Virus record (IMG/VR): IMGVR_UViG_3300007512_000029
Span: 1 to 64,000 of that record
Reading direction: 5' to 3' (one strand)
DNA length: 64,000 bases
From: a virus
In this document: piece after piece, positions 1-64,000 of the stretch
How the letters are laid out: each line of letters starts with the position of its first letter
Numbering within the stretch: position 1 is the stretch's first letter
Program-made: the position numbers and the translations under genes
The notes under the pieces: generated by a model
Seen by the model: the letters and a program-made list of their open reading frames with translations, nothing else
What the model was told of the DNA's origin: nothing
Databases searched by the model: none

Positions 1-3
1 CGG

Positions 4-29
4 GGCGGGAGGTGTTATAACCTCCCGCC
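4..29 (-). terminator. strong stem-loop downstream of the DUF932-like gene
   Basis: Perfect 10-bp inverted repeat (4-13 and 20-29) with a 6-nt loop, 11 bases beyond the stop codon of the minus-strand gene at 40-807. No T-run follows on the minus strand, so it could stabilise the 3' end or act as a terminator; the role is inferred from position only. Confidence 0.5.
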
Positions 30-39
30 TCTTGGGGGT

Positions 40-807
40 TCAGGCGGAGCCGACGGGGGGGTTTCCGCCGGTCAGGATGACGCCGTGCTCGGCGGCCCAG
101 GCGAGAGCCTCGCGGTGGAGGCCGACGTGCCGGTGGGTCATGTCGCGGGCCTGAGACCGCTTGTACGCCTCGTTGATGGCGTTGTAGGCGCAGTACAGGT
201 TGCGGCCCTGGAACTCGACGTGCGGGGGGTTCTTCCACATCTTGATGGCGAGACCCATCAGGTTGCGGTTGATCGCTCCGGTGCGGAGCAGGTCGCCCAG
301 GAGGCGGTAGAAGGCCCTGTCGTCCATCGGGACGCCCTTCATGCCTCTCATTTGCGTTGCCGTCCGGGCGAAGGCCGGGCGGGCGTTCCCGATGGCGAGG
401 TCGATCTTCCGCTCCAGGTCCACGATGACGTTCAGGGTGTGCTTCCGCACCACCTGATCGTGCGACCCGGAGAAGCAGAGGTTGTCGCAGACGAAGATGC
501 TCATGCCGATGATGATCCCGAGGGGGAGCGTCTTGTTGTGGCTGGCCCGGAAGCCGCACACCAGACCGCCCTCGTTGTTGCCCACGTCCAGGGTCCAGGC
601 CCCGAAGAGCTGCTGACCCTCGGCGGAGAGACCGTACCGCTGGGAGGTGACCGAGAAGCCGGCACCGGAGAGGCGGTCCTCCATGAGGCCGAGGAACTGC
701 GCGTAGGAGACGGGCTCGTAGGTAGCGGTGCGGGCGGGGGTCCTGACCCCCTCGACCATGCGGCGGGAGGCCGGGTTCTTGGTGAAGAAGGCGACGGTCG
801 CGGTCAT
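40..807 (-). CDS. DUF932-like phage/plasmid protein
   Basis: About 255 residues. The central segment with VCDNLCFSG followed by a histidine and the long helical C-terminal half resemble the DUF932 (phage/plasmid TIGR03299) family, whose biochemical role is unknown. I chose the ATG at 807 because AGGAGAG sits seven bases upstream; the longer in-frame ATG at 846 lies only a few bases after the promoter -10 and has no ribosome site. It is the only gene of its transcript before the stem-loop at 4-29. DUF932 genes often accompany ParB-like and ThiF/JAB genes in plasmids, and both occur just to the right here. Family assignment is by motif recall, not search. Confidence 0.7.
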   Translation of the reverse strand: MTATVAFFTKNPASRRMVEGVRTPARTATYEPVSYAQFLGLMEDRLSGAGFSVTSQRYGLSAEGQQLFGAWTLDVGNNEGGLVCGFRASHNKTLPLGIIIGMSIFVCDNLCFSGSHDQVVRKHTLNVIVDLERKIDLAIGNARPAFARTATQMRGMKGVPMDDRAFYRLLGDLLRTGAINRNLMGLAIKMWKNPPHVEFQGRNLYCAYNAINEAYKRSQARDMTHRHVGLHREALAWAAEHGVILTGGNPPVGSA

Positions 808-850
808 GGTGTCTCTCCTGAGTTGGAGTCTGTCGTTTCCGTTCATAGGG

Positions 851-878
851 TAATACGACTCAGCAGAGAAAGTTCCCC
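851..878 (-). promoter_or_regulatory. phage TCGTATA promoter for the DUF932-like gene
   Basis: Minus strand reads GGGGAACTTTC, a short spacer, then TCGTATTA. It matches the box pair found upstream of many other transcripts in this window. Transcription would start about 40 bases before the chosen ATG. Confidence 0.7.
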
Positions 879-1022
879 TCTTTTTTGGGGGTAAATCGAA
901 TTCCTCGGATCAGTTTCCGCCTAAGCCTGTGGATTTCCTAAGAATCTGAACAAGCGGTGGGTTTCGGTGTCTTTTCTATACGACACGGGGGGTGTAGACC
1001 CTGTAGCCTTGAGGCTTGAATC

Positions 1023-1643
1023 ATGTCAGATGCCGCTCTCCGTCGCCGTCTCATCCGGCTCGCTCACGAGAACCCGAACTTCCGTTCGGAGATTCTCCCT
1101 CTTCTGGCCGAGGAGTCCGTGCCTCCTCAGGAGGAGGCTACTGCTCCTGCACCCAAGCAGGCAGCCTTTGACTTGAAGGCTGGGATCAAGATGCTGTCCC
1201 CTGAGGATCGGGCTCTCTCGGTGGGTCTCCTCCGGCTGGCGAACAAGATGCCCCAGCATCGGGAGAAGCTGACCGCGATGGTTCGCAAGAACATCGAGGC
1301 CAACTGGAACCCCCAGCAGATCGCTGAGAAGAAGAGCGGCCCGCTGCACAAGCAGCCCGACGAGGGCTACATGAACGGCGAGTTCACCCAGCAGGAGTTC
1401 TCCGAGCTGCGTGGCAAGCAGGAGAGCGGTCAGATCCATCAGGTTGACCGCTTCGCCTCCGAGGACGAGCTTCGTCGTCGTCTCATCAGGCTCGCCCACT
1501 CCGACGCGGGCCTTCGCCCCAAGCTGCTCCCCATCCTCGCCGGATGTGAGAAGCTCCCCCCTGCTCTCCGTGAGAACTGCGAGAAGAAGCAGGACAGCGG
1601 GAAGAAGGACAGCGGGAAGAAGGACGAGAAGAAGGACGAGTGA
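1023..1643 (+). CDS. protein with repeated RLIRLAH motif, unknown function
   Basis: 206 residues. A helical motif of about 24 residues, LRRRLIRLAH followed by a phenylalanine or leucine and an LLP(I/L)LA end, occurs at residues 5-28 and again at about 148-171; a weaker copy lies near residue 68 (LLRLANKMPQHREKL). The C-terminus is a charged tail of repeated SGKKD units. This kind of repeat suggests a structural or scaffolding role, but I do not recognise the family. It is a single gene diverging from the DUF932-like gene; the region before it (about 880-1020) carries a TATACGAC sequence but no clear matching -35 box on the plus strand. Confidence 0.75.
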   Translation: MSDAALRRRLIRLAHENPNFRSEILPLLAEESVPPQEEATAPAPKQAAFDLKAGIKMLSPEDRALSVGLLRLANKMPQHREKLTAMVRKNIEANWNPQQIAEKKSGPLHKQPDEGYMNGEFTQQEFSELRGKQESGQIHQVDRFASEDELRRRLIRLAHSDAGLRPKLLPILAGCEKLPPALRENCEKKQDSGKKDSGKKDEKKDE

Positions 1644-1670
1644 GTCGGGTAGGGCTCTCAGGCTGAGGGT

Positions 1671-2048
1671 CTACCAGCCGCGACGAGCCCGCCGCTTCAC
1701 AGCTTCCTCCCGCTTCACGGCGGCGGCTTCCCGCCGTGCGATGACCTTGTCGCCGTGTGTCTGACAGGCGACGGACCTCCGTCCTGGGAGGTTGTTGTAG
1801 ACAGCCATCTCGTCGCACTTGCTGTAGGTGCAGCGGATATCTGTCCGAATCATGGAGCGGGGGTACTGACCCTCGCGATCCGGGTTGTTACTCCCCGACC
1901 ACCCGGGGAGCATCCCCGCGTGACAGACGGAGCAGGAGCCCCGAGCGGTGCCCCGTGAGTGGCACTGCTCTTCGTTGCAGGCGAGGCACCGGACCTGGAT
2001 GCAGGTTCGGTTGTCCGTGTTCCAGGTGTTGCATCGGGGGCAAGCCAT
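1671..2048 (-). CDS. cysteine-rich zinc-ribbon-like protein
   Basis: 125 residues with many paired cysteines: CPRC, CLAC, CSVC, a Cys/Cys pair in CTYSKC, and a C..H near the end, so several zinc-binding knuckles are likely. The last 25 residues are very basic (RREEAVKRRARR), fitting nucleic-acid binding. CAGGAGAG precedes the ATG. It is a one-gene unit behind the promoter at 2070-2096. Function unknown. Confidence 0.75.
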   Translation of the reverse strand: MACPRCNTWNTDNRTCIQVRCLACNEEQCHSRGTARGSCSVCHAGMLPGWSGSNNPDREGQYPRSMIRTDIRCTYSKCDEMAVYNNLPGRRSVACQTHGDKVIARREAAAVKREEAVKRRARRGW

Positions 2049-2069
2049 GAGTCTCTCCTGTTGGTCTGG

Positions 2070-2096
2070 TATACGACTTGACCGGAGAGACTTTCA
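2070..2096 (-). promoter_or_regulatory. phage TCGTATA promoter for the zinc-ribbon gene
   Basis: Minus strand TGAAAGTC box, spacer, TCGTATAC; the ribosome site and ATG of the 1671-2048 gene follow within 25 bases. Confidence 0.65.
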
Positions 2097-2190
2097 CTCA
2101 TATTTGCGGCGGAGACGCTCCAGCTCTTCCCGCTCTTGTGCTTCCTGGCGAGCCAGTGTTTCCTGAAGTCGTTTCGCCTCCCGGCGTCCG

Positions 2191-2712
2191 ATGATCGCGT
2201 CTACATCGATCGCCTGGGCGGCCCGGAACCCGAGCCGTTGCCCCTGTCGGGGTTGGGGTTGGCTGCACTCGGATTGGGATACCTACCACAAGTGCCCGGT
2301 CCACTTTCGCGGTCAGCCTCATCCTGAAGAGGAGTACCCGGGCTTCGGTACGGAGGCGGCTTACCTGGACAACTGCCGGGAGGCGTATGCCTCATTCGGG
2401 CGGGAGTCGGGTCTCCCCCCCGCGGCTTTCAAGGTGGCTTGTGTAGCCCTCACGGAGGCTAGCGGTCAGGCTGCCCCGTCCGGCCCTCGGACCTGGACGG
2501 ATGCCGCTGAAGCGGTCGCTGAGATCATCGCTCAGGAGCGTCTGGATGCCGCTGCCCGGCGTGCTGGGTACTCCTGCCGTCTGGAGGCTGCTCTCGCCGC
2601 TGAGGCGGCTGTGGAGGCTTCCGCGAGGCATCGTGGCCTTGATCCTGATGACTATGCCCCCGCTGGATCGCCCGAGCGGGCCAACGCGGACTTCTGGTAC
2701 CGCACACACTGA
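2191..2712 (+). CDS. small protein with Cys/His motif, unknown function
   Basis: 173 residues. Residues 17-45 carry CPC, a tryptophan-rich stretch (RGWGWLHSDWD) and CPVH, which looks like a single zinc-binding module; the rest is Ala/Glu-rich helix with regularly placed acidic residues. The first ATG has no convincing ribosome site and an in-frame stop lies 29 bases upstream, so the start is uncertain. Its 5' end overlaps a short minus-strand open frame that lacks a start codon. Confidence 0.55.
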   Translation: MIASTSIAWAARNPSRCPCRGWGWLHSDWDTYHKCPVHFRGQPHPEEEYPGFGTEAAYLDNCREAYASFGRESGLPPAAFKVACVALTEASGQAAPSGPRTWTDAAEAVAEIIAQERLDAAARRAGYSCRLEAALAAEAAVEASARHRGLDPDDYAPAGSPERANADFWYRTH

Positions 2713-2785
2713 GTAGGAGGGTTCAGGAGTTGGACGCGGCTGTGTCCCTCTATGAAGCAGCGGATCACAGGTACTTCTGAGCCCT

Positions 2786-2829
2786 CTTGTCCAGGGAGAC
2801 AAGTGACGCTTGCCCAGAAAGACAAGTGA
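2786..2829 (+). promoter_or_regulatory. GACAAGTGA direct repeat with a small hairpin
   Basis: GACAAGTGA occurs at 2798-2806 and 2821-2829, and the first copy also pairs with CTTGTC at 2786-2791. It lies 30 bases before the -35 box of the next plus-strand gene, a normal place for an operator. No regulator can be assigned. Confidence 0.3.
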
Positions 2830-2858
2830 AATCAACGCTTTATCGTGGGTTAAGAGGT

Positions 2859-2883
2859 AAGTTCCCTTCTCTGATTCGTATTC
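2859..2883 (+). promoter_or_regulatory. phage TCGTATA-type promoter, plus-strand copy
   Basis: AAGTTCCC, a 12-nt spacer counted from the AAGTT box, then TCGTATTC, the same box pair as the minus-strand promoters. AGAAGGAG and the ATG of the SWIM-finger gene follow. It is the only clear plus-strand example I found. Confidence 0.6.
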
Positions 2884-2903
2884 AAACATAGAAGGAGAAC
2901 CTG

Positions 2904-3227
2904 ATGGACTACACCACACACGCCACCTGGACCTGCTCCACTAACACCGAGTGGTCCACGACCACGGTGGGATCAAAGGGTTCCACTTACAGTGTGAGCT
3001 ATGGTCGTACTTGGAACGGCCCCTATCAGTATGACTGGTCTTGCACCTGTCGGGGCTTCAAGTTCCGAGGCTCCTGTAAGCACATCACCCAGGTCCGGGA
3101 CAGTGGAGACCGCTGTGCTTGGAACGAGACCCTGGACGTGGGGGCTGAGGCTGGTACGGATGCTGGTGGGAACCCCTGCTGCCCCGAGTGCAGCGGGCCA
3201 GTCCAAGCCTTCAACGTGGCAGTCTGA
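2904..3227 (+). CDS. SWIM zinc-finger protein
   Basis: 107 residues. Residues about 46-60 read SCTCRGF then GSCKHI, the CxC...CxH signature of SWIM zinc fingers, which bind DNA or proteins. A further CCPEC lies near the C-terminus, possibly a second metal site. The N-terminal 45 residues are rich in Ser, Thr and Trp and are probably beta-rich. AGAAGGAG is correctly placed before the ATG. Partner and target are unknown. Confidence 0.75.
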   Translation: MDYTTHATWTCSTNTEWSTTTVGSKGSTYSVSYGRTWNGPYQYDWSCTCRGFKFRGSCKHITQVRDSGDRCAWNETLDVGAEAGTDAGGNPCCPECSGPVQAFNVAV

Positions 3228-3261
3228 TGACTTGGTCTACCACAGGTCCGATCAGGGGCAC

Positions 3262-3390
3262 ATGATCCGGCGGGAGGGTCCGGGCAACGACACCTTGGTG
3301 TTTCTCAAGACCAACCGCCATGTCCACAACATCACCACCCTTCGGTGGGCGAAAGCCTTTGCGAAGAGCCCGAAGCTGATCGACACCTAG
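3262..3390 (+). CDS. small hypothetical protein
   Basis: 42 residues, basic, with no recognised domain. It follows the SWIM gene by 34 bases in the same direction. The frame stays open upstream to a possible TTG start that nearly abuts the SWIM stop codon, so the true product may be about 10 residues longer. Ribosome site (AGGGG) is weak. Confidence 0.4.
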   Translation: MIRREGPGNDTLVFLKTNRHVHNITTLRWAKAFAKSPKLIDT

Positions 3391-3396
3391 CCCTGG

Positions 3397-4269
3397 CTAG
3401 ACGTAGAACTCTTCAGATTCGATCTGATTCCAGGACTTCCAGCCTTGGATCCTGGGGAAGTTCGCCCCATGATCCGCCGGGGTGTATCGGAGTTGTCGAA
3501 TCACCTTGTTCTTGTGAGTGGCGTTCCATGCCTTGATCACGACGGCAAGGAACATCCAGTCTTGGGTGTACGTTTTCTCCTTCTCCTGCTTCGCCCGGTT
3601 GTTGGACAACCAGCGGCGAAGAACCCACACGGGATCGTCTGATGATTGGATCCCGATCCCTGTCTTGAGTCGGCTGAAGAAAGCGTCGGCGGCAGCTTCG
3701 TCTATGCGACGACAGATGGCATAGACGACAGCGAACTTGCCCACCCCGCTCAGGAGACGTTCTCCTTTCAACGCAGAGATCAGGTCAGGCAGCTCGGGCC
3801 AATCATCCAGAACGGCCATGAGTTGCCGCCTCGTCCCCTTTTCGGTCCTGTTGGTGATCTTGTTCCTTCCCTGATGGATCCTCCAGAGAATCCCCAGGCC
3901 GGAGGCGAGTGGGGCGGCGTTACGGTACCCCCTCATCTGGAGAATCTGAGCGAATGTCCGCTTGACCCCATCATCCATAGACTCCTGGGTGGTCAACTTC
4001 AGCCCAGATACGACCACTGACCGAAACGGGGTTCCGGCAAGGAGGCAAGCCCTCAACCGGTGCTGTCCGTTGATGGCTCCACCGTCAGAGCTGATCTGGA
4101 TGCTCTCTCCGTTGAGGATCCAGCGACCTGCCTTCATGTCCGCGGCATAGCGTTTGATCGCGTTGAGGTTCGGCTTACGGTTGACCCCCATCTTGCTCAA
4201 CCATGCCGCCGCTTGAGTGGGGGTAATGGTCATGATCTGGGCTTGGATGCTTTCGGTAGGCGTGGGCAT
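3397..4269 (-). CDS. ParB-like N-terminal domain protein
   Basis: 290 residues. Residues 14-75 contain the ParB/sulfiredoxin-type core: an alpha-helical lead, NGESIQISSDG, then NGQHRLRACLLAG, close to the ExGxHRxxA box of ParB-like proteins. The remaining 200 residues are helical and lack an obvious ParB helix-turn-helix or CTPase motif, as in phage ParB-like proteins of unknown role. Its start is 25 bases from a perfect 40-bp palindrome that overlaps its promoter, so self-regulation is plausible. With the ThiF-like, JAB and DUF932-like genes nearby it recalls plasmid PRTRC-type cassettes; that link is inference. Confidence 0.75.
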   Translation of the reverse strand: MPTPTESIQAQIMTITPTQAAAWLSKMGVNRKPNLNAIKRYAADMKAGRWILNGESIQISSDGGAINGQHRLRACLLAGTPFRSVVVSGLKLTTQESMDDGVKRTFAQILQMRGYRNAAPLASGLGILWRIHQGRNKITNRTEKGTRRQLMAVLDDWPELPDLISALKGERLLSGVGKFAVVYAICRRIDEAAADAFFSRLKTGIGIQSSDDPVWVLRRWLSNNRAKQEKEKTYTQDWMFLAVVIKAWNATHKNKVIRQLRYTPADHGANFPRIQGWKSWNQIESEEFYV

Positions 4270-4274
4270 TAGAT

Positions 4275-4314
4275 TTCCTATAAGGCTCGTAATCTATTAC
4301 GAGCCTTATAGGAA
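4275..4314. promoter_or_regulatory. perfect 19-bp inverted repeat (operator candidate)
   Basis: Two 19-bp arms (4275-4293 and 4296-4314) are exact reverse complements with a 2-bp centre. The right arm overlaps the -10 region and spacer of the promoter for the ParB-like gene. Perfect symmetry of this length is the usual form of a dimeric repressor or ParB-type site. Confidence 0.6.
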
Positions 4315-4321
4315 AAGTCCC
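4294..4321 (-). promoter_or_regulatory. phage TCGTA-type promoter for the ParB-like gene
   Basis: Minus strand GGGACTTTTCC, spacer, CTCGTAATAG: a variant of the shared promoter in which the -10 reads TCGTAATA. It overlaps the 40-bp palindrome. Confidence 0.5.
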
Positions 4322-4355
4322 CCACCCCGGACAAAAATAGGGGACTTTTTTAGAC

Positions 4356-4375
4356 AAAAAAGAGCCCCGAGGCTC
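4356..4375 (-). terminator. rho-independent terminator of the tRNA transcript
   Basis: Minus strand GAGCC, 4-nt loop, GGCTC followed by six Ts. It lies about 95 bases beyond the tRNA at 4470-4546 and closes the transcript that starts at 4777. Confidence 0.75.
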
Positions 4376-4469
4376 AACCCGGCGGGGGTTTGGGGGCTAT
4401 GGGGCGCCGGGGAGCTTCGGGGCTCGGAGGGGGTCCCCGCCTGAGTAGGGACGCTGGTTGGCTTTTGCT

Positions 4470-4546
4470 TGGTACGCAATGTAGGAATCGAACCTACGAC
4501 TTCCAGGGTGTTAACCTAGTGCTCTAACCGTCTGAGCTAATAGCGT
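4470..4546 (-). tRNA. tRNA-Val (anticodon read as AAC)
   Basis: Full cloverleaf: 7-bp acceptor with one T-T mismatch, D stem GCTC/GAGC, anticodon stem CTAGG/CCTGG with loop TTAACAC, T arm GTAGG/CCTAC, discriminator A and an encoded CCA. Position 33 is T and positions 34-36 are AAC. An A34 Val tRNA is unusual in bacteria, so the identity is less sure than the gene. Confidence 0.8.
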
Positions 4547-4613
4547 GGTTGCTTGTGAGCGTGCCCAAGGAGGCGGGGAAAGTAGTGGTCGGGCGAGGTG
4601 AGGGGCTGGGTGT

Positions 4614-4658
4614 TTTGCGTCTGAGTATGAGTCAGATGCCCTACCTTAGGGCCGCAAA
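4614..4658 (-). ncRNA. mini cloverleaf with CAT loop
   Basis: A 6-bp stem (TTTGCG/CGCAAA) encloses two hairpins: GCCC/GGGC with loop TAAGGTA, and TCTGA/TCAGA with the 7-nt loop CTCATAC. It looks like the D and anticodon arms of a Met (CAT) tRNA without a T arm. It lies in the same transcript between a tRNA-like element and the Val tRNA. It may be a processed remnant or a structured spacer. Confidence 0.35.
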
Positions 4659-4666
4659 GGCTGTTT

Positions 4667-4768
4667 TGGCGCCTTCGACGGGAATCGAACCCGTTATGCT
4701 TGTGAGCCTTCTCGGGGGCCCGACCAAATCGTTGAGTTGTGAAAGAAGCGGTGGTCAGCTTGCCGACC
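4667..4768 (-). ncRNA. long tRNA-like element (Y-RNA-like candidate)
   Basis: The 3' end is a perfect tRNA T arm (ACGGG/CCCGT with TTCGATT loop), discriminator and encoded CCA, and the 5' end has a D-arm-like hairpin (GGTC/GACC). The acceptor 5' strand and a normal anticodon arm are missing; instead there is a 60-nt middle with a GGGCCCCCGAG hairpin and the block GAAGGCTCACAAGCAT. The same block occurs in the element at 13522-13664. It is first in the transcript from the 4777 promoter. Confidence 0.45.
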
Positions 4769-4776
4769 TGTCTATC

Positions 4777-4800
4777 TATACGACCAGGGAGGGAAGTTTA
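4777..4800 (-). promoter_or_regulatory. phage TCGTATA promoter for the small tRNA/ncRNA unit
   Basis: Minus strand TAAACTTCCC, spacer, TCGTATAG. It serves no protein gene: the transcript runs through the tRNA-like element, the mini cloverleaf and the Val tRNA to the terminator at 4356. Confidence 0.7.
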
Positions 4801-4820
4801 CCCACCTAAATCGATCTTTT

Positions 4821-5411
4821 TTAAATGAACCGGCGGGAGACCCCAGCGACGGTCACAGTCGCCTCGCGACGACGCCCACTGGTGAGCCAGATCTGGACAG
4901 CCTGAGCCAGCTCGGAGGTGACGCCGACGTTGAAGGGGAGGGTCTCCCCATCCTCGCAGGTGGCCTCCTGCTCCGCTCCGTCAGCCCCTTCGATCTTGAA
5001 GTTCTCATCCCACCGGACGTGCCCGTAGGAGCCGTTCTGGTCCACGCCGACGTGGACGCAGGGGATCTCGTGATCCCGCGTGTAGTTGGTGATGAGGCTG
5101 CGAGCGGTCCAGTTGTCCAGGCAGTCCACGACGAGGTCCGCTCCCTCCAGGAGCGGGTCGATGTTGTGGGCCTCGACCTTACGGGGAGCAGCCTGAATCC
5201 GGAGCCGGAAGAGCCCCTGCATCATTTGGGTGAGGGCTCTCGCCTTGAGCTGACCCTGGCCCATCACCGTGTGGGCCTGGGAGGCGACGTTCTTCGCCTC
5301 GACCCTGTCGTGGTCGATCACCTTGATCCTGGCGTCGAAGTTCCGAGCGAACAGGACAAAGTGAGAACCCTGGTTCCCGACTCCGACGACGACGATGAGG
5401 GGCTTGCTCAT
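4821..5411 (-). CDS. ThiF/MoeB/E1-like adenylyltransferase
   Basis: 196 residues. A Rossmann nucleotide-binding start (IVVVGVGNQGSH, residues 6-17), an acidic residue after strand 2 in VIDHDRVE, the SQ in KNVASQ and VVDCLDN are the hallmark sites of the E1/ThiF superfamily, which adenylates the C-terminus of ubiquitin-like proteins. It is short for the family and has no extra domain. A JAB protease lies two genes upstream in the same direction, the usual E1-JAB pairing. Cys residues at VVDCLDN, IPCVHV and ATCEDG are available but a catalytic cysteine cannot be chosen by eye. Confidence 0.8.
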   Translation of the reverse strand: MSKPLIVVVGVGNQGSHFVLFARNFDARIKVIDHDRVEAKNVASQAHTVMGQGQLKARALTQMMQGLFRLRIQAAPRKVEAHNIDPLLEGADLVVDCLDNWTARSLITNYTRDHEIPCVHVGVDQNGSYGHVRWDENFKIEGADGAEQEATCEDGETLPFNVGVTSELAQAVQIWLTSGRRREATVTVAGVSRRFI

Positions 5412-5518
5412 TTTACGGCTCAGGTAGAAGGTCTTTTAGAAGATCCGGGGACACCCGGAGTCCCCTTCTGCCGCTGGGGGATCAGCGTGTGGGTCGCGGC
5501 AGAGGGGGCACAGAGGCA

Positions 5519-5809
5519 TCAGCCGAACTTCGCCTCGGGCCGGACCAGGATCCGGTTCGGCTGCTCCCCGCTCGCCGGGAACCGGTCCACGTTGTAGCCC
5601 TCCAGGTCGGCGGTCGGGTCCGCCGCGATGCCGGCGAGATCCCCCGCCTGCACCATCTCTGTGAGAGCGGTGAGGATCTCAGCGTCCGTCATGGTGAGGG
5701 GCATGGGCGTGGGGCATGTCCCGTGCTGCTGGCGGTAGGCGGTCAGCTCGACGACCGCGTGGGTGTCGAAGATGTTGAAGTCAGCGGTGTTCTGGACGAG
5801 ATCGTTCAT
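5519..5809 (-). CDS. small protein between E1-like and JAB genes
   Basis: 96 residues, no recognised domain. It starts 3 bases after the JAB gene and sits 107 bases before the E1-like gene, so it belongs to the same operon. The middle is helical (TMTDAEILTALTEMVQAG) and the protein ends in KFG. A terminal glycine right at the stop is what an E1 substrate would need, but the fold does not look like an obvious beta-grasp ubiquitin, so the substrate idea is speculative. Confidence 0.65.
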   Translation of the reverse strand: MNDLVQNTADFNIFDTHAVVELTAYRQQHGTCPTPMPLTMTDAEILTALTEMVQAGDLAGIAADPTADLEGYNVDRFPASGEQPNRILVRPEAKFG

Positions 5810-5812
5810 CGG

Positions 5813-6271
5813 TCAGCCCTCCTCGGGCTCTGGGTGATCGTTTTCCGTGTAAGCTCGGAGAGGCCCGAGCCAGTTCAGGTGTCGCGACTGCCAACGAGGG
5901 CTCATCGGCCGACAGCCGTAGTCCCGAGGACCGGGACCTTCCCACTGACATACGACCAGATCGTCGAAAGTTGCAATCCACCACGGCAATCTGGTGATTT
6001 TTGCTGGGTAAGGCTTGCTGATGGCTCGCTCTACGGCTGCGAAGGTGTCGATATCGATCGAGGACGGGCCGGTGATCCCACTCCCGGGGTGGGTGTGGGC
6101 GACGCCCCACACCCGGTCGTGGTTGTCCAAGATGTACTGCATGAGCACATCCACTCCCCCAGCCACGAGGACGGGAGGGATATATCCGACGCTTCGACCT
6201 TCAGGGAGCCACCAGAGCAGGGGCTCCCCGGTGAAGCTGATCACAACGCTTGCTTCCTTGTCTCCGTACAT
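5813..6271 (-). CDS. JAB/MPN (JAMM) metalloprotease
   Basis: 152 residues. The zinc signature is intact: VAHTHPG (H59, H61), then PSSIDID (S70, D73), matching HxHP...PSxxD of JAMM peptidases such as Mov34/RadC-like deubiquitinases. Members cleave ubiquitin-like tails or isopeptide bonds. The C-terminal 50 residues are Trp/Pro-rich and family-unspecific. It is tightly packed after the coiled-coil gene (3 bases) and before the small gene (3 bases). Confidence 0.85.
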   Translation of the reverse strand: MYGDKEASVVISFTGEPLLWWLPEGRSVGYIPPVLVAGGVDVLMQYILDNHDRVWGVAHTHPGSGITGPSSIDIDTFAAVERAISKPYPAKITRLPWWIATFDDLVVCQWEGPGPRDYGCRPMSPRWQSRHLNWLGPLRAYTENDHPEPEEG

Positions 6272-6274
6272 ACC

Positions 6275-7270
6275 TCACCAGTCGTCGTAGTCGTGGTCAT
6301 CCACCCGGCGGTAGACGACTAGCCGTCCGGTGTCCATCGCTTCAGCGAACACCGTAGGGATGGTTTCCAGGGTGAAGTGCTGGTCGTAGTTGACACCGGT
6401 TGCGTGGTCCGTCAGGCAGATTCCTGAGTCGATGATTCGGAGGGATGCCTTGTCTACCAGGACTTCCCACCGCCGATTCCTGAATCGGAATTGGACGACT
6501 GCCTCTCCCGCCCGGCCGGAGTCTCTCCAGTCGAGCAGTTCGGAGTCGGTGACTCGGAGTGCTGCGGTTGCGGCAGCACCGAAGTCCACCTGAGCGAGAG
6601 CCCGTCGTCCGTCGGCGGTCCCGACCATCTGACGGAGTCGCTCTCGTTCTTCAGCGAGGACTCGCTCTCTCTCCTGTCGCTCCAGCTCTGCGAGCCTCGC
6701 GGCCTCCTCGGCCTGACGACGCTCCTCCGCCTCTTGACGGAGTCGTTCGACCTCTTCCCGGGCCCAGGACTCAAACCTGAAGGCGAGGTCCAGGGCTGGC
6801 GTCACGTCCCGGATATGCGTCACCCCCTCTTCCTTGTCCAGAAAGGCCGCGGAGACCATCGGTTCCGGACCACGGGGGAACTCCTGTCGGACGAAGATGA
6901 GGTTTCCTGATTCGTCCTCACAGACACGGACTCGGGTGAACCGAGCGAGCCCAGGGGGGATCAGGTGTAGCTCGCGGGTTTGCTCCGCGATTCTCTCCGG
7001 GTCGGGGGATACCTGAGCCCCATCCAGAATGACCCGGTTGCCTACGAGGTAGCCGAGGTAAGCGGGTCTCTTGTCGTAATCCCAATCAGGGTCACCTTCT
7101 TCCGTCCAGCGGGCGTTTTTTCCCCCGCCGACTTCAAAGGTGTGCCACCCGTGCTCTCGGGGCAGGCGACCCCGAATGCGGTACCGCCTGCCCCCGGCCG
7201 ATAGAGCCCGACCACCAATCCAGGGGACGGTGACAGTAGTCGGGGTTGAGAGTAGGTCTTGCCAGGACAT
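6275..7270 (-). CDS. coiled-coil protein heading the JAB/E1 operon
   Basis: 331 residues: a beta-rich N-terminal 170 residues, a highly charged coiled coil at about 170-225 (repeated EEVERLRQEAEERR-type heptads), and a C-terminal globular domain ending in acidic DDHDYDDW. I do not recognise a family. It is first in the transcript from the 7278 promoter and is followed after 3 bases by the JAB gene, so it is likely a partner or target of the E1/JAB pair. The ATG lies only 7 bases past the -10, with AGGAAG overlapping it. Confidence 0.75.
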   Translation of the reverse strand: MSWQDLLSTPTTVTVPWIGGRALSAGGRRYRIRGRLPREHGWHTFEVGGGKNARWTEEGDPDWDYDKRPAYLGYLVGNRVILDGAQVSPDPERIAEQTRELHLIPPGLARFTRVRVCEDESGNLIFVRQEFPRGPEPMVSAAFLDKEEGVTHIRDVTPALDLAFRFESWAREEVERLRQEAEERRQAEEAARLAELERQERERVLAEERERLRQMVGTADGRRALAQVDFGAAATAALRVTDSELLDWRDSGRAGEAVVQFRFRNRRWEVLVDKASLRIIDSGICLTDHATGVNYDQHFTLETIPTVFAEAMDTGRLVVYRRVDDHDYDDW

Positions 7271-7277
7271 AGCTTCC

Positions 7278-7304
7278 TATACGAGTCGCCCTTAGAAAAT
7301 CCCC
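7278..7304 (-). promoter_or_regulatory. phage TCGTATA promoter for the JAB/E1 operon
   Basis: Minus strand GGGGATTTTC, spacer, CTCGTATAGG; the ATG of the 331-residue protein follows almost at once. Confidence 0.65.
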
Positions 7305-7377
7305 GCGATGAGGGTATGGGCACTTGATCCCGACAGTCCCGCAACGGTCAGGATGGCGTACCCACACCCTCAAAGGG

Positions 7378-9285
7378 TTAGGCGGCCCAGGCGGGCTTCT
7401 GGACGATATCCGTCTTGAGGATCTGCTCGACCAGGGTGACCCGAGCCCGGCGGGGTGCTGCGGCGACCCGTCCTGCTGCCGCGGGGGTCGCGGCGATCAG
7501 GTGGCGGAGGGTCCTCAGGAAGGTGTAGGGGTCTTCCGTCTTGAGGGCCTCCTCCAGGGCGTCCGTCCGGACCACGGGAATCCCGAGTGCGCGGGCGGTC
7601 CGGGTGACCGCTCCATCCTCGACGAAGTCTCCGAAGCTCCGGGTCTGGTGCCACACGATCGCGACGGGGCTGATCCCGCTCCGCTGAATCGCGTTGACGA
7701 GGCCCGTGTGCTGGTCGGCCTGATCCCCGAAGACCCAGAGGACGAAGTCCTGGTCATCCGGGACCCGGAGCCCCTGCCGGATGAGGGACTGGAACCCAGC
7801 CCCGTGCGAGGTGCCTCCCCCGGCCTTGATGCCCCGGAACGCCTGAGCGACCCCAGCCCGAGTCCAGGTCCGGATCCGGAGCGGGAAGCCGTTGTTGTTG
7901 AACGTCGCCATCGTGAGGGCTTCCTTGGGGAAGCAGGGGACCAGCTTCTTCAGGAAGTTCTTGCTCCCCTCGATCGCGTCCTGCTGGGAGGACGAGCGAT
8001 CGATCAGCCAGCCGAAGACGAGCCCGCGCATGGCTTCCTCCACCTTCACCTGAGCGACCTCGTCAGCGGCGTTCTCCATCTCCTGAGCCAGCTCAGCCCG
8101 CTTCATCCGAGCGGCGATGTTCGCCGCCCGCATGTCGTCCGCGGCCTTGAGAGCCGCCTGCCACCGGGCCTTGATCGCCGGGACGTCCAGCAGCCCGAGA
8201 TCCTCCAGGGTCTCAGAGAGGATGATGAGATCCTTGTTGGAGACAGCCCCGGCCTCGATCGAAGCCGCCATGACCGCCCGGGTCCAGCCGCCGAGGTGGC
8301 CGATCCGGGAGACGATGACCTTGAAGGAGGGACGCTCCTCCACGATCTTCTGGCAGACCTCCGCCTCGGACAGGCTGCTCCAGTCCACGGCGAGGGACTC
8401 GACCTCACCGATCGCGATGTTCCGGCGACCGTCCTTCGCCTGCTTCTGCTTCCAGCCAAGGGTCTGGTAGAAGGTCGGGGACTCCGCCTTGTAGCGGACG
8501 GAAGCCGCCAGGGAGACGACCCGACGCTTCATCCCGGCCCGGACCAGCCCGGCGAGAACCTTGGGGTTCCGCTCCCGGAACCTGATCCAGTGGGTGATCG
8601 CCTTCGGGTAGCGTCCGAGGTGGGGGTGCTTCGCAGAGCGGCCGAAGCCCAGGCTCCGGTTGATCCCCGCGATCTCGGGGAGGCGGAGAACGTCTCCCAC
8701 CCGAGCGACCATCTTGGGGTCCATGTCCTTCTTGCCCTTCCGCCGGAGGAGGATCATCGCCTCCCCCACAGCCCGGAAGTCCTCATCCCGGAAGGTGTCC
8801 TCACCGTCCCGGATGACCTCTCCGACCCGCTCGGCCTGAGCCAGCAGGAAGGCCGCCAGGATGACCTTCATGTCGCGGTAGTCCTGGTCCAGAGCCCAGC
8901 TCGCCCACCGGGCGACGAACTCCTGGTCCAGCTTCCACACATCGGCCACCTGGGTGTACATCCACGCCGCGACCTCGGGGAAGATCCCCGGCTTGCGGTA
9001 CTCGCCAACGATCCGGCCCCCGTCGCGGACCTTGTTGTCGTCCCCGATGATCCCGAGCCGGACCTTGTTGGTCTTCTTGCCCACCTTGTCCAGGCGGTAG
9101 CAGACCTTCTGGTCCTCCTCGACCTTGTGGGTGACCGGAGCCCAGCGGACGCCAATGTTCTTCCGGCGGTCCTGGACGACGATCCCGGGACGACCGTGGT
9201 GGAGGTGGTCGGTCGGGTTGATGAGGGCCTGAATGACCTTCTCGGCCGGGCCCAGGTTTTCGATCTGCTGCTGGTTCTGGGTCAT
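7378..9285 (-). CDS. rsr: Ro60-like TROVE-domain RNA-binding protein
   Basis: 635 residues, near the usual size for bacterial Ro (Rsr). The N-terminal two-thirds is a helical-repeat TROVE ring: WALDQDYRDMKVILAAFLLAQ-type helices, RNPKVLAGLVRAG and an RR..SLAASVRYK region. The C-terminal part is a von Willebrand A-like domain with GGGTSHGA as a MIDAS-like loop and VLWVFGDQAD. Ro proteins bind Y RNAs and misfolded or structured RNAs and guide nucleases. AAGGAGG is well placed. The adjacent 2H phosphoesterase and the tRNA-like RNAs in this window are natural partners. TROVE proteins occur in some large phages. Confidence 0.85.
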   Translation of the reverse strand: MTQNQQQIENLGPAEKVIQALINPTDHLHHGRPGIVVQDRRKNIGVRWAPVTHKVEEDQKVCYRLDKVGKKTNKVRLGIIGDDNKVRDGGRIVGEYRKPGIFPEVAAWMYTQVADVWKLDQEFVARWASWALDQDYRDMKVILAAFLLAQAERVGEVIRDGEDTFRDEDFRAVGEAMILLRRKGKKDMDPKMVARVGDVLRLPEIAGINRSLGFGRSAKHPHLGRYPKAITHWIRFRERNPKVLAGLVRAGMKRRVVSLAASVRYKAESPTFYQTLGWKQKQAKDGRRNIAIGEVESLAVDWSSLSEAEVCQKIVEERPSFKVIVSRIGHLGGWTRAVMAASIEAGAVSNKDLIILSETLEDLGLLDVPAIKARWQAALKAADDMRAANIAARMKRAELAQEMENAADEVAQVKVEEAMRGLVFGWLIDRSSSQQDAIEGSKNFLKKLVPCFPKEALTMATFNNNGFPLRIRTWTRAGVAQAFRGIKAGGGTSHGAGFQSLIRQGLRVPDDQDFVLWVFGDQADQHTGLVNAIQRSGISPVAIVWHQTRSFGDFVEDGAVTRTARALGIPVVRTDALEEALKTEDPYTFLRTLRHLIAATPAAAGRVAAAPRRARVTLVEQILKTDIVQKPAWAA

Positions 9286-9299
9286 TGACCCCTCCTTAG

Positions 9300-9316
9300 G
9301 TCCCCCCGAAGGGGGA
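9300..9316. promoter_or_regulatory. GC-rich GAA/TTCG-loop hairpin upstream of the Ro gene
   Basis: CCCCCC-GAA-GGGGG in the 63-bp gap before the Ro start codon; on the minus strand it is a very stable TTCG-type loop five bases before the ribosome site. It may attenuate or separate the phosphoesterase and Ro messages. Confidence 0.35.
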
Positions 9317-9348
9317 GAGTTAGAGTCTGGTACGCCTGGAGAGACGTA

Positions 9349-10026
9349 TCAGGGGTGTCCTGGCGGACAGTGAACGGGAAATTCCCGAATTTTCATCCCC
9401 CCTCTCGCATCTTCCTTACCCACCGTCAGGTGGAGCGGGGCTGCGTGACGGGGAATGTCTGGGTTGAGGCCGAAAAATCGTCGGATCCGGGAGACCTGAT
9501 CTGAGAATGCGTGGAGGCACCACCGCCCTTTTCTGGACCTGTTGAGTGTCCGGGGGTCGTACCGGAATCGGAAGGGGACCCCCTCCAAGGGCCGGGGAAC
9601 CTGCAATCCTCGCGTCGCGAGATCCCAATCCCGATAGGCTTTATCCAACTTCCATCGGGGAGATCGGGTGTCTCCCTCCATCCGGGTGATCTGAGCCCGG
9701 AGATTCCAGATCAGGAGGTTCTTCCGGGGCTTCTCTCCGAGAATCACGGAGACATGGGCCCCCCACCGGGATGGACGCAGCTCCAGGGGTGACCATGCGA
9801 GGCGAGGCTTCGCCTCTTCGGTGGTGGTCCGTCGAGTAGAATCCCGAACCCGAACCCAACCTCCAGGGCTGTTTCTCTCCCACACGCTCGGGTGTCGCTG
9901 AAGCCACTCCTTATAGAGGAGGTAGAGACCCTCTCCGGTCTGGATGATCGCCCACCACTTCGTGCTCCCGACCCCAGGGGGGTCCAGGGTCAGTCGTCCG
10001 ACTGCGTGGGGGAGGTTTGCTCGCAT
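9349..10026 (-). CDS. 2H phosphoesterase-like protein
   Basis: 225 residues. Two H-x-S/T motifs, AHVSVI (near residue 90) and LHLTVG (near 200), flank a basic middle, as in the 2H superfamily (LigT/ThpR, AKAP7-like) that opens 2',3'-cyclic phosphates or cleaves 2'-5' bonds in RNA. Spacing is a little longer than in LigT. It precedes the Ro gene, and bacterial Ro genes often neighbour RNA repair genes, which supports an RNA 3'-end role. The start codon is about 7 bases after the -10 and has no ribosome site, so the message may be leaderless. Confidence 0.65.
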   Translation of the reverse strand: MRANLPHAVGRLTLDPPGVGSTKWWAIIQTGEGLYLLYKEWLQRHPSVWERNSPGGWVRVRDSTRRTTTEEAKPRLAWSPLELRPSRWGAHVSVILGEKPRKNLLIWNLRAQITRMEGDTRSPRWKLDKAYRDWDLATRGLQVPRPLEGVPFRFRYDPRTLNRSRKGRWCLHAFSDQVSRIRRFFGLNPDIPRHAAPLHLTVGKEDARGGMKIREFPVHCPPGHP

Positions 10027-10033
10027 GGTGGTC

Positions 10034-10058
10034 TATACGACCCGCCTGCGAGAACTTA
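10034..10058 (-). promoter_or_regulatory. phage TCGTATA promoter for the 2H/Ro unit
   Basis: Minus strand GTAAGTTC, spacer, GGTCGTATAGACC. The downstream ATG is so close that the transcript would begin at or within a few bases of it. Confidence 0.7.
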
Positions 10059-10355
10059 CACGAGATGTGCGAGAGAGACGATTCTTCCAGTCTGGTGGCA
10101 CTCCACCAGGACGGCTTCCCAGCCGTTGTCGCAGGCGATATCACCAAGGTTTTCGGCGTCTAAGCGGTATCGGACGGGTTCAAATTGAACCCCTGGGTGC
10201 ATCTTCTCCGCCCAGATCTCAGCGGTCTCCCTGGAGTCGAATTCCTCTCGGTACATGGTCATCCGGAAGGCATCCCGGTAGTTCAGCAGGAACACTCCGT
10301 AGGTGCGTTCCTGGTTCTGTTCTGAGACGAGAACCAAGTGCGTGGGTTCGGTCAT
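10056..10355 (-). CDS. hypothetical protein
   Basis: 99 residues, acidic, mixed alpha/beta, no recognised domain. Its end overlaps the -35 box of the next promoter by a few bases. It follows the zinc-ribbon membrane gene by 17 bases and is probably co-transcribed with it. Confidence 0.65.
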   Translation of the reverse strand: MTEPTHLVLVSEQNQERTYGVFLLNYRDAFRMTMYREEFDSRETAEIWAEKMHPGVQFEPVRYRLDAENLGDIACDNGWEAVLVECHQTGRIVSLAHLV

Positions 10356-10372
10356 GTGCTCCCCCCAGAGCG

Positions 10373-10750
10373 TCAGAGAATCAGGTTAGCCCTTGGCTGG
10401 TTCGATAGCAGCTCGACCCCGACAGGAGTCACGTTGAACCGGGCCTTGCACTCCGAGCACATGATGTTCTGACAAACGCCTCCACGGGGACCCGCCAGCA
10501 TGGATTCAAAGGCCCCGCAGCAGGGGCACTTCTTCTCCTCGTGGATCATCCGATCCCTCCGCCTCATGGCTTGCTCCTCAGCGGGGAAGGAAATGACCTT
10601 CCCTTTCTTTGAGGAAGCCGTGTCGCTGTCTTCCATCCGGCTGATCTCCCGGCGACGAATTTCTCGTTGTCGAGAGATCAGGTAGGCACCGAGGAGGAAC
10701 GCCCCTGCGGCGATTCCAAGGAAAGGAAACGGGAAAGTGGAAAGATCCAA
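10373..10750 (-). CDS. membrane-anchored zinc-ribbon protein
   Basis: 125 residues. One transmembrane helix at residues 7-25 (FLGIAAGAFLLGAYLI), a very basic stretch right after it (cytoplasmic by the positive-inside rule), then a C-terminal zinc ribbon with CPCCG and CQNIMCSEC. Function unknown. Confidence 0.65.
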   Translation of the reverse strand: MDLSTFPFPFLGIAAGAFLLGAYLISRQREIRRREISRMEDSDTASSKKGKVISFPAEEQAMRRRDRMIHEEKKCPCCGAFESMLAGPRGGVCQNIMCSECKARFNVTPVGVELLSNQPRANLIL

Positions 10751-10775
10751 GCTGCCTCCGTGATGTTGATCTCTC

Positions 10776-10967
10776 TTACGGCTCAGGGTTCGGTTGTTTG
10801 GGGAGGGTCAGGAGAACCAGGAGCCCGAAGACCGGCACTGAGCACAACAAAACCCCAATGTTGCGGTCCTTTTCGGAAGGGGCATCAAGCAGGGTCTTCA
10901 GCTTCCACCCGAAAATGAAGAGGTGGGAGAGGAGGTAACTGATCCCGAGACCGGCGAGGGCTTCCAA
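10776..10967 (-). CDS. small two-helix membrane protein
   Basis: 63 residues with two hydrophobic segments (about 5-20 and 39-55) and a short polar hairpin. The best start is TTG at 10967 preceded by AGGGG. It lies upstream of the zinc-ribbon membrane gene, 25 bases apart, suggesting a common transcript. It could be a small membrane effector or accessory lysis protein. Confidence 0.5.
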   Translation of the reverse strand: MEALAGLGISYLLSHLFIFGWKLKTLLDAPSEKDRNIGVLLCSVPVFGLLVLLTLPKQPNPEP

Positions 10968-11028
10968 AATTTCCCCTGGGGGTGTCCGTTTTTGTCGGGG
11001 CGTTCGTCTATGTGGGCAGGAGTGCCTG

Positions 11029-11355
11029 ATGCTTTACCCAGAGTATACCGCTTTCTTGGACCGTCATCCTGATCCCGACTATTCCCGCGAGCTGGTTCGT
11101 TCCGCATTGGCGGACTCCGGAGCCGTTTTGCCGGTGGTCTCGGCTATGGTGGAGATGCTCCCTGAGATCTCCACCTACTCGGACTATTGCCTGGGGGTAG
11201 ATATCTCTGCTTTCCTCGACTACCTCCATTTGGAGGCGGAGACGAGGCTTGGGAAGAGTCACTCTTTGACCTTATCTCTCCGGGACCTCCGAGAGCCCCT
11301 TGAGGACAAGCTGATCTGCTGGGCTGCAATCTACGTGGACAACCCGTATAACTAG
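11029..11355 (+). CDS. hypothetical protein
   Basis: 108 residues, acidic, predicted helical, no recognised domain. AGGAG lies 7 bases before the ATG. It stands alone on the plus strand among minus-strand genes and overlaps the end of the next one by 4 bases, tail to tail. Confidence 0.65.
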   Translation: MLYPEYTAFLDRHPDPDYSRELVRSALADSGAVLPVVSAMVEMLPEISTYSDYCLGVDISAFLDYLHLEAETRLGKSHSLTLSLRDLREPLEDKLICWAAIYVDNPYN

Positions 11356-11678
11356 AGGCGGCTCTTGTGCGGATCCCATAGCCGCACTCCGTCAACTAGA
11401 ATGGCTTCATGAATTTCGTGTAGGAGCCAGTTGTCCAGTAGTCTCCGGATCAGGTTCAGAGCGAGGTCTCGCTCCAAGCTCAGAACCCCGAGCGGGAGAC
11501 TCTGGAGCATCTCTATGTGCCTCGGCTCCCCGGTTTCTCTATCCGGAGCAACCCAGGCGATTGAGAATAGGAAGTCGTGATCCCGAACCCGGATCACCTT
11601 GAGGGAAGGCTCCCAGGTCTTCAGGGGCCACCCGAAGCTGAAGGAGGACAGGAGCCCCTGGAACTCTTCGCAGGTCAC
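11352..11678 (-). CDS. hypothetical protein
   Basis: 108 residues, no recognised domain. Its start overlaps the stop of the 248-residue gene by 4 bases (ATGA type), so the pair is translationally coupled. Confidence 0.65.
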   Translation of the reverse strand: MTCEEFQGLLSSFSFGWPLKTWEPSLKVIRVRDHDFLFSIAWVAPDRETGEPRHIEMLQSLPLGVLSLERDLALNLIRRLLDNWLLHEIHEAILVDGVRLWDPHKSRL

Positions 11679-12421
11679 AGGACCAGGGTGTCCATGTCAA
11701 CCCCTTCTGGAATCCACCTGTCCGCTTCTTTCGACAAACAGGGGGGTACTCCCGGAGTCTTGAGGGCTCGGTAGTGAGCCACGGCGGCCTCTGCTTTCGC
11801 CTTATCCCGAGCCAACCTCTTGATCTGGTAATCCGGAGGCGACTTCGTATTCGCCAGCTTTTCGCGGTCTTCCAGGTACCATTGAATCCGATCGGCGGCG
11901 TGGGGCCATGAGTGGTGCGACCAGATGAGGTCCAGGATGAACCCGTTTTTCAGGTCGTCGTCCATCAAGAGGAGGTAGGCGAGCCCGGAGGCGGGTCGCT
12001 GTCCAGGGTTCTCGCTGTAGTAACGGTTCCTCGCTTGGAGACGAGCCCGGACGCGAGTCTTGATCGCCCCTTGGAGCCGCCACGCATACCGCTTAGCGAT
12101 CCTCCGTTCTATGAGCGTCATCGCGTGGACATTTCGATAGGGGAGGACGCTCCGGACATACCGCTCCAGCTCCTCGATGGTCTTCCGGTCCAAACTGAAC
12201 CGGTATCGAGGACCCTCGATCGGCTCCAGATCCGGGTCGCAGATCACCCAGGCGGAGAACGGGTAGCTGACAGGGAACGCGCTCTCAGTCATCTTGTACT
12301 GAGGGAGACGGTCTTCGGTGCCTTCGGAGAGCAAGACTCCAGCCTCGATCCAAGCGATGATATCACCTTTCTCGTTCTTCCAGGTCCGAACGATGTTGGC
12401 TTCGGGGTGTGGGGCTGCCAT
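11675..12421 (-). CDS. hypothetical protein
   Basis: 248 residues. A beta-rich N-terminal 75 residues is followed by a strongly basic helical segment at about 105-130 (ERRIAKRYAWRLQGAIKTRVRAR) that could bind RNA or DNA; I do not recognise the family. GGAGGTAA lies before the ATG and its own promoter is at 12440-12466. First gene of a two-gene operon. Confidence 0.7.
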   Translation of the reverse strand: MAAPHPEANIVRTWKNEKGDIIAWIEAGVLLSEGTEDRLPQYKMTESAFPVSYPFSAWVICDPDLEPIEGPRYRFSLDRKTIEELERYVRSVLPYRNVHAMTLIERRIAKRYAWRLQGAIKTRVRARLQARNRYYSENPGQRPASGLAYLLLMDDDLKNGFILDLIWSHHSWPHAADRIQWYLEDREKLANTKSPPDYQIKRLARDKAKAEAAVAHYRALKTPGVPPCLSKEADRWIPEGVDMDTLVL

Positions 12422-12439
12422 CGCTTACCTCCACACTCT

Positions 12440-12466
12440 TATACGAGTGGGGGTAGGGAAATCTCC
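12440..12466 (-). promoter_or_regulatory. phage TCGTATA promoter for the 11.4-12.4 kb operon
   Basis: Minus strand GGAGATTTCCC, spacer, ACTCGTATAAG; ribosome site GGAGGTAA follows. Confidence 0.65.
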
Positions 12467-12487
12467 GGGAGCCGGGGCTGTTTTGGA

Positions 12488-12653
12488 TGGTGGGGAAGGC
12501 AGGACTCGAACCTGCAAATGCTTGTATGCTCGTCGGGTGCCTCCCCGAAGGGAGGGAGGTCGGGAGCGAGGTATCGCTTTGTTGCCATCCCTATAGTTGC
12601 CATCCCTATAGAGGGTGGGCAGGTATTGAAGCCAGCGAATGCCCAGCTTCCCC
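12488..12653 (-). ncRNA. long tRNA-like element containing array repeats
   Basis: 166 nt with a perfect 7-bp acceptor (GGGGAAG/CTTCCCC), encoded CCA, D-arm-like and complete T arm (GCAGG/CCTGC, TTCGAGT loop). The anticodon region is replaced by about 110 nt: a copy of the repeat of the 34-35.8 kb array (CAATACCTGCCCACCC part), a duplicated TATAGGGATGGCAAC, a CCTCC-TTCG-GGAGG hairpin and the ATACAAGCAT block shared with the elements at 4667 and 13522. A tRNA-like Y RNA is the best analogy given the Ro gene. Confidence 0.5.
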
Positions 12654-12658
12654 ATGAT

Positions 12659-12746
12659 GGTGCGACCGAGGGGACTCGAACCCCTACCTCCTGAGCGGAG
12701 ACTAGGCCCTCAACCTAGCGCGTCTTCCTATTTCCGCCACGGTCGC
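12659..12746 (-). tRNA. tRNA-Leu (GAG)
   Basis: Acceptor GCGACCG/CGGTCGC, class II long variable arm, anticodon stem CTAGG/CCTAG with loop TTGAGGG, T arm GGGG-type with TTCGAGT, encoded CCA. Reads CTC/CTT. Confidence 0.88.
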
Positions 12747-12750
12747 TGAG

Positions 12751-12824
12751 AACCCCTACCGGGACTCGAACCCGGACATGAAGGCTGTTTAAGAGCCTGC
12801 CTCTTCCTGTTGGGCTATAGGGGC
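12751..12824 (-). tRNA. tRNA with TAA anticodon (Leu) and short variable loop
   Basis: Acceptor GCCCCTA/TAGGGGT, anticodon stem AGGCT/AGCCT with loop CTTAAAC, T arm CCGGG/CCCGG. The anticodon reads TAA (codon TTA, Leu), but the variable loop is only about 6 nt, unlike normal Leu tRNAs. No encoded CCA. Decoding identity therefore needs care. Confidence 0.75.
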
Positions 12825-12852
12825 GGGTGGGGGCTGGCTCAGCCCCCGGGTA

Positions 12853-13434
12853 TCAGAAGTCGGGATCTCTCCCTCGAAAGACAAAACCGAGTTTCGCAGC
12901 TCGGTAGACCTTCCTGCTCCTTCCGGTGATGTTCTTCCATCGCTTGTCAGAGCCCTTGGGTCGATCCCAGCCGTGTCCTGGTTCCTCTCCGTGGCACTTG
13001 TCCAAGATCCCCGTGTGGAAGGTCTTCGGACAGGGGCGGTAAGTCTTCAGGAATTTCCAGGTCATTCCAGCCTGGATGACCGGAGAGGGGTCGCTCCAGG
13101 CACGGCACCCCCAACGAGGGGTGATGTTCTGGCAACGGCAGTCTTCGGTGGGGACGGTCCAGACCTGGGTGTAAGAGCCCGAGTCGTAGACCCACTGGAG
13201 ATGCCCTCCATACTCCCGGCAGGTTCTCCGGTGATAGAGAACGACAGGGGTGTCCTCCTTAGACGCTCCATGATCCCGCTTGCGGTGAAAGACGGGGAGG
13301 GGCCGACCTTCAGGGTCATGGAGCTGCCACAGCTCCATGAGGGGCTGCTCGGGGTAGGTATAAGCGCGGTGCTTACGGGCCTGGATGATCCGAGCCCTCT
13401 GGGCCCGACGCCAAGCTCGATCTCTCTTTGGCAT
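12853..13434 (-). CDS. basic cysteine-containing protein, unknown function
   Basis: 193 residues, very basic at both ends (RDRAWRRAQRARIIQARKHRA at the start). The middle has Cys pairs (TEDCRCQN, WGCRAW, CPKTFH, DKCHGEE) that could hold zinc. Surrounded by tRNA genes on the same strand and driven by its own promoter at 13495, so an RNA-related role is possible but unsupported. Confidence 0.65.
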   Translation of the reverse strand: MPKRDRAWRRAQRARIIQARKHRAYTYPEQPLMELWQLHDPEGRPLPVFHRKRDHGASKEDTPVVLYHRRTCREYGGHLQWVYDSGSYTQVWTVPTEDCRCQNITPRWGCRAWSDPSPVIQAGMTWKFLKTYRPCPKTFHTGILDKCHGEEPGHGWDRPKGSDKRWKNITGRSRKVYRAAKLGFVFRGRDPDF

Positions 13435-13494
13435 GTTGACCTCTATGGTTCCGTGGTGTTCCAGCAGCCGCGGAAATACGGAGGTCTCATTCCT

Positions 13495-13520
13495 TATACG
13501 CGAGCGCAGAGGAAAATTAG
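13495..13520 (-). promoter_or_regulatory. phage GCGTATA promoter variant
   Basis: Minus strand CTAATTTTCC, spacer, CGCGTATAAGG: the first T of TCGTATA is replaced, as also at 17814. It precedes the 193-residue gene. Confidence 0.55.
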
Positions 13521-13521
13521 C

Positions 13522-13664
13522 GGGGAGTGATGGAGTCGAACCACCAATGCTTGTGTGCCTTCGCAGGTGTCCTCCCCGAGAGGAGGGAGACGCGGGGCAG
13601 GAGTAATTTCCCGAAGGAAACCTGAGTTACTGTCAGGTTGGGCTCACCAATGCCCAGACTCCCC
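13522..13664 (-). ncRNA. long tRNA-like element (Y-RNA-like candidate)
   Basis: 143 nt. Acceptor GGGGAGT/ACTCCCC, D arm GGGC/GCCC, T arm GGTGG/CCATC with TTCGACT. In place of a normal variable loop there are three hairpins: AACCTGA/TCAGGTT (loop CAGTAAC, no T33), TTTCC-TTCG-GGAAA and CCTCC/GGAGG, then GCGAAGGCACACAAGCAT before the T arm. The 3' end lacks CCA. It resembles bacterial Y RNAs that carry a tRNA-like module, and a Ro gene lies 4 kb away. Confidence 0.5.
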
Positions 13665-13672
13665 AGATGAAA

Positions 13673-13760
13673 TGGCGGAGAGAGAGGGAGTTGAACCCTC
13701 AAGGCCCTAAGGCTCGTCTGATTTCGACTCAGGTGCAGTCGCCAATCTGCTTGCCTCTCC
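13673..13760 (-). tRNA. tRNA-Ser (CGA)
   Basis: Acceptor GGAGAGG/TCTCTCC, anticodon loop GTCGAAA (CGA), long variable arm, T arm with TTCAACT, discriminator G, encoded CCA. Confidence 0.85.
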
Positions 13761-13773
13761 GTAGCTTTTTGAG

Positions 13774-13864
13774 CGGAAGCGGTGGGATTTGAACCCACGC
13801 GAGGTTTTTACTCCTCCTACCCGGGTAGCAACCGAGCCTCTTCACCAGACTTGAGTACGCTTCC
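13774..13864 (-). tRNA. tRNA-Ser (GCT)
   Basis: Acceptor GGAAGCG/CGCTTCC, anticodon stem CTCGG/CCGGG with loop TTGCTAC, long variable arm, T arm GTGGG/CCCAC, discriminator G, no encoded CCA. Confidence 0.87.
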
Positions 13865-14031
13865 AAGAAATCCCCGGTGTGCTGTTACGCCAAAGGTCGG
13901 AGGTAGAGCGGATCTTGCAAGATTCCCGCGAGTCCACGGTCCGACTCACCTGATCCGAATCCGACCACTCATTATAGGAATGGGAGGGTGCTCAAGACCT
14001 CCCTGGCTGCTTCTAAGCCTACCTTCCGGGA

Positions 14032-14107
14032 TGGCACGCCGACTAGGAATCGAACCCAGGACCGCCTGATTTGGAATCAGGTGCTCTCCCAACTGAGCTA
14101 CCGACGC
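14032..14107 (-). tRNA. tRNA-Trp (CCA)
   Basis: Class I cloverleaf: anticodon stem CCTGA/TCAGG with loop TTCCAAA, D stem GCTC/GAGC, T arm CTGGG/CCTAG, discriminator G and encoded CCA. Sole confident non-class-II member of the cluster. Confidence 0.9.
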
Positions 14108-14112
14108 AAAAG

Positions 14113-14203
14113 CGGAGGAGGTGGGGATCGAACCCACACGCCCCTTTACGGGACCACTCGCTTTCCAAGCGAGGACCGACGCCAACCTTCGGATGGCTCC
14201 TCC
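14113..14203 (-). tRNA. tRNA-Ser (GGA)
   Basis: Acceptor GGAGGAG/CTCCTCC, anticodon stem CTCGC/GCGAG with loop TTGGAAA, long variable arm, T arm GTGGG/CCCAC, no CCA. Five bases from the Trp tRNA. Confidence 0.9.
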
Positions 14204-14286
14204 TAATAGACGTTTTCGAGCCTGATCTTCCAACCAGGGGCTTGAAATCTAAGAGCCCCTGGTTGGAATCTATCAGACGTTTGGAG

Positions 14287-14370
14287 TGGGGAGAGAGGGA
14301 CTTGAACCCCCAAGGCCCTAAGGCACCGAGTTTACAGCCCGGGACGCTACCGATTACGCTCTATCTCCCC
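14287..14370 (-). tRNA. tRNA-Tyr (GTA)
   Basis: Acceptor GGGGAGA/TCTCCCC, anticodon stem CCGGG/CTCGG with loop CTGTAAA, long variable arm as in bacterial Tyr tRNAs, discriminator A, no CCA. Confidence 0.9.
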
Positions 14371-14373
14371 AAG

Positions 14374-14461
14374 TGACCGGGGCGGGAGTCGAACCCGCAC
14401 GCCCATACAGGGCACTAGCTTCTGAGGCTAGCGTGACTACCTAAAATTCCACCACCCGGCC
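14374..14461 (-). tRNA. tRNA-Leu (CAG)
   Basis: Acceptor GGCCGGG/CCCGGTC, anticodon stem CTAGC/GCTAG with loop CTCAGAA, long variable arm, T arm GCGGG/CCCGC, discriminator A. Confidence 0.9.
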
Positions 14462-14465
14462 TTTT

Positions 14466-15041
14466 CTATTCCTCCCCCTCTCCGGGGCACTCGCTCTCCC
14501 TGAACTTCTGACCTGACGCCACATCGGCGTGCTTCATGAAGAGGTCAAGCGGCTGAGTCGCGCTGTGAAGCCGCCCCAGCGAATACCTGACGAGGGATTC
14601 CCCTTCTTCCGGGTGAATCACATCCTTCACCTGAACCTGTCCATAGCCGTCCAGGTTCCAGAGCTGCCCGATCAGCGGCTCTGCTTCCTTGTAGGCTGTC
14701 GAGACGGCGGTCTTGTACGGGGCCAGCTTGGCGTATGCCATGAACCTGTCCAGGTCAGTGGTGACGCTGTGCTGCCCCTGCCAGTTCCCCTCGTTGTTCT
14801 TGAGGTGGTAGGTGATCTCTCGATTCTTCTCGTCTACCTCCCACACGAGCACGAGTCCGCGGCCCTTCAGATTCCACAACTGCGGCGGGACCGGCAACAG
14901 GAGAGTCTCCTGCTGGAAAATGGTTGACTCGGGACAGTCGGGGTTCGTTCCACAACTGTGGAAGAGGAAAGCGGTGCTTACCGATCCCGCCAGGAGTCCA
15001 AAGAACGCTGCGGCTGCCCACGGGTTGAGAGTGATGTTCAT
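14466..15041 (-). CDS. membrane-anchored protein with internal duplication
   Basis: 191 residues. Residues 7-28 form one hydrophobic segment followed by FHSCG, so it is an N-anchored or exported protein. The rest is two related halves, each starting with an (P/G)QLWNL(K/D)G(R/Y)G motif and a VxVxxV strand (about residues 52-110 and 124-180). Function unknown. It sits inside the tRNA cluster, with its own promoter at 15064 and AGGAG before the start, and the tRNAs at 14461 and below may be read through from it. Confidence 0.7.
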   Translation of the reverse strand: MNITLNPWAAAAFFGLLAGSVSTAFLFHSCGTNPDCPESTIFQQETLLLPVPPQLWNLKGRGLVLVWEVDEKNREITYHLKNNEGNWQGQHSVTTDLDRFMAYAKLAPYKTAVSTAYKEAEPLIGQLWNLDGYGQVQVKDVIHPEEGESLVRYSLGRLHSATQPLDLFMKHADVASGQKFRESECPGEGEE

Positions 15042-15063
15042 TCCGGTTGCTCCTACGTCTCAC

Positions 15064-15088
15064 TATACGAGGAGCGACCAGAAACTTG
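15064..15088 (-). promoter_or_regulatory. phage TCGTATA promoter inside the tRNA cluster
   Basis: Minus strand CAAGTTTC, spacer, CTCGTATAGTG; precedes the 191-residue gene and probably feeds the tRNAs from 14461 downward. Confidence 0.7.
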
Positions 15089-15093
15089 CTGAG

Positions 15094-15180
15094 TACCTCC
15101 GGCGGGGATCGAACCCGCACGCTCATAAGAGCACAAGCCCCTCAGACTTGCGTGACTACCAAAAATTCCACCACGGAGGC
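15094..15180 (-). tRNA. tRNA-Leu (GAG), second copy
   Basis: Acceptor GCCTCCG/CGGAGGT, anticodon stem CAAGT/GCTTG with loop CTGAGGG, long variable arm, T arm GCGGG/CCCGC. Differs in sequence from the Leu GAG tRNA at 12659. Confidence 0.85.
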
Positions 15181-15329
15181 GAGAAAAGAGAGGCTGGAGA
15201 TTTTCACTCCGAGGGCGTTATCGGGTTCTGATCCGTCTGCTCGGACCTCCCCCCGAAGGGGGACTCGTTTCCGCGTGTCCTCTCCGGTGTACAACCGGTG
15301 CCCCTATGCAGAGTAGGGTGTCCTCTCGA

Positions 15330-15418
15330 TGGTAGCTCCGGTGGGAGTCGAACCCACAACGCCCTGATGGGCACTCGATTTTGAGTCGAGCATGTCTGCC
15401 AAATTCCATCACGGAGCC
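15330..15418 (-). tRNA. tRNA-Leu (CAA)
   Basis: Acceptor GGCTCCG/CGGAGCT, anticodon stem CTCGA/TCGAG with loop CTCAAAA, long variable arm, encoded CCA. Confidence 0.9.
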
Positions 15419-15424
15419 AAAGAG

Positions 15425-15514
15425 CGGAGATAGAGGGACTCGAACCCCCAACCCTTTTTTTTTCAGGGGCTACCTGCTTTCAAGGCAGGCTCTTGATCCA
15501 GCCAGATTATCTCC
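15425..15514 (-). tRNA. tRNA-Ser (TGA)
   Basis: Acceptor GGAGATA/TATCTCC, anticodon stem CCTGC/GCAGG with loop CTTGAAA, variable arm with a nine-A loop, no CCA. Confidence 0.9.
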
Positions 15515-15520
15515 AGATGC

Positions 15521-15594
15521 GGGGAAGGTTGGAGTCGTTGTCATCCCTATAGAGGGTCGGCAGGTATTGAAGCCAGCCAATGCTCAGCTTCCCC
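15521..15594 (-). ncRNA. degenerate tRNA-like element built around an array repeat
   Basis: 74 nt, tRNA-sized. The acceptor (GGGGAAG with CTTCCCC) and D arm (GAGC/GCTT) are intact, but the anticodon and T stems are replaced by one copy of the 34-35.8 kb repeat (TTCAATACCTGCC, CCCTCTATAGGG, ATGACAAC). The T-arm remnant CGACTCC follows directly. It is clearly related to the element at 12488-12653. Confidence 0.45.
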
Positions 15595-15597
15595 AGA

Positions 15598-15685
15598 TGG
15601 TGACTCCGGTGGGAATCGAACCCACACGCCCTAGCGGGCACCGGGACCTAAACCCGGCGCGTCTTCCTAATTCCGCCACGGAGCC
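15598..15685 (-). tRNA. tRNA-Leu (TAG)
   Basis: Acceptor GGCTCCG/CGGAGTC, anticodon stem CCGGG/CCCGG with loop TTTAGGT, long variable arm, encoded CCA. Confidence 0.9.
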
Positions 15686-15711
15686 ACAGCCCCGCCCACA
15701 GGCGACGGGGG

Positions 15712-15734
15712 CTCTCGGCTGGTGGAGCCGAGAG
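15712..15734. other. 9-bp stem-loop
   Basis: CTCTCGGCT/AGCCGAGAG with a 5-nt loop, just upstream (minus sense) of the first tRNA. It may be a processing or terminator structure; no T-run on either side. Confidence 0.4.
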
Positions 15735-15775
15735 TGCTGTCCATAGTATTCGTAATTTCAAAGAGGGCTAAAACG

Positions 15776-15815
15776 CCAGAAGCCCCTCTGGCTCGGGGGC
15801 CGGAGGGGCTTCTGG
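15776..15815. terminator. 13-bp hairpin, likely bidirectional terminator
   Basis: CCAGAAGCCCCTC/GAGGGGCTTCTGG with a 14-nt loop. On the minus strand GGCGTTTT follows. It lies beyond the small membrane ORF at 15839 and before the tRNA block. Confidence 0.5.
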
Positions 15816-15838
15816 TGGGGCTTGACTCGTGAGAGTGT

Positions 15839-15943
15839 TTACCCGATGCCGCCTCCGGCCCTGCACGAAAGCAGAGCATAGCTGAGCCACAAGCCAGAAA
15901 GGCTTGAAGAGCTGAGCAGGGAGGTGGCGAAGAAGTTGTCCAT
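15839..15943 (-). CDS. small hydrophobic protein candidate
   Basis: 34 residues with a hydrophobic, Ser/Leu-rich middle and a GGGIG end. An AGG lies 10 bases before the ATG. It fills the otherwise empty stretch 15.82-16.07 kb. Could be a small membrane peptide or a chance frame. Confidence 0.35.
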   Translation of the reverse strand: MDNFFATSLLSSSSLSGLWLSYALLSCRAGGGIG

Positions 15944-16071
15944 GATGGGGTGAACCTACTTTCTGCCCTTGTGGCTGTCAACCCCTCGACGCAAAATTAC
16001 GCCAGAACGCGACAGTCGAGGTCTGGTATACCGCCTATACACGGGGGTTTAGTGATCTCAGGAGGTCTCAA

Positions 16072-16383
16072 ATGGCTGGTGACAAGGTGGATGCCACCGA
16101 GAAAGTCCTGGTCGGGAAGACAGCTCAAGTAGCTGTCCCTCGGTGGATGATGGGCTCAGCGGGGACCCTCGCGACGGCGTTGGTCCTGGCGATGAGTGCC
16201 TGGGTGGTCCGGACCTGGGATGCCCCTGAGCGGATCGCGACTCTGGAAGCAGAGGTCCGAGACCTGCGGGAGTCCAAGGTCAAAGACCTCGCTCAAATCC
16301 AGACGGATGTTGCCCTGATGCAGAGGGATATCTCCTCGATGCGGGACAACGTTGATTTCATCAAGGGGAGGCTGCCGCAGTGA
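16072..16383 (+). CDS. membrane-anchored coiled-coil protein, i-spanin-like
   Basis: 103 residues. A charged N-terminus, one transmembrane helix at about 28-46 (GTLATALVLAMSAWVV), then a helical coiled coil to the end (ERIATLEAEVRDLRES...). This is the layout of inner-membrane spanins (Rz-like). CAGGAGG precedes the ATG. The next gene overlaps it and encodes a lipoprotein, the matching outer-membrane half. No endolysin is adjacent, so this is inference from topology and gene order. Confidence 0.65.
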   Translation: MAGDKVDATEKVLVGKTAQVAVPRWMMGSAGTLATALVLAMSAWVVRTWDAPERIATLEAEVRDLRESKVKDLAQIQTDVALMQRDISSMRDNVDFIKGRLPQ

Positions 16384-16811
16384 AGTCCATCCTCATCCTG
16401 GCGAGTTTTCTTTCTGGTTGTGTGCCGGCGGTGGCTGATCCCGCTGATGACGCGGACGCCAAGAAGTATCAGGACATGGCTGAGGCGGCTCAGACCGCTG
16501 CGGCTGCTGCTCGGGAGGAGATGGCGAAAGCTGCTCGGGAGTTTCAGGCGGTGGCCTGTCGTTACCGCGATCAGGATGCGGTAGCGGAGGGGCACCCGGA
16601 CGTTCCTGAGGGGTGGCCGCTCCCCGGGCTTATCGAGTACATGAAGCCCGGAGCGACCTGCTCTCAGATTCCTGTGCGGCTGGAAGCCGAGCGGCGAGCT
16701 GAAGAAGCTATTCGCCTCAACCCAGAGGGCAGCGAGAACCCGGCTCCTCAGTGCTTCTGGAGCATTGAGGAGATCTGGGCGGAGGCCGGAGGCCCCCTGT
16801 CTTCACCCTGA
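16380..16811 (+). CDS. lipoprotein, o-spanin-like
   Basis: 143 residues from a GTG that overlaps the upstream stop codon. The N-terminus is a short signal ending in the lipobox LSGC (Cys 14), so the mature protein would be lipidated and sit in the outer membrane. A helical Ala-rich segment (20-55) and a Pro-rich tail with two more Cys follow. It is longer than a typical Rz1. Pairing with the overlapping i-spanin-like gene supports a lysis role. Confidence 0.6.
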   Translation: MKSILILASFLSGCVPAVADPADDADAKKYQDMAEAAQTAAAAAREEMAKAAREFQAVACRYRDQDAVAEGHPDVPEGWPLPGLIEYMKPGATCSQIPVRLEAERRAEEAIRLNPEGSENPAPQCFWSIEEIWAEAGGPLSSP

Positions 16812-17348
16812 GTTTCCTGCTTGGGCGAGCTGCTGGGTGAAATCCAACAGTCTCCGTCCGCCCGGAGGGATGTAGGTGGCGTCGATGAAGTACATCCCTA
16901 AGATAAGCAGGGGGAAGCCGAGGGTGAAGTCGTAGTGCTCCAAGAGGTGACCCAAGTAGGGGTCACTCACGAAGTGCTCAATCAAGAAGGGCAGGACGAT
17001 AAGGTAACTGACAAGGAGGGGGATCCTCATCCACCTGGAGGTCTTCACGAGGGCGTGGCTCTCTATGTCAATCACGTCCCCCTCGTGGTTTGAGTGCTTC
17101 TTCGCCTTTCGGTATATCTGCCAGATCATGTGCCCATAGCAGATCGGGAAGAGCCAACTCCACCCTTTGCTTGGTTCCACCTGGAGGAAGGCTCCCGCTG
17201 TGAGGGTGATCAGTGCGAGCCACCACTTTGAGACCGCGAACGCCTTCTGAAGCCACTGGCTCAGTTTGTTGGTGACGCTCCAGACTTTCTGGTCCAGGGC
17301 GAAGAGCACCGTGGCTGGTGTGATCACCAGCCACCTGAGCAGGAACAT
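16803..17348 (-). CDS. multi-spanning membrane protein
   Basis: 181 residues with about four to five hydrophobic segments (residues 1-17, 42-56, 67-80, 108-125, 140-155) and a basic loop RKAKKHSNH. No family recognised. Its ATG may not be the true start: the frame is open upstream into CPGCQREFRATK, which would complete a zinc ribbon begun in the other frame at 17398-17544. Confidence 0.65.
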   Translation of the reverse strand: MFLLRWLVITPATVLFALDQKVWSVTNKLSQWLQKAFAVSKWWLALITLTAGAFLQVEPSKGWSWLFPICYGHMIWQIYRKAKKHSNHEGDVIDIESHALVKTSRWMRIPLLVSYLIVLPFLIEHFVSDPYLGHLLEHYDFTLGFPLLILGMYFIDATYIPPGGRRLLDFTQQLAQAGNSG

Positions 17349-17397
17349 CTTCCACGGAGCCAGTGGGGTGGTCGGTTCCGCTTCCGGTTTCGGATTC

Positions 17398-17544
17398 TTA
17401 GTTGCTCTGAACTCTCTCTGGCACCCGGGACAGGTCTAGTTCCTCCCGGATTTGGTACGCGGTGAACACCAGGATGCCCTCACACTTCGGAAAAGGGCAT
17501 TCGAGTCGCAGGGGCTCGGGATTCAGAGGACGGGGTGTTTCCAT
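17398..17544 (-). CDS. N-terminal zinc-ribbon half, possibly joined by +1 frameshift
   Basis: 48 residues beginning METPRPL with the Cys pair CPFPKC, behind its own promoter and AGGAG. A second pair, CPGC, lies in the +1 frame right after GGGAGGAACTAGACC and is in frame with the membrane protein at 16803-17348. A +1 shift near 17436-17440 would give one protein: zinc ribbon then membrane domain. Either a programmed shift (a Shine-Dalgarno-like GGGAGG lies just before the site), a mutation or a sequencing error. Confidence 0.5.
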   Translation of the reverse strand: METPRPLNPEPLRLECPFPKCEGILVFTAYQIREELDLSRVPERVQSN

Positions 17545-17551
17545 GTGCTCC

Positions 17552-17578
17552 TATACGAGTAGGGCCCTAGGAAGTTTC
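17552..17578 (-). promoter_or_regulatory. phage TCGTATA promoter for the zinc-ribbon/membrane gene
   Basis: Minus strand GAAACTTCC, spacer, ACTCGTATAGG; the ribosome site AGGAG begins within the last -10 bases. Confidence 0.7.
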
Positions 17579-17793
17579 TACCTCTTCAGGAAGCCTGCGG
17601 CTGCCGTGAAGCCGGAGGCTGTTACTCGGGCGGGTTCCCGCTTCCCAACCCACTTTTTGTCTCGGGCAATGGCGAGATAGATTTCTTCCTCACCGTGGAC
17701 TGTCAGCGGGACGTCCCGGAGTGTCTGATCTGCCCACCTGACGAGGAGCTGGCGGGCATATTCGATCGCGAACGAGGTCTGAGATTTGGTCAT
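17578..17793 (-). CDS. small basic hypothetical protein
   Basis: 71 residues starting MTKSQTSFAI at 17793, chosen because GCGGAGAA precedes it and the promoter at 17814 lies just upstream. Mixed charge, no recognised domain. Confidence 0.6.
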   Translation of the reverse strand: MTKSQTSFAIEYARQLLVRWADQTLRDVPLTVHGEEEIYLAIARDKKWVGKREPARVTASGFTAAAGFLKR

Positions 17794-17813
17794 GGGTTCT
17801 CCGCTAGCTCTCC

Positions 17814-17838
17814 TATACGCTGCGGGTGTTGATACTTG
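17814..17838 (-). promoter_or_regulatory. phage GCGTATA promoter variant
   Basis: Minus strand CAAGTATC, spacer, AGCGTATAGG, before the 71-residue gene. Confidence 0.55.
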
Positions 17839-17889
17839 TCGGGTTCCCGGTTGGGTAGGGTGCTCCAACCCACAACAAGGAAAATGTTC

Positions 17890-18171
17890 ATGTCCGAGAA
17901 CACGACGAACTCTCCTGAGACCCCTGCCCTGGGGCAGTTGACTCAGGAGGAGATGGCTCAGCTCAACGCTCTGCGGCGGGCGGCTCACGACTACACCTTC
18001 CAGATCGGTCAGGTTGAGGTGAAGAAGAGCCGCCTCATCGGTCTCCTGAGTGAGACTGAAGCCAGGGCTCAGGCGGTGCTGAACGCCGCCGCGAAGCGGC
18101 TCCAGATCCCTGAGGGTCAGGCGTGGGTTGTAGGTCCGAACGGGCAGGTCCGGGACCAGCCTGGAGCCTGA
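17890..18171 (+). CDS. small virion-region protein
   Basis: 93 residues from the ATG at 17890 (AAGGA eight bases upstream; an ATG at 17884 is the alternative). Helical: residues 15-70 form a likely coiled coil (LTQEEMAQLNALRRAAHDYTF). It opens the plus-strand structural block and is followed after 13 bases by the 467-residue neck/tail protein. Could be a chaperone or minor structural protein. Confidence 0.65.
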   Translation: MSENTTNSPETPALGQLTQEEMAQLNALRRAAHDYTFQIGQVEVKKSRLIGLLSETEARAQAVLNAAAKRLQIPEGQAWVVGPNGQVRDQPGA

Positions 18172-18184
18172 ACAAGGAGGGTAG

Positions 18185-19588
18185 GTGCCGGCAGGATGGG
18201 AACCAGGAGACGGGGAATTCCCCTGGCCGCCTCAGAACGTCCAGGTGACCAGCCCGATGATCAAGGGAGTCCTCGACCTCCGGTGGGATGACCCCTCGAT
18301 CTACGCCATTGGCGACGGTACCCAGGGGGGTAAGTCCAACACCTCTTGGAATATCCTTGGGGTCAACATCTACCGATCGGATGATGGGGAGCGGGGTCCT
18401 TATGTGCGTCTGAACACCTTTCCGCTAGGGGCCCTCCGATATCGCGACACGACGAACAACACCTTTGTTGTAGACGAGGTCATTCATTGGGATAGCTCAT
18501 GGGTTTCCAAGGGAGACTCCAACAACAGCCAGCGGTGGGCTTTTCGGGTCAAGCAGTCTCCGATGGTCAAGCAGCAGGGAATCGGCGTCCCTGCTGACTC
18601 GCCTGTGGACGTGGTGCTGAAGATAGACGGGGTCGCCATCCCCGTGGAGTCGGTCTTCGGTCCTACGGGCGAAGTGACCTTGATTAACACTCGGGTGTAT
18701 GATCCCGCCCGGGAGGTCATGGTCTATCCGACTCTCCCCACGGCTACCTCTACGGTGACGGTGTCCTACTGGTGGGGTCGGAACAAGGTCCAGGGCAACC
18801 TGGGGAGCTACCGGAAGCGGTTTTACCGGCTCACCACGGTTGCCATCGCCCCGGATGGTTTGACGACCCCGTCCGGGTTGGTAGAGACCCCGTTGGGCTA
18901 CAGCCCTCCGGTTTCTGTCGCCGCGGTGGAAGCCCTGGATTACATCTGGCGGGAAGCGATTCGCCGGAACAACTGGATCTTGGAGCAGGGGGGAGAGCGG
19001 GTCAAGCTCTACATCCACCGGACGGTGGGGATCCCCTGCGGCTGTCAGCTCGATGAGCAGACTCGGGAGTATGCTCGCCAGCCTCGGAATAACTGCGAGG
19101 ATTGCTTCGGGACAGGGTTCCTCGCAGGATACAACGGGCCCTTTGATATCATTCTGGCCCCCGATGACGGGGAGCAGCAGGTCGAGCAAACGGATCGGGG
19201 CCGGAGATTCAGGCACAGCTACCAGACCTGGACCGGCCCGACTCCTGCGGTCTCTCAGCGAGATTTTATCGTCAAGCAGACCGGGGAGAGGTACTCCATC
19301 GGAGCGATCACCCTGCCGACCAATCGGGGGAACGTCCTCCAGCAGCATTTCAGCGTGGGCTCGCTAGCTCACGGGGACGTCCGCTATCTCGTGACGCCCG
19401 ACCGGATCAACGCCCTGGATGACCCTGAGACCCGACCTACGGTAGCGAAGAACCAGTCCAACACCGAGGACCCGTACCCGGTGGGATCAGATTATCAGGC
19501 GTCCCCGATGACCACTGAGAAATCCAATATCCCCGATGAGCGGGAGCAAAGAGGGCGGACTCCAGTGTGGGAGAACATAACCTATTGA
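18185..19588 (+). CDS. neck/tail structural protein with zinc-ribbon insert
   Basis: 467 residues from a GTG with AAGGAGG upstream. Beta-rich, Trp-rich N-terminal region, a helical arm near residue 255, and a Cys cluster (CGCQLDEQ... NCEDCFGTGF, residues about 278-310) that resembles a zinc-binding rubredoxin-like knuckle found in phage virion proteins. The rest is beta-structure ending in a polar tail. Position at the head of the structural block suggests a neck or tail-connector protein, but I cannot assign a known family. Confidence 0.65.
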   Translation: MPAGWEPGDGEFPWPPQNVQVTSPMIKGVLDLRWDDPSIYAIGDGTQGGKSNTSWNILGVNIYRSDDGERGPYVRLNTFPLGALRYRDTTNNTFVVDEVIHWDSSWVSKGDSNNSQRWAFRVKQSPMVKQQGIGVPADSPVDVVLKIDGVAIPVESVFGPTGEVTLINTRVYDPAREVMVYPTLPTATSTVTVSYWWGRNKVQGNLGSYRKRFYRLTTVAIAPDGLTTPSGLVETPLGYSPPVSVAAVEALDYIWREAIRRNNWILEQGGERVKLYIHRTVGIPCGCQLDEQTREYARQPRNNCEDCFGTGFLAGYNGPFDIILAPDDGEQQVEQTDRGRRFRHSYQTWTGPTPAVSQRDFIVKQTGERYSIGAITLPTNRGNVLQQHFSVGSLAHGDVRYLVTPDRINALDDPETRPTVAKNQSNTEDPYPVGSDYQASPMTTEKSNIPDEREQRGRTPVWENITY

Positions 19589-19680
19589 AGTAACGAGGGG
19601 TTTTCCGGGAGTTCCGGGGAGGGGTGTGGTTCCAGGAGGGCTGGTGGGTCGTGGTTTTGTCCCTATCTCTCGTCCTATAA

Positions 19681-19712
19681 GGCAGGAGGTGATCAGTGGT
19701 GAGGCTCCTGCC
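19681..19712 (+). promoter_or_regulatory. hairpin sequestering a perfect Shine-Dalgarno
   Basis: GGCAGGAG (19681-19688), part of an AGGAGGTGATCA anti-16S sequence, is complementary to CTCCTGCC (19705-19712), which ends two bases before the ATG at 19715. Pairing would hide the ribosome site; translation would need the stem opened. Confidence 0.45.
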
Positions 19713-19714
19713 CT

Positions 19715-20008
19715 ATGACTGAAAAGCTATATCGGCTCTACATTGTGAACACGGAGACCAACGAAGCGGTTGAGGATCTGGGGACTCAGCGGCATCCGGC
19801 TATTGCGGTTCACACGATCGGGACGCTCGCGAAAGCGATGGGGATGACGGATCCGACGATCGCCAATGTGGTCTGCGACGAGGGTTCTCCGAATCCCCGG
19901 CCCGGGATTTTGCTTTATCAGGAGGGGTTCAAGACCGGGTTGGTCGTAGATGGTATGGAGATGACATCCGAGGACGAACCCGATGAGCAGATCATTACGG
20001 CGACGTGA
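19715..20008 (+). CDS. hypothetical protein
   Basis: 97 residues, mixed alpha/beta, acidic C-terminus (SEDEPDEQ). Ribosome site lies within the hairpin described at 19681. Overlaps the next gene by 26 bases. No family recognised. Confidence 0.6.
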   Translation: MTEKLYRLYIVNTETNEAVEDLGTQRHPAIAVHTIGTLAKAMGMTDPTIANVVCDEGSPNPRPGILLYQEGFKTGLVVDGMEMTSEDEPDEQIITAT

Positions 20009-20228
20009 TCACCTTTGGGCGTGGGTGAACCACGCTGCCCTCAACCTGGGCTCCGCTATAGAGTGCCTCTACCACGTCGTTCTCCCTCCGCAGGTGGACC
20101 ACAGCCCTGAGACGGTGGTGTCTCTCTCTGAGAGCGATCCGATCCGTGAGTTTCTGGTCGGGGTGGGCTTCCTCAAGAGATCACCGAAAGAGAGCACGTT
20201 CTCACCCGAAGACGGTTCTCTCTTGTAG
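19983..20228 (+). CDS. hypothetical protein
   Basis: 81 residues, start overlapping the previous gene in another frame, GAGGA before the ATG. One amphipathic helix near the N-terminus; otherwise unremarkable. Confidence 0.5.
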   Translation: MSRSLRRRDHLWAWVNHAALNLGSAIECLYHVVLPPQVDHSPETVVSLSESDPIREFLVGVGFLKRSPKESTFSPEDGSLL

Positions 20229-20264
20229 GGGCCTATGAAGCCCCGCAGCGTCGTATAAGAGACT

Positions 20265-20813
20265 ATGCGACGCTTCTACAAGTTCCGTTTTTGCTGGGGA
20301 TACGCTGAGTCACAGCGTATCTGCGAAGGCCCCGTGTTTTACCATGTCCAGGGATTCACGGATCCGATGGAAGTCCTGGAGTCTTTCCGGCTCCTCCTCG
20401 TCATGGAGCTGGAGGCTCGGGCTGACTCCCCGCACCTCGCCGCTCTCGCGGCGTTGAGGAGGCGGGAGATCCTCACCCAGGAGCAGTATGACGACGCCTA
20501 TACGAGGGCGTCTCAAGCATCGATCGAAGCCCTGGAGGTAGTGGACTTCTTCGACAGCCTGTGGAAGAAGTCCTGGGATGACCTGGGTAGCTTCCGTGAT
20601 CGGATGGAAGAGACTCCTTGGACGGGTTCTTCGGTCTTCCCGGGGCCCTTGGAGACGCTCACCTTCTACGGGACGGAGAGGTGGCTGGAGGAGGCTCCCG
20701 GATACGACGAGGAAGACTATAGGGAGGTAGATCAGGCTGATCTCCCGGCTATCTATGCGATGGGGGAGGGGTGTGCCTGGGTTTCTCGGAGGTGGAAGTC
20801 CTGGGGTCAGTAA
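20265..20813 (+). CDS. acidic hypothetical protein
   Basis: 182 residues, helical, strongly acidic in the last third (GYDEEDYREVDQADL). TCGTATAAG lies 8 bases before the ATG with no recognisable ribosome site, so a leaderless message is possible; the usual AACTT box is absent. Position among virion genes suggests a head or neck component. Confidence 0.6.
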   Translation: MRRFYKFRFCWGYAESQRICEGPVFYHVQGFTDPMEVLESFRLLLVMELEARADSPHLAALAALRRREILTQEQYDDAYTRASQASIEALEVVDFFDSLWKKSWDDLGSFRDRMEETPWTGSSVFPGPLETLTFYGTERWLEEAPGYDEEDYREVDQADLPAIYAMGEGCAWVSRRWKSWGQ

Positions 20814-20835
20814 CTCCTCTATTAGACTGAGGAGT

Positions 20836-21351
20836 ATGGCTGGAGCCCGAGGGAAACCGTGGAGTCGATTGGGTCAGGGGATGACCTTGGATAAGCGGAC
20901 GCTTCATCGTCTGGGGCGAGTCCTGGTCTCTTCCGTGAGGGGAGAGGCTGCGAAGGAGATCGCTCGTCAGGCCGGGCTGGGGATCCATGGGGTCGCTCAG
21001 GGACTCCCGCGAAGTCCACGGTTTTTGGACAGCTTCGGGTACCGGATTGTCGGTCGGGACACGCTGGAGATTACGTCTACATGGCCCTTTGCTGAGGAGG
21101 CCCCGGGTCGCCCGGGTCAGTCTCCAATAGCTCGACTCGCGCAGGATATTGGTAAGGTGCAGACGACTCAGGAAGACGGGACCGTGATTATCCGTTCTGC
21201 ACCGAAGCAGAGGAGCAACGCCTGGGTTCACCCGGGCTGGGCTCGTCACCGCTTTATGGAGCGGGGTGTCGCCCGGGGCCGGGAAGCGATGGCTGAGATC
21301 GTCGTCCGGGAAGTGCTCAATCAGCTTAAGTCAGGAGACCCGACCCGATGA
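20836..21351 (+). CDS. neck/tail completion-like protein
   Basis: About 171 residues from the ATG at 20836 (GAGGAG very close upstream; the start is uncertain). The C-terminal half with a (H)PGW..HRFMERG..RG motif then a long helix resembles HK97 gp10-like tail completion/neck proteins. Stop overlaps the start of the next gene by 4 bases. Confidence 0.5.
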   Translation: MAGARGKPWSRLGQGMTLDKRTLHRLGRVLVSSVRGEAAKEIARQAGLGIHGVAQGLPRSPRFLDSFGYRIVGRDTLEITSTWPFAEEAPGRPGQSPIARLAQDIGKVQTTQEDGTVIIRSAPKQRSNAWVHPGWARHRFMERGVARGREAMAEIVVREVLNQLKSGDPTR

Positions 21352-22130
21352 TTGAGGCGAGGATTGAGTGCATCTGCCAGGAGTATTCTCTGAAAGACCT
21401 GGGGCTTCGGCTGGTACAGGGTCAGGTTACCTGGGTATCTGAGTCGAGGGCTCGGGGTTCTTCTGAGCTACAGCTAGCAACCCGAGCGGGTGCCCTCTCG
21501 GTACGATGGCAGCAGAGGTGCCGTGTGAGCAAAGATAAGCCAGCCCCCCCGTTCCTCCGACCCAAGGTCAGGCGGCATCGGAATGTCGCGACGCCTCCAG
21601 TACAGGAGAGATCTTCTGTGGATGAGGTTCAGGTCACCCAAGCGGCGACGGCGGCGGCTACCCGAGCAGCGACAGAAGCCGCTACGAAGGCTGCACAAGC
21701 GATGGTTGTGAGGGCGGCTGAGGAAGCCGCTCAGCGAGTCGCGAAGGCTCAGTCATCGATGATCGCGGCGGAGCTACAGAAGGCTCTGGATCCTTCCCAG
21801 GAGGGCGGTCTGACTCAAGAAGCTCTGGAAGAGATTGTCCGAGGAGCCCTGGCTAAGACTGTCCCTGTAGCGGCTCCAGTCGCCCCAGAAGCCGCTACTC
21901 GGTCGGAGCCGGTGTCCTCCCCTTCTCGGGAGGGAGAGACCGCTGTGGAAGACCTGATGACGCTGGAGGAGCCTGTCTTCATCCCTGAGGATCTCACGAC
22001 GAAGGATTCTCCGTCGAAGCTGGCGACGACGACAACCGAGAGCAGCTCCTCGGGGGGCATCGATGCCGCAGCGGCAGCCCTCAAGATGCTGAGTGGTGGT
22101 CGGAAGAAGTCGCGGAGGAAGAAGAGCTAA
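21348..22130 (+). CDS. Ala-rich virion-region protein with basic tail
   Basis: 260 residues: about 90 residues of mixed structure, a long Ala-rich helix (residues 97-150, repeats of AATxAATxA), a Pro/Ser-rich acidic linker, and a C-terminal GGRKKSRRKKS. Such a layout fits a scaffold, decoration or DNA-associated protein. Overlaps the previous gene by 4 bases (ATGA). Confidence 0.6.
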   Translation: MIEARIECICQEYSLKDLGLRLVQGQVTWVSESRARGSSELQLATRAGALSVRWQQRCRVSKDKPAPPFLRPKVRRHRNVATPPVQERSSVDEVQVTQAATAAATRAATEAATKAAQAMVVRAAEEAAQRVAKAQSSMIAAELQKALDPSQEGGLTQEALEEIVRGALAKTVPVAAPVAPEAATRSEPVSSPSREGETAVEDLMTLEEPVFIPEDLTTKDSPSKLATTTTESSSSGGIDAAAAALKMLSGGRKKSRRKKS

Positions 22131-22465
22131 CGGGTCGTCAGGTAACGATAGGCGACTCTCGCGGGGCTGGCTTTCAGCCGGCTCACAGCCGAAGCCGGGA
22201 TGTGGGAGTAAGTGTAGACCCCGCCGAAGAATTCCGGGTCCCGGTAAAATTTGATGTGGGGAATCCCCTGGGTGTTTACCTGGACCACGCTGATGTTGGT
22301 GGTCTCTGTCAACAGCTCACTGGCTTTGTCCGGGTGGTCTCGGTGGGTTCGGATTGTCTCTTCCTTGAGCTGAAGGATTACCCAGCCCTCCTCTACGGGC
22401 ACGTCCCGATGAAACGCGGGTATAGGGAATTGCGGTTGCTGGGGAGCGTCCTCCATAACAACCAA
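22127..22465 (-). CDS. KTSC-like small protein
   Basis: 112 residues. The C-terminal half (FYRDPEFFGGVYTYSHIPASAVSRLKASPARVAYRYL) resembles KTSC-domain proteins in its F-x-G-x-VY-x-Y-x-x-(I/V)P pattern. It is the only minus-strand gene in this part of the structural block and its stop overlaps the previous gene's stop. Ribosome site is weak. Confidence 0.5.
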   Translation of the reverse strand: MVVMEDAPQQPQFPIPAFHRDVPVEEGWVILQLKEETIRTHRDHPDKASELLTETTNISVVQVNTQGIPHIKFYRDPEFFGGVYTYSHIPASAVSRLKASPARVAYRYLTTR

Positions 22466-22493
22466 AGTAGATCCGAACAGGAGCCTCGGGCTG

Positions 22494-24602
22494 ATGCCAA
22501 AGAACCCAGAAAAGACGGCGGCTTTCGGGCGCGGGCTCGATATCGGTACGATGAATCTGATCGCCGCTCAGCGGGTGGGGGATGCGGTTCAGCACAAGCG
22601 GATGAGGGATGCCTTCCTGGCCTTGGACCTCTCCGCCAAGAAGATGCTCAAGCTGACCGGGGCGGACTTCGTTGAGAGAGAGGAGGAGCTGTTGATCCTC
22701 GGGGACGCCGCTCTCAATCTCGCCAATGTCTTCGGTCAGGAGGCCCGGCGACCTCTGGACCAGGGGCTCATCTCCACGGGAGAGATCGACGCCCTGGAGG
22801 TGCTGGGGATCATGATCAAGAGCCTCCTTGGCGAGCCCTCGGAGGTCAATGAGGTGTGCTGCTTTTCGGTCCCGGCGCCGCCGAGGGATGCCCCTGACCG
22901 GGATATCATCTATCACCAGGGGGTCTTTGAGCAGATCGTCTCGGAGTGTGGCTATGACGCCATCGCGAGCAATGAGGCGATGGCGATCGTCTACTCGGAG
23001 TGTGCTCCCGAGCTGTTCAGCGGGTTGAGCTTCAGTTTCGGGTGCCTGACTCCCGAGGTCCCCATCATCACTCGGCGGGGTCTTGTCCCCATTTCTTCTG
23101 TGAAAGAAGGTGAGGAGGTTCTAACACGAGCTGGGGTGTATAGCCGGGTGGCGAAAACCTGGACACGAGAGCATGAGGGCTTGGTGTTCCAGATTCGGTT
23201 TGAGGGCAACCCGGATGGGGTCACTTTGACGGGAAATCATCGGGTCTGGGTGCAGAAGCCCGGCGGTTGGTCCTGGGTTGCTGCCGAAGATTTGCAGAAG
23301 GGCGATATTATTGGGGAGCCTGTCATCTCTGGGTATGGACGACGGCGGGTTTTGGGTTTGAAGGAGAAAACGGCCAACGGTCTGACGCGAAGCAAGAACG
23401 TAGACTGGTCTATGAAAATGGGTCGTTTCCTGGGCTACTTTCTTGCTGATGGGCACTTGGGTCCAGAGGATAGGAACACGATTTGGTTCGACTTCGGGCC
23501 GGATGAGCAGGAATTCGTAGACGACTTGGCTGGCATCGCGGATGGTGTCCTGAACCGGTCGGTGAGCGTTTCTCAGCACGGGAATGCTCTGCGGTGTCAG
23601 ATGAGTCACAAGAGCCTCTGCCGGTGGCTTAGGAAGCATTGCTATACGGAAGAGGGCTCCAAGAGTTTCCCGCTCAACATCGAAGACCTTCGCCCTGGTG
23701 TCGTAGAGGGCATCCTGGTTGGCCTTATCCGTGGAGATGGGTGGTCACATCACGGCGAGCACAAGTCTCTTCACTTGAGCAACACCAGCCCGTCCCTCAT
23801 CATAGCCTGCCATCTTCTGTTGGGTAGAATGGGGTTGACGAGTACCGTGACTCGTAGGGATCCAAGAGGGTCTACCTTCAAGGACGGGCGGGAGATCTCC
23901 CCAGAGAACTGCAAGTCGGAGTGGGCTGTCCACGTTACTGGAATTGACGGTCAGTACCTCTACAACATTATCCATGACTACAAGGGAGAACGCCGTGCCC
24001 CACGAGTCTGGAAGGACGGGGGGTTCCGATGCACCAAGATTCGGGAAGTTACGGCGGTGTCTTATGAGGGTCCAGTCCATGACTTGACCATTGACGGAGA
24101 TCCGTCATTCTGTGCCCCCTACATCACTATGCACAACTCAGGGATGACCAACGTGGCTCTCGCGGTGAACACGATCGAGGGGCTCACGTTCAGCGTCGCC
24201 CGAGGGGGTGACTGGATTGACGGCGGAGCAGCGAAGTCCTTGGGGACTACTCGGTCTCGGATGTGCGGGATCAAGGAGCAGGGGTTGGACCTGATGAACC
24301 CCCAGGGGCGAGAGCAGAAGGCTCTGGCTCTCTATTACAAGAGCCTGATCAATTACGTGATCGGTCAGGTGGGCCAGCAGTTCAAGGCGGTCGCCGGCCG
24401 GTTTGAGATGCCCACTCCGATTCCAATCGTCTTGTCTGGGGGTACCAGCCTCGCCGGGGGCTTCCGGGACTTCTTTGAGCAGGTATTCAAGCAGCAGCGG
24501 CGATTCCCGATTCCGATCAGTGAGATTCGGATGGCGGCGGATCCCTTGAACGCTGTGGCGAATGGTCTCCTGGTTCAGGCGATGCAGGAATACGCGGACT
24601 GA
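22494..24602 (+). CDS. actin-like ATPase (ParM/StbA type) interrupted by an intein
   Basis: 702 residues; about 337 remain after splicing. The exteins show actin-fold sites: phosphate 1 LDIGTMN (residues 15-21), phosphate 2 FSFG/SGMTNVAL, adenosine loop VLSGGTSLAGG. Such proteins form filaments that segregate plasmids or phage DNA. The intein (residues 184-548) sits in the phosphate-2 loop, so the ATPase cannot work until it splices. The gene is surrounded by virion genes, so it could alternatively be a PilM-like scaffold. Confidence 0.8.
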   Translation: MPKNPEKTAAFGRGLDIGTMNLIAAQRVGDAVQHKRMRDAFLALDLSAKKMLKLTGADFVEREEELLILGDAALNLANVFGQEARRPLDQGLISTGEIDALEVLGIMIKSLLGEPSEVNEVCCFSVPAPPRDAPDRDIIYHQGVFEQIVSECGYDAIASNEAMAIVYSECAPELFSGLSFSFGCLTPEVPIITRRGLVPISSVKEGEEVLTRAGVYSRVAKTWTREHEGLVFQIRFEGNPDGVTLTGNHRVWVQKPGGWSWVAAEDLQKGDIIGEPVISGYGRRRVLGLKEKTANGLTRSKNVDWSMKMGRFLGYFLADGHLGPEDRNTIWFDFGPDEQEFVDDLAGIADGVLNRSVSVSQHGNALRCQMSHKSLCRWLRKHCYTEEGSKSFPLNIEDLRPGVVEGILVGLIRGDGWSHHGEHKSLHLSNTSPSLIIACHLLLGRMGLTSTVTRRDPRGSTFKDGREISPENCKSEWAVHVTGIDGQYLYNIIHDYKGERRAPRVWKDGGFRCTKIREVTAVSYEGPVHDLTIDGDPSFCAPYITMHNSGMTNVALAVNTIEGLTFSVARGGDWIDGGAAKSLGTTRSRMCGIKEQGLDLMNPQGREQKALALYYKSLINYVIGQVGQQFKAVAGRFEMPTPIPIVLSGGTSLAGGFRDFFEQVFKQQRRFPIPISEIRMAADPLNAVANGLLVQAMQEYAD
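23043..24137 (+). mobile_element. intein with LAGLIDADG endonuclease in the actin-like gene
   Basis: 365 residues. Starts with Cys (CLTPEVPII), has a block-B-like TGNHRVWV, two LAGLIDADG-type motifs (FLGYFLADGHL and ILVGLIRGDGW) and ends HDLTIDGDPSFC... MHN before Ser+1. All splice residues (C1, HN, S+1) are present, and the acidic residues of both endonuclease motifs are kept, so it appears able to splice and home. Confidence 0.9.
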
Positions 24603-24642
24603 TCACTGATTTCCCTATGGAGGGAGCCGGGTAGGAGGCCCT

Positions 24643-24822
24643 ATGCGTCCTCTCAGGCGAAAAATCAGAGAGACCTCAGCGGGGATGGTCCGCGGGACCA
24701 TCCTGATAGGCATTTTGATCCCCGGGGTGGTGCTGACCCTGGGGGGCTACCTGATGCTGGCCTCAGCGAATCGACGGCTGGGCGAGTGGGTCGGTAAAGG
24801 GGAGCCATGTATTTCCACCTGA
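24643..24822 (+). CDS. small membrane protein
   Basis: 59 residues with a basic N-terminus and a single transmembrane helix (VRGTILIGILIPGVVLTLGG). TAGGAGG before the ATG. Its end overlaps the next gene by 16 bases. Role unknown. Confidence 0.55.
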   Translation: MRPLRRKIRETSAGMVRGTILIGILIPGVVLTLGGYLMLASANRRLGEWVGKGEPCIST

Positions 24823-26012
24823 CTGAAGCCGTCCACCGCAGGTTTATCCTAGAGCTTCGGAGGTTCTGGTCTTATCACCCGAGGTACCGGGAGATGGTGG
24901 AGAACATTCAGGGGAAGTACGCCTTCACGGAGGCCCCCCAGCGTGGGATCATCATCAAGAACGGCTCAGCCAATCAGGTCCAGCTCGCGGCGGACAACTA
25001 CCTGGGGGTCGTGGAGAGCCACGTCCTGCTCGCCAAGGTCCCTGGCTTCCCTGGGTTGTCTGTCGAATGGGTTCGGGAGGACGCTCGGGCTATCCAGGTG
25101 AACGGAGGTGCTTTCCCCTCTCCCCCCGGGATTTACTACCTGGACTTCACGGAGGACAACCAGTTTTACGTCGATCCTCTTCTGGAGGTTCTCGATGAGA
25201 GAGCAGCGGCGATTGATTCCTCGACCTTCCAGCTTGAGAACAGCCCGCTTCTGGGGAGCGTTCGCTTGTTTGAGATGCCCGGGTCTCTTCCGCTCTATCA
25301 GGGTGTGAACTACACCCTGACCCTGGACGATGACGGGAAACCCACGGGGGAGATCGTGCTCCTCCGTGCTCTGTCGTCGAAGGGGTACCTGTCGGCGGAC
25401 TATCGGTATCCCGGGGTCACGACGGGTCCCTGGTCGCTCAACCAGAACACCGGGATGAACAAGCCGGTTCCAGGCTGCGTCCTGGCCTTTGGTCGCCGGG
25501 CTGAGAAAGGTGACCGGGTCGCTGTTGTCGTACAGCGGAAGCGGTCTCCAGCCGCGTTGGAGTATGGCGGCCGATGGGATCTCAGCCTGGAGTTTGAAGT
25601 CGTCGCTCGGGATGTTCACGAGCAGCGGGAGATCACGGACCAGACCATCATGTACCTGTGGGGTGTCGCGAGAAACCGCCTCTCTACAGAGGGCTTGGAG
25701 ATCACCTCCGTGACGATGGGCGGCGAGTCAGAGGAGCCCTACGACGATGACGGCGGGGGGGACTTCTTCTACAACGCCAACTTCTCCGTTGAGGTCCAGA
25801 CAGATTGGGCTATCCACGTCCCCCTGGCGGCTCAGATCCGCCGCCTCCAGCCGCAAACTGAAGATCAGGCTTCCGCCGCAGCGGGTATGGACGACGAGAC
25901 CCTCGCGGCTTCTGAGCAGCACAACCTGAACCCGGTGGAGCAACTCGGACTCACCTCGTTTCGAGATCCTTACTTCAGGGATCTCACTCGGAATTTCGAG
26001 AAAATCCGCTAA
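24807..26012 (+). CDS. tail-region structural protein
   Basis: 401 residues. N-terminal helix, then beta-rich domains, and a region REITDQTIMYLWGVARNRLSTEGLEITSV followed by YNANFSVEVQTDW, typical of tail-terminator or connector-like phage proteins that also assemble on sheath/tube ends. It lies two genes before the sheath. Family not certain. Confidence 0.65.
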   Translation: MYFHLTEAVHRRFILELRRFWSYHPRYREMVENIQGKYAFTEAPQRGIIIKNGSANQVQLAADNYLGVVESHVLLAKVPGFPGLSVEWVREDARAIQVNGGAFPSPPGIYYLDFTEDNQFYVDPLLEVLDERAAAIDSSTFQLENSPLLGSVRLFEMPGSLPLYQGVNYTLTLDDDGKPTGEIVLLRALSSKGYLSADYRYPGVTTGPWSLNQNTGMNKPVPGCVLAFGRRAEKGDRVAVVVQRKRSPAALEYGGRWDLSLEFEVVARDVHEQREITDQTIMYLWGVARNRLSTEGLEITSVTMGGESEEPYDDDGGGDFFYNANFSVEVQTDWAIHVPLAAQIRRLQPQTEDQASAAAGMDDETLAASEQHNLNPVEQLGLTSFRDPYFRDLTRNFEKIR

Positions 26013-26209
26013 GCCAACTCATCCATCAGGTCCGCGATCCGGTTGCTCTCATGGTCGCTCAGACCACCCTCGGTGGTGATGTAGGGCATGGAGGTCACCC
26101 CCGGGTCGCCAGCCATCCGTTCCAGCAGAGCGGTGACGGCTGATCGGATGGTGTCATGGGTGCTCACGGGCTGGTAGGATCCGTCCACATAGTCGATAAG
26201 CTTGTACAT
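26009..26209 (-). CDS. small hypothetical protein
   Basis: 66 residues, acidic, starting MYKLIDYVDGSYQ. Complete expression unit on the minus strand within the structural block: promoter at 26232 and AAGGAG before the ATG. Ends overlapping the tail gene by 4 bases. Confidence 0.65.
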   Translation of the reverse strand: MYKLIDYVDGSYQPVSTHDTIRSAVTALLERMAGDPGVTSMPYITTEGGLSDHESNRIADLMDELA

Positions 26210-26231
26210 CTCGGCTCCTTGCTCGCTCTCT

Positions 26232-26258
26232 TATACGAGCGAGAGCGGGGAAGTTACC
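26232..26258 (-). promoter_or_regulatory. phage TCGTATA promoter inside the structural block
   Basis: Minus strand GGTAACTTCC, spacer, GCTCGTATAAG; drives the lone 66-residue gene against the surrounding virion genes. Confidence 0.7.
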
Positions 26259-26307
26259 TTCTTAATAGGTGGTTTATAGCCGGTCTCCTGGTAAGGAGCC
26301 GTCGAAC

Positions 26308-26769
26308 GTGCCTGTCTACGAATACGAGTGCGCTGATTGCGGGATTCGCTTTGAGCGGCTGGTGCGTCGTCAGGGGATGAGTCCGACTCATGCTTGTCCG
26401 GAGTGTGAGCAACCTGCTCCAAAGCAGGTGTCTGCCGCAGCGTTTTCCTTTGCCCACAAGGTTCAGGGTGGCCCCCGCCCTCAGAACACAGGGGTTCACT
26501 CGATCGACTACAATATGGATCGGGTGATTGGTCGAGACGCCGAGCAGCGGTGGAAGACCATCGAGAGCCGGCAGGCTCGCAAGCGTCAGATTATCCGAGA
26601 CAACCCTGGTGTCTCCGGGTGGGATCTCTCTCGGACACCGGACGGTCAGGATTATCGGGTGATGAAGCCCGAGGAACGCAGGGCGGCCGATGCCGCGACG
26701 AGCCTTCACGACAAGGCAACCAAAGCTATTCAAGCCGACAAGGCAAGCCGCTCGGAGAAAGCGGTTTGA
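26308..26769 (+). CDS. FmdB-type zinc-ribbon protein
   Basis: 153 residues from a GTG with TAAGGAG upstream. The N-terminus MPVYEYECADCG with a second CPEC 24 residues on is the FmdB/CxxC zinc-ribbon pattern seen in regulatory and phage virion-assembly proteins. The rest is basic and helical. It directly precedes the sheath gene, a position often held by small structural or assembly proteins. Confidence 0.7.
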   Translation: MPVYEYECADCGIRFERLVRRQGMSPTHACPECEQPAPKQVSAAAFSFAHKVQGGPRPQNTGVHSIDYNMDRVIGRDAEQRWKTIESRQARKRQIIRDNPGVSGWDLSRTPDGQDYRVMKPEERRAADAATSLHDKATKAIQADKASRSEKAV

Positions 26770-26887
26770 TGAGGCTTATCCGTCAAATTTCACTCGCCGT
26801 TAGGCGTCGAGGAGGCTGACCGATCTGGGAGCCGGCTCTCTTGGTTGGGAGCCTATAGCCCTGGGCAGGCAGTCGAGAGGTTTCAGC

Positions 26888-29800
26888 ATGAGCTTCCCCG
26901 GTTCGATCTACAGCCCTCCTGGTGTCTACACCGAGACCAACCACGACAACCCTACGATCGGGCTGCTTCAAGGTCTGAAGATTCCGGTGTTCCTGGCTCC
27001 GGGATCTGAGTCTCTCAGTCAGACAGACCTGGAGCTGGTGCGCGGAAGCGCGGCCAGTGTGGACCAACAGGTCGTCGGGGAGGACGTGGACGGGCGGGCT
27101 GTAGTCAGCGAGTCCGCCTCCGGGGCGATTACGCTCGGGGAATTCGACAGCGTGCTCACTCGCATCCAGGTGCGAAACTACCCCCTGGTGAAGGGCGACG
27201 GGACAGGGACCACCGCGACGTCCTCTTCTGCGGTCAGCGTGTCCATCAATGACGATCCGGTCGTTGTTCTGGCGGTAGCCGGGGCTACCGGCGTCTTGAC
27301 CCTGGCGTCCGCCCCGTCGGACGGGGACACCGTCCGAGTCACCTACTTCTTCAACCGCACGGACACCAGCTTCACCGACGACCTCAGCGATCAGGTGACC
27401 ACAGAGGCCGCGATCCTCTATGGGCTGGTCGGGGAGAGCTACACCGTCGTTGAGGATGAGAGTGATGGTCTCCTCCTGACGGTGGACGGCTCCGCTCTCA
27501 CAATCACCCTCTCGGATTCAGGCAACTCGACCTGGACCGCCGCTCAGGTGGTCAGCCAGATCAACTCGCAGGTGGGGTCCAGCTCGCTGGTGGCGAGCAC
27601 CTACACGACCAATCACGGGGCGACCGCGGTTCAGCTCACGGCGGATAACGATATCGTCGTGGGTTCCGGGACGGCGAACAGCGTCCTCGGGTTCACCTCG
27701 GGGAGCGATACGGCTCGAAACAAGACCTTCTACACCTTCCATCAGCCCATTGTGGATGGAAGCCACGGGGGCATCACCACTACGGACACCTCTGATGTGA
27801 CCGTGAAGGTGGATGGCACTCAGGTGATCCCTTCCAGCGTGGAGGGGACTTCGGGCAAGATCATCCTGGCGACGGCTCCCAAGTCGGGGGCGACGGTCAC
27901 GGTGACCTACTTCCACAACACCTACCAGGACACCTTCGACTATCTCGCCCACAACAACATCACGGATATCACCCTTTGCGGGTACGCTCCGGGGCGGTCG
28001 GACTTCACGGATGAGGCTGACTTCATCCTGACCACGAAGAACGGCAACTCCGTGATCATGTGGGGGACGGCGGCGACCGTCACCGCGGGCACTCACACCA
28101 CGGGGACGGAGTATTTCGACGACACCCAGGTGACGCCGACGCTCGTGGATGCTCGGTCCTATCTGGCTCCGTGCTCTTCGGTGACGGACAGCTCGGTATC
28201 CCCCGCGGTGACCAGTCAGACCAAGTTCACTCTCCCCCATGTTCCGACCACGGGGAACGGCCGGAACTCTCCTCTGGGCTCCAGCCTCTTCCAGACGGTC
28301 AGCAACAGCCGGATTGACCTCCCCACCAATCGCCCCGACCTCGTGACCGCGTATTGGGGCTACGGTGTTCAGGACGCTATCGCTCGGGGTGCCGTCACGG
28401 TGCTGTCGGTGGACAGCAGCACCAGCCAGATCACCCTGGCGAGCAAGGTCCCGACCGGGGCTACGGTGTACGCGACCTACTACTACAACACCTTGACCGA
28501 CCAGGAGTACACTCTGACGGTCGAGACGGCAGGAGCCGCGGGCATCGGCTCCTACTCGATCTCGGATGAAGACGGGTCCAGCGTCCTGGTTCCGCAGTTC
28601 GGGTCCAAGTCCAGCGGGTTGAGCACCGTCACCCTTCAGTTCCCCTCGGGCTCGGAGCGGAAGCCTGACTGTCGGTTTGAGACTCCTCTGACGACGACCA
28701 GCTACGTGGGTCCGGTTGAGGAGACCGTCACCATCGAGATCCAGAGCAGGGACTCGACCCTGGCGAAGTGGGCCGCTCCTAACCCGGGCCCCTACTACTT
28801 CGTCAGCGGGGCTTCCCACATGGCCCGCGTTCAGATCGATGGGTCTGACGTAGCGGGATCCGCCGGTCACGATCTGAGCCGGCATCAGGCGGTCGCCAGC
28901 CTGGGCTTCTTCGCCTCCCTGATGGGGAGCGAGATCGCCTACGATGCCTCGGGTGGGTTCGACACCTACGCGATCGACTCCAGCAACGATAACCTCGTCG
29001 TCCGGTTCGACGACGTGGAGGTTAGCGGGACCGCTGAGGCCGCCGCTGAAGGGACGGTAGCAGGCTACGCCACGGCTCTCAATCGTCCGACGCAGGGAGA
29101 GACCGGGACGGCTCAGGCAGGAGCGGGATCCTCGATCACCCTGGCTTCCGGGGCCAGCGCGGCTGACGACTACTACAACGGCTGGTCGGTGGTATGCACC
29201 AACAACCTCCCGTCTGGGGTACTCGGTCAGACCGCGACCATCAGCGACTACGACGGCACCACGAAGGTGGCGACCATCAGCACCACCTGGGGGACGAACC
29301 CTTCCGTCTTGACCACCTACAAGGTGTTCGACCCCGACGCTCGCCCTCAGATCCTCGGCGCGACCCACTTCAATGGGTCAGTGGATATCGCCAGTGGCGA
29401 GTATGACCAGATCGTCCTCCATTACACTGGCGATGTGGACAGCGTCTCGGGGAATGTCACGGCGACGGTAGGGGCCGGGACCTACGCCTCCGCGACGACC
29501 CTCGCCGCCGCGGTTCAGACCGCCCTGGACTCCGCTCTCTCGGGGGAGACCTTCTCGGTCGCCTGCTCCGCCAACGCCAACGGTCAGCTCGTGTTCAAGC
29601 TCACCAAGAGCTACACGGACACCGAGGGCTACCTGGAGTTCATCGATGGCACCGCTGCTCAGGACTTCTGCGTCCTGGCCGGGCTCGACACGGCTTCCGC
29701 GACCGCGGGTGGTCAGACGAAGCTGGTGGATGGGGCGGTCGCCAAGACCTTCTCCATCGCGGGAGACAACACCTCCGCTCTCCTCAACGATCGCCTGATC

Positions 29801-32095
29801 CTTCGGAACCGGGTCATGCCCGGTGTCGGGTCGCTGTCCGGTCACGCGATGGAGGACCAGTGCGGGCTTCTGGTGTCCGCTGCGACGGGGAACACCCAGG
29901 CGGGGCTGGTCGCTAACGACTACGGGACCGCGGGTGTCTCTGCGGTGATCAAGCCCGCGACCCTGCTGGGCCGCATCGGCTTCGCAGATGGGCAGGCGAG
30001 CGGCCACTCCGATTCCCGAGACGGTCAGCCCGCGATCACCTTCTACGCTTCGGGTGGAACCACCAGCCAGAACAACGTCTTCCAGTTCACCTTTGACGGC
30101 ACCCCGGTTACCGTGGTCTTCACGGACGCCAGCGCAGCGACCATCGCTGCGGGTGGGTCGGCTGACGTCCCCCTGGGCCCGGCCGGCACCGCTAACACCG
30201 TCATCAACCAGATCGCAGCCGCGATGGCTTCGGCGGGTATCGCCGCCAACGCCGCCGCGGTCATCTCTGCCGGTTACCTCTTTCAGGAAGGGGCCGGGAT
30301 CCGGATGGTCTCCGCCCTGAGCACTTCCGCTTCCAGCCTCGTCATCGGGACCGGAAACGCGAACGGAACCCTCGGGTTCAGTGATGGCGAGGCGGCTTAC
30401 CGGTCTCTGCCTTCGGCTCGGCAGGTGGCTTCCTCCCTGATGGGGGGGATCGCTTCCACGGTGGCTAACTCGATCATCCTCTGGGATGGTCCGACTTCCG
30501 AGTTTGCAGCCACCGGCCTCGCCGGCATCGTGAAGGACGCGAGCAACGCTGAGTACCTGTTCATCCAGAGCAAGGGTGGCTCCGGGCTGGGGACCGCTTC
30601 CCAGGTCGGATGGGCCGCCGCTGCTGCGACGGACGTGCTCAGCCAGGGCACTGGCTTCGGTGTAGTCGCCGGAGACGGCTCCGCGGGAGAGGCGGGTATC
30701 TCGGGCTTCTACGTCACCAGCTCTGACACTGAGAGCGGCTCAGGGACCGCAAACAACTCTGTCCTGAACGACAACGACGACGGGTTGGGTCAGGACGGGA
30801 TCATCGGTCAGACCTACCGGGATCTGGTCACGGGGCTCACCTTCACTCTCCTCGCGAGGGAGGGGGGCAGCAATTACCCCGTGGGTGAGACCTTCACCCT
30901 CACCGTGTCCTCCGAGGTCACCAGCGACAGCAACCTCCCCCACAACGGCATCCCTGGTGTGGAGCTGCTGGTGACCAACACCCTGGGCGTCGGGGCTGGG
31001 GATACCACGGTGGTAGAGACCTACGAGCGTGGCGGGAGCCAGCCCAGCATCGGGGATGTGTACTACGCCAGCTACGACTACAGCAAGACCGACTTCGACA
31101 CTCGGCTGTACACCAAGCTGAAGTCCATCCAGAAGTCCTTCGGGGCGATCTCGCCTGAGAACCCTGCGACCCTCGCCGCCTACCTCGCCATGCTCAACGG
31201 GGCTGTCCTGGTGGGCGTCAAGCAGGTTCAGAAGGCTAGCGGGAGCACCCAGGCGACCACGACCACCTATCGGAACGCCGTGGATGAGCTGGAAGGGGCT
31301 CTCCCTGGGAACATTTCGGTGGATCTCTTGGTCCCCATGAGGGGCGACGACTCCGATCTCTTTGCCTACATGGCTCGCCACGCGGATATCCAGAGCAGCA
31401 TCCGGTACAAGTCAGAGAGGACCGTCATCTCGGGCGTCTCCGCTGGAACTCAGCCCCGGGATGCTCGGGCAACCGCTGAGGCTGTCCAGGCGTCCAGGTT
31501 CCGCATGGTCTACCCGGACATGGTGACCCTGAAGCTGGAAGACGCCTTCAACGTCGAGAGTGAGTACCTCGTAGACGGCACCTACCTCGGGGCCGCGATG
31601 GCAGGTGCCGTCGTCAACCCCAGGCGGGATGTGGCCTCTCCCTGGACGGGAGTGAAGCTCCTCGGGTTCAGCCAGCTCGGGCGGACCCTGGACCGGGTGG
31701 AGCAGAACACCGCTGCTGTGAGCGGAATCACGGTCATCGAAGACCGGCCCCCGGTCCTCCGGGTGAGGCACGGGTTGACCACCGATATGACCAACGTGCT
31801 GACCAAGATCCCGACCGTGATTCAGATCGCGGACGAGGTGCAGCAGCAGTCCCGGAAGACCCTGGACCGCTTCGTGGGGCAGAAGTTCCTCCACGGAGTC
31901 ACCAGTCAGATCGAAGGCCAGCTCAGCAACACCTTGAAGCTCCTGGTTGAGGCTCAGATCATCTCCGCCTACACAGGCGTCGGGGCCAACGTCTCCGCCA
32001 ATGACCCCACTGTCGCAGAAGTCGAGGCTGCCTACATGCCAGTCTTCCCGCTGCTCTACATCAGCGTGGTGTTTAGCCTACGAAGCAGTCTTTAA
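26888..32095 (+). CDS. giant tail sheath protein
   Basis: 1735 residues, against about 400-700 in most myoviruses. The start (PPGVYTETN...GIP-like GLKIPVFL) and the C-terminal 330 residues (AYLAMLNGAVLVGVKQ, LVPMRGDDSDLFAYMARHADIQS, VNPRRDVASPWTGVKLLG and the final PVFPLLYISVVFSL) are those of contractile sheath proteins. The insert of about 1000 residues is beta-rich with a recurring module (V..DG..V, then (D/S)GDTV(R/T)VTYF(F/H)N) at about residues 115-160, 300-345 and 490-540. These extra domains probably decorate the outside of the tail. Confidence 0.85.
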   Translation: MSFPGSIYSPPGVYTETNHDNPTIGLLQGLKIPVFLAPGSESLSQTDLELVRGSAASVDQQVVGEDVDGRAVVSESASGAITLGEFDSVLTRIQVRNYPLVKGDGTGTTATSSSAVSVSINDDPVVVLAVAGATGVLTLASAPSDGDTVRVTYFFNRTDTSFTDDLSDQVTTEAAILYGLVGESYTVVEDESDGLLLTVDGSALTITLSDSGNSTWTAAQVVSQINSQVGSSSLVASTYTTNHGATAVQLTADNDIVVGSGTANSVLGFTSGSDTARNKTFYTFHQPIVDGSHGGITTTDTSDVTVKVDGTQVIPSSVEGTSGKIILATAPKSGATVTVTYFHNTYQDTFDYLAHNNITDITLCGYAPGRSDFTDEADFILTTKNGNSVIMWGTAATVTAGTHTTGTEYFDDTQVTPTLVDARSYLAPCSSVTDSSVSPAVTSQTKFTLPHVPTTGNGRNSPLGSSLFQTVSNSRIDLPTNRPDLVTAYWGYGVQDAIARGAVTVLSVDSSTSQITLASKVPTGATVYATYYYNTLTDQEYTLTVETAGAAGIGSYSISDEDGSSVLVPQFGSKSSGLSTVTLQFPSGSERKPDCRFETPLTTTSYVGPVEETVTIEIQSRDSTLAKWAAPNPGPYYFVSGASHMARVQIDGSDVAGSAGHDLSRHQAVASLGFFASLMGSEIAYDASGGFDTYAIDSSNDNLVVRFDDVEVSGTAEAAAEGTVAGYATALNRPTQGETGTAQAGAGSSITLASGASAADDYYNGWSVVCTNNLPSGVLGQTATISDYDGTTKVATISTTWGTNPSVLTTYKVFDPDARPQILGATHFNGSVDIASGEYDQIVLHYTGDVDSVSGNVTATVGAGTYASATTLAAAVQTALDSALSGETFSVACSANANGQLVFKLTKSYTDTEGYLEFIDGTAAQDFCVLAGLDTASATAGGQTKLVDGAVAKTFSIAGDNTSALLNDRLILRNRVMPGVGSLSGHAMEDQCGLLVSAATGNTQAGLVANDYGTAGVSAVIKPATLLGRIGFADGQASGHSDSRDGQPAITFYASGGTTSQNNVFQFTFDGTPVTVVFTDASAATIAAGGSADVPLGPAGTANTVINQIAAAMASAGIAANAAAVISAGYLFQEGAGIRMVSALSTSASSLVIGTGNANGTLGFSDGEAAYRSLPSARQVASSLMGGIASTVANSIILWDGPTSEFAATGLAGIVKDASNAEYLFIQSKGGSGLGTASQVGWAAAAATDVLSQGTGFGVVAGDGSAGEAGISGFYVTSSDTESGSGTANNSVLNDNDDGLGQDGIIGQTYRDLVTGLTFTLLAREGGSNYPVGETFTLTVSSEVTSDSNLPHNGIPGVELLVTNTLGVGAGDTTVVETYERGGSQPSIGDVYYASYDYSKTDFDTRLYTKLKSIQKSFGAISPENPATLAAYLAMLNGAVLVGVKQVQKASGSTQATTTTYRNAVDELEGALPGNISVDLLVPMRGDDSDLFAYMARHADIQSSIRYKSERTVISGVSAGTQPRDARATAEAVQASRFRMVYPDMVTLKLEDAFNVESEYLVDGTYLGAAMAGAVVNPRRDVASPWTGVKLLGFSQLGRTLDRVEQNTAAVSGITVIEDRPPVLRVRHGLTTDMTNVLTKIPTVIQIADEVQQQSRKTLDRFVGQKFLHGVTSQIEGQLSNTLKLLVEAQIISAYTGVGANVSANDPTVAEVEAAYMPVFPLLYISVVFSLRSSL

Positions 32096-32183
32096 GGTAC
32101 ACCTTTAAAGGAAAGGGAAAACCTGTTGACCTTTTGCTCATGACCCTGTAGTCTCCTTGTCTCCCAAGCAAGGAGACCTGGGT

Positions 32184-33599
32184 ATGACGAAATGGGACGG
32201 CAAGATTGAGGGCCTTGACTTCGTGGTGTGCCTGGGGTGTGGACACAGGGCTAAAAAGCTCTACAGGCACATCGCGAAGCATGGGCTGACTTCAAAGGAG
32301 TACACGGCTAAGTATGGTCCGGATGCCCCTTTGCGGAGCAAGGCTCAAGCTCAGCAGCAGAACCGGGCACGATTGGCCCGGTTAAGCCAGAAGCCCGTCT
32401 CTGCACCGGCAGAGACCAAGGATGTCTCTTGCCCCTCCTGTGAGACCTCTCACCCGGTCTCCAAGTGGATGGGTAGGCTCCACGACCTTCGATGCCCTCA
32501 GTGCAAGGAAAAGGCTCTGGAGGCCCCACGGGAAGTTTGGGGTGAGGAGGGTTCTGACTACGTGGTTTGTGAGGTCTGTGGTCACAAGGCAGAGAATTTG
32601 ACGAGCCACATTCAGAATGCCCACCCGGGGCATAATCAGGGGGCGGTGGTGGCTCTGAATTCTGCGGTGCGGGATAAGACTGCGTTGAAAGGTCGGGTCT
32701 TGTCGGCGGAAACTAGACGGAAAATGTCAGAGAACGCTGGTCGGTGGAACAAGGGCCTGACGAAGGCAGACCACCCTTCTCTGGCTTCAGCCTCAGAAAA
32801 GATGCGGGGGAAGGCACCCTGGTCGAAGGGCTTGTCCGTAGACACGGATGAGCGTCTTCAACGTGCTCGGGAGAAACTCCGGCTTTATGTTGGGGGGGCC
32901 CGCCCTTGGAAGAATGGCCGCGAGGCTGAATTGACCTGGAGTGATTTTGAACCGTACCTGGATTGGAATGGGAGGCTGGATATCAGGTTAATGGCGGAGG
33001 AGACAGGTTGGACGGACGTGACCCTTCGTAAGTACATGAAGGATTTCGGCCTGGAGAATACGGACAAGCATGTTCTCCGCCGGGTCTTCAATCAGGTGAT
33101 TCGCCTTGATAAGGCGAATCTGGAGTCGTACAAACTCGGGAACGGAAAAGTCTCGATCAAGCGGGCGATGAAGGGCACGGGTCACTGCTTCCCGGTGATT
33201 GTGCGAGAGTGCTGGCGACACGGGTTGGAGACTCAGGGGATGGGTGCTCAGCAGCGTCGGTGCTTGGAGGCTGTCTCGGAAGCCTTGGGGGGTTCGGAGT
33301 TTAAGTGGGAATGGCAGTCTCGGAGGCATACCAACCCTCGGACCGGCCACATGTTCAAGTTTGACGGCTACTTCCCGAAGGAGAATCTGATCGTGGAGTT
33401 TCATGGGCCACAACATCGGGACGATAGCTTCCGGTGGAACCAGTACCCGAAGGTGTGGGAGGCCCAGCAGTTTCGCGACGCTGAAAAGGAGCGTCAGGTG
33501 GTGGGCTCGGGGAAGAAGTTCATGGTCATTTGGTATGACGAGCCGTTTGAGGACAAAAGCTATCTGCGAGGTCGGTTAGTTCAGCTCGGCATCCGGTAA
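32184..33599 (+). CDS. free-standing homing endonuclease (Vsr/EDxHD-like)
   Basis: About 471 residues from the ATG at 32184 (AAGGAG upstream). Order: MucR-like Cys2-His zinc motif (CLGCGHRAKKLYRHIAKHG), a second CPSC/CPQC ribbon, a third CEVCGHKAENLTSHI, NUMOD3-like repeats (KMSENAGRWNKGL; KMRGKAPWSKGL), a helical DNA-binding part, and a C-terminal nuclease with FDGYF, LIVEFHGPQH and a final basic strand, as in very-short-patch-repair-like homing nucleases. It lies 89 bases after the sheath stop. The surrounding bases are more AT-rich than neighbours, as expected of an invader. Confidence 0.8.
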   Translation: MTKWDGKIEGLDFVVCLGCGHRAKKLYRHIAKHGLTSKEYTAKYGPDAPLRSKAQAQQQNRARLARLSQKPVSAPAETKDVSCPSCETSHPVSKWMGRLHDLRCPQCKEKALEAPREVWGEEGSDYVVCEVCGHKAENLTSHIQNAHPGHNQGAVVALNSAVRDKTALKGRVLSAETRRKMSENAGRWNKGLTKADHPSLASASEKMRGKAPWSKGLSVDTDERLQRAREKLRLYVGGARPWKNGREAELTWSDFEPYLDWNGRLDIRLMAEETGWTDVTLRKYMKDFGLENTDKHVLRRVFNQVIRLDKANLESYKLGNGKVSIKRAMKGTGHCFPVIVRECWRHGLETQGMGAQQRRCLEAVSEALGGSEFKWEWQSRRHTNPRTGHMFKFDGYFPKENLIVEFHGPQHRDDSFRWNQYPKVWEAQQFRDAEKERQVVGSGKKFMVIWYDEPFEDKSYLRGRLVQLGIR

Positions 33600-33640
33600 A
33601 GACTTAGTAGATTGGTATAGGTCTGAGCCTAGGAGACCTG

Positions 33641-34036
33641 ATGGCTGAAATCACTGAAGAAGTGTTCAACTCCCTCCGCAGTCGTCAGCGAGTGTTCATC
33701 GCCGCAAACACGGGGTGGCAGGCCGGTGGGGAGATGGAATTTGAGGTCGGTCGGAAGTCCTACTCCAAGAAGTACGATGTGTACAGCCTGCGTCTCTACC
33801 CGGTTCAGGATGGGGAAGTGATCAAGAGGGGCCGGGCGAAGTGGCACCTGTACAGCAGGAGCAACAGCCCGGGGACGGGGCGGTATATCTCCCTCGCTCA
33901 TGGAAACATGGGTGCGGTGATGAAGAGTTTTCGGATCGCCTCACTTCGGTCAGCAGTGATTCGGCTGGCTTCTCCCCTGCCTGAGGGCTCGCAGGACCGG
34001 AAAGTTCTGTTGGACTTGCTGACCCCCTCTCCCTAG
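33641..34036 (+). CDS. hypothetical protein
   Basis: 131 residues, basic, beta-rich N-terminal half and a helical C-terminus; GGAGACC precedes the ATG. Last plus-strand gene before the repeat array. Confidence 0.65.
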   Translation: MAEITEEVFNSLRSRQRVFIAANTGWQAGGEMEFEVGRKSYSKKYDVYSLRLYPVQDGEVIKRGRAKWHLYSRSNSPGTGRYISLAHGNMGAVMKSFRIASLRSAVIRLASPLPEGSQDRKVLLDLLTPSP

Positions 34037-34049
34037 GTTGTATCGTCCT

Positions 34050-35800
34050 CTTCGGCAGGTCGGCAGGCATGGAACCTCGACAGACGGAGCCCGGTGCCCT
34101 GTCTCGTTGCCATCCTCGCGGCTTCTATGGCTCCGTCCTCGCTGGTCTTGTTTCCATCCCCGGAAGGGTCAGCAGGTATTGACTGAATGACCAGAATAGC
34201 GTCGGTGCTGTTCTTCCCATTCCTCTAGAGGGTAGGCAGACATAGGTCGTCTGTGACTTTGCACTCGTAATTTTCATCCCCTCGCAGGGTCGGCAGGTAA
34301 AACAGCTCGGGAGACCGGTTGAGGCTACTGCCCTTCCCATCCCTCTAGGGGTTAGCAGGTATTGATTCCCGCGAGTTGTTCGGGGCGGTGCGTGGTCCTT
34401 CCCATCCCCGGAAGGGTCAGCAGGTATCGAGTCGTCGGCGGGTTGCCGTCCCCCTTGGGGTAGGCAGGTATTGAGCAGGGGCCTGATACGAGGCTCCCCA
34501 TTTTGCCATCCTCGGGGGTCAGCAGGTAAAGACCACGAATGGTCTGGGGGACCAGATCATACTTCCCATCCTCGGGGGTCAGCAGGGATTGTGTGCAGAG
34601 GAGGTTTGCCGGTTTGTTGCCGTCCTTTTTCGGGGGTCAGCAGGTATTGATTCCCCTTGTCCTCAGAAACGATACTTCCCTTGCCATCTTAGGGGGGGTA
34701 GGCAGGTATTGTTTAACGCGACCGTGGGGGAGCCCGTACTCGTTGTTCCCATTCTCGGGGGTAGGCAGGTATGACCTAAGGAAATAGTATTCTTGCGGTA
34801 GCCCCTATTGTTTTGCCCTCCTTGGAGGGTCGGCAGGTATTGATACGTCGGAGGGCAGCCATGGGCCTTTCCCATCCTCGGGGGTAAGCAGGTATTGGTG
34901 AAATCACTTCGTAGATCGCCAGGGAGCGGCGCTTCCCATCCTTGGGGGGTCGGCAGGTATTGATTTGGAATCCGGCTCACACGCCTCTGGTCGTTGTCAT
35001 CCCTCGTTGCCTCCCCCTTCTTGGGGGTAGGCAGGTATTGATACAACGAACCTCCTATAGTGGTGGCGTCGCCTATTTTTGTTCCCATCCTTGGAGGTCA
35101 GCAGGTATGGAGACGACGACAGCGTCCCCTGGAGTCGTTGCCTTCCCTCTAGGGGTAGGCAGGTATTGAGACGGAAGCCGTAGAGCCAGGAGTTCCCATC
35201 CTAGGAGGTAAGCAGGTATTGAGGAACCACGGGCACGCCATATCGTCCTTCCCATCCTCCTTTTCTTCTTCGGGGTCGGCAGGTATTGAAATCCGACTCA
35301 CGCATCTCTGGTCTTTCCCTTCCCTTGCCTTTTCATCATAAGAGGTAAGCAGGTATGGAGACGATGGAACGCCGGGCCCCTCGTTCCCCCCCAGGTGATC
35401 TCGTTGCCATCCTCCGAAGAGGTAAGCAGGTATTGATACAACAACAGCGTCCTCTGGTGGGGTTGCCCTTCCTCTAGGGGTAGGCAGGTATTGAGACCCC
35501 TCCTCCCGCGCTAGCAGTCCCTTCCTCGCTAGCGCCTTGTTGCCTTCCTTTGCCATCCTAGGAGGCAGGCAGGTATTGAGACTGTCCTCGTCGGGGACAA
35601 GGAGAGTTGCCTTCCTTTGCCATCCTAGGGGGTAGGCAGGTATTGAGACCTTGGAGGGCCTTGACCCGGACTCCAAGAGTGCGAGCGTTGCCATCCCTCT
35701 AGGGGTAGGCAGGTATTGAGACCCCGGAAAGCCTAGCCCGAAGCCCTGGGGTGGCCCATAAGCCGTTGCCATCCCTCTAGGGGTAGGCAGGTATTGAGAC
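34050..35800. repeat. tandem array of about 27 hairpin repeats (CRISPR-like but divergent)
   Basis: Units share a 3' core (A/C)GGCAGGTATTGA preceded by TTG/TTCCCATCC and a hairpin (CC..GG) of variable loop. The last copies are clean 36-mers that begin GTTGCCATCC and end GTATTGAGAC (35687-35722 and 35765-35800); copies to the left are increasingly degenerate. Spacing between cores varies from 44 to 85 bp. Related 'spacers' recur about 326 bp apart (34961 and 35287; 35106 and 35431), showing block duplication. No cas genes are present, and no frame runs through the array. Confidence 0.8.
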
Positions 35801-35808
35801 TCTGGGGT

Positions 35809-35839
35809 CTCTCGATCTGCTTAAATAGCGGATCGAGAG
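35809..35839. promoter_or_regulatory. 9-bp hairpin bordering the repeat array
   Basis: CTCTCGATC/GATCGAGAG with a 13-nt AT-rich loop, immediately after the last clean repeat and 22 bases before the DnaA boxes. It may be a leader, terminator or origin element. Confidence 0.4.
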
Positions 35840-35860
35840 GGTAGTTTTCGAGCGGGTTAC

Positions 35861-35881
35861 TTATGCACAGGGTTATCCACA
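35861..35881 (+). promoter_or_regulatory. two DnaA-box sequences (origin candidate)
   Basis: TTATGCACA (35861-35869) and TTATCCACA (35873-35881) both fit the bacterial DnaA consensus TTATnCACA and lie 3 bp apart in the same direction. They sit at the point where the two transcription halves of the window converge. Confidence 0.5.
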
Positions 35882-35951
35882 GGTTGTGGGGGGACTCTGG
35901 GGCTGTCAAAGATCGGGATTCTCTTGGAATCCTGGTAGGTTACTTCCGCGC

Positions 35952-35988
35952 GAGCGGGTCCTGGGTTTCAGGCACCACGGACCCGCTC
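35952..35988 (-). terminator. 10-bp hairpin after the 36 kb operon
   Basis: GAGCGGGTCC/GGACCCGCTC, 12 bases beyond the stop of the 79-residue gene; ends the minus-strand operon before the origin-like region. Confidence 0.5.
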
Positions 35989-36000
35989 GAAAGGGCGGGG

Positions 36001-36240
36001 CTACCCCAGCTTGGGATGGGGCTTGTTCACGGTAAACTCCAGGTCCGGGATCTCCTGGGAGATGGCTGCGATTGCCTCTCGGGCTTCCTTGGCGGACTCG
36101 GAGATGGTATCGGGGAAGTGATCCTCGATGGGCCCTACTTGTCGCTCCCAGGTAGCCGTAAGAGCCAACCCGGTGGCTTCCAACTGGCCGATCGCCTCGG
36201 AGATCTTCGTGAGCTGGAGAGTGAGGAAGGCGGCGTTCAT
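36001..36240 (-). CDS. small helical protein
   Basis: 79 residues, helical throughout, no recognised domain. Overlaps the upstream gene by 4 bases; last gene of the 36-37 kb operon. Confidence 0.6.
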   Translation of the reverse strand: MNAAFLTLQLTKISEAIGQLEATGLALTATWERQVGPIEDHFPDTISESAKEAREAIAAISQEIPDLEFTVNKPHPKLG

Positions 36241-36491
36241 GTCGAGGAGTCCTTCGTCCGTTGGATCCCGGTAACGTCCCGGGGATCCAGTTCAATGGTG
36301 TTGCAGGACCGCAGGGTATCCGAGAGACCCTCGACCACGGAGACAGAGATCGGGTTCCAGTCGCGGGCCTTCGCCGCGCGAAGGAGGGCGTCCAGGTGTC
36401 CTGCGAATCGGAGAGCGTCGTCTCCCCGAAAGAACACCCCGGGCCAGTCGTCCGGGGCTTGAACCACGCCGGTCTCCAACCTGTCAGCCAT
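36237..36491 (-). CDS. small hypothetical protein
   Basis: 84 residues, acidic, beta then helical. Overlaps its neighbours on both sides (4 and 8 bases), so it is translationally coupled. No family recognised. Confidence 0.6.
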   Translation of the reverse strand: MADRLETGVVQAPDDWPGVFFRGDDALRFAGHLDALLRAAKARDWNPISVSVVEGLSDTLRSCNTIELDPRDVTGIQRTKDSST

Positions 36492-36996
36492 TGTCGTTCC
36501 TCTTCGGCAAGTAAGCTTCTTCCGGCTGAGGGATGAAGATGCTGGTCAGCCTGACCCGCACCACCTTCCCCTCGTGAGTCCCTGTCCGGTACCAGGACTG
36601 CGCCTGGACGGGTTCCAGACGTACCCAGGCTTTCCTCTGCCCATCCTGTAGCCTGGGGCGAAGGAGCACCACCTTGTAGGTGTGGCGGTGGTAGCGGCAC
36701 ATCAGGGGAAGCCCCTTCTTCTGGGCTCGTCGGATTTTGTCCCGAGCCACGCATCCCTGGTAGTGCTTCCCAGCAGCCGGGATGGGGTCGAGGACGTGAT
36801 CCCCACTCAGCTCTCTCCCCTTTCGGGAGACCTTCCGGAACTTCCGCTTCGCCTTGCGGACCTCCCTGCGATGAGGGTTCAGGTAGTCTTCGGTGTACCC
36901 CAGGTCCGGGGACTCCTCAGCTCGTCGGAGGATACCTGTAGAGATCCTCGATGGCGTCGCTCGGATGCGACGAATCCAGTCCCGGGTGTCCCTCAT
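36484..36996 (-). CDS. basic hypothetical protein
   Basis: 170 residues, pI clearly basic, with a long Arg/Lys-rich helix (RREVRKAKRKFRKVSRKGREL) and a CRYHRHTYKVVLLRP segment. Nucleic-acid binding is likely from charge. A short leader ORF and hairpin precede it. Confidence 0.65.
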   Translation of the reverse strand: MRDTRDWIRRIRATPSRISTGILRRAEESPDLGYTEDYLNPHRREVRKAKRKFRKVSRKGRELSGDHVLDPIPAAGKHYQGCVARDKIRRAQKKGLPLMCRYHRHTYKVVLLRPRLQDGQRKAWVRLEPVQAQSWYRTGTHEGKVVRVRLTSIFIPQPEEAYLPKRNDNG

Positions 36997-37034
36997 GCTG
37001 TAACCTTGTGGGTGCTGGAGGAGGCAGGAGCCAT
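36993..37034 (-). CDS. possible 13-residue leader peptide
   Basis: MAPASSSTHKVTA; its GGAGGAGG ribosome site lies in the stem and its ATG in the loop of the 10-bp hairpin at 37015-37044, and its stop codon overlaps the start of the 170-residue gene (ATGA). This suits translational coupling or attenuation. Too short for confidence alone. Confidence 0.35.
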   Translation of the reverse strand: MAPASSSTHKVTA

Positions 37035-37044
37035 CCTCCTCCAG
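37015..37044 (-). promoter_or_regulatory. 10-bp hairpin holding a leader ribosome site
   Basis: CTGGAGGAGG/CCTCCTCCAG with a 10-nt loop that contains the leader start codon. Opening of the stem would control the downstream basic protein. Confidence 0.4.
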
Positions 37045-37215
37045 CGTAGCTCCCCACGGGCTCCCGGGAGCGGGTGTTACTTGGGGGCAGGAACCAGCCC
37101 CGGTTCACTAGGCATTTAAGGATTTACCCCTTGCTCCTGGTGGTCGCCTAGGCTCGCTCCAGTTGCGTCAGGTTCCTGGGGTGTTTCTTTATACCCTTTC
37201 GGGGTCAAGGTTGGT

Positions 37216-37320
37216 TCAGTAGGGGGGGTACCAGAGGCAGGCGGGGTCATCCTCGACGGCGAAGAACTCGTTCAGCTTCCAGAAGGGCCAGGAGAGGACA
37301 CGCTTGAGAGTCTTGAGCAT
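37216..37320 (-). CDS. small 34-residue protein
   Basis: MLKTLKRVLSWPFWKLNEF then an acidic, aromatic C-terminus. AGGTG before the ATG, nine bases after the previous stop. An amphipathic basic helix could bind membranes. About 180 bases beyond it to 37.04 kb show no other gene; a TATAAAG sits there but no clear promoter pair. Confidence 0.45.
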   Translation of the reverse strand: MLKTLKRVLSWPFWKLNEFFAVEDDPACLWYPPY

Positions 37321-37328
37321 CAGGCACC

Positions 37329-37697
37329 TCAGACGTACAGGTGGAGGATGATGAAGGGAAGATAGACCCATTGAGCGTTATCGGGAGCGATATCCCGCCT
37401 TACCTCAACGGTTACCGGAATTGCCCGCTGGAGTCTCACTCGGATCGCCTCTGCGATGTAGGAAGCGAGGGAGGGGGGAAACCCGAATCGCGTCGCGAAG
37501 GGGCTAAGAGCGATCTCCTCCGAGCCTTTGCCGGAAATGAGGACTTCCCTGAGGTTCGCGTTCACCCAGGCGAGAGCCTGCCCAGCCTGGGCTCGCTCGT
37601 TCTGTTGTCGCTCCAGTAGCGCCTTCGGTGGGACGCTGTCTCGGGCCAGTCTCGCGGCGATCCGAGCTTCAGAGAGTGCTTTCATTTCACCAGCCAT
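37329..37697 (-). CDS. hypothetical protein
   Basis: 122 residues: helical N-terminal half, beta C-terminus ending in a hydrophobic LPFIILHLYV. One base after the upstream gene. No family recognised. Confidence 0.6.
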   Translation of the reverse strand: MAGEMKALSEARIAARLARDSVPPKALLERQQNERAQAGQALAWVNANLREVLISGKGSEEIALSPFATRFGFPPSLASYIAEAIRVRLQRAIPVTVEVRRDIAPDNAQWVYLPFIILHLYV

Positions 37698-37698
37698 G

Positions 37699-38010
37699 TC
37701 ATTCCCTCATCTGGTTTGCGTTGAGACGGCGACGCTTCTCTTCTTTCTCGGCCTCGACTCGCTGGGCGATCAGGATTTTCCTCTCGGCTTCCCGTCGCTC
37801 CCGCTCCCATGAGGCCCACTTCCAGGGCGGGACGTTGGTGCGAGGGATGAAGATACGAGAGACGAGGTTATCGATCTCACACCAGTTGTTCCCGTTGATC
37901 AGGAAGTGGTTCTTGACCTTGTGTCGAGACCACGCGACCCCGAAGAAGACACCCCAACCGAGCAAGGTTGCGCCGATCCCACAAAGACAGATGATCTCAA
38001 TCAGGCCCAT
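37699..38010 (-). CDS. membrane-anchored coiled-coil protein
   Basis: 103 residues. One transmembrane helix at residues 4-25 (IEIICLCGIGATLLGWGVFFGVAW) followed by a basic linker and a charged coiled coil (ERERREAERKILIAQRVEAEKEEKRRR). Three bases downstream of the ligase C-half gene. Confidence 0.6.
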   Translation of the reverse strand: MGLIEIICLCGIGATLLGWGVFFGVAWSRHKVKNHFLINGNNWCEIDNLVSRIFIPRTNVPPWKWASWERERREAERKILIAQRVEAEKEEKRRRLNANQMRE

Positions 38011-38013
38011 GGT

Positions 38014-39744
38014 TCACACTCCCGCCATTTGCTCAGCCGCCGTGATCCCGATGACCTGGACTCCGTACTTTCGAGCCTTCTTCGCCTTCCCACTGTCGGC
38101 GGTGGGGTCGCTGGCGACGAGGTAGGTCAGGGACCTGCTGACCCCGGACTTCATCACGCCCCCGAGGCCCTCAATCGCCCGCTCCAGGTTGGAGTCACGG
38201 AAACCGGTGAAGCAGAAGCTCTTACCCTTCAGGGGGCCGGTCACCGGGGCCTTGATCGTGATCCCAGCCAGAAGGAGATGGTTGATGATCTCTTCGCGAT
38301 CCCGGAGACCGTTGACGAATTCCCGAGCCTTCCTGGTCCCCACGCCGGGGATGGAAGCGATCTCCGCCTCGGTAGCCATCTCCATCTTCGGGAGGGTGTC
38401 GTAGCCCGCCTGGACGATCTTCTGGCACATGGAGCGAGCCATCATGGGAATCCCCAGCGACCCGATGAGCAGGTGAAGCGGGAGGTCGGTCAGCTTCATC
38501 AGGTTGTCGTGAGCGATCTGGACCTTCCGACCCAAACGGGTCCCGTTCCCGTCCCGAATCTGCGTCGCCTTGGACAGGTTGAGCACATAGAGGTCCGCGG
38601 GCTCTCGGATGAGCCCGGCCTCGTAGAGAGGGACGATGATCCCATCACCCCAGCCCTTGATATCGAGCTTGGAGGTCCAGCGGTCAATCGCCCCGGCTCC
38701 CTGAGCCGGGCAGTTGTCGCCCAGACACTTCAGGAAGGCCCCGACCATCGTCAGCTTGCCGGAGCAGGAGGGACAGTCCGTGGGCTGACTCTGGAAGATG
38801 GGGGCGGCGTCGGTGGTCGCCTTGACCCACTTCTCCACCTTGGGGATCACGTCCCCGCGGCGAGAGACGAAGATGGTGTCTCCGATCGCGAAAGCGGGCT
38901 TCCCACTCTTGTGGAGGAGGTCTCCGATGATTCCCCAATTGGCGAGGGAGGCCCTCTTGACACTGGCTCCCGAGAGGACGACTTCCTTGAACACCGCGAC
39001 GGGGGTAACGATCCCGGTCGGGCCGACCTGATTCTCGATCCCCTCAAGAATCGTGTTGGCGGCGTCAGCCGTGAACTTGAACGCAGTGGAGCCCACCGGC
39101 CCCCGACCGCTGGTGCCCAGGCTGTCGAAGAAGTCCCGATCATCCTCCTCGTAGATCAGCCCATCGATATCGTAGTCGAGGGTTGCCCGCTTGGTGTCCT
39201 GGTACTCCTTGTGCCACGCCAGGGCATCGGGGAGATCGATGAAGCACTCCCAGGCTGGGGTCCGGAAGCCCAGCCGCTCCAGCAAGCGGAACTCGACTCG
39301 CTTGCTGGCGATCTTCCTCCCGCCGTCTCGCCGGATCTCGTAGGCGATGACGGTGAGATGCTGATTGTCCGACCGAGCGGAGTCCTCACGCTTGGCGATG
39401 CCCACCGCTCCGTTGCGAGGGTTCACCATCGTGGGAAAGTGAGCCTTCCAGTCGCTCTTGAGGAGCACGATCTCCGCTCGGATGAAGCCGGTGAAGCCCG
39501 GGATCACCTTCACGAGCCCCTTCATCAGCTTCACGTTCTCGGTGATATCGACCCCGACCATCCGGCCGGTCTGGGGATCCTTCTTCCCCCGGGTCACCCC
39601 TCGGGCGAGGCTCCCGTTCTCGTAGTAGAGAGCGCAGTTGTGAGCCAGGGCTCCGCTGCCGACAAAGTAGGCGTGAGTGTCCTTGACTTCCATGTCATAG
39701 GCCACCCGCTCTCCGGGGACTCTCTCGACGCTGACGACTCTCAT
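38014..39744 (-). CDS. ligA: C-terminal half of split DNA ligase, led by a split-intein C fragment
   Basis: 576 residues. Residues 1-36 are a split-intein C part (block F YDMEVKDTHAYFVGSG, block G ALAHN, Cys+1 at 37). From residue 37 it continues NAD-dependent DNA ligase: CALYYENGSLARGVTRG and KKDP of the adenylation domain, OB-fold, the four-Cys zinc finger (CPSC... CLGDNC, about 285-310), helix-hairpin-helix repeats (IPGVGTRKA) and a C-terminal BRCT domain (GKSFCFTGFRDSNLERAI). The active Lys lies in the other gene at 43575-44261, so this half needs trans-splicing to work. It has its own promoter at 39814 and AGGA before the ATG. Confidence 0.9.
   Translation of the reverse strand: MRVVSVERVPGERVAYDMEVKDTHAYFVGSGALAHNCALYYENGSLARGVTRGKKDPQTGRMVGVDITENVKLMKGLVKVIPGFTGFIRAEIVLLKSDWKAHFPTMVNPRNGAVGIAKREDSARSDNQHLTVIAYEIRRDGGRKIASKRVEFRLLERLGFRTPAWECFIDLPDALAWHKEYQDTKRATLDYDIDGLIYEEDDRDFFDSLGTSGRGPVGSTAFKFTADAANTILEGIENQVGPTGIVTPVAVFKEVVLSGASVKRASLANWGIIGDLLHKSGKPAFAIGDTIFVSRRGDVIPKVEKWVKATTDAAPIFQSQPTDCPSCSGKLTMVGAFLKCLGDNCPAQGAGAIDRWTSKLDIKGWGDGIIVPLYEAGLIREPADLYVLNLSKATQIRDGNGTRLGRKVQIAHDNLMKLTDLPLHLLIGSLGIPMMARSMCQKIVQAGYDTLPKMEMATEAEIASIPGVGTRKAREFVNGLRDREEIINHLLLAGITIKAPVTGPLKGKSFCFTGFRDSNLERAIEGLGGVMKSGVSRSLTYLVASDPTADSGKAKKARKYGVQVIGITAAEQMAGV
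39637..39744 (-). mobile_element. split intein, C fragment (36 aa)
   Basis: Length and motifs match natural split-intein C parts such as DnaE (about 36 residues): the YDM(E)V...HAYFVGSGALAHN pattern and Cys+1. Its partner is residues 131-228 of the gene at 43575-44261. Confidence 0.9.
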
Positions 39745-39813
39745 GGGCTGTTCCTATGTAGGAAAGCGTTCACCTTCTCCAGTACCCGAGAGGGACCACG
39801 CTTCCAATCTTCC

Positions 39814-39838
39814 CATACGACCAGCACACGGAAACTTG
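39814..39838 (-). promoter_or_regulatory. phage TCGTATG promoter for the ligase C-half
   Basis: Minus strand CAAGTTTCC, spacer, GGTCGTATGGG; gives the C-half its own transcript within the broken gene. Confidence 0.6.
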
Positions 39839-39864
39839 CCGACCAAAATGCCCCCAGACACGAT

Positions 39865-40185
39865 TCAACGGACTGTAAACCAGTCTCTCATCCGAATTGC
39901 CCGATCAATGGCGTCTTTCGCGTCGTTGATCGACGGCTTGCAGTACCAGAGAGGGAAGTCTACCTGGAAGAAGCAGTGACCCCCATCTATATCCGGTAGC
40001 TGGATGATCCGAAAATTCTTGTAGAAGTGCTCCGTAGCTTCCCTTTGCAGGTCCCTGACATAGTGAAATTGTGCTCGGTCTAAGGCTGCCTCGCACCAGG
40101 GAACAACGATCAAACCTTCCTCTGAGATGAAACCCTGGCAGGTATCGTATGGGTGGCATCGGTGAAATGTCAGGACTATACGCAT
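39865..40185 (-). CDS. hypothetical protein
   Basis: 106 residues with several Cys and His (HRCHPYDTC, PWCEAALDRA, GGHCFFQ), alpha/beta, unrecognised. GAGGA before the ATG. It is one of three genes lodged between the ligase halves. Confidence 0.6.
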   Translation of the reverse strand: MRIVLTFHRCHPYDTCQGFISEEGLIVVPWCEAALDRAQFHYVRDLQREATEHFYKNFRIIQLPDIDGGHCFFQVDFPLWYCKPSINDAKDAIDRAIRMRDWFTVR

Positions 40186-40237
40186 GACGGAATCCTCTAT
40201 TGATATCCGTCAGGTAGTACCGAGGCTGTAATCCGGT

Positions 40238-40870
40238 TCAGAACCCCCACCGGAGAGCTGTCCAGACCATCGTGTCTTTCCTGCTGACGTAGGGGTGAAG
40301 GGCTTCGGGCTCTACGGGTATCCCGAAGGCATCCCGCAGCATCTCGCGATACCTATCGTAGGTGTCGTTGGATCGGTATCTGGGGCTCCCGTCCACGTTT
40401 AGCACCAGGAGAAATTCGCCCAGCCTCTCCCGCTGCCGCTGAGCGAATCTGGCGAGGGCTCTCAAATCTCGCTGGATGGTTCTCTTCCCCTTGACTGCCC
40501 GGAAGGAGTCATAGACGAGGACTCCGACCCGGTCGAAGGCCCCCACCCGCCGGAGGGCCGGAATCAGGGGGCCTTGATGCCAGCTTGCTGGAGCCTCGGG
40601 GCCATAGTGGTTTCTGCAACCTAGGATGATTTCGGGGTCGGTGTCCACGCCGATAAAGCGAGCCGGGGACGCCAGGGCTTCCCGGTCGAGTAGGAGCCGG
40701 AGGGTGGGGGCTTGCTCCCCCGCCAGCTCCATCCAGTCGCAGCGGAGAGCCTGCTGGGAGCGAGACCAGAGGAAGGAAGACCGGCGGACGATCTTGAGGG
40801 CATGTAGCCGGGTCTCGTCCTTGGCCTCAAACCCCTGGTCGGAGAGGGTTGTGCTGGTGAAGTCAGTCAT
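40238..40870 (-). CDS. Rossmann-like protein, possible methyltransferase
   Basis: 210 residues from the ATG at 40870, which overlaps the helicase stop (ATGA-type). FIGVDTDPEIILG followed by an acidic strand VGVLVYDSFR resembles class I SAM-dependent methyltransferases, but the glycine motif I is not clear; assignment is tentative. Confidence 0.4.
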   Translation of the reverse strand: MTDFTSTTLSDQGFEAKDETRLHALKIVRRSSFLWSRSQQALRCDWMELAGEQAPTLRLLLDREALASPARFIGVDTDPEIILGCRNHYGPEAPASWHQGPLIPALRRVGAFDRVGVLVYDSFRAVKGKRTIQRDLRALARFAQRQRERLGEFLLVLNVDGSPRYRSNDTYDRYREMLRDAFGIPVEPEALHPYVSRKDTMVWTALRWGF

Positions 40871-43571
40871 CAGCCAGCTCGTCCAGATTGGCGGGGACAA
40901 AGGGTGTCTTGGCTCGGGGGTTCTTTTTGAACCCCCGGTCGTGTAAAAGCCGGGCGAGTGAGGACCCCCCCGGAAGGCCCCACTTTCCTCGGGCGATGGC
41001 GAGGTTGAGTCCTTGCCAGGACGTGTGAAAACCAATGTAGGGGAAAGCGTCGTCGGTCATCTTGGTTTTGGGGAACTGCCCAAATTGCCGGTAAAACTTG
41101 ATCGCAGCGTTCACCACTGCATCTTCTGTCAGATCCGAGGGCTTGATTATCTTGTTCACCTTGAGCCCCCTCTCATGGAGGAGTCTCGCCAGGGAGCTGC
41201 TTCCCGGCAGGCCCCACCACCCCTCTTTTAATGCTATGTCCACACTCCCCCATGATGTAGAGAAATTAAAATGATTGTCCGCCCGACCGGAAGCCGCTTG
41301 GGGCCAAACTCCATTTTCTCTGTGGAAATTCTGGGAAGCTTGGACCACATCATTTTCCGTAAGGTCCACCGGTTTGACTGCTTGACTAAATTTGAGCCCC
41401 CTCTGGTGAAGTAGTTGGGGGAGGGTTGAACCCCCTGGTAAGGATTGAAAACCGCGATCCAATGCCGCGGCAACTCCTCTCCAGGAGACGGGAAAACCAA
41501 ATTCCCGGGAGGCATCCCCCGATGTTTCGGTGGGCCACTTCCCGGTTCTATTGTGAAAGCCTTTGGCGGCTGTCACGATTAGTTCTTCTGTCAATCCGGG
41601 CCTGGATGCCAGATTGGCTCGTAACCCCCGCCTATGCAATAGTTGTGCAAAGGTCTCCCCACCAGGAAGCCCTCTTAAACCCTCATAGAGGGCACAATGG
41701 ACAGCCGTCCACGTTTCCCGAAACCCGAAATCCTTGGCTGCATCCCCCGTGTTTGAGGAGGGCCACCTTCCCGTTCTCGCATGGTGTCTTTTGGCGGCCT
41801 CCACGATCATGTCTTCGGTAAGATTCGGCTTGTTGAAGTAAGCCGTGAGGCGGCCTACCACGTCCTTCGCATCCTTCCCCGTGAACGCTGAATAGACCGC
41901 CAGGACCCGCGCAGCTTCGGTGTAGGTCTGATCCCGGTAATCCGCGAGAATCTCGTTCCAGGCCGCGATGTAATCCTCGCGGATTTCTCCTATTGGGAGA
42001 GCTGGGCGAGTAGCTCCGACGAACTCCCCCGCCAGTTGCAACCCGGCTTGATGCTCTACAGGACTCAGGCTCAAGCTCGTCAGGTATCCCTGTAGCTGGC
42101 CGACGTTGGGGGCTTCCCCTGTCCGGGATTCATACAGGCCCGCCCAATTTGTGAGACGGGCTCGCATCCTCAGCAGAATGTGGTCCGGGACCTCCACACG
42201 CTGACGGTCCCGAATCCGCTGGACTCGATCCCCCTCGCCTCTCGGTGGACGTGACCAGGATCTCTCCATCCGAATTCGCAGATCCGCTCGGACTTCTCTC
42301 GCGACCTCCCAATCCGCCATGTAGCAGGCGAGCAGGAAGGCGTAGTTGTGGTGCTGCTTTTCAAACTGAGCCAGCACATCGTCCGGGACCTGCTGAACGA
42401 AGAGGGTAATCCGGGCATCCTCCGGGTGTGGGTGGCCGGCGATTTCGCTCTTGTTCCGGAAAGCCCGACCCCATCGCTGAAGGATCAGCCCGAAGCTGCG
42501 GGGGATCCCCATGTTGTAGACGTGGGAGCAGAGGGGCCAGTCCGTGCCCTCATCAAACCGCTTACAGGCGAGGATGACGTCCGTAGTTGAATCCTCATAC
42601 CGAGAGACCTCTTTATCGACCTCCAGTGCCGCCTGAAGCCGCTCAGCGACGTCTCTACCCACCCCGACCGCATCAACTACCCGCACGCCAGGAGAGGCCG
42701 CCTGGAGGGCTTTCAGAAGCCGGTTCGTGAACCGACGAGACCGCTTCGCAGGGACGATAAAGACCGCTTTCGGCTTTCCGTCCGCGACCCACTTGTCTAC
42801 GAGCCACCGATGGGCTGTCCCGGAGTTGTTCTCCTGGGCGGATAGCTCCTCTCCAGCGTACTGCCGAGCCGTTTCGGCTACGGAATCCATGAGCACGGTC
42901 TGAATCTGGAAGTTGCCAGGGGCGTACCCCGAAGCGGCGTGATCAGAAATCGTCCAGATGTGCGTCTTGGTGCCTTCCGGGAAGACCTCTTGACCGTCTG
43001 ACCGGAAGGGGGTCGCCGTAGTCCGGAGGACGGTCCCGCCCCGGGACTCCCATGCCACACCGAAATCACCGATCTTGGTATTCAGCCGCCTGTCGGAGTC
43101 GCTGGTCCCTGCGTGGTGCCCCTCGTCCAGAATGAGTAGCTTCCCTGTCAGGTCATCCGGGAGGGTACGTTCGCCCCAGCAGGCGAGCTGCTGGTGGGTC
43201 GTCAACAGAAACGGCGTGTCCAACTCCCCCGTCAAGAGCGACCTGAAGTTCTCCTGCTTGTGCTCTTCTTCTCGCAGGCGGAGAAATTCACCCTCCCGAG
43301 CGGTGAACGCCACGGCGGCGGACGACCAGGGGATATCGTGAGGATCGACCTGGAGGTACCAGTCCTGCTTGAAATTCTCTTCGATCTGAATCGAGGGAGC
43401 CGCGATCACGACCCCGGAGAATATCGGCCGGGTCTTGGAGACGAGACCCGCCAGGATGAGGCTCTTCCCGCTCCCGGTCGGGGCGACTAGACCCAGGCTC
43501 TTATGCCCATCAGAGGCATAGGCTGACAGGTCCAGCACCGCATCCCACTGGTATGGGCGAAGGGTCTTCAA
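40863..43571 (-). CDS. SF2 helicase with four C-terminal 77-residue repeats
   Basis: 902 residues. Residues 1-480 form a DEAH/type-III-restriction-like SF2 core: Walker A APTGSGKS (about 29-36), DEGHH (motif II), TATPFR (motif III), a Q-x-W-G-R-AFRN motif VI. Residues from about 584 contain four tandem repeats of 76-77 residues, each LTE..(I/V)V.AA..FH...G.WP, an SW(..)V..AL motif, then GLPGGSSLA.LLH.RGL. Each could be a small DNA-binding unit. It begins 3 bases after the ligase N-half, inside the broken ligase. The repeat region has lower GC than the core, which suggests later acquisition. Confidence 0.75.
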   Translation of the reverse strand: MKTLRPYQWDAVLDLSAYASDGHKSLGLVAPTGSGKSLILAGLVSKTRPIFSGVVIAAPSIQIEENFKQDWYLQVDPHDIPWSSAAVAFTAREGEFLRLREEEHKQENFRSLLTGELDTPFLLTTHQQLACWGERTLPDDLTGKLLILDEGHHAGTSDSDRRLNTKIGDFGVAWESRGGTVLRTTATPFRSDGQEVFPEGTKTHIWTISDHAASGYAPGNFQIQTVLMDSVAETARQYAGEELSAQENNSGTAHRWLVDKWVADGKPKAVFIVPAKRSRRFTNRLLKALQAASPGVRVVDAVGVGRDVAERLQAALEVDKEVSRYEDSTTDVILACKRFDEGTDWPLCSHVYNMGIPRSFGLILQRWGRAFRNKSEIAGHPHPEDARITLFVQQVPDDVLAQFEKQHHNYAFLLACYMADWEVAREVRADLRIRMERSWSRPPRGEGDRVQRIRDRQRVEVPDHILLRMRARLTNWAGLYESRTGEAPNVGQLQGYLTSLSLSPVEHQAGLQLAGEFVGATRPALPIGEIREDYIAAWNEILADYRDQTYTEAARVLAVYSAFTGKDAKDVVGRLTAYFNKPNLTEDMIVEAAKRHHARTGRWPSSNTGDAAKDFGFRETWTAVHCALYEGLRGLPGGETFAQLLHRRGLRANLASRPGLTEELIVTAAKGFHNRTGKWPTETSGDASREFGFPVSWRGVAAALDRGFQSLPGGSTLPQLLHQRGLKFSQAVKPVDLTENDVVQASQNFHRENGVWPQAASGRADNHFNFSTSWGSVDIALKEGWWGLPGSSSLARLLHERGLKVNKIIKPSDLTEDAVVNAAIKFYRQFGQFPKTKMTDDAFPYIGFHTSWQGLNLAIARGKWGLPGGSSLARLLHDRGFKKNPRAKTPFVPANLDELADD

Positions 43572-43574
43572 GAC

Positions 43575-43871
43575 CTACTCCCGGTTGTCGGTGACTTCCT
43601 TTCCAGCCAGGAAGCGGGCTTCCACCCACCCCTCTCCCTCGACGTGGAACTTGTGGTCCTCAGTCACGACTACGGTGGTGCCGTCCTCAAAGGTCAACTT
43701 GACCCAATTGTCCCGCACGCCGTTGTTGAACGTATTGGTCACCCGGCTGGTCGTGATCCCACCCTCCGGGCTCCAGGTCAGCACCTCGGGACGGAGGCCC
43801 TCCTCCACGATCTCCCGAATCGGGACCTGCTCCCCGTTGGCGAGATGGATGAGGGTACCGCCATCGAAGCA
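43575..43871 (-). mobile_element. split intein, N fragment (98 aa)
   Basis: Residues 131-228 of the ligase N-half; size and blocks A and B fit a natural split-intein N part (about 100 residues). No homing endonuclease domain is present in either half. Confidence 0.9.
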
Positions 43872-44261
43872 GGAGAAACCGTCGAGTTTTTCTGACCCTA
43901 CGATGCTGGGGAGCCTCCCCGGCCGCCTCGCGGCGTGGGTCTTCCACCAGCCCTCAAACTCTTTCGGGTTCTTAGACTTGTTCTGGCTCCCCATCGGAGC
44001 CGTGTGGGAGAACTTGCTGAAGCTGGTCGCTTCCAGCTCGTCCTCAGGATCGACGGCGTCCCCCCAGACCATGTCGAGGAATGCTCGACCTCCCTTCACC
44101 TCGGGCTTGTTGGGGCTGAACTTCTCAGCCAGCTCCAGGGCGATCTTGAACTTGTCGTAAGCGGCGTCATAGACCGCGTCGGATACCTCCGGGCTCCCCG
44201 CTCGGTAAGCGGCATTCCACTGGATAAGCTGGGCGAGCTGGGCTGCGATCTTGGACGCCAT
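43575..44261 (-). CDS. ligA: N-terminal half of split DNA ligase with a split-intein N fragment
   Basis: 228 residues. Residues 1-130: the helical N-terminal Ia domain of NAD-dependent ligase (DAVYDAAYDKF, residues 28-38), a KFSHTAPMGS segment and the active-site SEKLDGF with Lys 125. At Cys 131 a split-intein N fragment begins: CFDGGTLIHLANGEQVPI (block A), TEDHKFHVEGEG (block B) and it ends at 228. The rest of the adenylation domain is in the gene at 38014. Joining would give ...LDGFS-CALYYENG.... Promoter at 44284; AGAGGAG before the ATG. Confidence 0.92.
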   Translation of the reverse strand: MASKIAAQLAQLIQWNAAYRAGSPEVSDAVYDAAYDKFKIALELAEKFSPNKPEVKGGRAFLDMVWGDAVDPEDELEATSFSKFSHTAPMGSQNKSKNPKEFEGWWKTHAARRPGRLPSIVGSEKLDGFSCFDGGTLIHLANGEQVPIREIVEEGLRPEVLTWSPEGGITTSRVTNTFNNGVRDNWVKLTFEDGTTVVVTEDHKFHVEGEGWVEARFLAGKEVTDNRE

Positions 44262-44283
44262 TAGGGGATGCTCCTCTGTCGGG

Positions 44284-44309
44284 TATACGACCCGCGTGTG
44301 GGAAGATAC
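44284..44309 (-). promoter_or_regulatory. phage TCGTATA promoter for the ligase N-half
   Basis: Minus strand GGTATCTTCCC, spacer, GGTCGTATACC, before the ribosome site of the ligase N-half. Confidence 0.65.
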
Positions 44310-44312
44310 CTA

Positions 44313-45005
44313 TCAGTACCAGGAGGGGGATCTGGTGCCCTCACTCTCGATATCTTCGCGGACAGTCTTCTCAAAGGCGGCCTGCTCCTCCGGCTCCCAG
44401 CCTTCCAGGCCCTTCTCCAGGGGCTCGTAGGGCGGCGGGTAGGTCGTGGCCCCCTCGCTGAACTTCCGCCCCTTGAAGCCGATATGTCGAGCCCACAGGA
44501 GGTTCCGGAGGTTGATCAGGTGATCCAGGCTCTCGTTGTAGAAAGCCACCATCTTGAAGCCCACATAGACCCGGAGAGAGCCCATGAAGATGGCTCCAGC
44601 CACGCACCAGTTGAAGAGAGTGAGACTCCCGGAGTTGTCGGCCCCCGCGACGAGCCCCATGACGCCCGCGAGGACGGTACCGGCCAGGAAGCTGTAGCTG
44701 GCTCGGTGGTGCCGCTCGGCGTGGCCCTTGAGGTTCTCGACCTTTCGGCGGAACTCGCCCTCCATGTCCCGGGACCTGTTCGCCCGGGTGAGCAGGATCT
44801 TCATGGCGGCGACGAACGGAGGCCCCGGCGCCGCGTTGCACAGCTTGATCGCCCGATCGACGTTGTTCGCCATCACAAGCTTCTGGATCTGGGTGTAGAA
44901 CGCCTGGGCGTTGATCCGCTCCCGGAGATAGAACGGGACGAGTGAGAGGAGTGCTGCGAGGGAGAACCCGCCCAGCACGACGACGAAGGGGAGTAGCTGT
45001 TCCAT
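44313..45005 (-). CDS. MotA/TolQ/ExbB-like membrane protein
   Basis: 230 residues from the ATG at 45005 (nine bases after the -10; no ribosome site, so perhaps leaderless). Residues 5-25 are a transmembrane helix, then AIKLCNAAPGPPFVAAMKILL matches the cytoplasmic loop motif of ExbB/TolQ/MotA proteins, and two further helices (FLAGTVLAGVMGLVAG; LFNWCVAGAIFMGSL) follow. Those subunits form proton-driven stators; a phage copy could alter envelope energetics. No ExbD/TolR partner is next to it. Confidence 0.65.
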   Translation of the reverse strand: MEQLLPFVVVLGGFSLAALLSLVPFYLRERINAQAFYTQIQKLVMANNVDRAIKLCNAAPGPPFVAAMKILLTRANRSRDMEGEFRRKVENLKGHAERHHRASYSFLAGTVLAGVMGLVAGADNSGSLTLFNWCVAGAIFMGSLRVYVGFKMVAFYNESLDHLINLRNLLWARHIGFKGRKFSEGATTYPPPYEPLEKGLEGWEPEEQAAFEKTVREDIESEGTRSPSWY

Positions 45006-45012
45006 GATGGCG

Positions 45013-45038
45013 TATACGACCCGTCCCGAGAAACTTTC
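45013..45038 (-). promoter_or_regulatory. phage TCGTATA promoter for the ExbB-like gene
   Basis: Minus strand GAAAGTTTC (itself palindromic), spacer, GGTCGTATACG; the ATG follows within nine bases. Confidence 0.7.
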
Positions 45039-45049
45039 TCGGGAAAAGT

Positions 45050-45085
45050 GAAAGGGCCCCACACCAGCTTCCTGGGGGCCCTTTC
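45050..45085 (-). terminator. 11-bp hairpin ending the ncRNA
   Basis: GAAAGGGCCCC/GGGGCCCTTTC with a 14-nt loop, then ACTTTTCCC on the minus strand. It closes the transcript that starts at about 45340 just before the next promoter. Confidence 0.6.
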
Positions 45086-45340
45086 GGAGGTTTACAACCC
45101 CACAGGAAGTCAGTGGGGAGGGAGTAGACACGGCAAGCAAGAGAGGCTTACGGTCCCGGTCTGGAGTCCGTGCCACTCCAATTGATCGGGTTTTTCGCCT
45201 GTTAACTCAGATTTCTGGGAAACTCCTCGTCACCCCACCCGATCACCCCGGGTGGGCCCGGTCCCCGTCCAACGCAACGCCGCGGGGATGACAGCAGGTG
45301 ACCGATTTACCGCGAACGACTCATCAGGCGCCCTGCCGTG
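45086..45340 (-). ncRNA. structured noncoding RNA with its own promoter
   Basis: About 250 nt between the promoter at 45347 and the terminator at 45050, without a sensible reading frame. Its first bases, GTAGACACGGCA (45334-45345 region, minus sense), pair perfectly with TGCCGTGTCTAC at 45124-45135, closing the whole RNA. Inside, GATCGGGT/ACCCGATC (45184-45191 with 45237-45244) forms an 8-bp stem and GGAGT/ACTCC another. The layout, ends paired and hairpins within, is that of a functional RNA. Family unknown. Confidence 0.6.
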
Positions 45341-45346
45341 TCTACC

Positions 45347-45376
45347 TATACGAGGAGCCCCCGGATAATTTCCCCT
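45347..45376 (-). promoter_or_regulatory. phage TCGTATA promoter for the ncRNA
   Basis: Minus strand GGGGAAATTATCC, spacer, CTCGTATAGG. No protein gene follows for 300 bases. Confidence 0.7.
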
Positions 45377-45382
45377 GAAGCC

Positions 45383-45652
45383 TCAACTTTTCTTGTTGGG
45401 CTCTCTCGCTTCAACTTCTGTCCGGAGCTGGAGGCTGAGAGCCTCCCCCATGACCAGATAGTAATTGAAGCCCAGCCACTCCCCGGAGTCATTGACCACT
45501 CGGGTCTTCTCCAGCCGCGTCCCGGCGGGGATCTCCTCCCCCTGCCCCCACTTCCCGAGGAGGCGGTCTACCAGAGCCATGAGGCCGGCGTTGTCTACCG
45601 ATTCAGGGCTCTCCCCTTCCTCCGCCCTGGCGTCCATGACGAGCAGCCTCAC
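45383..45652 (-). CDS. small hypothetical protein
   Basis: 89 residues, no recognised domain. Overlaps the upstream gene by 4 bases and ends 7 bases before the ncRNA promoter. Confidence 0.6.
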   Translation of the reverse strand: MRLLVMDARAEEGESPESVDNAGLMALVDRLLGKWGQGEEIPAGTRLEKTRVVNDSGEWLGFNYYLVMGEALSLQLRTEVEAREPNKKS

Positions 45653-46014
45653 GTCATCTCCCAGACGGATTTGTGCTCATAGTCTATGGATACCAGCCCC
45701 CCCGGCCACACCCAATTCCCCGGAAGCTTCGGGATGACAGCGTAGTTCTCGGTGCCGGAGCCTCGAAAGCGAGCCGCGATCTGCCCCAGGTGAACCCGGT
45801 TGTCCCTGGCGGCGTAGAGGCGACCCTCTCGCCGTCCGTCGATAGGGACGACGATCAAGCTGAATCTCGCGGGGGAATCATCAGCCAGGGCGATGCCCAG
45901 CTCTTTCGGCATCACTCGGGAAATGGCAGCCATCACCCCCCCGTATTCATCCACCGAGATCAATCGGGCAGCGGTCATCAGTTGACGGAAAATCTCTTCA
46001 GCATCCGGTAGCAC
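45649..46014 (-). CDS. hypothetical protein
   Basis: 121 residues, alpha then beta, no recognised domain. Nine bases after the methyltransferase C-half; likely the same operon. Confidence 0.6.
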   Translation of the reverse strand: MLPDAEEIFRQLMTAARLISVDEYGGVMAAISRVMPKELGIALADDSPARFSLIVVPIDGRREGRLYAARDNRVHLGQIAARFRGSGTENYAVIPKLPGNWVWPGGLVSIDYEHKSVWEMT

Positions 46015-46023
46015 AAGCAGCCT

Positions 46024-47226
46024 CTACCCCAACAGGTCGTCGAATGAAAGTTTCTTCCTAGGTGGGCGGGAGTCTGCCTCCGAATCGATCTCCGCCTGAT
46101 CCCACGGTCGCAGTTGCCTGTTCCAATGTCTGATCCTGGCGTCGGAGAGCAGGAGATAACTCTCCTGCTTTTCGATACCCACAAAATCACGATCCGTGGA
46201 CAAGGCAGCGATCCCGGTGGACCCGCTCCCCAGGAAGGGGTCCAGCACCGGGCCCTCTCCGGGGAACTCTTCCAAGAGCCACTTCATGATCGCAGAGGGT
46301 TTGACTGTCGGATGGTGGTTCCCTCTCTTGCGGCCCTCGACGAAGTATTTCTCCATGCCCTCCGGGATCCCTCTCCGCTCTACACCCGCGGTGATATCCC
46401 GGTCAGGGAAGTGTTGTTGGAGATCAGCCAGCTCGGTGGGGTCTTCAGACCCCGGGTACCAGAGATACTCGCCCGTCACACCTCGGGCGAGGTGAGCTGT
46501 CCCGGCGTTTCTCTCCGTCTGGGAAGCCTTCGCCGTGTAGAAGACCTCTCCAGGTTCCTGAGCGAGGAACAAGGCGTCTCGGATTTCAAATCCCTGGTCT
46601 TCGGCATGACAGGCCCCCGTGTGACCGGTAGGCTGGTCTTCGGGAGCGATGAGCATCAGGTGAGCCCCGGGCTTGAGAGCCCTCCAGATCTCTTCCAGCC
46701 AGGGGGGAGGGTCTGGGGTAGACCAGCCTCGGATAATCGCTCCATGAAGCGATGCGTCCTCGTGTCGAGACCAGTCATAGGACTCGGGCTCCAGGCAGAT
46801 GACGGACACCCCGCCGATGTGGGTCGGGGTGATCATCGTGTAGAGGTAGTCCAGTAGCTCTTGGGGTAGATCCCGGGTCATAGTCTCTCGCCTTATTTGC
46901 TTGAAGAAGCGGGAGGTGTCCCCTGAAGCCGGGCAGCCAGGGCCGCAAATCCAGTGGGCAACGGTCTCACCCCCTTCCCGCCGACAGCCGGGTCGGTGTA
47001 TGAGAATCAGGTTCGGGGGCCAGCGGCCTTCGGCGTTGGTAGGCTGGAATCCTGCTTGTTGCCCGTAGGTCTGCCGGTCGTTCCGAGTTGGCTGAAACGG
47101 TCGCTTGTGGTCTCCGTTGGACGAGATCCTTGAGGCGTCGATGTTCAACGCCCCGGCTCCGTGAGCGAGAGTGTTGGCGGCGAGGGTGCTCTCTGCCAAG
47201 GGCTTTCTCGCGACCGTGACGTTCAC
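46024..47226 (-). CDS. C-terminal half of a split beta-class DNA methyltransferase
   Basis: 400 residues. The start MNVTVARKPLAESTLAANTLAHGAGALNID continues, almost without loss, the end of the gene at 48598 (...ALKPAWECVLTARKP). Motif I is near the C-terminus (VLDPFLGSGSTGIAA), preceded by NHHPTVKPSAIMKWLL, which is the usual arrangement when DPPY comes first. A middle region of about 140 residues (from LPQELLDYLYTMI to VFYTAKASQTERNAG) looks like an extra, partly repeated catalytic-domain segment. The two halves together hold all parts of an adenine-N6/cytosine-N4 methylase. Confidence 0.8.
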   Translation of the reverse strand: MNVTVARKPLAESTLAANTLAHGAGALNIDASRISSNGDHKRPFQPTRNDRQTYGQQAGFQPTNAEGRWPPNLILIHRPGCRREGGETVAHWICGPGCPASGDTSRFFKQIRRETMTRDLPQELLDYLYTMITPTHIGGVSVICLEPESYDWSRHEDASLHGAIIRGWSTPDPPPWLEEIWRALKPGAHLMLIAPEDQPTGHTGACHAEDQGFEIRDALFLAQEPGEVFYTAKASQTERNAGTAHLARGVTGEYLWYPGSEDPTELADLQQHFPDRDITAGVERRGIPEGMEKYFVEGRKRGNHHPTVKPSAIMKWLLEEFPGEGPVLDPFLGSGSTGIAALSTDRDFVGIEKQESYLLLSDARIRHWNRQLRPWDQAEIDSEADSRPPRKKLSFDDLLG

Positions 47227-47822
47227 CCATCCATCTCCAGAATGTTCTCCTGACGGGAGAACAGGGGCTCAGGGCTCCAGTGAGTCCAACAGCGTGCTTC
47301 GTATACGGCTGCGGCCCCCACAACCACCTGCTCCCTGTTGTCTGCGATCCTCTGGCTCCGGGTGGCGTCCTGACCACAGACGGTGCAGACAGCTCGCAGC
47401 TTAACCACGTCCTCCGCTTCTGCCATCAGCAGGGGAGCGGGTCCAAAAGGATGCCCCCGGTAATCCAGGTCCAGAGTCGCGATGATCACCCGGTGGCCCC
47501 GAGAGGCCAGAGTCCGGGCAACCTGGACAACATCCCGGGGGAAGAACTGTCCTTCGTCGATCCCTACCACCTGCACTTCCTTCGGGACCTGAAGCATTCT
47601 CTCTACATCCTGTGATGGAATCATCTCACTCGGAAAGCGGGCATCGGAGTGGGAGTGGATATCGCCGGAGTAGCGAGTGTCGATATCCGGCTTGAAGCAT
47701 ACGACCTTCTGCTTCGCGATGGTGGCTCGCCTGAGCCGTCGAATCAGCTCTTCTGACTTTCCCGAAAACATTCCCCCAGCGATAACCTCGATCCAGCCTG
47801 ATTGACTCCTGAACTGTCGCAT
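47223..47822 (-). CDS. tdk: thymidine kinase
   Basis: 199 residues, normal length for the type II (TK1-like) family. Walker A GGMFSGKS (16-23), GIDEGQFF (motif with the catalytic acid), a lasso region with CTVCG and a late C-x-H site for structural zinc, and VGAAAVYEARCWTHW. It makes dTMP from thymidine for phage DNA. Placed with dCTP deaminase in one operon and overlapping the methyltransferase C-half by 4 bases. Confidence 0.92.
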   Translation of the reverse strand: MRQFRSQSGWIEVIAGGMFSGKSEELIRRLRRATIAKQKVVCFKPDIDTRYSGDIHSHSDARFPSEMIPSQDVERMLQVPKEVQVVGIDEGQFFPRDVVQVARTLASRGHRVIIATLDLDYRGHPFGPAPLLMAEAEDVVKLRAVCTVCGQDATRSQRIADNREQVVVGAAAVYEARCWTHWSPEPLFSRQENILEMDG

Positions 47823-47831
47823 CTCAACCTC

Positions 47832-48392
47832 CTACCAAACGGTCGCTTTCCCTTCGTGGAAGCGAGAGGGAGTTGCTTCCTCCTGGTCTTGATACCGGCC
47901 TAGATAGAGACGAGGAGCACCGGTCATGCCCATAAACCAGATCTGGCAGATGCGAACGTTGGGGAGCACTCGGACGGGGTGAATTACGCTCATCTCCAGT
48001 GTGATCGTCCCCCGAAAGCCGGTGTCGATAAACCCCGCCGTCGCGTGAATCTGCATCCCCAGCCGGCCCACACTGGACCGACCATCGACCTTCATCACGT
48101 AGTCCCTCGTGTGAATCTTCTCGACCGTTCTCCCCAGGTACAGCGTCCCCGGGACGAGGACGAGGCCCTCCTCTGGAATGGTCAAGCGAGTCGTCGGATT
48201 CTCCCCCGACATAGACAGAGGAGGCGGGTGTGGGCGGAATCCCGGCCCGTAGGGGAGGTCCCCATACACCAGCAGCTCCGGATGGAGCCGGAGGTCCAGG
48301 CTGTTAGGCCCCACGTTCTTCTGCTCAAAGGGAGAGATTTCAATCTTTCCCTGAGCCACCTGCCGCTCAATTTCAGGACCAGTCAACACCAC
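47832..48392 (-). CDS. dcd: dCTP deaminase
   Basis: 186 residues from a GTG at 48392 (GGAG upstream; the longer ATG at 48440 would add an unusual N-terminus). VLTGPEIERQ, NSLDLRL, KVDGRSSVGRLGMQIHATAGFIDTGFRGTITLE are the conserved blocks of Dcd, including the SSVGR and the active-site region. Converts dCTP to dUTP for dTTP supply. Overlaps the previous gene by about 10 bases. Confidence 0.9.
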   Translation of the reverse strand: MVLTGPEIERQVAQGKIEISPFEQKNVGPNSLDLRLHPELLVYGDLPYGPGFRPHPPPLSMSGENPTTRLTIPEEGLVLVPGTLYLGRTVEKIHTRDYVMKVDGRSSVGRLGMQIHATAGFIDTGFRGTITLEMSVIHPVRVLPNVRICQIWFMGMTGAPRLYLGRYQDQEEATPSRFHEGKATVW

Positions 48393-48601
48393 GTTGCAAC
48401 TCCAGCAAGCAGGGCGAATCGGTGGAAGCACCCAGCACACAAGACCCGCTCTCGTAGGTGCCGGGGGACGACTTGACGCCAGAAGTCGTCGGGGACGCGA
48501 AAATCGTAATTCATCACGACCCCGCAGACCTTACAGCTCATCTGCTGGTCTCGTCGGATCGGCCTGGGGGACGGGTTCACGGACACAACCCCACCCATCA
48601 T
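48383..48601 (-). CDS. small zinc-ribbon phage protein
   Basis: 72 residues from the ATG overlapping the methyltransferase N-half stop; an alternative start is 48541. SCKVCG and VLCAGCF form a zinc knuckle, with DFRVPDDFWRQVVP between. This small protein type is common in large phages; its role is unknown. Confidence 0.65.
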   Translation of the reverse strand: MMGGVVSVNPSPRPIRRDQQMSCKVCGVVMNYDFRVPDDFWRQVVPRHLRERVLCAGCFHRFALLAGVATWC

Positions 48602-49380
48602 GGTTTGCGTGCTGTTAACACACATTCCCATGCCGGTTTTAACGCCGTCCCCCAGCCATCCCATGCAGCGGCTTCCGGTGTCCGGTGGACCTTGTCCGGC
48701 CTGTAGTCCGCCTTCAACCCGTTCTTCGCCTTTCCCGTAGCCCCACCCTTGTCCAGAGCGACTCGGTCTACAGAGGGGCCATGTCCTTGTACTGAACGAG
48801 GGTTGCCAAGGAAACGGTCGATCGCCTTGGAGATGTTGTGTGATTTGGGAAAGCCATTGGCAAAGGCCCACGACCTCATTTCCACATCCCGGAAGCCGGC
48901 CCCCTCCATTGCTGCCGCGAGCCGATGGAAGGTCCGAGTCCCGCTGAAAGCCACCACGTAGCCTCCCGGGACGAGCTTGTCATAGACCGCCTTCAACCAC
49001 CGCTGATGCCACAATTGCATCTGCTGGGCTTGTTTCCTAGCGACTTTCTGACCAAGCTGGTGACCAGAGACAACCGGCTCACCACCCACTCGCCAATCTG
49101 GGTCCTCGCAGGAACACTTACGTGACCCCCGTAGACGACCTCCACAGGTAGCACACGTCGGGTTCGACCCACCGAAGGAAGTAGTCCCCCCAAACGCCGG
49201 CCAGGGGATCTCTCGATCACCTATCCCCGGTTGAGCCATTCCGCTGCCTGTCTCCCAGAGACGATCCCACTCTTTCCCCATGAATTCAAGCCCATACGGC
49301 GGATCCGTCAGAACCAGACCGATTTCGGGGACCTCCTCCAACCGGGCTAGGTTGTCTCCTTTCAGGAGGAGAACCCTCAT
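48598..49380 (-). CDS. N-terminal half of a split beta-class DNA methyltransferase
   Basis: 260 residues. Starts with TDPPYGLEFMGKEWD (catalytic motif IV at residues 26-29), then CATCGG and CSC cysteines, LVPGGYVVAFSGTRTFHRLAAAMEGAGF, and ends WDGWGTALKPAWECVLTARKP just before the stop. Motif I and the PTVKP region are missing here and are found in the gene at 46024. Homologues I know are continuous across ...LARKPL..., so this looks like a gene broken at that point with three genes now between the parts. Confidence 0.8.
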   Translation of the reverse strand: MRVLLLKGDNLARLEEVPEIGLVLTDPPYGLEFMGKEWDRLWETGSGMAQPGIGDREIPWPAFGGTTSFGGSNPTCATCGGRLRGSRKCSCEDPDWRVGGEPVVSGHQLGQKVARKQAQQMQLWHQRWLKAVYDKLVPGGYVVAFSGTRTFHRLAAAMEGAGFRDVEMRSWAFANGFPKSHNISKAIDRFLGNPRSVQGHGPSVDRVALDKGGATGKAKNGLKADYRPDKVHRTPEAAAWDGWGTALKPAWECVLTARKP

Positions 49381-50909
49381 GACTTGCCCAGCCCGTCGAG
49401 GATCGCCTGATCAATCTCGGCTCCGAGATCTTCGGCCTCACTCATCGCGGTCTCCTTGAGGGTCAAGATTCGCCTCTGGGGGAACACTACCCGGGCCTTG
49501 AACGGATCTGGCTTCGCGTGGTCTCTCGCCTTGAGAGTCTGGAAGAGAACCTCGTTGGCTTTCTCCAGGTCTGGATCCACCCAGGATGCCGTGACGATAT
49601 CTGAAGACCGCTCGGCCTCGTTGCTATAGCTGAGGTGAGTCAGGTTGTAGGGGTACTCGCTGCCGGCCTTACGGAGCTTCTCAGCCGCTTTGTAGCCCTC
49701 CCGGGAGATCTGGAAGAGGACCACGATAGCGATCCCCATACCCCGGCGGAAGTTCATCGACAGCCGCTTGAGGTTCCTCAAAACCTCGTTGAGCCGCTCC
49801 GTGGTGCTCGGGACCCACTTCCGCGGAGCCATGAGGCCGGCGTGATCGACGAAGATCATGTGGAAGGGACTCTGCTGGTAAATCAACTCCGCCCGAGCCC
49901 GAAGGTCCGAGACCATGTAGTCAGATTTATCCGGGTCGCTGACCTCAATGTGGAGAGCCCCATATCCGGGGTGGGTCTTCTTCTTCGGATCGAGAGGATC
50001 CGGACACACGTAGTCCCCGTTGAGATCCGGGACGACGTAGTTTCGGAAGAAGTCCTCCTGCTCGTCAGTGAGGGAGCCGTCTCGGAGCCCCATGTAGGGG
50101 ATGGGCGGGTGGATCTTCTTGAACTTCTCGTGTCGCGAGTGCATCGCGATGAGCATGTTCCGACACTGCTCGTAGGGCATCTCCAGAGAGAGGAAGAGGA
50201 CGCTGTTCCGGTAGAACACCGTTTGGTTGTAGGCCCAATTGAGGGCGTAGGTGCTCTTGAGGCCGCCTGTAAAGGCGGCGTGCGTCCACAACTCCGCTCG
50301 CTTGGCTCCCTTGAACGCCTCGTCGAATTGGGTGATCCCGGTGAAAAACCCGACCCCGGCTTTGGGGTCCGCCTTCACACGATCATATCGGGCGAGAGAG
50401 TCGTGACCGTCGCTGGTCACGTTGCCGTAGAGTCGCTGCCCCGTCGTCGGGGTCACAATGTCATGACTCCTCGACATGACATACTGGATGGCGTGGTATG
50501 GGCCCTTGAGGATCTTCTCAACCCGCCCTTCTTTGAGCGTGATCCCGTCCTTCACGATCCTGGCGGCTTCCGTCAGGATCTCCTTCATCGTTCGGGTTCG
50601 CCGGTCCTCCGCCCTCTCGTTGAGCCGCTGAAGAAAATCTCCCTGATAGCGAGGGGTCATCGCGATCAAGTGTTCCAGCCGGTCTACTACCTCCATCTCT
50701 TTCTGGCGGGTGAAGTGCTCCCGCAGAGAGGTGTAAGCAGGGACATGCTGGTGCTGTCGGACAAAATCCGACAGGTAGGTCCAAATCGCGGTGTCCTCGA
50801 CCTGCTCGAAACCCAGACCAGCGTTCGCGAGAGCGAAATGGTTCTCTAGAGCGAGGGCTTTGTCGTCCCTCGGATTTGCCGTGAAACACGACCTGAGCAG
50901 GATCTTCAC
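49377..50909 (-). CDS. DnaB-like replicative helicase
   Basis: 510 residues. N-terminal helical domain, then a RecA-like core: FTGITQFDEAF, a Walker A with degenerate sequence FTGGLKST, SLEMPYEQ (the SLEM motif of DnaB), VDHAGLMAP (Walker B region) and FQISREGYKAAEK. These order as in DnaB/gp41. The P-loop has GGLKST rather than GxxxxGKT, as in several phage helicases. Start overlaps the loader-like gene by 4 bases. Confidence 0.85.
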   Translation of the reverse strand: MKILLRSCFTANPRDDKALALENHFALANAGLGFEQVEDTAIWTYLSDFVRQHQHVPAYTSLREHFTRQKEMEVVDRLEHLIAMTPRYQGDFLQRLNERAEDRRTRTMKEILTEAARIVKDGITLKEGRVEKILKGPYHAIQYVMSRSHDIVTPTTGQRLYGNVTSDGHDSLARYDRVKADPKAGVGFFTGITQFDEAFKGAKRAELWTHAAFTGGLKSTYALNWAYNQTVFYRNSVLFLSLEMPYEQCRNMLIAMHSRHEKFKKIHPPIPYMGLRDGSLTDEQEDFFRNYVVPDLNGDYVCPDPLDPKKKTHPGYGALHIEVSDPDKSDYMVSDLRARAELIYQQSPFHMIFVDHAGLMAPRKWVPSTTERLNEVLRNLKRLSMNFRRGMGIAIVVLFQISREGYKAAEKLRKAGSEYPYNLTHLSYSNEAERSSDIVTASWVDPDLEKANEVLFQTLKARDHAKPDPFKARVVFPQRRILTLKETAMSEAEDLGAEIDQAILDGLGKS

Positions 50910-51733
50910 TTCTTACGCCTCCTCTCCCACGGCTTCTTTTTCTTCTTGCTATCCGAATCGAGACCAAGATCTACGTTGACGGCTCGGGTCCCTCCCGTAG
51001 ACCTCGCGAACCTCGGGTCAGTGGCCGCGGAAGGACGCGGCGGGCCCCCCACACTTGGCTCGAAAGCCATCTCTTCATAGCCCCGAGAGGGCTTCCGAAC
51101 CGAAGGTGTCCGAGACTGCCCGTAGACTCGCTCCCAACCCCGGACGAAATCTCCAACCAGATGGTCATAGGAGAGGTGCCCGTCTTCCAGCGGGTAGTTC
51201 GGCTGATCTACTATCCAGGTAGGGTTGCCTGCGTGGAGCCGGAGCATCAGGGCTTCCAGAAAGACCTCCGCCATCGCGGAGTTGCGAGCCGCCTTGACCC
51301 CGAGGTAGATGACCAGCAGTTCAGCGGGGGCGACCAGATCTTCCAGGGAGTAGTGAGACGCGGTGACCACCATCGCATCCGGGTCAAAGATCTCTGCTCC
51401 TTTGACCGCGTGGCTGGCTAACCACGCCGTCATGAGCTGGGCGTCCGTGACTACCTGAAACGACCAGGATGGGGGCCGGCGGATCGCGACATGCCTCATG
51501 TGCTCCACGAACCAGCCACGGGGAGCGGTGATCCAGGTGTTCTTCTCGACCCGCTCCGTGAGTGGGCTGCTTGGAATCGGGTCGGCTTTCAGAAGGCCGG
51601 GCATTCCTCGTTCCACATTTCGCTTGATCGCCTCCCGAAGGCGGCAACCACACCGCTGGACGACTGGTGGCACGAGTCCCTCTTGAGGGACTGGAACGAC
51701 ACCAGCCCCTCCACATACGACACACTCAGCCAT
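50906..51733 (-). CDS. helicase-loader-like protein with zinc motif
   Basis: 275 residues. An N-terminal CVVCGGAG and CGCR metal site, then a region like DnaC/DnaI-type loaders (DLVAPAELLVIYLGVKAARNSAMAEVFLEALMLR) but without a Walker A loop, and a basic SKKKKKPWERRRKK tail. Sits directly upstream of the DnaB-like gene and overlaps both neighbours, which supports a loader role. Confidence 0.6.
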   Translation of the reverse strand: MAECVVCGGAGVVPVPQEGLVPPVVQRCGCRLREAIKRNVERGMPGLLKADPIPSSPLTERVEKNTWITAPRGWFVEHMRHVAIRRPPSWSFQVVTDAQLMTAWLASHAVKGAEIFDPDAMVVTASHYSLEDLVAPAELLVIYLGVKAARNSAMAEVFLEALMLRLHAGNPTWIVDQPNYPLEDGHLSYDHLVGDFVRGWERVYGQSRTPSVRKPSRGYEEMAFEPSVGGPPRPSAATDPRFARSTGGTRAVNVDLGLDSDSKKKKKPWERRRKK

Positions 51734-54700
51734 CGCTACCTCCAGCGCGAGCGTCTTCTACCAGCCCGTCAAAGACTTCCCGAAGCTCGTTGATCTCCTC
51801 GATAATCTCCTCGTTCTCCTCTTCTTCGTCCCCCTCCCCTTTGATCCTCTTCCCGAGGATAGCTTCGACCAGCTTGAGCTTCTTCCGACAGGTCCCCAGA
51901 GTCCGCTCATCCACGGTCCCCCGTGCAATCAGGTGGATCGCATAGACCATGTCATGCAAGATCCCGATCCGAATCATCCGACCGAGAATCTGCAAGTAAA
52001 TCCCAGCCGACCAGGGCGTGTCCAGAAAGACGATCGCCTTCGCTGCCTGGAGATTGATGCTATCGGAACCCGCCTTGGTAATCCAGACGATATTCACCCC
52101 GGAATCGTGAGCCTGGAAGGCGTCCATCGCAGCCTGTCGAGCCGCGATGGTGTTCTCATCTCCGGTCACCCGGACTGACTTGACCTTGAGCTTCTTCTCC
52201 AGCCAGGGCTTCCCGAAGTTCACCATCTCCTTGAATCGGGTGTAGATGATGACCTTCTGACCTTCCAACTCCCCGCCCGGAGCCAGGAGGTCAGCCAACA
52301 CGTCCAGCTTCTCAGACGTCTCCTCGTCGAAGCCGATGAGGCAGGGGTGATTCACAATCTCCTGGCAGTAGGTGATCGCGGTGAGATGCGTGGTCTCTCT
52401 CAGCTCACCGTCTCCAACCTCCAGCAACCCCTCCAACGCCTCCGCGTATTTAGCCGCCTGGAAGGAGGTGAGCCCGTGGCGGATTTCTTTGATCTGAAGC
52501 GGCGGGAGATCCTGCGCTACCTGGAACTTCGCCCTTCCCAGGTGGAAGGGGTCGATCTTGGCCTTGAACCGAGCGATATCCTTCGGCCGATACCCTCGGA
52601 TAACCGGGACCTTCCTGCCTCGACCGATCGGCTGCATCTGGACGATGCAGTAGTCGTTCATAAAGGCGTTCCGGCTGTGGGTAAACAACCCAGGGACCAG
52701 CACCTTCATGATCCCAAACCCTTCCATCAGGTTGTTCTGAATCAGCGTCGCTGTCATTCCCCAGACGCGGTTTGCCCTCTCCACCCCCCCGAGGTGCCTC
52801 ATGATCTGGTGAATCTGAGACGACGGATTCTTGAACGCCTGACAGTTTGACACCAGGGTGCCGTTGGCAAAGAAATTGTGGTTACCTTCGACCTCCAAGT
52901 CATAGACATATCGGTCTTTCTTGGGGTCAGATGGAACCCAAGTTCCGGTCTCTGTGACCCAATCCAGAATTGTTCTTTGCTGGGGACGGGTGTCAAAGTC
53001 GGAAGCCCTGGCACAAGTCTTTTCAGGAAACTTGTACATGACTCCAGGAAACCCACATGGAAGCAGGTTCAGGAACACTGATGTTGCTTGGTCATTGAGA
53101 TAAAGGAGGAGGTGCCCTCTCTTAGACACCTTGATTTGTGCCTTGACCCCCCACTTCCACCACAACCACCCAGCCAACAGCTCAACCTCGCCCCTGTCAA
53201 ACCCACTTGTATGGAGTGTGACTCGGCGGGTCCTACCGTCTTTGCAAACGTGCTCATTCAGGGAGCCGTCATCGGCATACCACACAGCCAAACCAAGAGG
53301 CCCAACATGATTTAGCCAAGAGGCTGTGATCCTCTTACCACCTTGCCAAACGCGGTTCTGCACCGCCCAAGAAGTGACAGCCTCATTGGTTTGGAGCTTG
53401 AATCGAGCATAACCCTTCGGCTGTCCGTCTGTTCTAGGGAAGCCGCCGTTGGCTGATGTGTCTACCTCCGACACCCCCAGAGACTTCAAGATTTCTCGCT
53501 TGAAAATCAGGTAGTCCTTCTGGACCTCAGAATGGCCGAAGGCCACTCCGACCCGGACGTTGTTTGGATAGGCTAGACTGGAGTCCCCCAACAAAGCCCC
53601 GAAAATGACTTGCCATTGATCCTCAGAAGGGACATTTGAGCAGAGGTGTTGTACCTTGGAGCCTTCTTTGAGACGACTCGCCAGAACCTTTCCTCCCTCG
53701 GGGGTATAGAACTTGTGGGTGCTGGTGACACGAAGCCGTCCCCCGAACCGAAAACCGAGATGGAGTAGGTTTCTTCTCCGGCCCCTTTGGAAGGGAACCC
53801 GATGCCAATCAACAACTCTCTTCGGCTCGACCTCTCCTGTTTCTGGGTTCCAAGAAAGAACCTCAACAGGTAATTTCTGAGAGACAATCTTCCCGATTAA
53901 CTCGGTACTACCGTCCGCTAGGAGGACGGGGGTGTGGTACTGGAAGCACTCATCTGCGATGAGGATGTAGTCTTGCCACCCCTGCATCTGCCGGAAGTCC
54001 CGCCGGACAGACCCGTAGCCCATAACCAGGACCGGATAGCGATCCTTCTCCTGCCAAGCCTTATATGCCTTCTTCCTCTTCACGGGGGTCCCCGCGGAGA
54101 CGACCGGATCGACCACCCGGGTGAAATTCTTAAAAGCGAGAGCCCACTGAGTGACAGCGGACTTGTTGCAGATAATGATCACTTTGCGAGTGGGATCCTC
54201 GATTTCCCAGAGGAAGCAGAGGGCCGCGATCACCTCTAAGGTGTTGTGGTTGACTAAGCCGTTACCCACGAAGCAGTGGCGGGGGTCATCCACCTCAATG
54301 TCCACAACCTCCTTGAACCCGGTTTTGATGGATTCGATGGGGTCGTAGAAAAACCTCCGTGATAGAAGCTTTTCGATGCCCTTATAGGCAGGGTGGTCCT
54401 TAGCCACCCCCACCTCGTAGGCCACCTCCAGCATCCACTCCAGAAACCCGTAGGTAGGGTTCCTGCGCCTAGCCCGGACGTGGGTGAGCGTGTTGTAGAA
54501 GGAGGACCCCCATCGAGTGCTAATCGAGAACCCATGCTTCTTGCAGCCGACAAGAATCTCCGACCGCAACAGCTCGACAGCACCCCAAGCGAACGGGACA
54601 ATATCGTGGTTGGGGTTGGACTTGTTCGGGATGGCTCCCGCCAAACTACTCTTCTTACGAGAGGAGATGAAACCCACCTCGGCCTCGAAAATCCGGGCGT

Positions 54701-55835
54701 CCTCCCCGAACATTGTGAGCCGCCAGTAGGTGTGGTCGCGACCCTGGACCATCTTGGGGGAACGATTGGAGACGATTCCCAGGCGCAAGAGGAGGAGTTG
54801 AACCTCTCGAAGAAGCCTCTCAGAGGCGGAGCTGATCTCCACACCACCAGAAACAACGGACCCCTCTCCCTCAAACAGACCTCGGAGGAACGCTACCTGT
54901 GAATCCCGGGTCCCGATCATGACGGGGTCAGGAACGCGCTTGTCAGCGGGCAAGCCGTAGTCCACCCCCATCCCCTCCAGATACTTGCGGAGGTAGACGC
55001 TATCGATCCGCATCTCTTTCTGGTCGGACTCCTTGCCCCATCCGAACTGCTCCGCCAGGAGCCCCTGAATGTCTCGATGAACCGCTGGATTCTTCTCGGG
55101 ACACTGCGAGATAGTGAACACGTAGGGGTGATTCACCCAGGCTTCCCCCACGATGTATCCGAGCAAACGGGCTAGGCTCGGGTTGAGCTGCGTAGGGACA
55201 GAATACACCTTGGCGTTAGGGGCCACGGTGGGGAGCCGGAGCGGGGGCTCCTCGTCGGGGAACTGCGTAGGAGTCCTGTCCACGCAGAGGTAGTCCCCGA
55301 CTTCCAGTTCTCCTGTCTTGATGAACTGCTCTCCCGTGATCCCCCTCACGAACAGAGGGTGGACCAGTGAGCCCTCAACCTCGAATCCGTAGCGGCTCCG
55401 CACCCTCCGGGTCGGCTTGTTCCCGCAGTAGTAGAAGCTCTTGACCAGGACCATGTCGGACCCGATCCGAACCTGAACCCCAGAGCCCTCCAGGGAGGCG
55501 AAGGAGTCGGGGTCCATAGGACCCGGCTGGAGATCCCCGATGGGGACCAGCCCCCTATTGGTGTCCAGCAGGGTGTCTTTCGTGACGCACTTACCCAAGC
55601 CCGTGTCGTCCCCCACCAGGAACCTCTTCATGGAGAGGAGATGGACGACCATCTGGGCCTGATAGTAGCGGAGGGAGAAAGGCTTCTCGGTCCCGTCTAG
55701 TGCCTTGTACGAGGGCACCATCAGCGACGAGGCCCGGAGAACCAAGTCCTCTTTCTCCCGGACAGCTTTCAGCTTCTCATAAGTGGCAGCCAGTACGGGA
55801 TCCATAAGCCTCCTCGGGACCCCTCCCTCTACCAC
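51726..55835 (-). CDS. SNF2-type DNA helicase/translocase with two inteins
   Basis: 1369 residues, about 552 after splicing. Exteins: RYYQAQMVVHLL, P-loop DDTGLGKT (completed after intein 1), a motif Ia-like VIIICNKSAVTQWA, DEC(Q) box ADE/CQAFKN (completed after intein 2), TATL motif III, then helicase C with KVIIYTRFKEMV, KAGSDSINLQ and GRMIRIG (motif VI). The C-terminus is acidic and helical. Inteins cut both the P-loop and the Walker B box, so ATPase activity depends on two splicing events. Confidence 0.85.
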   Translation of the reverse strand: MVEGGVPRRLMDPVLAATYEKLKAVREKEDLVLRASSLMVPSYKALDGTEKPFSLRYYQAQMVVHLLSMKRFLVGDDTGLGKCVTKDTLLDTNRGLVPIGDLQPGPMDPDSFASLEGSGVQVRIGSDMVLVKSFYYCGNKPTRRVRSRYGFEVEGSLVHPLFVRGITGEQFIKTGELEVGDYLCVDRTPTQFPDEEPPLRLPTVAPNAKVYSVPTQLNPSLARLLGYIVGEAWVNHPYVFTISQCPEKNPAVHRDIQGLLAEQFGWGKESDQKEMRIDSVYLRKYLEGMGVDYGLPADKRVPDPVMIGTRDSQVAFLRGLFEGEGSVVSGGVEISSASERLLREVQLLLLRLGIVSNRSPKMVQGRDHTYWRLTMFGEDARIFEAEVGFISSRKKSSLAGAIPNKSNPNHDIVPFAWGAVELLRSEILVGCKKHGFSISTRWGSSFYNTLTHVRARRRNPTYGFLEWMLEVAYEVGVAKDHPAYKGIEKLLSRRFFYDPIESIKTGFKEVVDIEVDDPRHCFVGNGLVNHNTLEVIAALCFLWEIEDPTRKVIIICNKSAVTQWALAFKNFTRVVDPVVSAGTPVKRKKAYKAWQEKDRYPVLVMGYGSVRRDFRQMQGWQDYILIADECFQYHTPVLLADGSTELIGKIVSQKLPVEVLSWNPETGEVEPKRVVDWHRVPFQRGRRRNLLHLGFRFGGRLRVTSTHKFYTPEGGKVLASRLKEGSKVQHLCSNVPSEDQWQVIFGALLGDSSLAYPNNVRVGVAFGHSEVQKDYLIFKREILKSLGVSEVDTSANGGFPRTDGQPKGYARFKLQTNEAVTSWAVQNRVWQGGKRITASWLNHVGPLGLAVWYADDGSLNEHVCKDGRTRRVTLHTSGFDRGEVELLAGWLWWKWGVKAQIKVSKRGHLLLYLNDQATSVFLNLLPCGFPGVMYKFPEKTCARASDFDTRPQQRTILDWVTETGTWVPSDPKKDRYVYDLEVEGNHNFFANGTLVSNCQAFKNPSSQIHQIMRHLGGVERANRVWGMTATLIQNNLMEGFGIMKVLVPGLFTHSRNAFMNDYCIVQMQPIGRGRKVPVIRGYRPKDIARFKAKIDPFHLGRAKFQVAQDLPPLQIKEIRHGLTSFQAAKYAEALEGLLEVGDGELRETTHLTAITYCQEIVNHPCLIGFDEETSEKLDVLADLLAPGGELEGQKVIIYTRFKEMVNFGKPWLEKKLKVKSVRVTGDENTIAARQAAMDAFQAHDSGVNIVWITKAGSDSINLQAAKAIVFLDTPWSAGIYLQILGRMIRIGILHDMVYAIHLIARGTVDERTLGTCRKKLKLVEAILGKRIKGEGDEEEENEEIIEEINELREVFDGLVEDARAGGSDG
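52845..53948 (-). mobile_element. intein 2 in the SNF2 gene (motif II site)
   Basis: 368 residues (630-997). Begins CFQYHTPVLLADG, carries VTSTHKFY (block B), two LAGLIDADG-like motifs (IFGALLGDSSL and GLAVWYADDGSL) and ends FFANGTLVSN before Cys+1. The host residues form the DEC(Q) box. The terminal Asn is preceded by Ser rather than His. Confidence 0.88.
54243..55589 (-). mobile_element. intein 1 in the SNF2 gene (Walker A site)
   Basis: 449 residues (83-531). Begins CVTKDTLLDTNRGLVPI after GLGK, with LLGYIVGEAWV and LRGLFEGEGSV as endonuclease motifs and CFVGNGLVNHN at the end before Thr+1. Insertion directly after the catalytic P-loop Lys is a well-known preferred intein site. Confidence 0.9.
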
Positions 55836-55871
55836 ACCGGGAGGCTTCTTAGCCCCCCGACTGCGTCAACC

Positions 55872-56453
55872 TTACCGAGTCTCCGACCACCCGAAGAGCA
55901 CCGTCCTCAGCAAGACCCCCTTGCTGAACCACTGAGGTCGCTTGTCCACCGCTTCTGTAAGACGAAGTTTGATGTATCGAGTCAGATTTGCCCCCGTAGG
56001 TGCAGAGGGGTGTGCCCTCTCTAGTACCCGGGTCATATCTTTCCTCTTTGTTTTCACGAGGTTATCGACCAAGGAGCTAATCCTCGGCCGGAGGCTCTGG
56101 ACTGACCACGCCCCGAGAGCGTCCGCGGCGTTGAAGAGATTGTCCTCTGATCCCTCAGGGGGGACATGCACCTGCCCCCAGGTGGCGGAACCTCCGGCTT
56201 GCCACACCGAGAGGAGCACACGAAGTCCTGGAGAATAATGACCTGACGACTGGAGAGACCGCTTCCCCGCAGGGCTCGCGAGGCTGTACCGGAAGTACCC
56301 CCTGTCCAGGTTGTGTACCACGGCGATCCGATCGATCTGCTGCTCGATCTCAGGCACCAGTCGAGGAAGCCCCGCGAGAACCGCCTCCCCGAGCCCGATC
56401 AGGATTCGATTGCGGGGCGTCCTGGCCTCGCGAATGGTCTCCAAGAAATTCAT
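55872..56453 (-). CDS. hypothetical protein
   Basis: 193 residues from the ATG at 56453, which overlaps the upstream stop. Helical start, then a mixed domain; no known family. Located in the tail/baseplate gene group. Confidence 0.6.
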   Translation of the reverse strand: MNFLETIREARTPRNRILIGLGEAVLAGLPRLVPEIEQQIDRIAVVHNLDRGYFRYSLASPAGKRSLQSSGHYSPGLRVLLSVWQAGGSATWGQVHVPPEGSEDNLFNAADALGAWSVQSLRPRISSLVDNLVKTKRKDMTRVLERAHPSAPTGANLTRYIKLRLTEAVDKRPQWFSKGVLLRTVLFGWSETR

Positions 56454-56454
56454 T

Positions 56455-57234
56455 TCAGCCTCCAATTTCCACGATAAGCCTTCCGGGCCCTTCAATCGCC
56501 AGGGAAGCTCCTTGAGCTGTTTGAACCGCGGCGACTCCACCCGTGGCGATGGTCCTCACGACGCCGGGAGCCACCACGTATCCCCAGCGACGCGATGCCT
56601 TCCCGGAGACGCTCTCGGGGATCTCACCGAGGGCAACCGCAGCCTTCGTGAGCGGCTGCCCCTGGAGCCCCAGGGAACGCAAAGCTGAACTGGTCCGCGG
56701 GCCGATGATCCCATCCACGGGACCGCAAGGAGCCCCGAGTCGATGGAGCTGGGCTTGGACAAATCGCTCCGTCGTCTTGCCCCCACCCCAGGTCCCCACA
56801 TCCACCTGTGCCGCCGCACATACGGACTTCCAGGCGACTTCCCCTCTCCCCTCGCCCAGGAGAGAATCATACAACCTCTGCCAGGGTCCGAAAAAGTGAA
56901 ACACGCCCTGCGTAGGGCTCGGGAGGGGGTATCGATCGAAGGGCGTAAACCCCAGGGGGATGACCAACCCCCAGAGAGCCTCCAGGGACTCCTGAGACGC
57001 TCTACCGGCTACCTCCAGGGTCAGGGTCACCTCCCGCCCTGAACGCCGAAGAGAGAGGCTCTCAGGCAGCCCTGTGAGACCCGCATCCGTCTTGACCTGG
57101 GTTCTCCGAACCCCTGTCGCTGTCAGGGCTCCGAAGCCTCTCTCAGCAGCTCGCCTGTTGGCCTGACGCAGTCCTTCCACGAGGTCCGGCGTAAACACCG
57201 AGGAGCGAGTGCTGATCAGGGAGGTTCGGAACAT
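56455..57234 (-). CDS. tail protein with peptidoglycan-binding domain
   Basis: 259 residues. The last third contains a PG_binding_1-like motif (RFVQAQLHRLGAPCGPVDGIIGPRTSSALRSL, about residues 155-190), which binds peptidoglycan. N-terminal region resembles a LysM-like or tail-plate adapter domain (beta-rich). Probably a baseplate-hub-associated or cell-wall binding protein. Confidence 0.65.
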   Translation of the reverse strand: MFRTSLISTRSSVFTPDLVEGLRQANRRAAERGFGALTATGVRRTQVKTDAGLTGLPESLSLRRSGREVTLTLEVAGRASQESLEALWGLVIPLGFTPFDRYPLPSPTQGVFHFFGPWQRLYDSLLGEGRGEVAWKSVCAAAQVDVGTWGGGKTTERFVQAQLHRLGAPCGPVDGIIGPRTSSALRSLGLQGQPLTKAAVALGEIPESVSGKASRRWGYVVAPGVVRTIATGGVAAVQTAQGASLAIEGPGRLIVEIGG

Positions 57235-57276
57235 CCAGGGGTCTCCTATCCCGAGAGGGGCATAGGAGGTATACCG

Positions 57277-57750
57277 CTAGGGCCCCTTGGGCTGGAGAGC
57301 CCCGATATGCTTGAAGAGAGCTTCCCACCCCCCGATCGCCGCGAGTCCCGCGGTCAATCCCTGCATCAGGGCAGCGTCAACCGCGGCGTTTGCTGAGAGG
57401 GCCGCCCCCGTGGTTCCGAGTACGGCGAGGCTCAAAGTCACCCACGGCACCGCTTTCTTAGGGACCTTGTTCTTCAAGGCGTACTTTCGAGCCAGAGCTA
57501 CCAGGATGCTGAGGAGCAGGCCGACCACCACCGGCCAGGACTTGCTATCCAGGGCTCCCACAAGAAGCCCGACTTCGTCTGCGACCTCCTGAAGGGCTTC
57601 AGCTCCCTCGACAATCGCCTCTTCAATCTCCTCCGGATTCGGAGCGTCTCCCACCCGCTCCACGGGTGCCGGCTCAGACGGAGGGCTATCCTGTCCATAA
57701 GCGACAGGGGAGGCCAAAGAGACCATCAGGAAGAAGTAGAGAAATCGCAT
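57277..57750 (-). CDS. holin-like membrane protein
   Basis: 157 residues from the ATG at 57750 (GAGGACG upstream). An N-terminal signal-like segment (FLYFFLMVSLASPVAYG), an acidic linker, then two or three transmembrane helices (VVVGLLLSILVAL; VTLSLAVLGTTGAAL; GLTAGLAAIGGW). The size and layout resemble phage holins or antiholins. Function inferred only. Confidence 0.5.
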   Translation of the reverse strand: MRFLYFFLMVSLASPVAYGQDSPPSEPAPVERVGDAPNPEEIEEAIVEGAEALQEVADEVGLLVGALDSKSWPVVVGLLLSILVALARKYALKNKVPKKAVPWVTLSLAVLGTTGAALSANAAVDAALMQGLTAGLAAIGGWEALFKHIGALQPKGP

Positions 57751-57758
57751 GGTCGTCC

Positions 57759-58124
57759 TCAACGATGAGCGAGGATGGTTTCGACAATCCTCGCTTTTGT
57801 CATGTCCGGGGTTACGAGAGCACCCTCTCCCCGAGCCACCGTCAGGAGATCGGATTTAGGGAGACGTTGAAGAGCCGATCGACTCAACAGGATGGGGCTC
57901 GGTTCACCGGTCCCGGGGTCGATAGCCCCTGGAGGCGGGGGGCTGTCCGCCCGGTAGGTCTTAGGCTTACCCAACTCCAACAGCCGTCGCTTCACGTTCT
58001 GCCTCTGGTCCTCAGAAAGTCCCGGGTTCAACAAAGCAGACCTGAGCTGAGACCGGTACCTCGCGAGGTGTTGTTCCCGCAGCTCAAAGGGAACGTCCAT
58101 CTGACTCAAGAAGTGAGGCATCAA
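57759..58124 (-). CDS. protein with HeH/SAP-like C-terminus
   Basis: 121 residues. The last 40 residues (LQRLPKSDLLTVARGEGALVTPDMTKARIVETILAHR) look like a HeH/SAP-type helix-extended-loop-helix DNA-binding motif often found at phage protein ends. Start overlaps the giant gene's stop by 4 bases. Confidence 0.6.
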   Translation of the reverse strand: MMPHFLSQMDVPFELREQHLARYRSQLRSALLNPGLSEDQRQNVKRRLLELGKPKTYRADSPPPPGAIDPGTGEPSPILLSRSALQRLPKSDLLTVARGEGALVTPDMTKARIVETILAHR

Positions 58125-61100
58125 CCCACCGTGCTAGAGACGTCGCCGCCAGAGTAGACAGCCAACACAACGCCGGCCACATCGGGCGAACTCCGACGAC
58201 GACCCTTGACCATCGGCCGCCCCTCAAGCCGATACCTGTCCGCGGCGGCGTAGCCTTCGCCATATCCGCTCGGGGAGATGATCCCACTCAAGGAGAGACC
58301 ATCATCCTGAATGCTGCTCCCCAGGAGCCCGTAGGTCGCGACGACCATCTGAACCTCGTCTCCCTGGCTCACCTGAGCGTTGGTGGAAAACGCCTGCTCG
58401 GGGAAGTTCCGGACCAGCATTGCCTTGCAGACCAGGACGCCACCCTTGAGGACCGGCTTGAGGCTGGCCTCAAGGGCTCCGCTTACCCAATCCACGGGAC
58501 CACCCGGGTTGGGGTCGTCCATGACGAACACGGAGCCCCCGCCGCGATAGAGGCGGTACTTCTTGCTGCCCGTCGGCTCGTTCACGTCGTGGTACGCCGT
58601 GTAGGCCAGGATCCCACCGTCCGCCATCCCGACCCAATGACCCGCCCCACCCGTGAAACGGGTGTAGGCCCCGCTCCCGCTGTTTGTCAACGGAAGGAGA
58701 GTCTGTACCGGCCGAATCCCAGGCGGGAGCGTCTGCATCGCAGATGCTTTGTTGCCCAGGGGATCCTCGCAAAGGAAGTCGCTGTCCTGAAGGAGAATCC
58801 CAAGCGGGAGTCGCTCCGTCATTCCCGTCAAGTCAATCTGAGAGGTGCCCGACCCGGCGTTCATCACCAGATCAGACCCATCCCGGAGATTCGCCGCCGT
58901 CGGGGTGCCCACTCCGGGCTCCGGCGTCGTCGGAGTCAGAAGCTTGAACGCCGCCGGAGTGTCGTGAGACACCTTGATCCCATTCCCCTGAGCACCTACA
59001 GGGACCGCCTCGATCAACAGGACGTCGTCACCCTCCGTCCGCGCCGTCACCACCGCCGTCAAAGACGTGTGGGCGTTGATCCCAGCGACCAGATTCACGA
59101 TCGAAGCCGCAGCGTCAGCTCCGACCTGAAACTCAGTTTGGTCCGCAGGGGACCCCGAAACTGCCGTGAGGGTAATCTTTGTCCCGCTCAAGTTGTAGAT
59201 GGTCAGAATAGCCCCGGTCAGGGAGCCGTTAGCAATGACCTGAAGGAGAACGGAAGCCCTTGAGTTGTTTTCCCGCTGGCCCTCACTGAACGCCCTGGGG
59301 AGAATCCTCCAGGGGTTCGCGGAGGCTGAAGCCGGCACCCGAGAGGCTGCCGCTGCGGTGTCCTCCGTGTATCCGACGTCGAGGATCGTCCCGGCCTTGA
59401 GCTGGCCTCCGACCTTCCCTGTTCCGAGGGTCGTGTAGAAGTCGATGCTGGCGAGCACCTGAACTACTCGCCGGTTGGGGGTCTCGATTTGAAGAACCCC
59501 GGAGCTGTCGAATTGCTGAATCGGAGTCGCCAGAGCGTAGGCATCTGAGACAGCGATCTGCCCATAGCGATGCTGGTAGTCGCTGGTAGTGCGGGTACTC
59601 CCCGCTCGCGTCATGTAGGGGTCCCCCTGATAGACCGTCCGGTCGTATCCGACATACACCTGATCGTTAAGGGGTGCCGCAGCGGGGATCGTCATGTTGA
59701 TCCCTTCCAGCTCCACGTTGGTCCCTTCGGTGACCGCAGCACCGGCCCCCGTGTTCCTCCGAGCGAGGACGAAGTTGTTCAGGTTGATGAATCCCCGGGC
59801 GAAACCGAAGACCACGCACTCAACCACATACTCCAGGTCGTCGAAGGTCTCGCCGGAGACATAATCCGGGCTCAGGCTGATATCGAGGGCGTTGGACGGA
59901 ATCACGTAGGTGTGATCGTCCGCGTCGCCGGTCACGTCGTTCGCCCCACCCTTCCGAATGAACAGGGTTTGAGCCTTGGCGTCCTTCCTCAAGAGGTTGG
60001 TCGCCGCGTCTGAAGACACCGTGACCCGGTCGGCGTCGAAAGTCGCCCCACCCTTATCGATGAAGTTCCGACGATCATAGACGCCGTAGAGGCGAGCAAT
60101 ACCCAGATAGGGAGGCAGCTCGATCCCCTTCAGAGTCCGTCCGAGATCTGAAGAGACTACCGTGGTGTCCGTGACCAGCCGGGCCTGATACGCCGGGGTC
60201 GCGGGACCGGCGATGGTTCCATACTCCCCGTAATCCAGACCCGAAGTGCTCCCGGTCTGGAGGTAGAGAGAGGACACCAGATTCCCAGCGGAGTCGTTGT
60301 TCTGCCCGCCCACGACATAGAAGACCGGCTTGGTCTCGTCAGCGTCATCGGTAAAGAGGTGGTTGATCCCAGGGAGAAAGGTCCCCGTGGTCACCGAGGT
60401 GTCATGGTAGGGAATGTCCTGGCGACCAAACCGGGGCATGTACTCCCAGGGGACCACGAATCCCATCCTCAGGTTTGAGGTAAAGATCGTCGCCCCATCC
60501 TTGTCTGTCCCGATGGTCGGGGCCGGGCCCGGATAAGTGGTCGCGCCGACTAGGCTGGAAGCCGCCATGTTCACGGAGAACATGGTCATGCTCCGGTCCA
60601 AGAAAGGCCGGAAGACAAGAGACTTGCTCCCCTTATCGAAGAAGACCTCAACCTCTCGATCCTGCTCCGAGAACGCGATGATCTCGCCCCCGTGGGCCGG
60701 GGCAGCGGAGCCATCCAGCCCCAGGCCACTCAAACGATTCCAGACCTGGACATGAGCCGAGTCGAAGTGCGTCTCTGCGGACGCGACCCCGGACTCAGAG
60801 GAGAACGTGGAGTCCAGCGTAGACCCCGCCTGCCGGAGATAGTTCGCCCCAGCACTCCTCACGGCGACGCGGCGGATTTCGTCCGCGACTCTCGCTGTAC
60901 CGCCACGACCAGGGTGATACAGCAGAGAGGTGGAGAGGATCGCCTTGCTGGCGATCGGCTGGCTGATCGCGTTGGCCCCGAGCGTCCCCGCTGCCCAGGG
61001 AGCGGATCCCGCTCCCTCCAGGTCCGTCAGGACAACACAAGCTGCCGCCTTCCCGTCCGTGAACCCGGTCCCGTCCTGAGAGTTGCAGTGCTGTGACCGC

Positions 61101-63472
61101 ACCTCAGCGTTCAGAGTCCCCGAGCTGGGCAACGTAAACTCAGTCACGCCCTGACAGATAAATTCCACCCGGAGACGATCCGCAGCGGAGGCATCCTTGT
61201 CGGTGTACCCAGCCGTCCCCGCTCCGACGACCTTGAAAACTCCGTTGTTGTCCGCGTTGGTGTCGTCCCCATACACCACGATGTAGACTTCAGAGCTAGC
61301 CCCTGTCCGATCCTGACCTCCGTTGGTCAGCATGTCATACAGCGTGCGGGTGCTGTTGATCAGAGTCTTCGATGACCCCGTCGTAGACAGGCTCATGTCT
61401 CCGTTGGTCTCCAACGAGAACCACGTACCTGCGGTGTCGAAGTCTAGACCCGGGAGATCGATCTCGTACTCACTGGACGAAGGGCTGTCGTTGACCAGGG
61501 TGACCGCGGAGACCTGGAGGTCGTTGTGCAGCAACCCGCCCAGGAACATGAAAGGCTTCTCAAAGTTCTCTGAAGCCAGAGGGTACATAGGCCCCGGATG
61601 CAGAGCGGCGACCTCACCCGGGGCGGCCGGGTTCATCGCGTCCTCTTCAATGAACCGGAGAGTCACGGACTTCTGGAGCCCCGTGGAGCTGTCCGGGTCA
61701 TCGGTCTTCCAGTATTCCCGGGGGGACAGGAACCGGACGGCTCGCTCTGTGGTGTCCCGGAAGGTGGCCCTTGCTCCCTCGGAGCCGTTGTCCCCGCCGA
61801 TGTGGAGGAAGAATACGGAGCCGTTGTTGAACCCCGTCGCGTCCGTCATGAAGCCGCTGGGCTTGAAGTCCGCCCCTACATCCCACTCTGTCACTGCATC
61901 AAAGCTCGTGACGCTCCCGCTGGTCTGCGTTGCCTCGTCATCTAGGAGGACCGTCACCCCAGGCTGAATGACCGCGGCGTCAGACCAAATGGTCCGGATC
62001 CCGTCAGGACCATCCACCGCTTGCGTCTGGTTGGGTACGGAAGCAGCCCCGTTGGCGTAGAGGTAGTCTACCTCCACCACCGAAGGCCCCTGCGTGTCTC
62101 CCGTGTCCGACTGCTTGTGGCACGTCTGGAGGCGACCAAGGATCAGCTTCGTCAGGTTGTGGCGGAGCAGGTGGTCGTAATCCCACTGGCCCAGGGAGAT
62201 CCCCCGGCGAAGGTCCAGCACATCCCCCGCTGCGATCTCATCCGCAAAGCGACCATCCGGCCGGCTGTTGAAGAAGCCGATGGAGGCACCCGCCGAATGA
62301 GGGAGAGCCATCGAGCCATTGCGACCCCGGCCGCCCGTCGGGATTGTGATCGTCCCGGCGGTCGTGTCCACCGCCGAGATCCCCATGACCTCCCCATCGA
62401 TCACCATGAAGGTGCTCGAAACCGAGAGGCTCGGGTCATCCCAGCCAGAGTTGGTCAGCCCCGTGACCTGGATAGCTCCCGTGTCATCCTCATCGATCGC
62501 GTTCGTCAGGGTCGCGGTTCCAAAAGCCTTCGCCCCATCCCGGGGGTTCGTCAGGGACGCCGCGGAAGGGTTCCGATCAAAAGAGCCGTTCTGGTTCGCG
62601 TTACCTGAAGTCTCCACCGCTACGAAGGCGTTCGCGTTCCTCCGGAAGACCGCACATAGGGGGATCGCGTACACGTAGCCGTCATAGGTCCCCAGGCTGT
62701 TGGTCGCGTCTCCATCACCCGCCCGCCAAAGCGAAGGGTCGCCCAAAGTCTCCCGCATGTTCGTGAAGACCATGCCGCTAACCGGAGCCGTCGCCACCCC
62801 CTGCCCCAGCACGTTGGGGTCGTCCAGCCCGTCCGGATACTGGTCCAGCGCAACAGAGGAACCCGATCCCGCCCCCTGCCCAAATACCCGAATCCGATAC
62901 TGAAGCTGGAGTCGCTCTGTCGTCTCAAACCCGAAAGCCGGGTCTTCAATATCGTCCGTGATGTTGGTCCCCCCATACTCCACGTTCCCCCACTTGTAGA
63001 CGGTGGAAGCTGAAGGCTTGTTCGTGGTGCTCGGGTTAGGCCCCACCTGAGTCAGCCACACCTCCAGAAAGACCAGATCGGTTCTGGCATCCGTAGCCGG
63101 AGGGGGGAAGAGCTTGACGAGGTGGCTCGTGTCCGTGTCCGCAGACACAGCGGTTCCTACAACCGGAACCACCCAACCATTGACCAGAGCCCAGAGGATC
63201 GGCTCCAGCTCCCCAGACTGCTGCCGGCCGAACTTGAAGTAGTTGCTCCAGGCAGAGTTGAATTCGTAATCCGTCAGGGCAGACACCGGATCCAGCAAGA
63301 AGCCTGAGTGGGATTGACTCTGGAGAGCCTCCCGCATCCTCTCCCAGGCAATTTGAGCCATTAGATTTAGCTCATGATCTAACGGCGGTTTCCCAGCCTG
63401 CCATACTACTGAGGCGAACTGCCTGTCAAGAGCAGACAGGGTACGACTAGGTCCATTGAATCGCTCAGCCAT
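58121..63472 (-). CDS. giant virion structural protein, likely baseplate/tail
   Basis: 1783 residues. Helical N-terminus (RTLSALDRQFASVVWQAGKPPLDHELNLMAQ), then long beta-rich regions with many Gly/Asp/Thr turns and no enzyme motif. The size, mosaic composition and position beside the peptidoglycan-binding and HeH-domain genes suggest a baseplate or tail-fibre-related component. Together with the 1735-residue sheath it indicates a large tail. Family not assigned. Confidence 0.75.
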   Translation of the reverse strand: MAERFNGPSRTLSALDRQFASVVWQAGKPPLDHELNLMAQIAWERMREALQSQSHSGFLLDPVSALTDYEFNSAWSNYFKFGRQQSGELEPILWALVNGWVVPVVGTAVSADTDTSHLVKLFPPPATDARTDLVFLEVWLTQVGPNPSTTNKPSASTVYKWGNVEYGGTNITDDIEDPAFGFETTERLQLQYRIRVFGQGAGSGSSVALDQYPDGLDDPNVLGQGVATAPVSGMVFTNMRETLGDPSLWRAGDGDATNSLGTYDGYVYAIPLCAVFRRNANAFVAVETSGNANQNGSFDRNPSAASLTNPRDGAKAFGTATLTNAIDEDDTGAIQVTGLTNSGWDDPSLSVSSTFMVIDGEVMGISAVDTTAGTITIPTGGRGRNGSMALPHSAGASIGFFNSRPDGRFADEIAAGDVLDLRRGISLGQWDYDHLLRHNLTKLILGRLQTCHKQSDTGDTQGPSVVEVDYLYANGAASVPNQTQAVDGPDGIRTIWSDAAVIQPGVTVLLDDEATQTSGSVTSFDAVTEWDVGADFKPSGFMTDATGFNNGSVFFLHIGGDNGSEGARATFRDTTERAVRFLSPREYWKTDDPDSSTGLQKSVTLRFIEEDAMNPAAPGEVAALHPGPMYPLASENFEKPFMFLGGLLHNDLQVSAVTLVNDSPSSSEYEIDLPGLDFDTAGTWFSLETNGDMSLSTTGSSKTLINSTRTLYDMLTNGGQDRTGASSEVYIVVYGDDTNADNNGVFKVVGAGTAGYTDKDASAADRLRVEFICQGVTEFTLPSSGTLNAEVRSQHCNSQDGTGFTDGKAAACVVLTDLEGAGSAPWAAGTLGANAISQPIASKAILSTSLLYHPGRGGTARVADEIRRVAVRSAGANYLRQAGSTLDSTFSSESGVASAETHFDSAHVQVWNRLSGLGLDGSAAPAHGGEIIAFSEQDREVEVFFDKGSKSLVFRPFLDRSMTMFSVNMAASSLVGATTYPGPAPTIGTDKDGATIFTSNLRMGFVVPWEYMPRFGRQDIPYHDTSVTTGTFLPGINHLFTDDADETKPVFYVVGGQNNDSAGNLVSSLYLQTGSTSGLDYGEYGTIAGPATPAYQARLVTDTTVVSSDLGRTLKGIELPPYLGIARLYGVYDRRNFIDKGGATFDADRVTVSSDAATNLLRKDAKAQTLFIRKGGANDVTGDADDHTYVIPSNALDISLSPDYVSGETFDDLEYVVECVVFGFARGFINLNNFVLARRNTGAGAAVTEGTNVELEGINMTIPAAAPLNDQVYVGYDRTVYQGDPYMTRAGSTRTTSDYQHRYGQIAVSDAYALATPIQQFDSSGVLQIETPNRRVVQVLASIDFYTTLGTGKVGGQLKAGTILDVGYTEDTAAAASRVPASASANPWRILPRAFSEGQRENNSRASVLLQVIANGSLTGAILTIYNLSGTKITLTAVSGSPADQTEFQVGADAAASIVNLVAGINAHTSLTAVVTARTEGDDVLLIEAVPVGAQGNGIKVSHDTPAAFKLLTPTTPEPGVGTPTAANLRDGSDLVMNAGSGTSQIDLTGMTERLPLGILLQDSDFLCEDPLGNKASAMQTLPPGIRPVQTLLPLTNSGSGAYTRFTGGAGHWVGMADGGILAYTAYHDVNEPTGSKKYRLYRGGGSVFVMDDPNPGGPVDWVSGALEASLKPVLKGGVLVCKAMLVRNFPEQAFSTNAQVSQGDEVQMVVATYGLLGSSIQDDGLSLSGIISPSGYGEGYAAADRYRLEGRPMVKGRRRSSPDVAGVVLAVYSGGDVSSTVG

Positions 63473-64000
63473 AGGACACCTCAGAGTTTAGAGGGAACGA
63501 CCTGGGGCCGCCGTTTCTCCCTTGCTTGGAAAAACTCGGAATCCCCATCCGTTTCCGATATATACAGACCATCGACTTGGAGACACCACCGATTTCGGCT
63601 ACCGCTGCGTCGGTCATGGTCCCGGCTAATGGGTGCCAATCTCGATGGGGTGGCTTCGATGTTTTGAGTCGGTAAGGCACGAAGTCTGCGGGTGCTTCTA
63701 CCTGAGTCTTGAGCCCCTTCCCACGTCGCTTCCACACCATGTCAATGTCTGCGGGGTCATTTCGGGAAGCCCCCTTACTCGTCTGCTGAGTCCGCTCTCG
63801 GTGGCAGTTGGCACAGACCACCTCACACTTGGCAGCCTCAGCACGGATGGCATCCTTCGATCCCATGTGAAGAACGCAGCCCAGCTTCCTACCCCGAACG
63901 TGGTCGAAATCGAGCTGACAGTAGTGCCACGCCAATCCGCTCCACTCCCGCTTTGCGGCCCGCTCGCACTCCCGACACTGGCGGTGACGAGGCCGGAAAT
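63465..64000 (-). CDS. HNH endonuclease (runs off the right edge)
   Basis: At least 178 residues; the start is beyond the window. In frame: CRECERAAKREW (zinc pair), then LDFDHVRG and CANCHRERT, the HNH/zinc arrangement of many homing or restriction-like nucleases. A helix-turn-helix-like segment (AAVAEIGGVSKSMVCIYRKRMG) lies near the C-terminus. Its stop overlaps the giant tail gene start by 8 bases; probable free-standing homing nuclease. Confidence 0.75.
   Translation of the reverse strand, partial: FRPRHRQCRECERAAKREWSGLAWHYCQLDFDHVRGRKLGCVLHMGSKDAIRAEAAKCEVVCANCHRERTQQTSKGASRNDPADIDMVWKRRGKGLKTQVEAPADFVPYRLKTSKPPHRDWHPLAGTMTDAAVAEIGGVSKSMVCIYRKRMGIPSFSKQGRNGGPRSFPLNSEVSYG

What the first reader, a model, noticed from the sequence alone, without database searches (positions are those of the whole stretch)
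38014..44261. DNA ligase gene broken in two and reconnected by a split intein
The N-half (43575-44261) stops after the active-site SEKLDGF and a 98-residue intein N fragment; the C-half (38014-39744) starts with a 36-residue intein C fragment and continues CALYYENG into the OB, zinc, HhH and BRCT domains. Three genes (helicase, Rossmann-like protein, small protein) and a separate promoter lie between. The catalytic Lys and most of the adenylation domain would only meet by protein trans-splicing. Fractured genes with split inteins are known from phage metagenomes (gp41, dnaE, nrdA, IMPDH types); a ligase example is, to my knowledge, not standard.
Basis: partly seen in the sequence, partly recalled or inferred. 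Interest (0 to 1): 0.92.

Follow-up and report, generated by a model that had tools for sequence, protein, structure and literature searches.

The report
Split-intein DNA ligase missing its endonuclease
A phage makes its DNA ligase as two separate proteins that a self-splicing protein tag (a split intein) should stitch together, and the selfish endonuclease gene that normally sits between the halves has been overwritten by other genes, leaving only its tail end.

Summary
Confirmed. In this phage record (IMG/VR) the NAD+-dependent DNA ligase is two genes. The N-half (43575-44261) carries the active-site lysine motif and an intein N-fragment; the C-half (38014-39744) carries an intein C-fragment and the rest of the ligase. 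NCBIfam's intein N- and C-terminal models pass their cut-offs exactly at the junctions, and the two ligase parts abut in the LigA model. No other ligase was found in the 70.7-kb record. Three further divergent phage contigs have a ligase split at the identical site (KLDGxS|C), each with a Vsr/DUF559-like endonuclease gene between the halves, as in the 'fractured genes' known from phage metagenomes. Two intact relatives keep the native Cys at the empty site. The window differs: it has a helicase, a Rossmann-like protein and a small protein instead, and just before the C-half 38 codons of the same endonuclease's C-terminus survive (E=9e-6, best of the whole window). It looks like a mobile fractured gene that lost its endonuclease to cargo genes and is now fixed as a split gene. 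Trans-splicing is inferred, not shown. The 'separate promoter' is not supported. I could not read the 2009 fractured-genes paper, so novelty of the ligase host is unsettled.

The parts
43575..44261 (-). Ligase N-half gene, 228 aa: domain Ia, start of the adenylation domain with motif I KLDG, then the intein N-fragment
   Evidence: TIGR00575 residues 13-131 E 4.7e-6; phrog_3869 NAD ligase E 6.3e-10
43872..44261 (-). N-extein, residues 1-130, ending SEKLDGFS
   Evidence: Junction set by intein Cys1 and by the alignment of four loci and intact relatives
43575..43871 (-). Intein N-fragment, 98 aa (plus stop), blocks A (C1) and B (TEDH)
   Evidence: TIGR01445 38.5 bits over cut-off 24.5; invariant C1, T70, H73 in four loci
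40863..43571 (-). ResIII/SF2-type helicase with repeated C-terminal units, 902 aa, in the slot where relatives have the endonuclease
   Evidence: PF04851 E 1.3e-10, phrog_16 DNA helicase E 1.8e-24; absent from the other three split-ligase contigs
40238..40870 (-).
   Evidence: no family above cut-off
39865..40185 (-). Small protein, 106 aa, unknown
   Evidence: no family match
39741..39857 (-). Remnant of the Vsr/DUF559-like endonuclease C-terminus (LGAFWSASFRVLVVWEDWKRGPSRVLEKVNAFLHRNSP*), stop overlapping the C-half ATG
   Evidence: hmmsearch with profile of three relatives' endonucleases: E 9.2e-6, best of all six frames of the window; 22.1 bits against at most 4.3 in 2,000 shuffles of the gap
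38014..39744 (-). Ligase C-half gene, 576 aa: intein C-fragment, then rest of adenylation domain, OB, Zn, HhH, BRCT
   Evidence: Pfam PF01653, PF03120, PF00533 above cut-off; TIGR00575 37-565 E 1.6e-89
39637..39744 (-). Intein C-fragment, 36 aa, ending His-Asn; Cys37 is the +1 residue
   Evidence: TIGR01443 18.9 bits over cut-off 15.6; H, N and Cys+1 invariant in four loci

Best explanation
The phage's only detected DNA ligase (NAD+-dependent) is encoded in two pieces and should be made whole by protein trans-splicing. The split intein sits between motif I (KLDGFS, with the AMP-accepting lysine) and Cys+1. Its 98-residue N- and 36-residue C-fragments should bind, form a HINT fold and splice by class 1 chemistry (Cys1, C-terminal His-Asn, Cys+1), releasing a 670-aa ligase. 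Shown here: the anatomy, the intein and ligase homology, four distinct loci at one site, intact empty-site relatives, and the endonuclease remnant. Inferred: that a Vsr-like endonuclease lay between the halves in an ancestor and helped the element spread; that in this lineage it was replaced by a helicase, a Rossmann-like and a small gene, so the element is no longer self-mobile; and that splicing still occurs.
For: Intein models above cut-off at both junctions and LigA model continuous across the join. PDB inteins matched by the joined-fragment profile. Nucleophiles and block residues invariant in four loci that share only 30-45% extein identity with the window. Same site split in L006, L046 and L027 with a homologous Vsr/DUF559-like endonuclease between. 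Intact ligases with native Cys at the site. Endonuclease C-terminus remnant at the expected place. No other ligase in the record.
Against: No splicing experiment. The records may be incomplete, so a second ligase elsewhere is not excluded. The Lys290 position of E. coli LigA is Glu here, but it is also not Lys in the intact relatives. Structure models of the halves were of low confidence. How the cargo genes got in is unknown; they have no relatives in the searched collections outside this phage.
Confidence: 0.87

Rival explanations
1. The halves assemble without splicing, as a non-covalent two-subunit ligase; the intein pieces only hold them together or are inert.
For: Native two-chain NAD ligases exist: PDB 9hu3 and the two-gene ligase in L053's contig.
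Against: Those breaks lie between OB and Zn domains, not inside the adenylation domain beside the catalytic lysine. All splicing residues are invariant in four divergent loci, and intein fragments are more conserved than the exteins.
Confidence: 0.07
2. The ligase is dead: a decaying fractured gene in a phage that relies on its host's ligase.
For: The endonuclease is already a remnant, and the Lys290-equivalent is Glu.
Against: Both halves are fully open with no frameshift, keep motif I, NPRN, DIDG, motif V Lys and four zinc Cys, and show no difference between the two assemblies that differ in the cargo genes.
Confidence: 0.05
3. The window never had an endonuclease: a continuous intein was split by insertion of the three genes, and the 38-codon tail is a chance resemblance.
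For: The window itself has no intact endonuclease between the halves.
Against: The remnant scores E 9e-6 over all six frames of 64 kb, lies exactly where relatives have the endonuclease end, and no shuffle comes near it.
Confidence: 0.04

Closest known systems
Fractured genes with split inteins and free-standing Vsr-like endonucleases (Dassa et al. 2009, Nucleic Acids Res 37:2560; content from my own knowledge, paper not held)
   Same: A conserved DNA-metabolism enzyme broken in two same-strand genes by a split intein, in phages; relatives L006, L046 and L027 have the endonuclease between.
   Different: In the window the endonuclease is only a 38-codon remnant and other genes fill the slot. 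Whether a ligase was among the eight enzyme types of that paper could not be checked.
Cyanobacterial split DnaE intein
   Same: Split intein joining two separately encoded enzyme halves with no endonuclease left; class 1 residues with Cys+1; N-/C-fragment sizes close to the 102/36 listed for Npu DnaE (PMC11766414).
   Different: DnaE halves are far apart in a bacterial chromosome (own knowledge); here they are 3.8 kb apart in a phage, with an endonuclease remnant still present.
Two-subunit NAD+-dependent ligase (PDB 9hu3; phrog_3359/phrog_3498)
   Same: Ligase encoded in two genes.
   Different: Broken between OB and Zn domains, no intein, stays in two chains.
RNA ligase intein of Mycobacterium phage Bobby (L012)
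   Same: An intein directly at motif I of a nucleotidyltransferase (KLHG|C).
   Different: Continuous intein in one gene, in an RNA ligase, two residues closer to the lysine.

Membership tests
Fractured gene with split intein | Conserved enzyme broken into two same-strand genes at one point | tested here: met
   LigA model abuts at position 109; joined protein aligns end to end with intact ligases
Fractured gene with split intein | Split intein fragments at the break | tested here: met
   TIGR01445 and TIGR01443 above cut-off
Fractured gene with split intein | Free-standing endonuclease gene between the halves | tested here: not met
   Window has only a C-terminal remnant; met in L006, L046 and L027. 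So the window is called a derived variant, not a typical member
Fractured gene with split intein | Trans-splicing of the product | not testable with these tools
   Needs expression of both halves
Class 1 intein | Cys/Ser1, block B TxxH, C-terminal His-Asn, Cys/Ser/Thr+1 | tested here: met
   C131, T200-x-x-H203 of the N-half; H35, N36, C37 of the C-half; invariant in four loci
Class 1 intein | HINT fold | tested here: inconclusive
   AlphaFold models pLDDT 52.6 and 48.6; sequence profile matches solved inteins
NAD+-dependent DNA ligase (LigA) | Domains Ia, adenylation, OB, Zn, HhH, BRCT in order | tested here: met
   TIGR00575 over both halves; Pfam adenylation, OB and BRCT above cut-off, Zn and HhH below cut-off; four Cys seen in the alignment
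NAD+-dependent DNA ligase (LigA) | Motif IV Lys (E. coli Lys290) | tested here: not met
   Glu in the window; Glu, Tyr or Gln in most relatives including intact L051, Lys in L006
NAD+-dependent DNA ligase (LigA) | Ligase activity | not testable with these tools
   Needs assay or complementation
Vsr/DUF559-like homing endonuclease (the remnant) | Homology to the endonucleases at the same place in relatives | tested here: met
   E 9.2e-6, shuffle control
Vsr/DUF559-like homing endonuclease (the remnant) | Complete nuclease domain | tested here: not met
   Only profile positions 277-312 of 323 remain

The most novel reading that the evidence does not exclude
With its endonuclease gone, the split intein has been kept because it is useful: trans-splicing serves as an on-switch for the ligase, whose active-site lysine is held apart from the rest until both halves, and the cargo genes encoded between them, are expressed.
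Probability: 0.08. Interest if true: 0.8.

Novelty: new variant of a known kind. Interest (0 to 1): 0.62.

Why it matters
How naturally split genes arise is an open question: phage fractured genes still carry their endonuclease, while cyanobacterial DnaE is split with no trace of one. This locus looks like the step between, with the endonuclease overwritten by other genes but its tail still readable, and three relatives showing the earlier state. It also gives a set of four split inteins at the motif I site of a ligase, a possible new source of protein-ligation tools.

Tried and rejected
AlphaFold models of the N- and C-halves were too poor for fold comparison, so no fold search was run. Junction patterns in viral contigs gave chance hits besides the true ones. 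The genome-contig scan found only intein-like matches, outside the ligase part. Phage hits of the N-half in a ribonucleotide reductase (L014), an Rhs-like protein (L013), a tail-fibre-like protein (L015) and RNA ligases (L011, L012) are inteins or Hint domains in other proteins. Origin of the cargo genes: no relatives of the helicase in phage or plasmid records, nor in other viral contigs beyond the same phage; none of the other two in phage records. Separate promoter: no more than chance. dN/dS between loci is saturated at synonymous sites, so only identities were used. The tree groups split and intact ligases but does not resolve single versus repeated insertion. Dassa 2009 is not in the library; no held paper uses the ligase-intein phrases I searched.

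Full report
WHAT IS THERE. The window lies in an IMG/VR virus record of 70,721 bases. On the minus strand the N-half gene 43575-44261 (228 aa) ends 98 residues after SEKLDGFS, and the C-half gene 38014-39744 (576 aa) begins with 36 residues ending ALAHN, followed by CALYYENG. NCBIfam's intein N-terminal model covers residues 131-206 of the N-half at 38.5 bits (cut-off 24.5); the C-terminal model covers 15-37 of the C-half at 18.9 bits (cut-off 15.6). The LigA model TIGR00575 is matched up to position 109 by the N-half and from 109 onward by the C-half. Pfam finds the adenylation, OB and BRCT domains in the C-half above their cut-offs. A profile of the joined intein fragments matches solved DnaE and RecA inteins and, weakly, gp41-1. 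PF01653 was found only in the C-half of this record, and no ATP-dependent ligase was found.

NOT AN ARTEFACT. Two other IMG/VR contigs carry the same arrangement, one identical and one with 6 differences over 8,001 bases, none of them in the ligase halves or the intein.

RELATIVES. Pattern and profile scans of viral contigs found three more ligases split at the identical place: L006 (3300025121_000045), L026/L046 (3300023257_000008) and L027 (3300037047_000080). All end the N-extein at KLDGxS and start the C-extein at Cys, with intein fragments of 96-105 and 36 residues. In each, one gene lies between the halves. These three proteins are homologous to each other and match REase_MTES_1575, DUF559 or Vsr models, mostly below the cut-offs but consistently. 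Two related ligases, L051 (402-kb contig) and L053 (222-kb contig), are uninterrupted at the site and read KLDGASC and KLDGISC, so the +1 cysteine is native to the empty site. A tree puts the four split and two intact ligases together (support 86/81) without resolving the order among them. Intein fragments are much more alike than exteins (window against relatives: N-fragment 54-63% versus N-extein 30-33%), which fits horizontal spread or strong constraint.

THE WINDOW'S DIFFERENCE. Between its halves lie a ResIII-type helicase, a Rossmann-like protein and a 106-aa protein. The helicase is absent from the other three split-ligase contigs, and none of the three genes has a match in phage records. 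A profile of the relatives' endonucleases, run over all six frames of the window, has one significant hit: 39741-39857, E 9.2e-6, profile positions 277-312 of 323. It is the endonuclease's C-terminus, directly before the C-half, with its TGA overlapping the C-half ATG. Shuffles of that gap never exceed 4.3 bits against 22.1. The homology begins 8 bases after the stop codon of the small ORF. The simplest reading is that other genes replaced most of the endonuclease. How this happened, and whether the three genes arrived together, is not known.

HOW IT LIKELY WORKS. The products should associate through the intein fragments, splice by class 1 chemistry and yield a 670-aa ligase (inferred). Each half has a ribosome-binding-like stretch ahead of its start (read by eye), and the genes are tightly packed, so one transcript is plausible; no extra promoter stands out. 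Cautions: the position of E. coli LigA Lys290 (numbering from my own knowledge) is Glu here, though it is also not Lys in the intact relatives, and structure models were too poor to confirm the HINT fold.

A FURTHER CASE. In L006 the ligase is in three pieces. The split intein breaks motif I, and a second endonuclease-like gene (TnsA-like N-terminal domain, weak NUMOD3) separates the OB part from a Zn-HhH-BRCT gene. The same OB/Zn break occurs in L053's contig, where the two genes lie some 5.7 kb apart, and as two chains in PDB 9hu3, so that break probably works without splicing.

KNOWN OR NEW. Split inteins in fractured phage genes, with Vsr-like endonucleases, are known (Dassa et al. 2009; recalled, paper not held). 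As I recall it, that paper reports eight enzyme types; I could not check whether a ligase is one. Held papers do not use the ligase-intein phrases I searched. The replacement of the endonuclease by other genes, with a readable remnant, is to my knowledge not described, hence 'new variant of a known kind'. Because the endonuclease, a defining feature, is absent, I do not file the window as a typical fractured gene but as a derived form of one.

Noticed in passing
window 51726-55835 (-): A SNF2-type helicase gene with two inteins in one open frame: one at the Walker A motif (GLGK|C...HN|T) and one at the DE box (ADE|C...SN|C), with LAGLIDADG endonuclease domains. With the ligase, this phage has three inteins.
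   Followed up: partly
L006:7938-12219: A ligase in three pieces: a split intein plus Vsr-like endonuclease at motif I, and a TnsA-like/NUMOD3 gene between the OB and Zn domains.
   Followed up: yes
L053:7851-9071 and G006:C1:24473-25225 (L070): A ligase encoded as two genes broken between OB and Zn domains with no intein at motif I.
   Followed up: partly
L020:5896-9269: A terminase-like gene carrying one intein and then broken by a split intein, with an endonuclease-like extension after the second intein N-fragment.
   Followed up: no
L012:2452-4854: Mycobacterium phage Bobby RNA ligase has an intein immediately after motif I (KLHG|C), so motif I of nucleotidyltransferases seems a repeated target of inteins.
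   Followed up: no
window 32157-33599 (+): A 480-aa protein with weak endonuclease-family matches beside the tail-sheath gene; possibly another free-standing homing endonuclease.
   Followed up: no
window 40863-43571 (-), C-terminal half: The helicase ends in several repeats of about 65 residues (LTEDxxVxAA..FxxxxGxWP...FGF..SW..V..AL..G..GLPGGSSLARLLHxRGL) with no matching family above cut-off.
   Followed up: no
window 12658-15685 (-): Cluster of nine tRNA genes, one (14373-14461) with an unusual four-base anticodon call (cacg) by ARAGORN.
   Followed up: no

What the first reader, a model, noticed from the sequence alone, without database searches (positions are those of the whole stretch)
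45050..45376. New noncoding RNA with closed ends
A promoter, about 250 nt of non-coding sequence whose ends pair over 12 bp, two more internal stems and a terminator form a complete RNA gene between protein genes. It lies directly upstream of the ExbB-like gene and may also modulate it.
Basis: seen in the sequence. Interest (0 to 1): 0.7.

Follow-up and report, generated by a model that had tools for sequence, protein, structure and literature searches.

The report
Phage noncoding transcript, ends not closed
Between two genes of a huge-phage fragment there is a real phage promoter that drives about 295 bases of non-coding RNA into a terminator, but the 'closed-end' fold that made it look special is no stronger than chance and half of it probably is not even transcribed.

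Summary
The unit is real. A phage-specific promoter (TCGTATA at 45353-45347, minus strand; box at 45371-45363) reads into non-coding DNA that ends in an 11-bp terminator hairpin (45085-45050). A matrix trained on 14 other phage promoters ranks it 14th of all sites in the window. No frame there has coding character.

The 'closed ends' claim fails. Perfect 12-bp inverted repeats with 20-400 nt between the arms are expected 2.7 times per 64 kb by chance; 3 are seen. Across 26 promoters the start site falls 8 nt after TCGTATA, so the RNA should begin at A45339, leaving six of the 12 pairs untranscribed. From that start the closing stem has probability 0.01 and the fold is ordinary (z -0.8 core, -1.3 full).

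It is not simply a leader of the ExbB-like gene, which has its own leaderless promoter (45019). One unusual feature is a long hairpin competing with the terminator (P about 0.003-0.02, post hoc), hinting at regulated termination. No homologue was found, so covariation could not be tested.

Seen in passing, and more striking: a covarying family of tRNA-like RNAs in huge phages with an extra two-helix domain, sometimes circularly permuted (window 4748-4590, 12653-12490, 13669-13515, minus strand).

The parts
45347..45371 (-). phage-class promoter of the unit: box AAATTATCC (45371-45363) and TCGTATA (45353-45347)
   Evidence: position matrix trained without it; pattern specific to this phage
45044..45339 (-). 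predicted non-coding transcript, about 295 nt, from A45339 to the U tract after the terminator
   Evidence: start-site signature of 26 promoters; no coding frame; ends inferred, not measured
45334..45345 (-). 5' arm of the 12-bp inverted repeat; its outer six bases lie upstream of the predicted start
45124..45135 (-). 3' arm of the 12-bp inverted repeat
45050..45085 (-). terminator-like hairpin, 11 perfect pairs, followed by ACUUUU
   Evidence: sequence
45056..45119 (-). alternative long hairpin that overlaps and excludes the terminator hairpin
   Evidence: (I1)
45013..45037 (-). separate leaderless promoter of the ExbB-like gene (box 45037-45029, TCGTATA 45019-45013; overlaps palindrome 45024-45044)
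44313..45005 (-). downstream gene called ExbB-like; orphan, all-helical, family not established
45383..45652 (-). upstream small ORF, last gene of the operon above; no terminator seen between it and the promoter

Best explanation
It is a short untranslated transcription unit of a huge phage. The phage's own promoter class starts an RNA at about A45339; the RNA carries no gene and ends about 295 nt later at an intrinsic terminator just before the promoter of the next gene. The same terminator probably also closes the operon above, since none is seen between ORF 45383-45652 and the promoter. Most likely use: a promoter-attenuator cassette. Most transcripts stop near 45045, and refolding of 45119-45056 would let some read on into the ExbB-like, ligase and helicase genes; the stopped RNA is a by-product or acts in trans. 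Promoter, lack of coding and both hairpins are shown by computation; start site, termination and the switching are inferred. It is not a closed-end RNA.
For: Promoter matrix and phage specificity; start-site signature and leaderless genes; no coding character; 11-bp terminator hairpin; competing hairpin at -28.9 against -35.5 kcal/mol, reached by 0 of 1000 and 1 of 400 shuffles of the upstream 35 nt, with a gap that small in 0.3% and 2%; eight other hairpin tests in the window have gaps of 14-29 kcal/mol.
Against: No transcript data. No homologue, so no covariation test. The competing hairpin was noticed after the fact. The next gene has its own promoter and no visible Shine-Dalgarno, so read-through RNA may be poorly translated. 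The U tract is short (four U).
Confidence: 0.4

Rival explanations
1. A trans-acting phage small RNA gene: the roughly 295-nt RNA itself is the product and acts on phage or host RNAs or proteins.
For: Own promoter and terminator, no coding frame, separate promoter for the next gene.
Against: Fold is ordinary from the predicted start; no homologue and no known RNA family; base-pairing targets were not searched.
Confidence: 0.27
2. Promoter and terminator at a module boundary without a functional RNA: the unit is 3' untranslated sequence of the operon above, or the remnant of a lost gene, and its RNA does nothing.
For: Orphan sequence, ordinary fold, no terminator seen between ORF 45383-45652 and the promoter.
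Against: The promoter is well formed and the 3' hairpin arrangement is unusual.
Confidence: 0.23
3. One reading: an RNA gene closed by a 12-bp end stem with internal stems.
For: Fold of 45350-45120 has z -2.5 and forms a 15-bp stem; chance of such a repeat within this one region is 0.004. Read-through RNA from the operon above would contain the whole stem.
Against: The start-site signature puts the 5' end inside the arm; such a repeat is expected 2.7 times per window; inner part has z -0.39 and the closing stem probability 0.01 from the predicted start.
Confidence: 0.08
4. The two 12-bp copies are inverted binding sites for a DNA-binding protein, one over the promoter start region and one 210 bp downstream (looping repression).
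For: One copy overlaps the region between TCGTATA and the start.
Against: No further perfect copy of the 12-mer in the window; near copies are not at promoters.
Confidence: 0.02

Closest known systems
Transcription attenuator leaders (terminator/antiterminator pairs)
   Same: Untranslated RNA upstream of a gene on the same strand, terminator hairpin and a mutually exclusive alternative hairpin
   Different: The next gene has its own promoter of the same class and no visible Shine-Dalgarno; no ligand, leader peptide or homologue known
Phage small RNA genes and 3'-UTR-derived small RNAs
   Same: Non-coding unit with own promoter and intrinsic terminator, placed directly behind an operon
   Different: No target, no conservation and no expression data here
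Large structured RNAs with a closing stem found in phages and bacteria (such as GOLLD, ROOL, 6S)
   Same: Long non-coding region in a phage with a possible end-to-end helix
   Different: No Rfam match and the closing helix is not supported

Membership tests
Independent small RNA gene | Dedicated promoter | tested here: met
   21.6 bits with a matrix trained without it
Independent small RNA gene | Intrinsic terminator | tested here: inconclusive
   11-bp hairpin with ACUUUU; short U tract; not found by the consensus scan
Independent small RNA gene | No open reading frame with coding character | tested here: met
   Codon scores
Independent small RNA gene | A stable transcript exists | not testable with these tools
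   No expression data
Closed-end structured RNA | End-to-end helix beyond chance and inside the transcript | tested here: not met
   2.7 expected and 3 seen per window; half upstream of the predicted start; probability 0.01
Closed-end structured RNA | Covariation among homologues | not testable with these tools
   No diverged homologue found
Attenuator leader | Mutually exclusive terminator and antiterminator | tested here: inconclusive
   P about 0.003-0.02 against shuffles, post hoc
Attenuator leader | Downstream gene depends on read-through | tested here: inconclusive
   Sequence argues against: own leaderless promoter 8 nt before ATG 45005
Any of 4227 Rfam families | Match at the family's gathering score | tested here: not met
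   Best weak match rli56 at 21.1 bits against a cut-off of 47
tRNA-like RNA with two-helix insert (family found here, model R2) | Match to the covariance model | tested here: not met
   The three full members in the window are at 4.7, 12.5 and 13.5 kb; nothing at 45.0-45.4 kb

The most novel reading that the evidence does not exclude
A new phage-specific regulatory RNA in which an untranslated leader controls read-through at a terminator placed between two promoters of the same phage class, or a new orphan class of structured phage RNA.
Probability: 0.13. Interest if true: 0.5.

Novelty: new member of a known kind. Interest (0 to 1): 0.3.

Why it matters
As a single non-coding unit in one phage lineage it is of modest interest. 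The check did yield by-products: a phage-specific promoter class with a predicted start site and several leaderless genes, which lets transcription units of this uncultured huge phage be read from sequence, and a widespread family of unusual, sometimes permuted tRNA-like genes in huge phages (see Noticed in passing), which deserves its own study.

Tried and rejected
Hammerhead ribozyme: CUGAUGAG is present but no GAAA strand in place, and no Rfam match. RNase P, 6S, tmRNA: no Rfam match. Hidden small gene: no coding frame; the in-frame extension of the next gene up to GTG 45176 scores -0.10, lower than 90% of real gene windows but not below the lowest 5%, and the leaderless promoter fixes the start at 45005. 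Homologues: DNA search of phage records, exact stem pattern in viral contigs and a single-sequence covariance model on 58 records: nothing beyond near-identical contigs; a single-sequence model is insensitive, so this is weak evidence of absence. Synteny through the next gene: no relatives. Sister RNA at promoter 4783: it turned out to be a permuted tRNA operon, not a relative. The first competing-hairpin test used a wrong constraint and is superseded. One alignment used wrong coordinates for the second row and was not used.

Full report
Setting. The window is part of a 70.7-kb virus record. Its replicative helicase (49377-50909, minus) is 51% identical to one in a 485-kb uncultured phage, LR745208.1, and 59 related loci in IMG/VR include many phages of 100-512 kb, so this is very probably a huge-phage fragment. 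Only two near-identical contigs carry the locus.

Promoter. TCGTATA recurs upstream of genes. A matrix from 14 such sites, leaving out the one in question, finds a box close to AAGTTTCC, about nine bases, then TCGTATA. It ranks the site at 45353 (minus) 14th in the window at 21.6 bits; the best site of nine of ten Markov-shuffled windows reached 14.8-16.9 and of one 24.2. The simple pattern occurs 11 times on the minus strand and never on the plus strand of the record, with no match to the reversed control, and is not enriched in distant relatives. In 26 promoters the eighth base after TCGTATA is A in 16 and a purine in 23, preceded by a pyrimidine in 20; several genes have their ATG exactly there. 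The start of the RNA is therefore predicted at A45339, and many genes of this phage are probably leaderless. This is inference from sequence, not a measured start.

Body. No frame between about 45060 and 45360 has coding character. The 12-bp repeat is real, but perfect 12-bp inverted repeats with 20-400 nt between the arms are expected 2.7 times per 64 kb and occur three times. Within one chosen 377-nt stretch the probability is 0.004, so it is notable only if this region is singled out beforehand. Six of the 12 pairs lie between TCGTATA and the predicted start. The fold of 45350-45120 has z -2.5; the predicted transcript has z -0.76 (core) or -1.34 (with terminator), against a mean of -0.85 for 319 windows of the same strand, and the closing stem has probability 0.01. 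The closed-end description is thus not supported, unless the RNA starts further upstream, for instance by read-through from the operon above.

3' end. An 11-bp perfect hairpin (45085-45050) followed by ACUUUU on the minus strand is a plausible terminator. The 35 nt upstream can instead pair with its loop and 3' arm in a long hairpin (-28.9 against -35.5 kcal/mol). Shuffling those 35 nt reaches that energy in 0 of 1000 and 1 of 400 trials, and so small a gap in 0.3% and 2%. The other hairpins tested have gaps of 14-29 kcal/mol. This resembles an attenuator, but it was noticed after the fact.

Neighbour. The gene called ExbB-like has its own promoter at 45019 with its ATG exactly at the leaderless position, and no visible Shine-Dalgarno sequence. 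It has no Pfam match at E = 10 and a poor all-helical model, so the name is not established. A simple leader role is unlikely; regulated read-through is possible.

Relatives. A covariance model from the single sequence found only the three near-identical copies among 58 records, an exact stem pattern found only a known contig, and Rfam has no match.

Side result. Reading the second non-coding promoter (4783) revealed a circularly permuted tRNA gene: the T arm and 3' acceptor strand come first, then the 5' acceptor strand, D arm and a CAU anticodon arm. Rejoined, ARAGORN reads a complete tRNA. Two more tRNA-like genes carry a long insert before the T arm that ends in ACAAGCAU. A pattern search, an alignment and a covariance model (R2) show that this is a family in huge phages, with up to 15 matches per record (some of these are only T-arm matches). 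Among 54 distinct sequences the covariation score is 0.56 against 0.19 in shuffles, reached by 0 of 500; the alignment was fitted to the model, but sliding the partners destroys the signal. Of 49 members checked, 41 score as in order and 4 as permuted, the latter including at least one doubtful case in L135. In the window's permuted gene and the two in L084 the two flanks pair as the second helix of the insert, so the permutation point is the loop of that helix. ARAGORN and Rfam's gathering scores miss the window's three; in other phages Rfam's tRNA model catches two members, and there are sub-threshold resemblances to tRNA-Sec, tmRNA and the Y RNA-like YrlA. Permuted tRNA genes are described from algae and archaea (PMC3978253, PMC3218864); I found no paper on them in phages, in a library that lacks most subscription journals and all preprints. 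The finding's own RNA is not a member.

Verdict. A genuine but ordinary-looking non-coding transcription unit; its reported closed-end structure does not survive. Interest is modest, and the tRNA-like family seen on the way is the more promising lead.

Noticed in passing
window 4748-4590, minus strand (promoter at 4783): Circularly permuted tRNA gene: T arm and acceptor 3' strand upstream of acceptor 5' strand, D arm and CAU anticodon arm; rejoined it is a complete tRNA cloverleaf for ARAGORN. The two flanks pair (TGGTCGGGC / GCCCGACCA). No report of permuted tRNA genes in phages was found.
   Followed up: partly
window 12653-12490 and 13669-13515, minus strand; L084, L107-L121 and other huge-phage loci: Family of tRNA-like genes with an extra two-helix domain before the T arm, ending ACAAGCAU; 54 distinct sequences covary strongly, several copies per phage, some permuted with the break in the loop of the second helix. 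Many anticodon loops lack U33. Possibly an intron, a two-piece RNA or a tRNA mimic; weak resemblance to YrlA and tmRNA.
   Followed up: partly
whole window, for example 45019, 17558, 10040 and 7284 (minus strand): Phage-specific promoter class: box ~AAGTTTCC, about 9 nt, TCGTATA, start 8 nt later; several genes have their ATG exactly at the start site and are probably leaderless.
   Followed up: yes
window 43575-44261 and 38017-39753, minus strand: NAD-dependent DNA ligase apparently split by a split intein: N half ends in an intein start (CFDGGTLIHL...), C half begins with an intein end (...GALAHN|C); a helicase gene lies between them.
   Followed up: partly
window 51729-55805 (minus) and 22494-24599 (plus): Intein with LAGLIDADG domains in a SNF2-like helicase, and another in a protein that matches Volactin at E = 1e-65; an actin-like protein of that family in a huge phage is unexpected.
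   Followed up: no
window 4274-4315: Perfect 20-bp palindromic hairpin TTTCCTATAAGGCTCGTAAT with a 2-nt loop, next to the end of the tRNA operon.
   Followed up: no
window around 35801-36016, minus strand: Most strongly folded stretch of the minus strand (z about -9), with inverted copies of TTTCGAGCGGGT / CGAGCGGGTCC.
   Followed up: no
window 14373-14461 and 15598-15590 region, minus strand: ARAGORN reports a tRNA with a four-base anticodon (cacg), and further tRNA-like genes at about 15180, 14200 and 13755 (minus) are missed by it.
   Followed up: no
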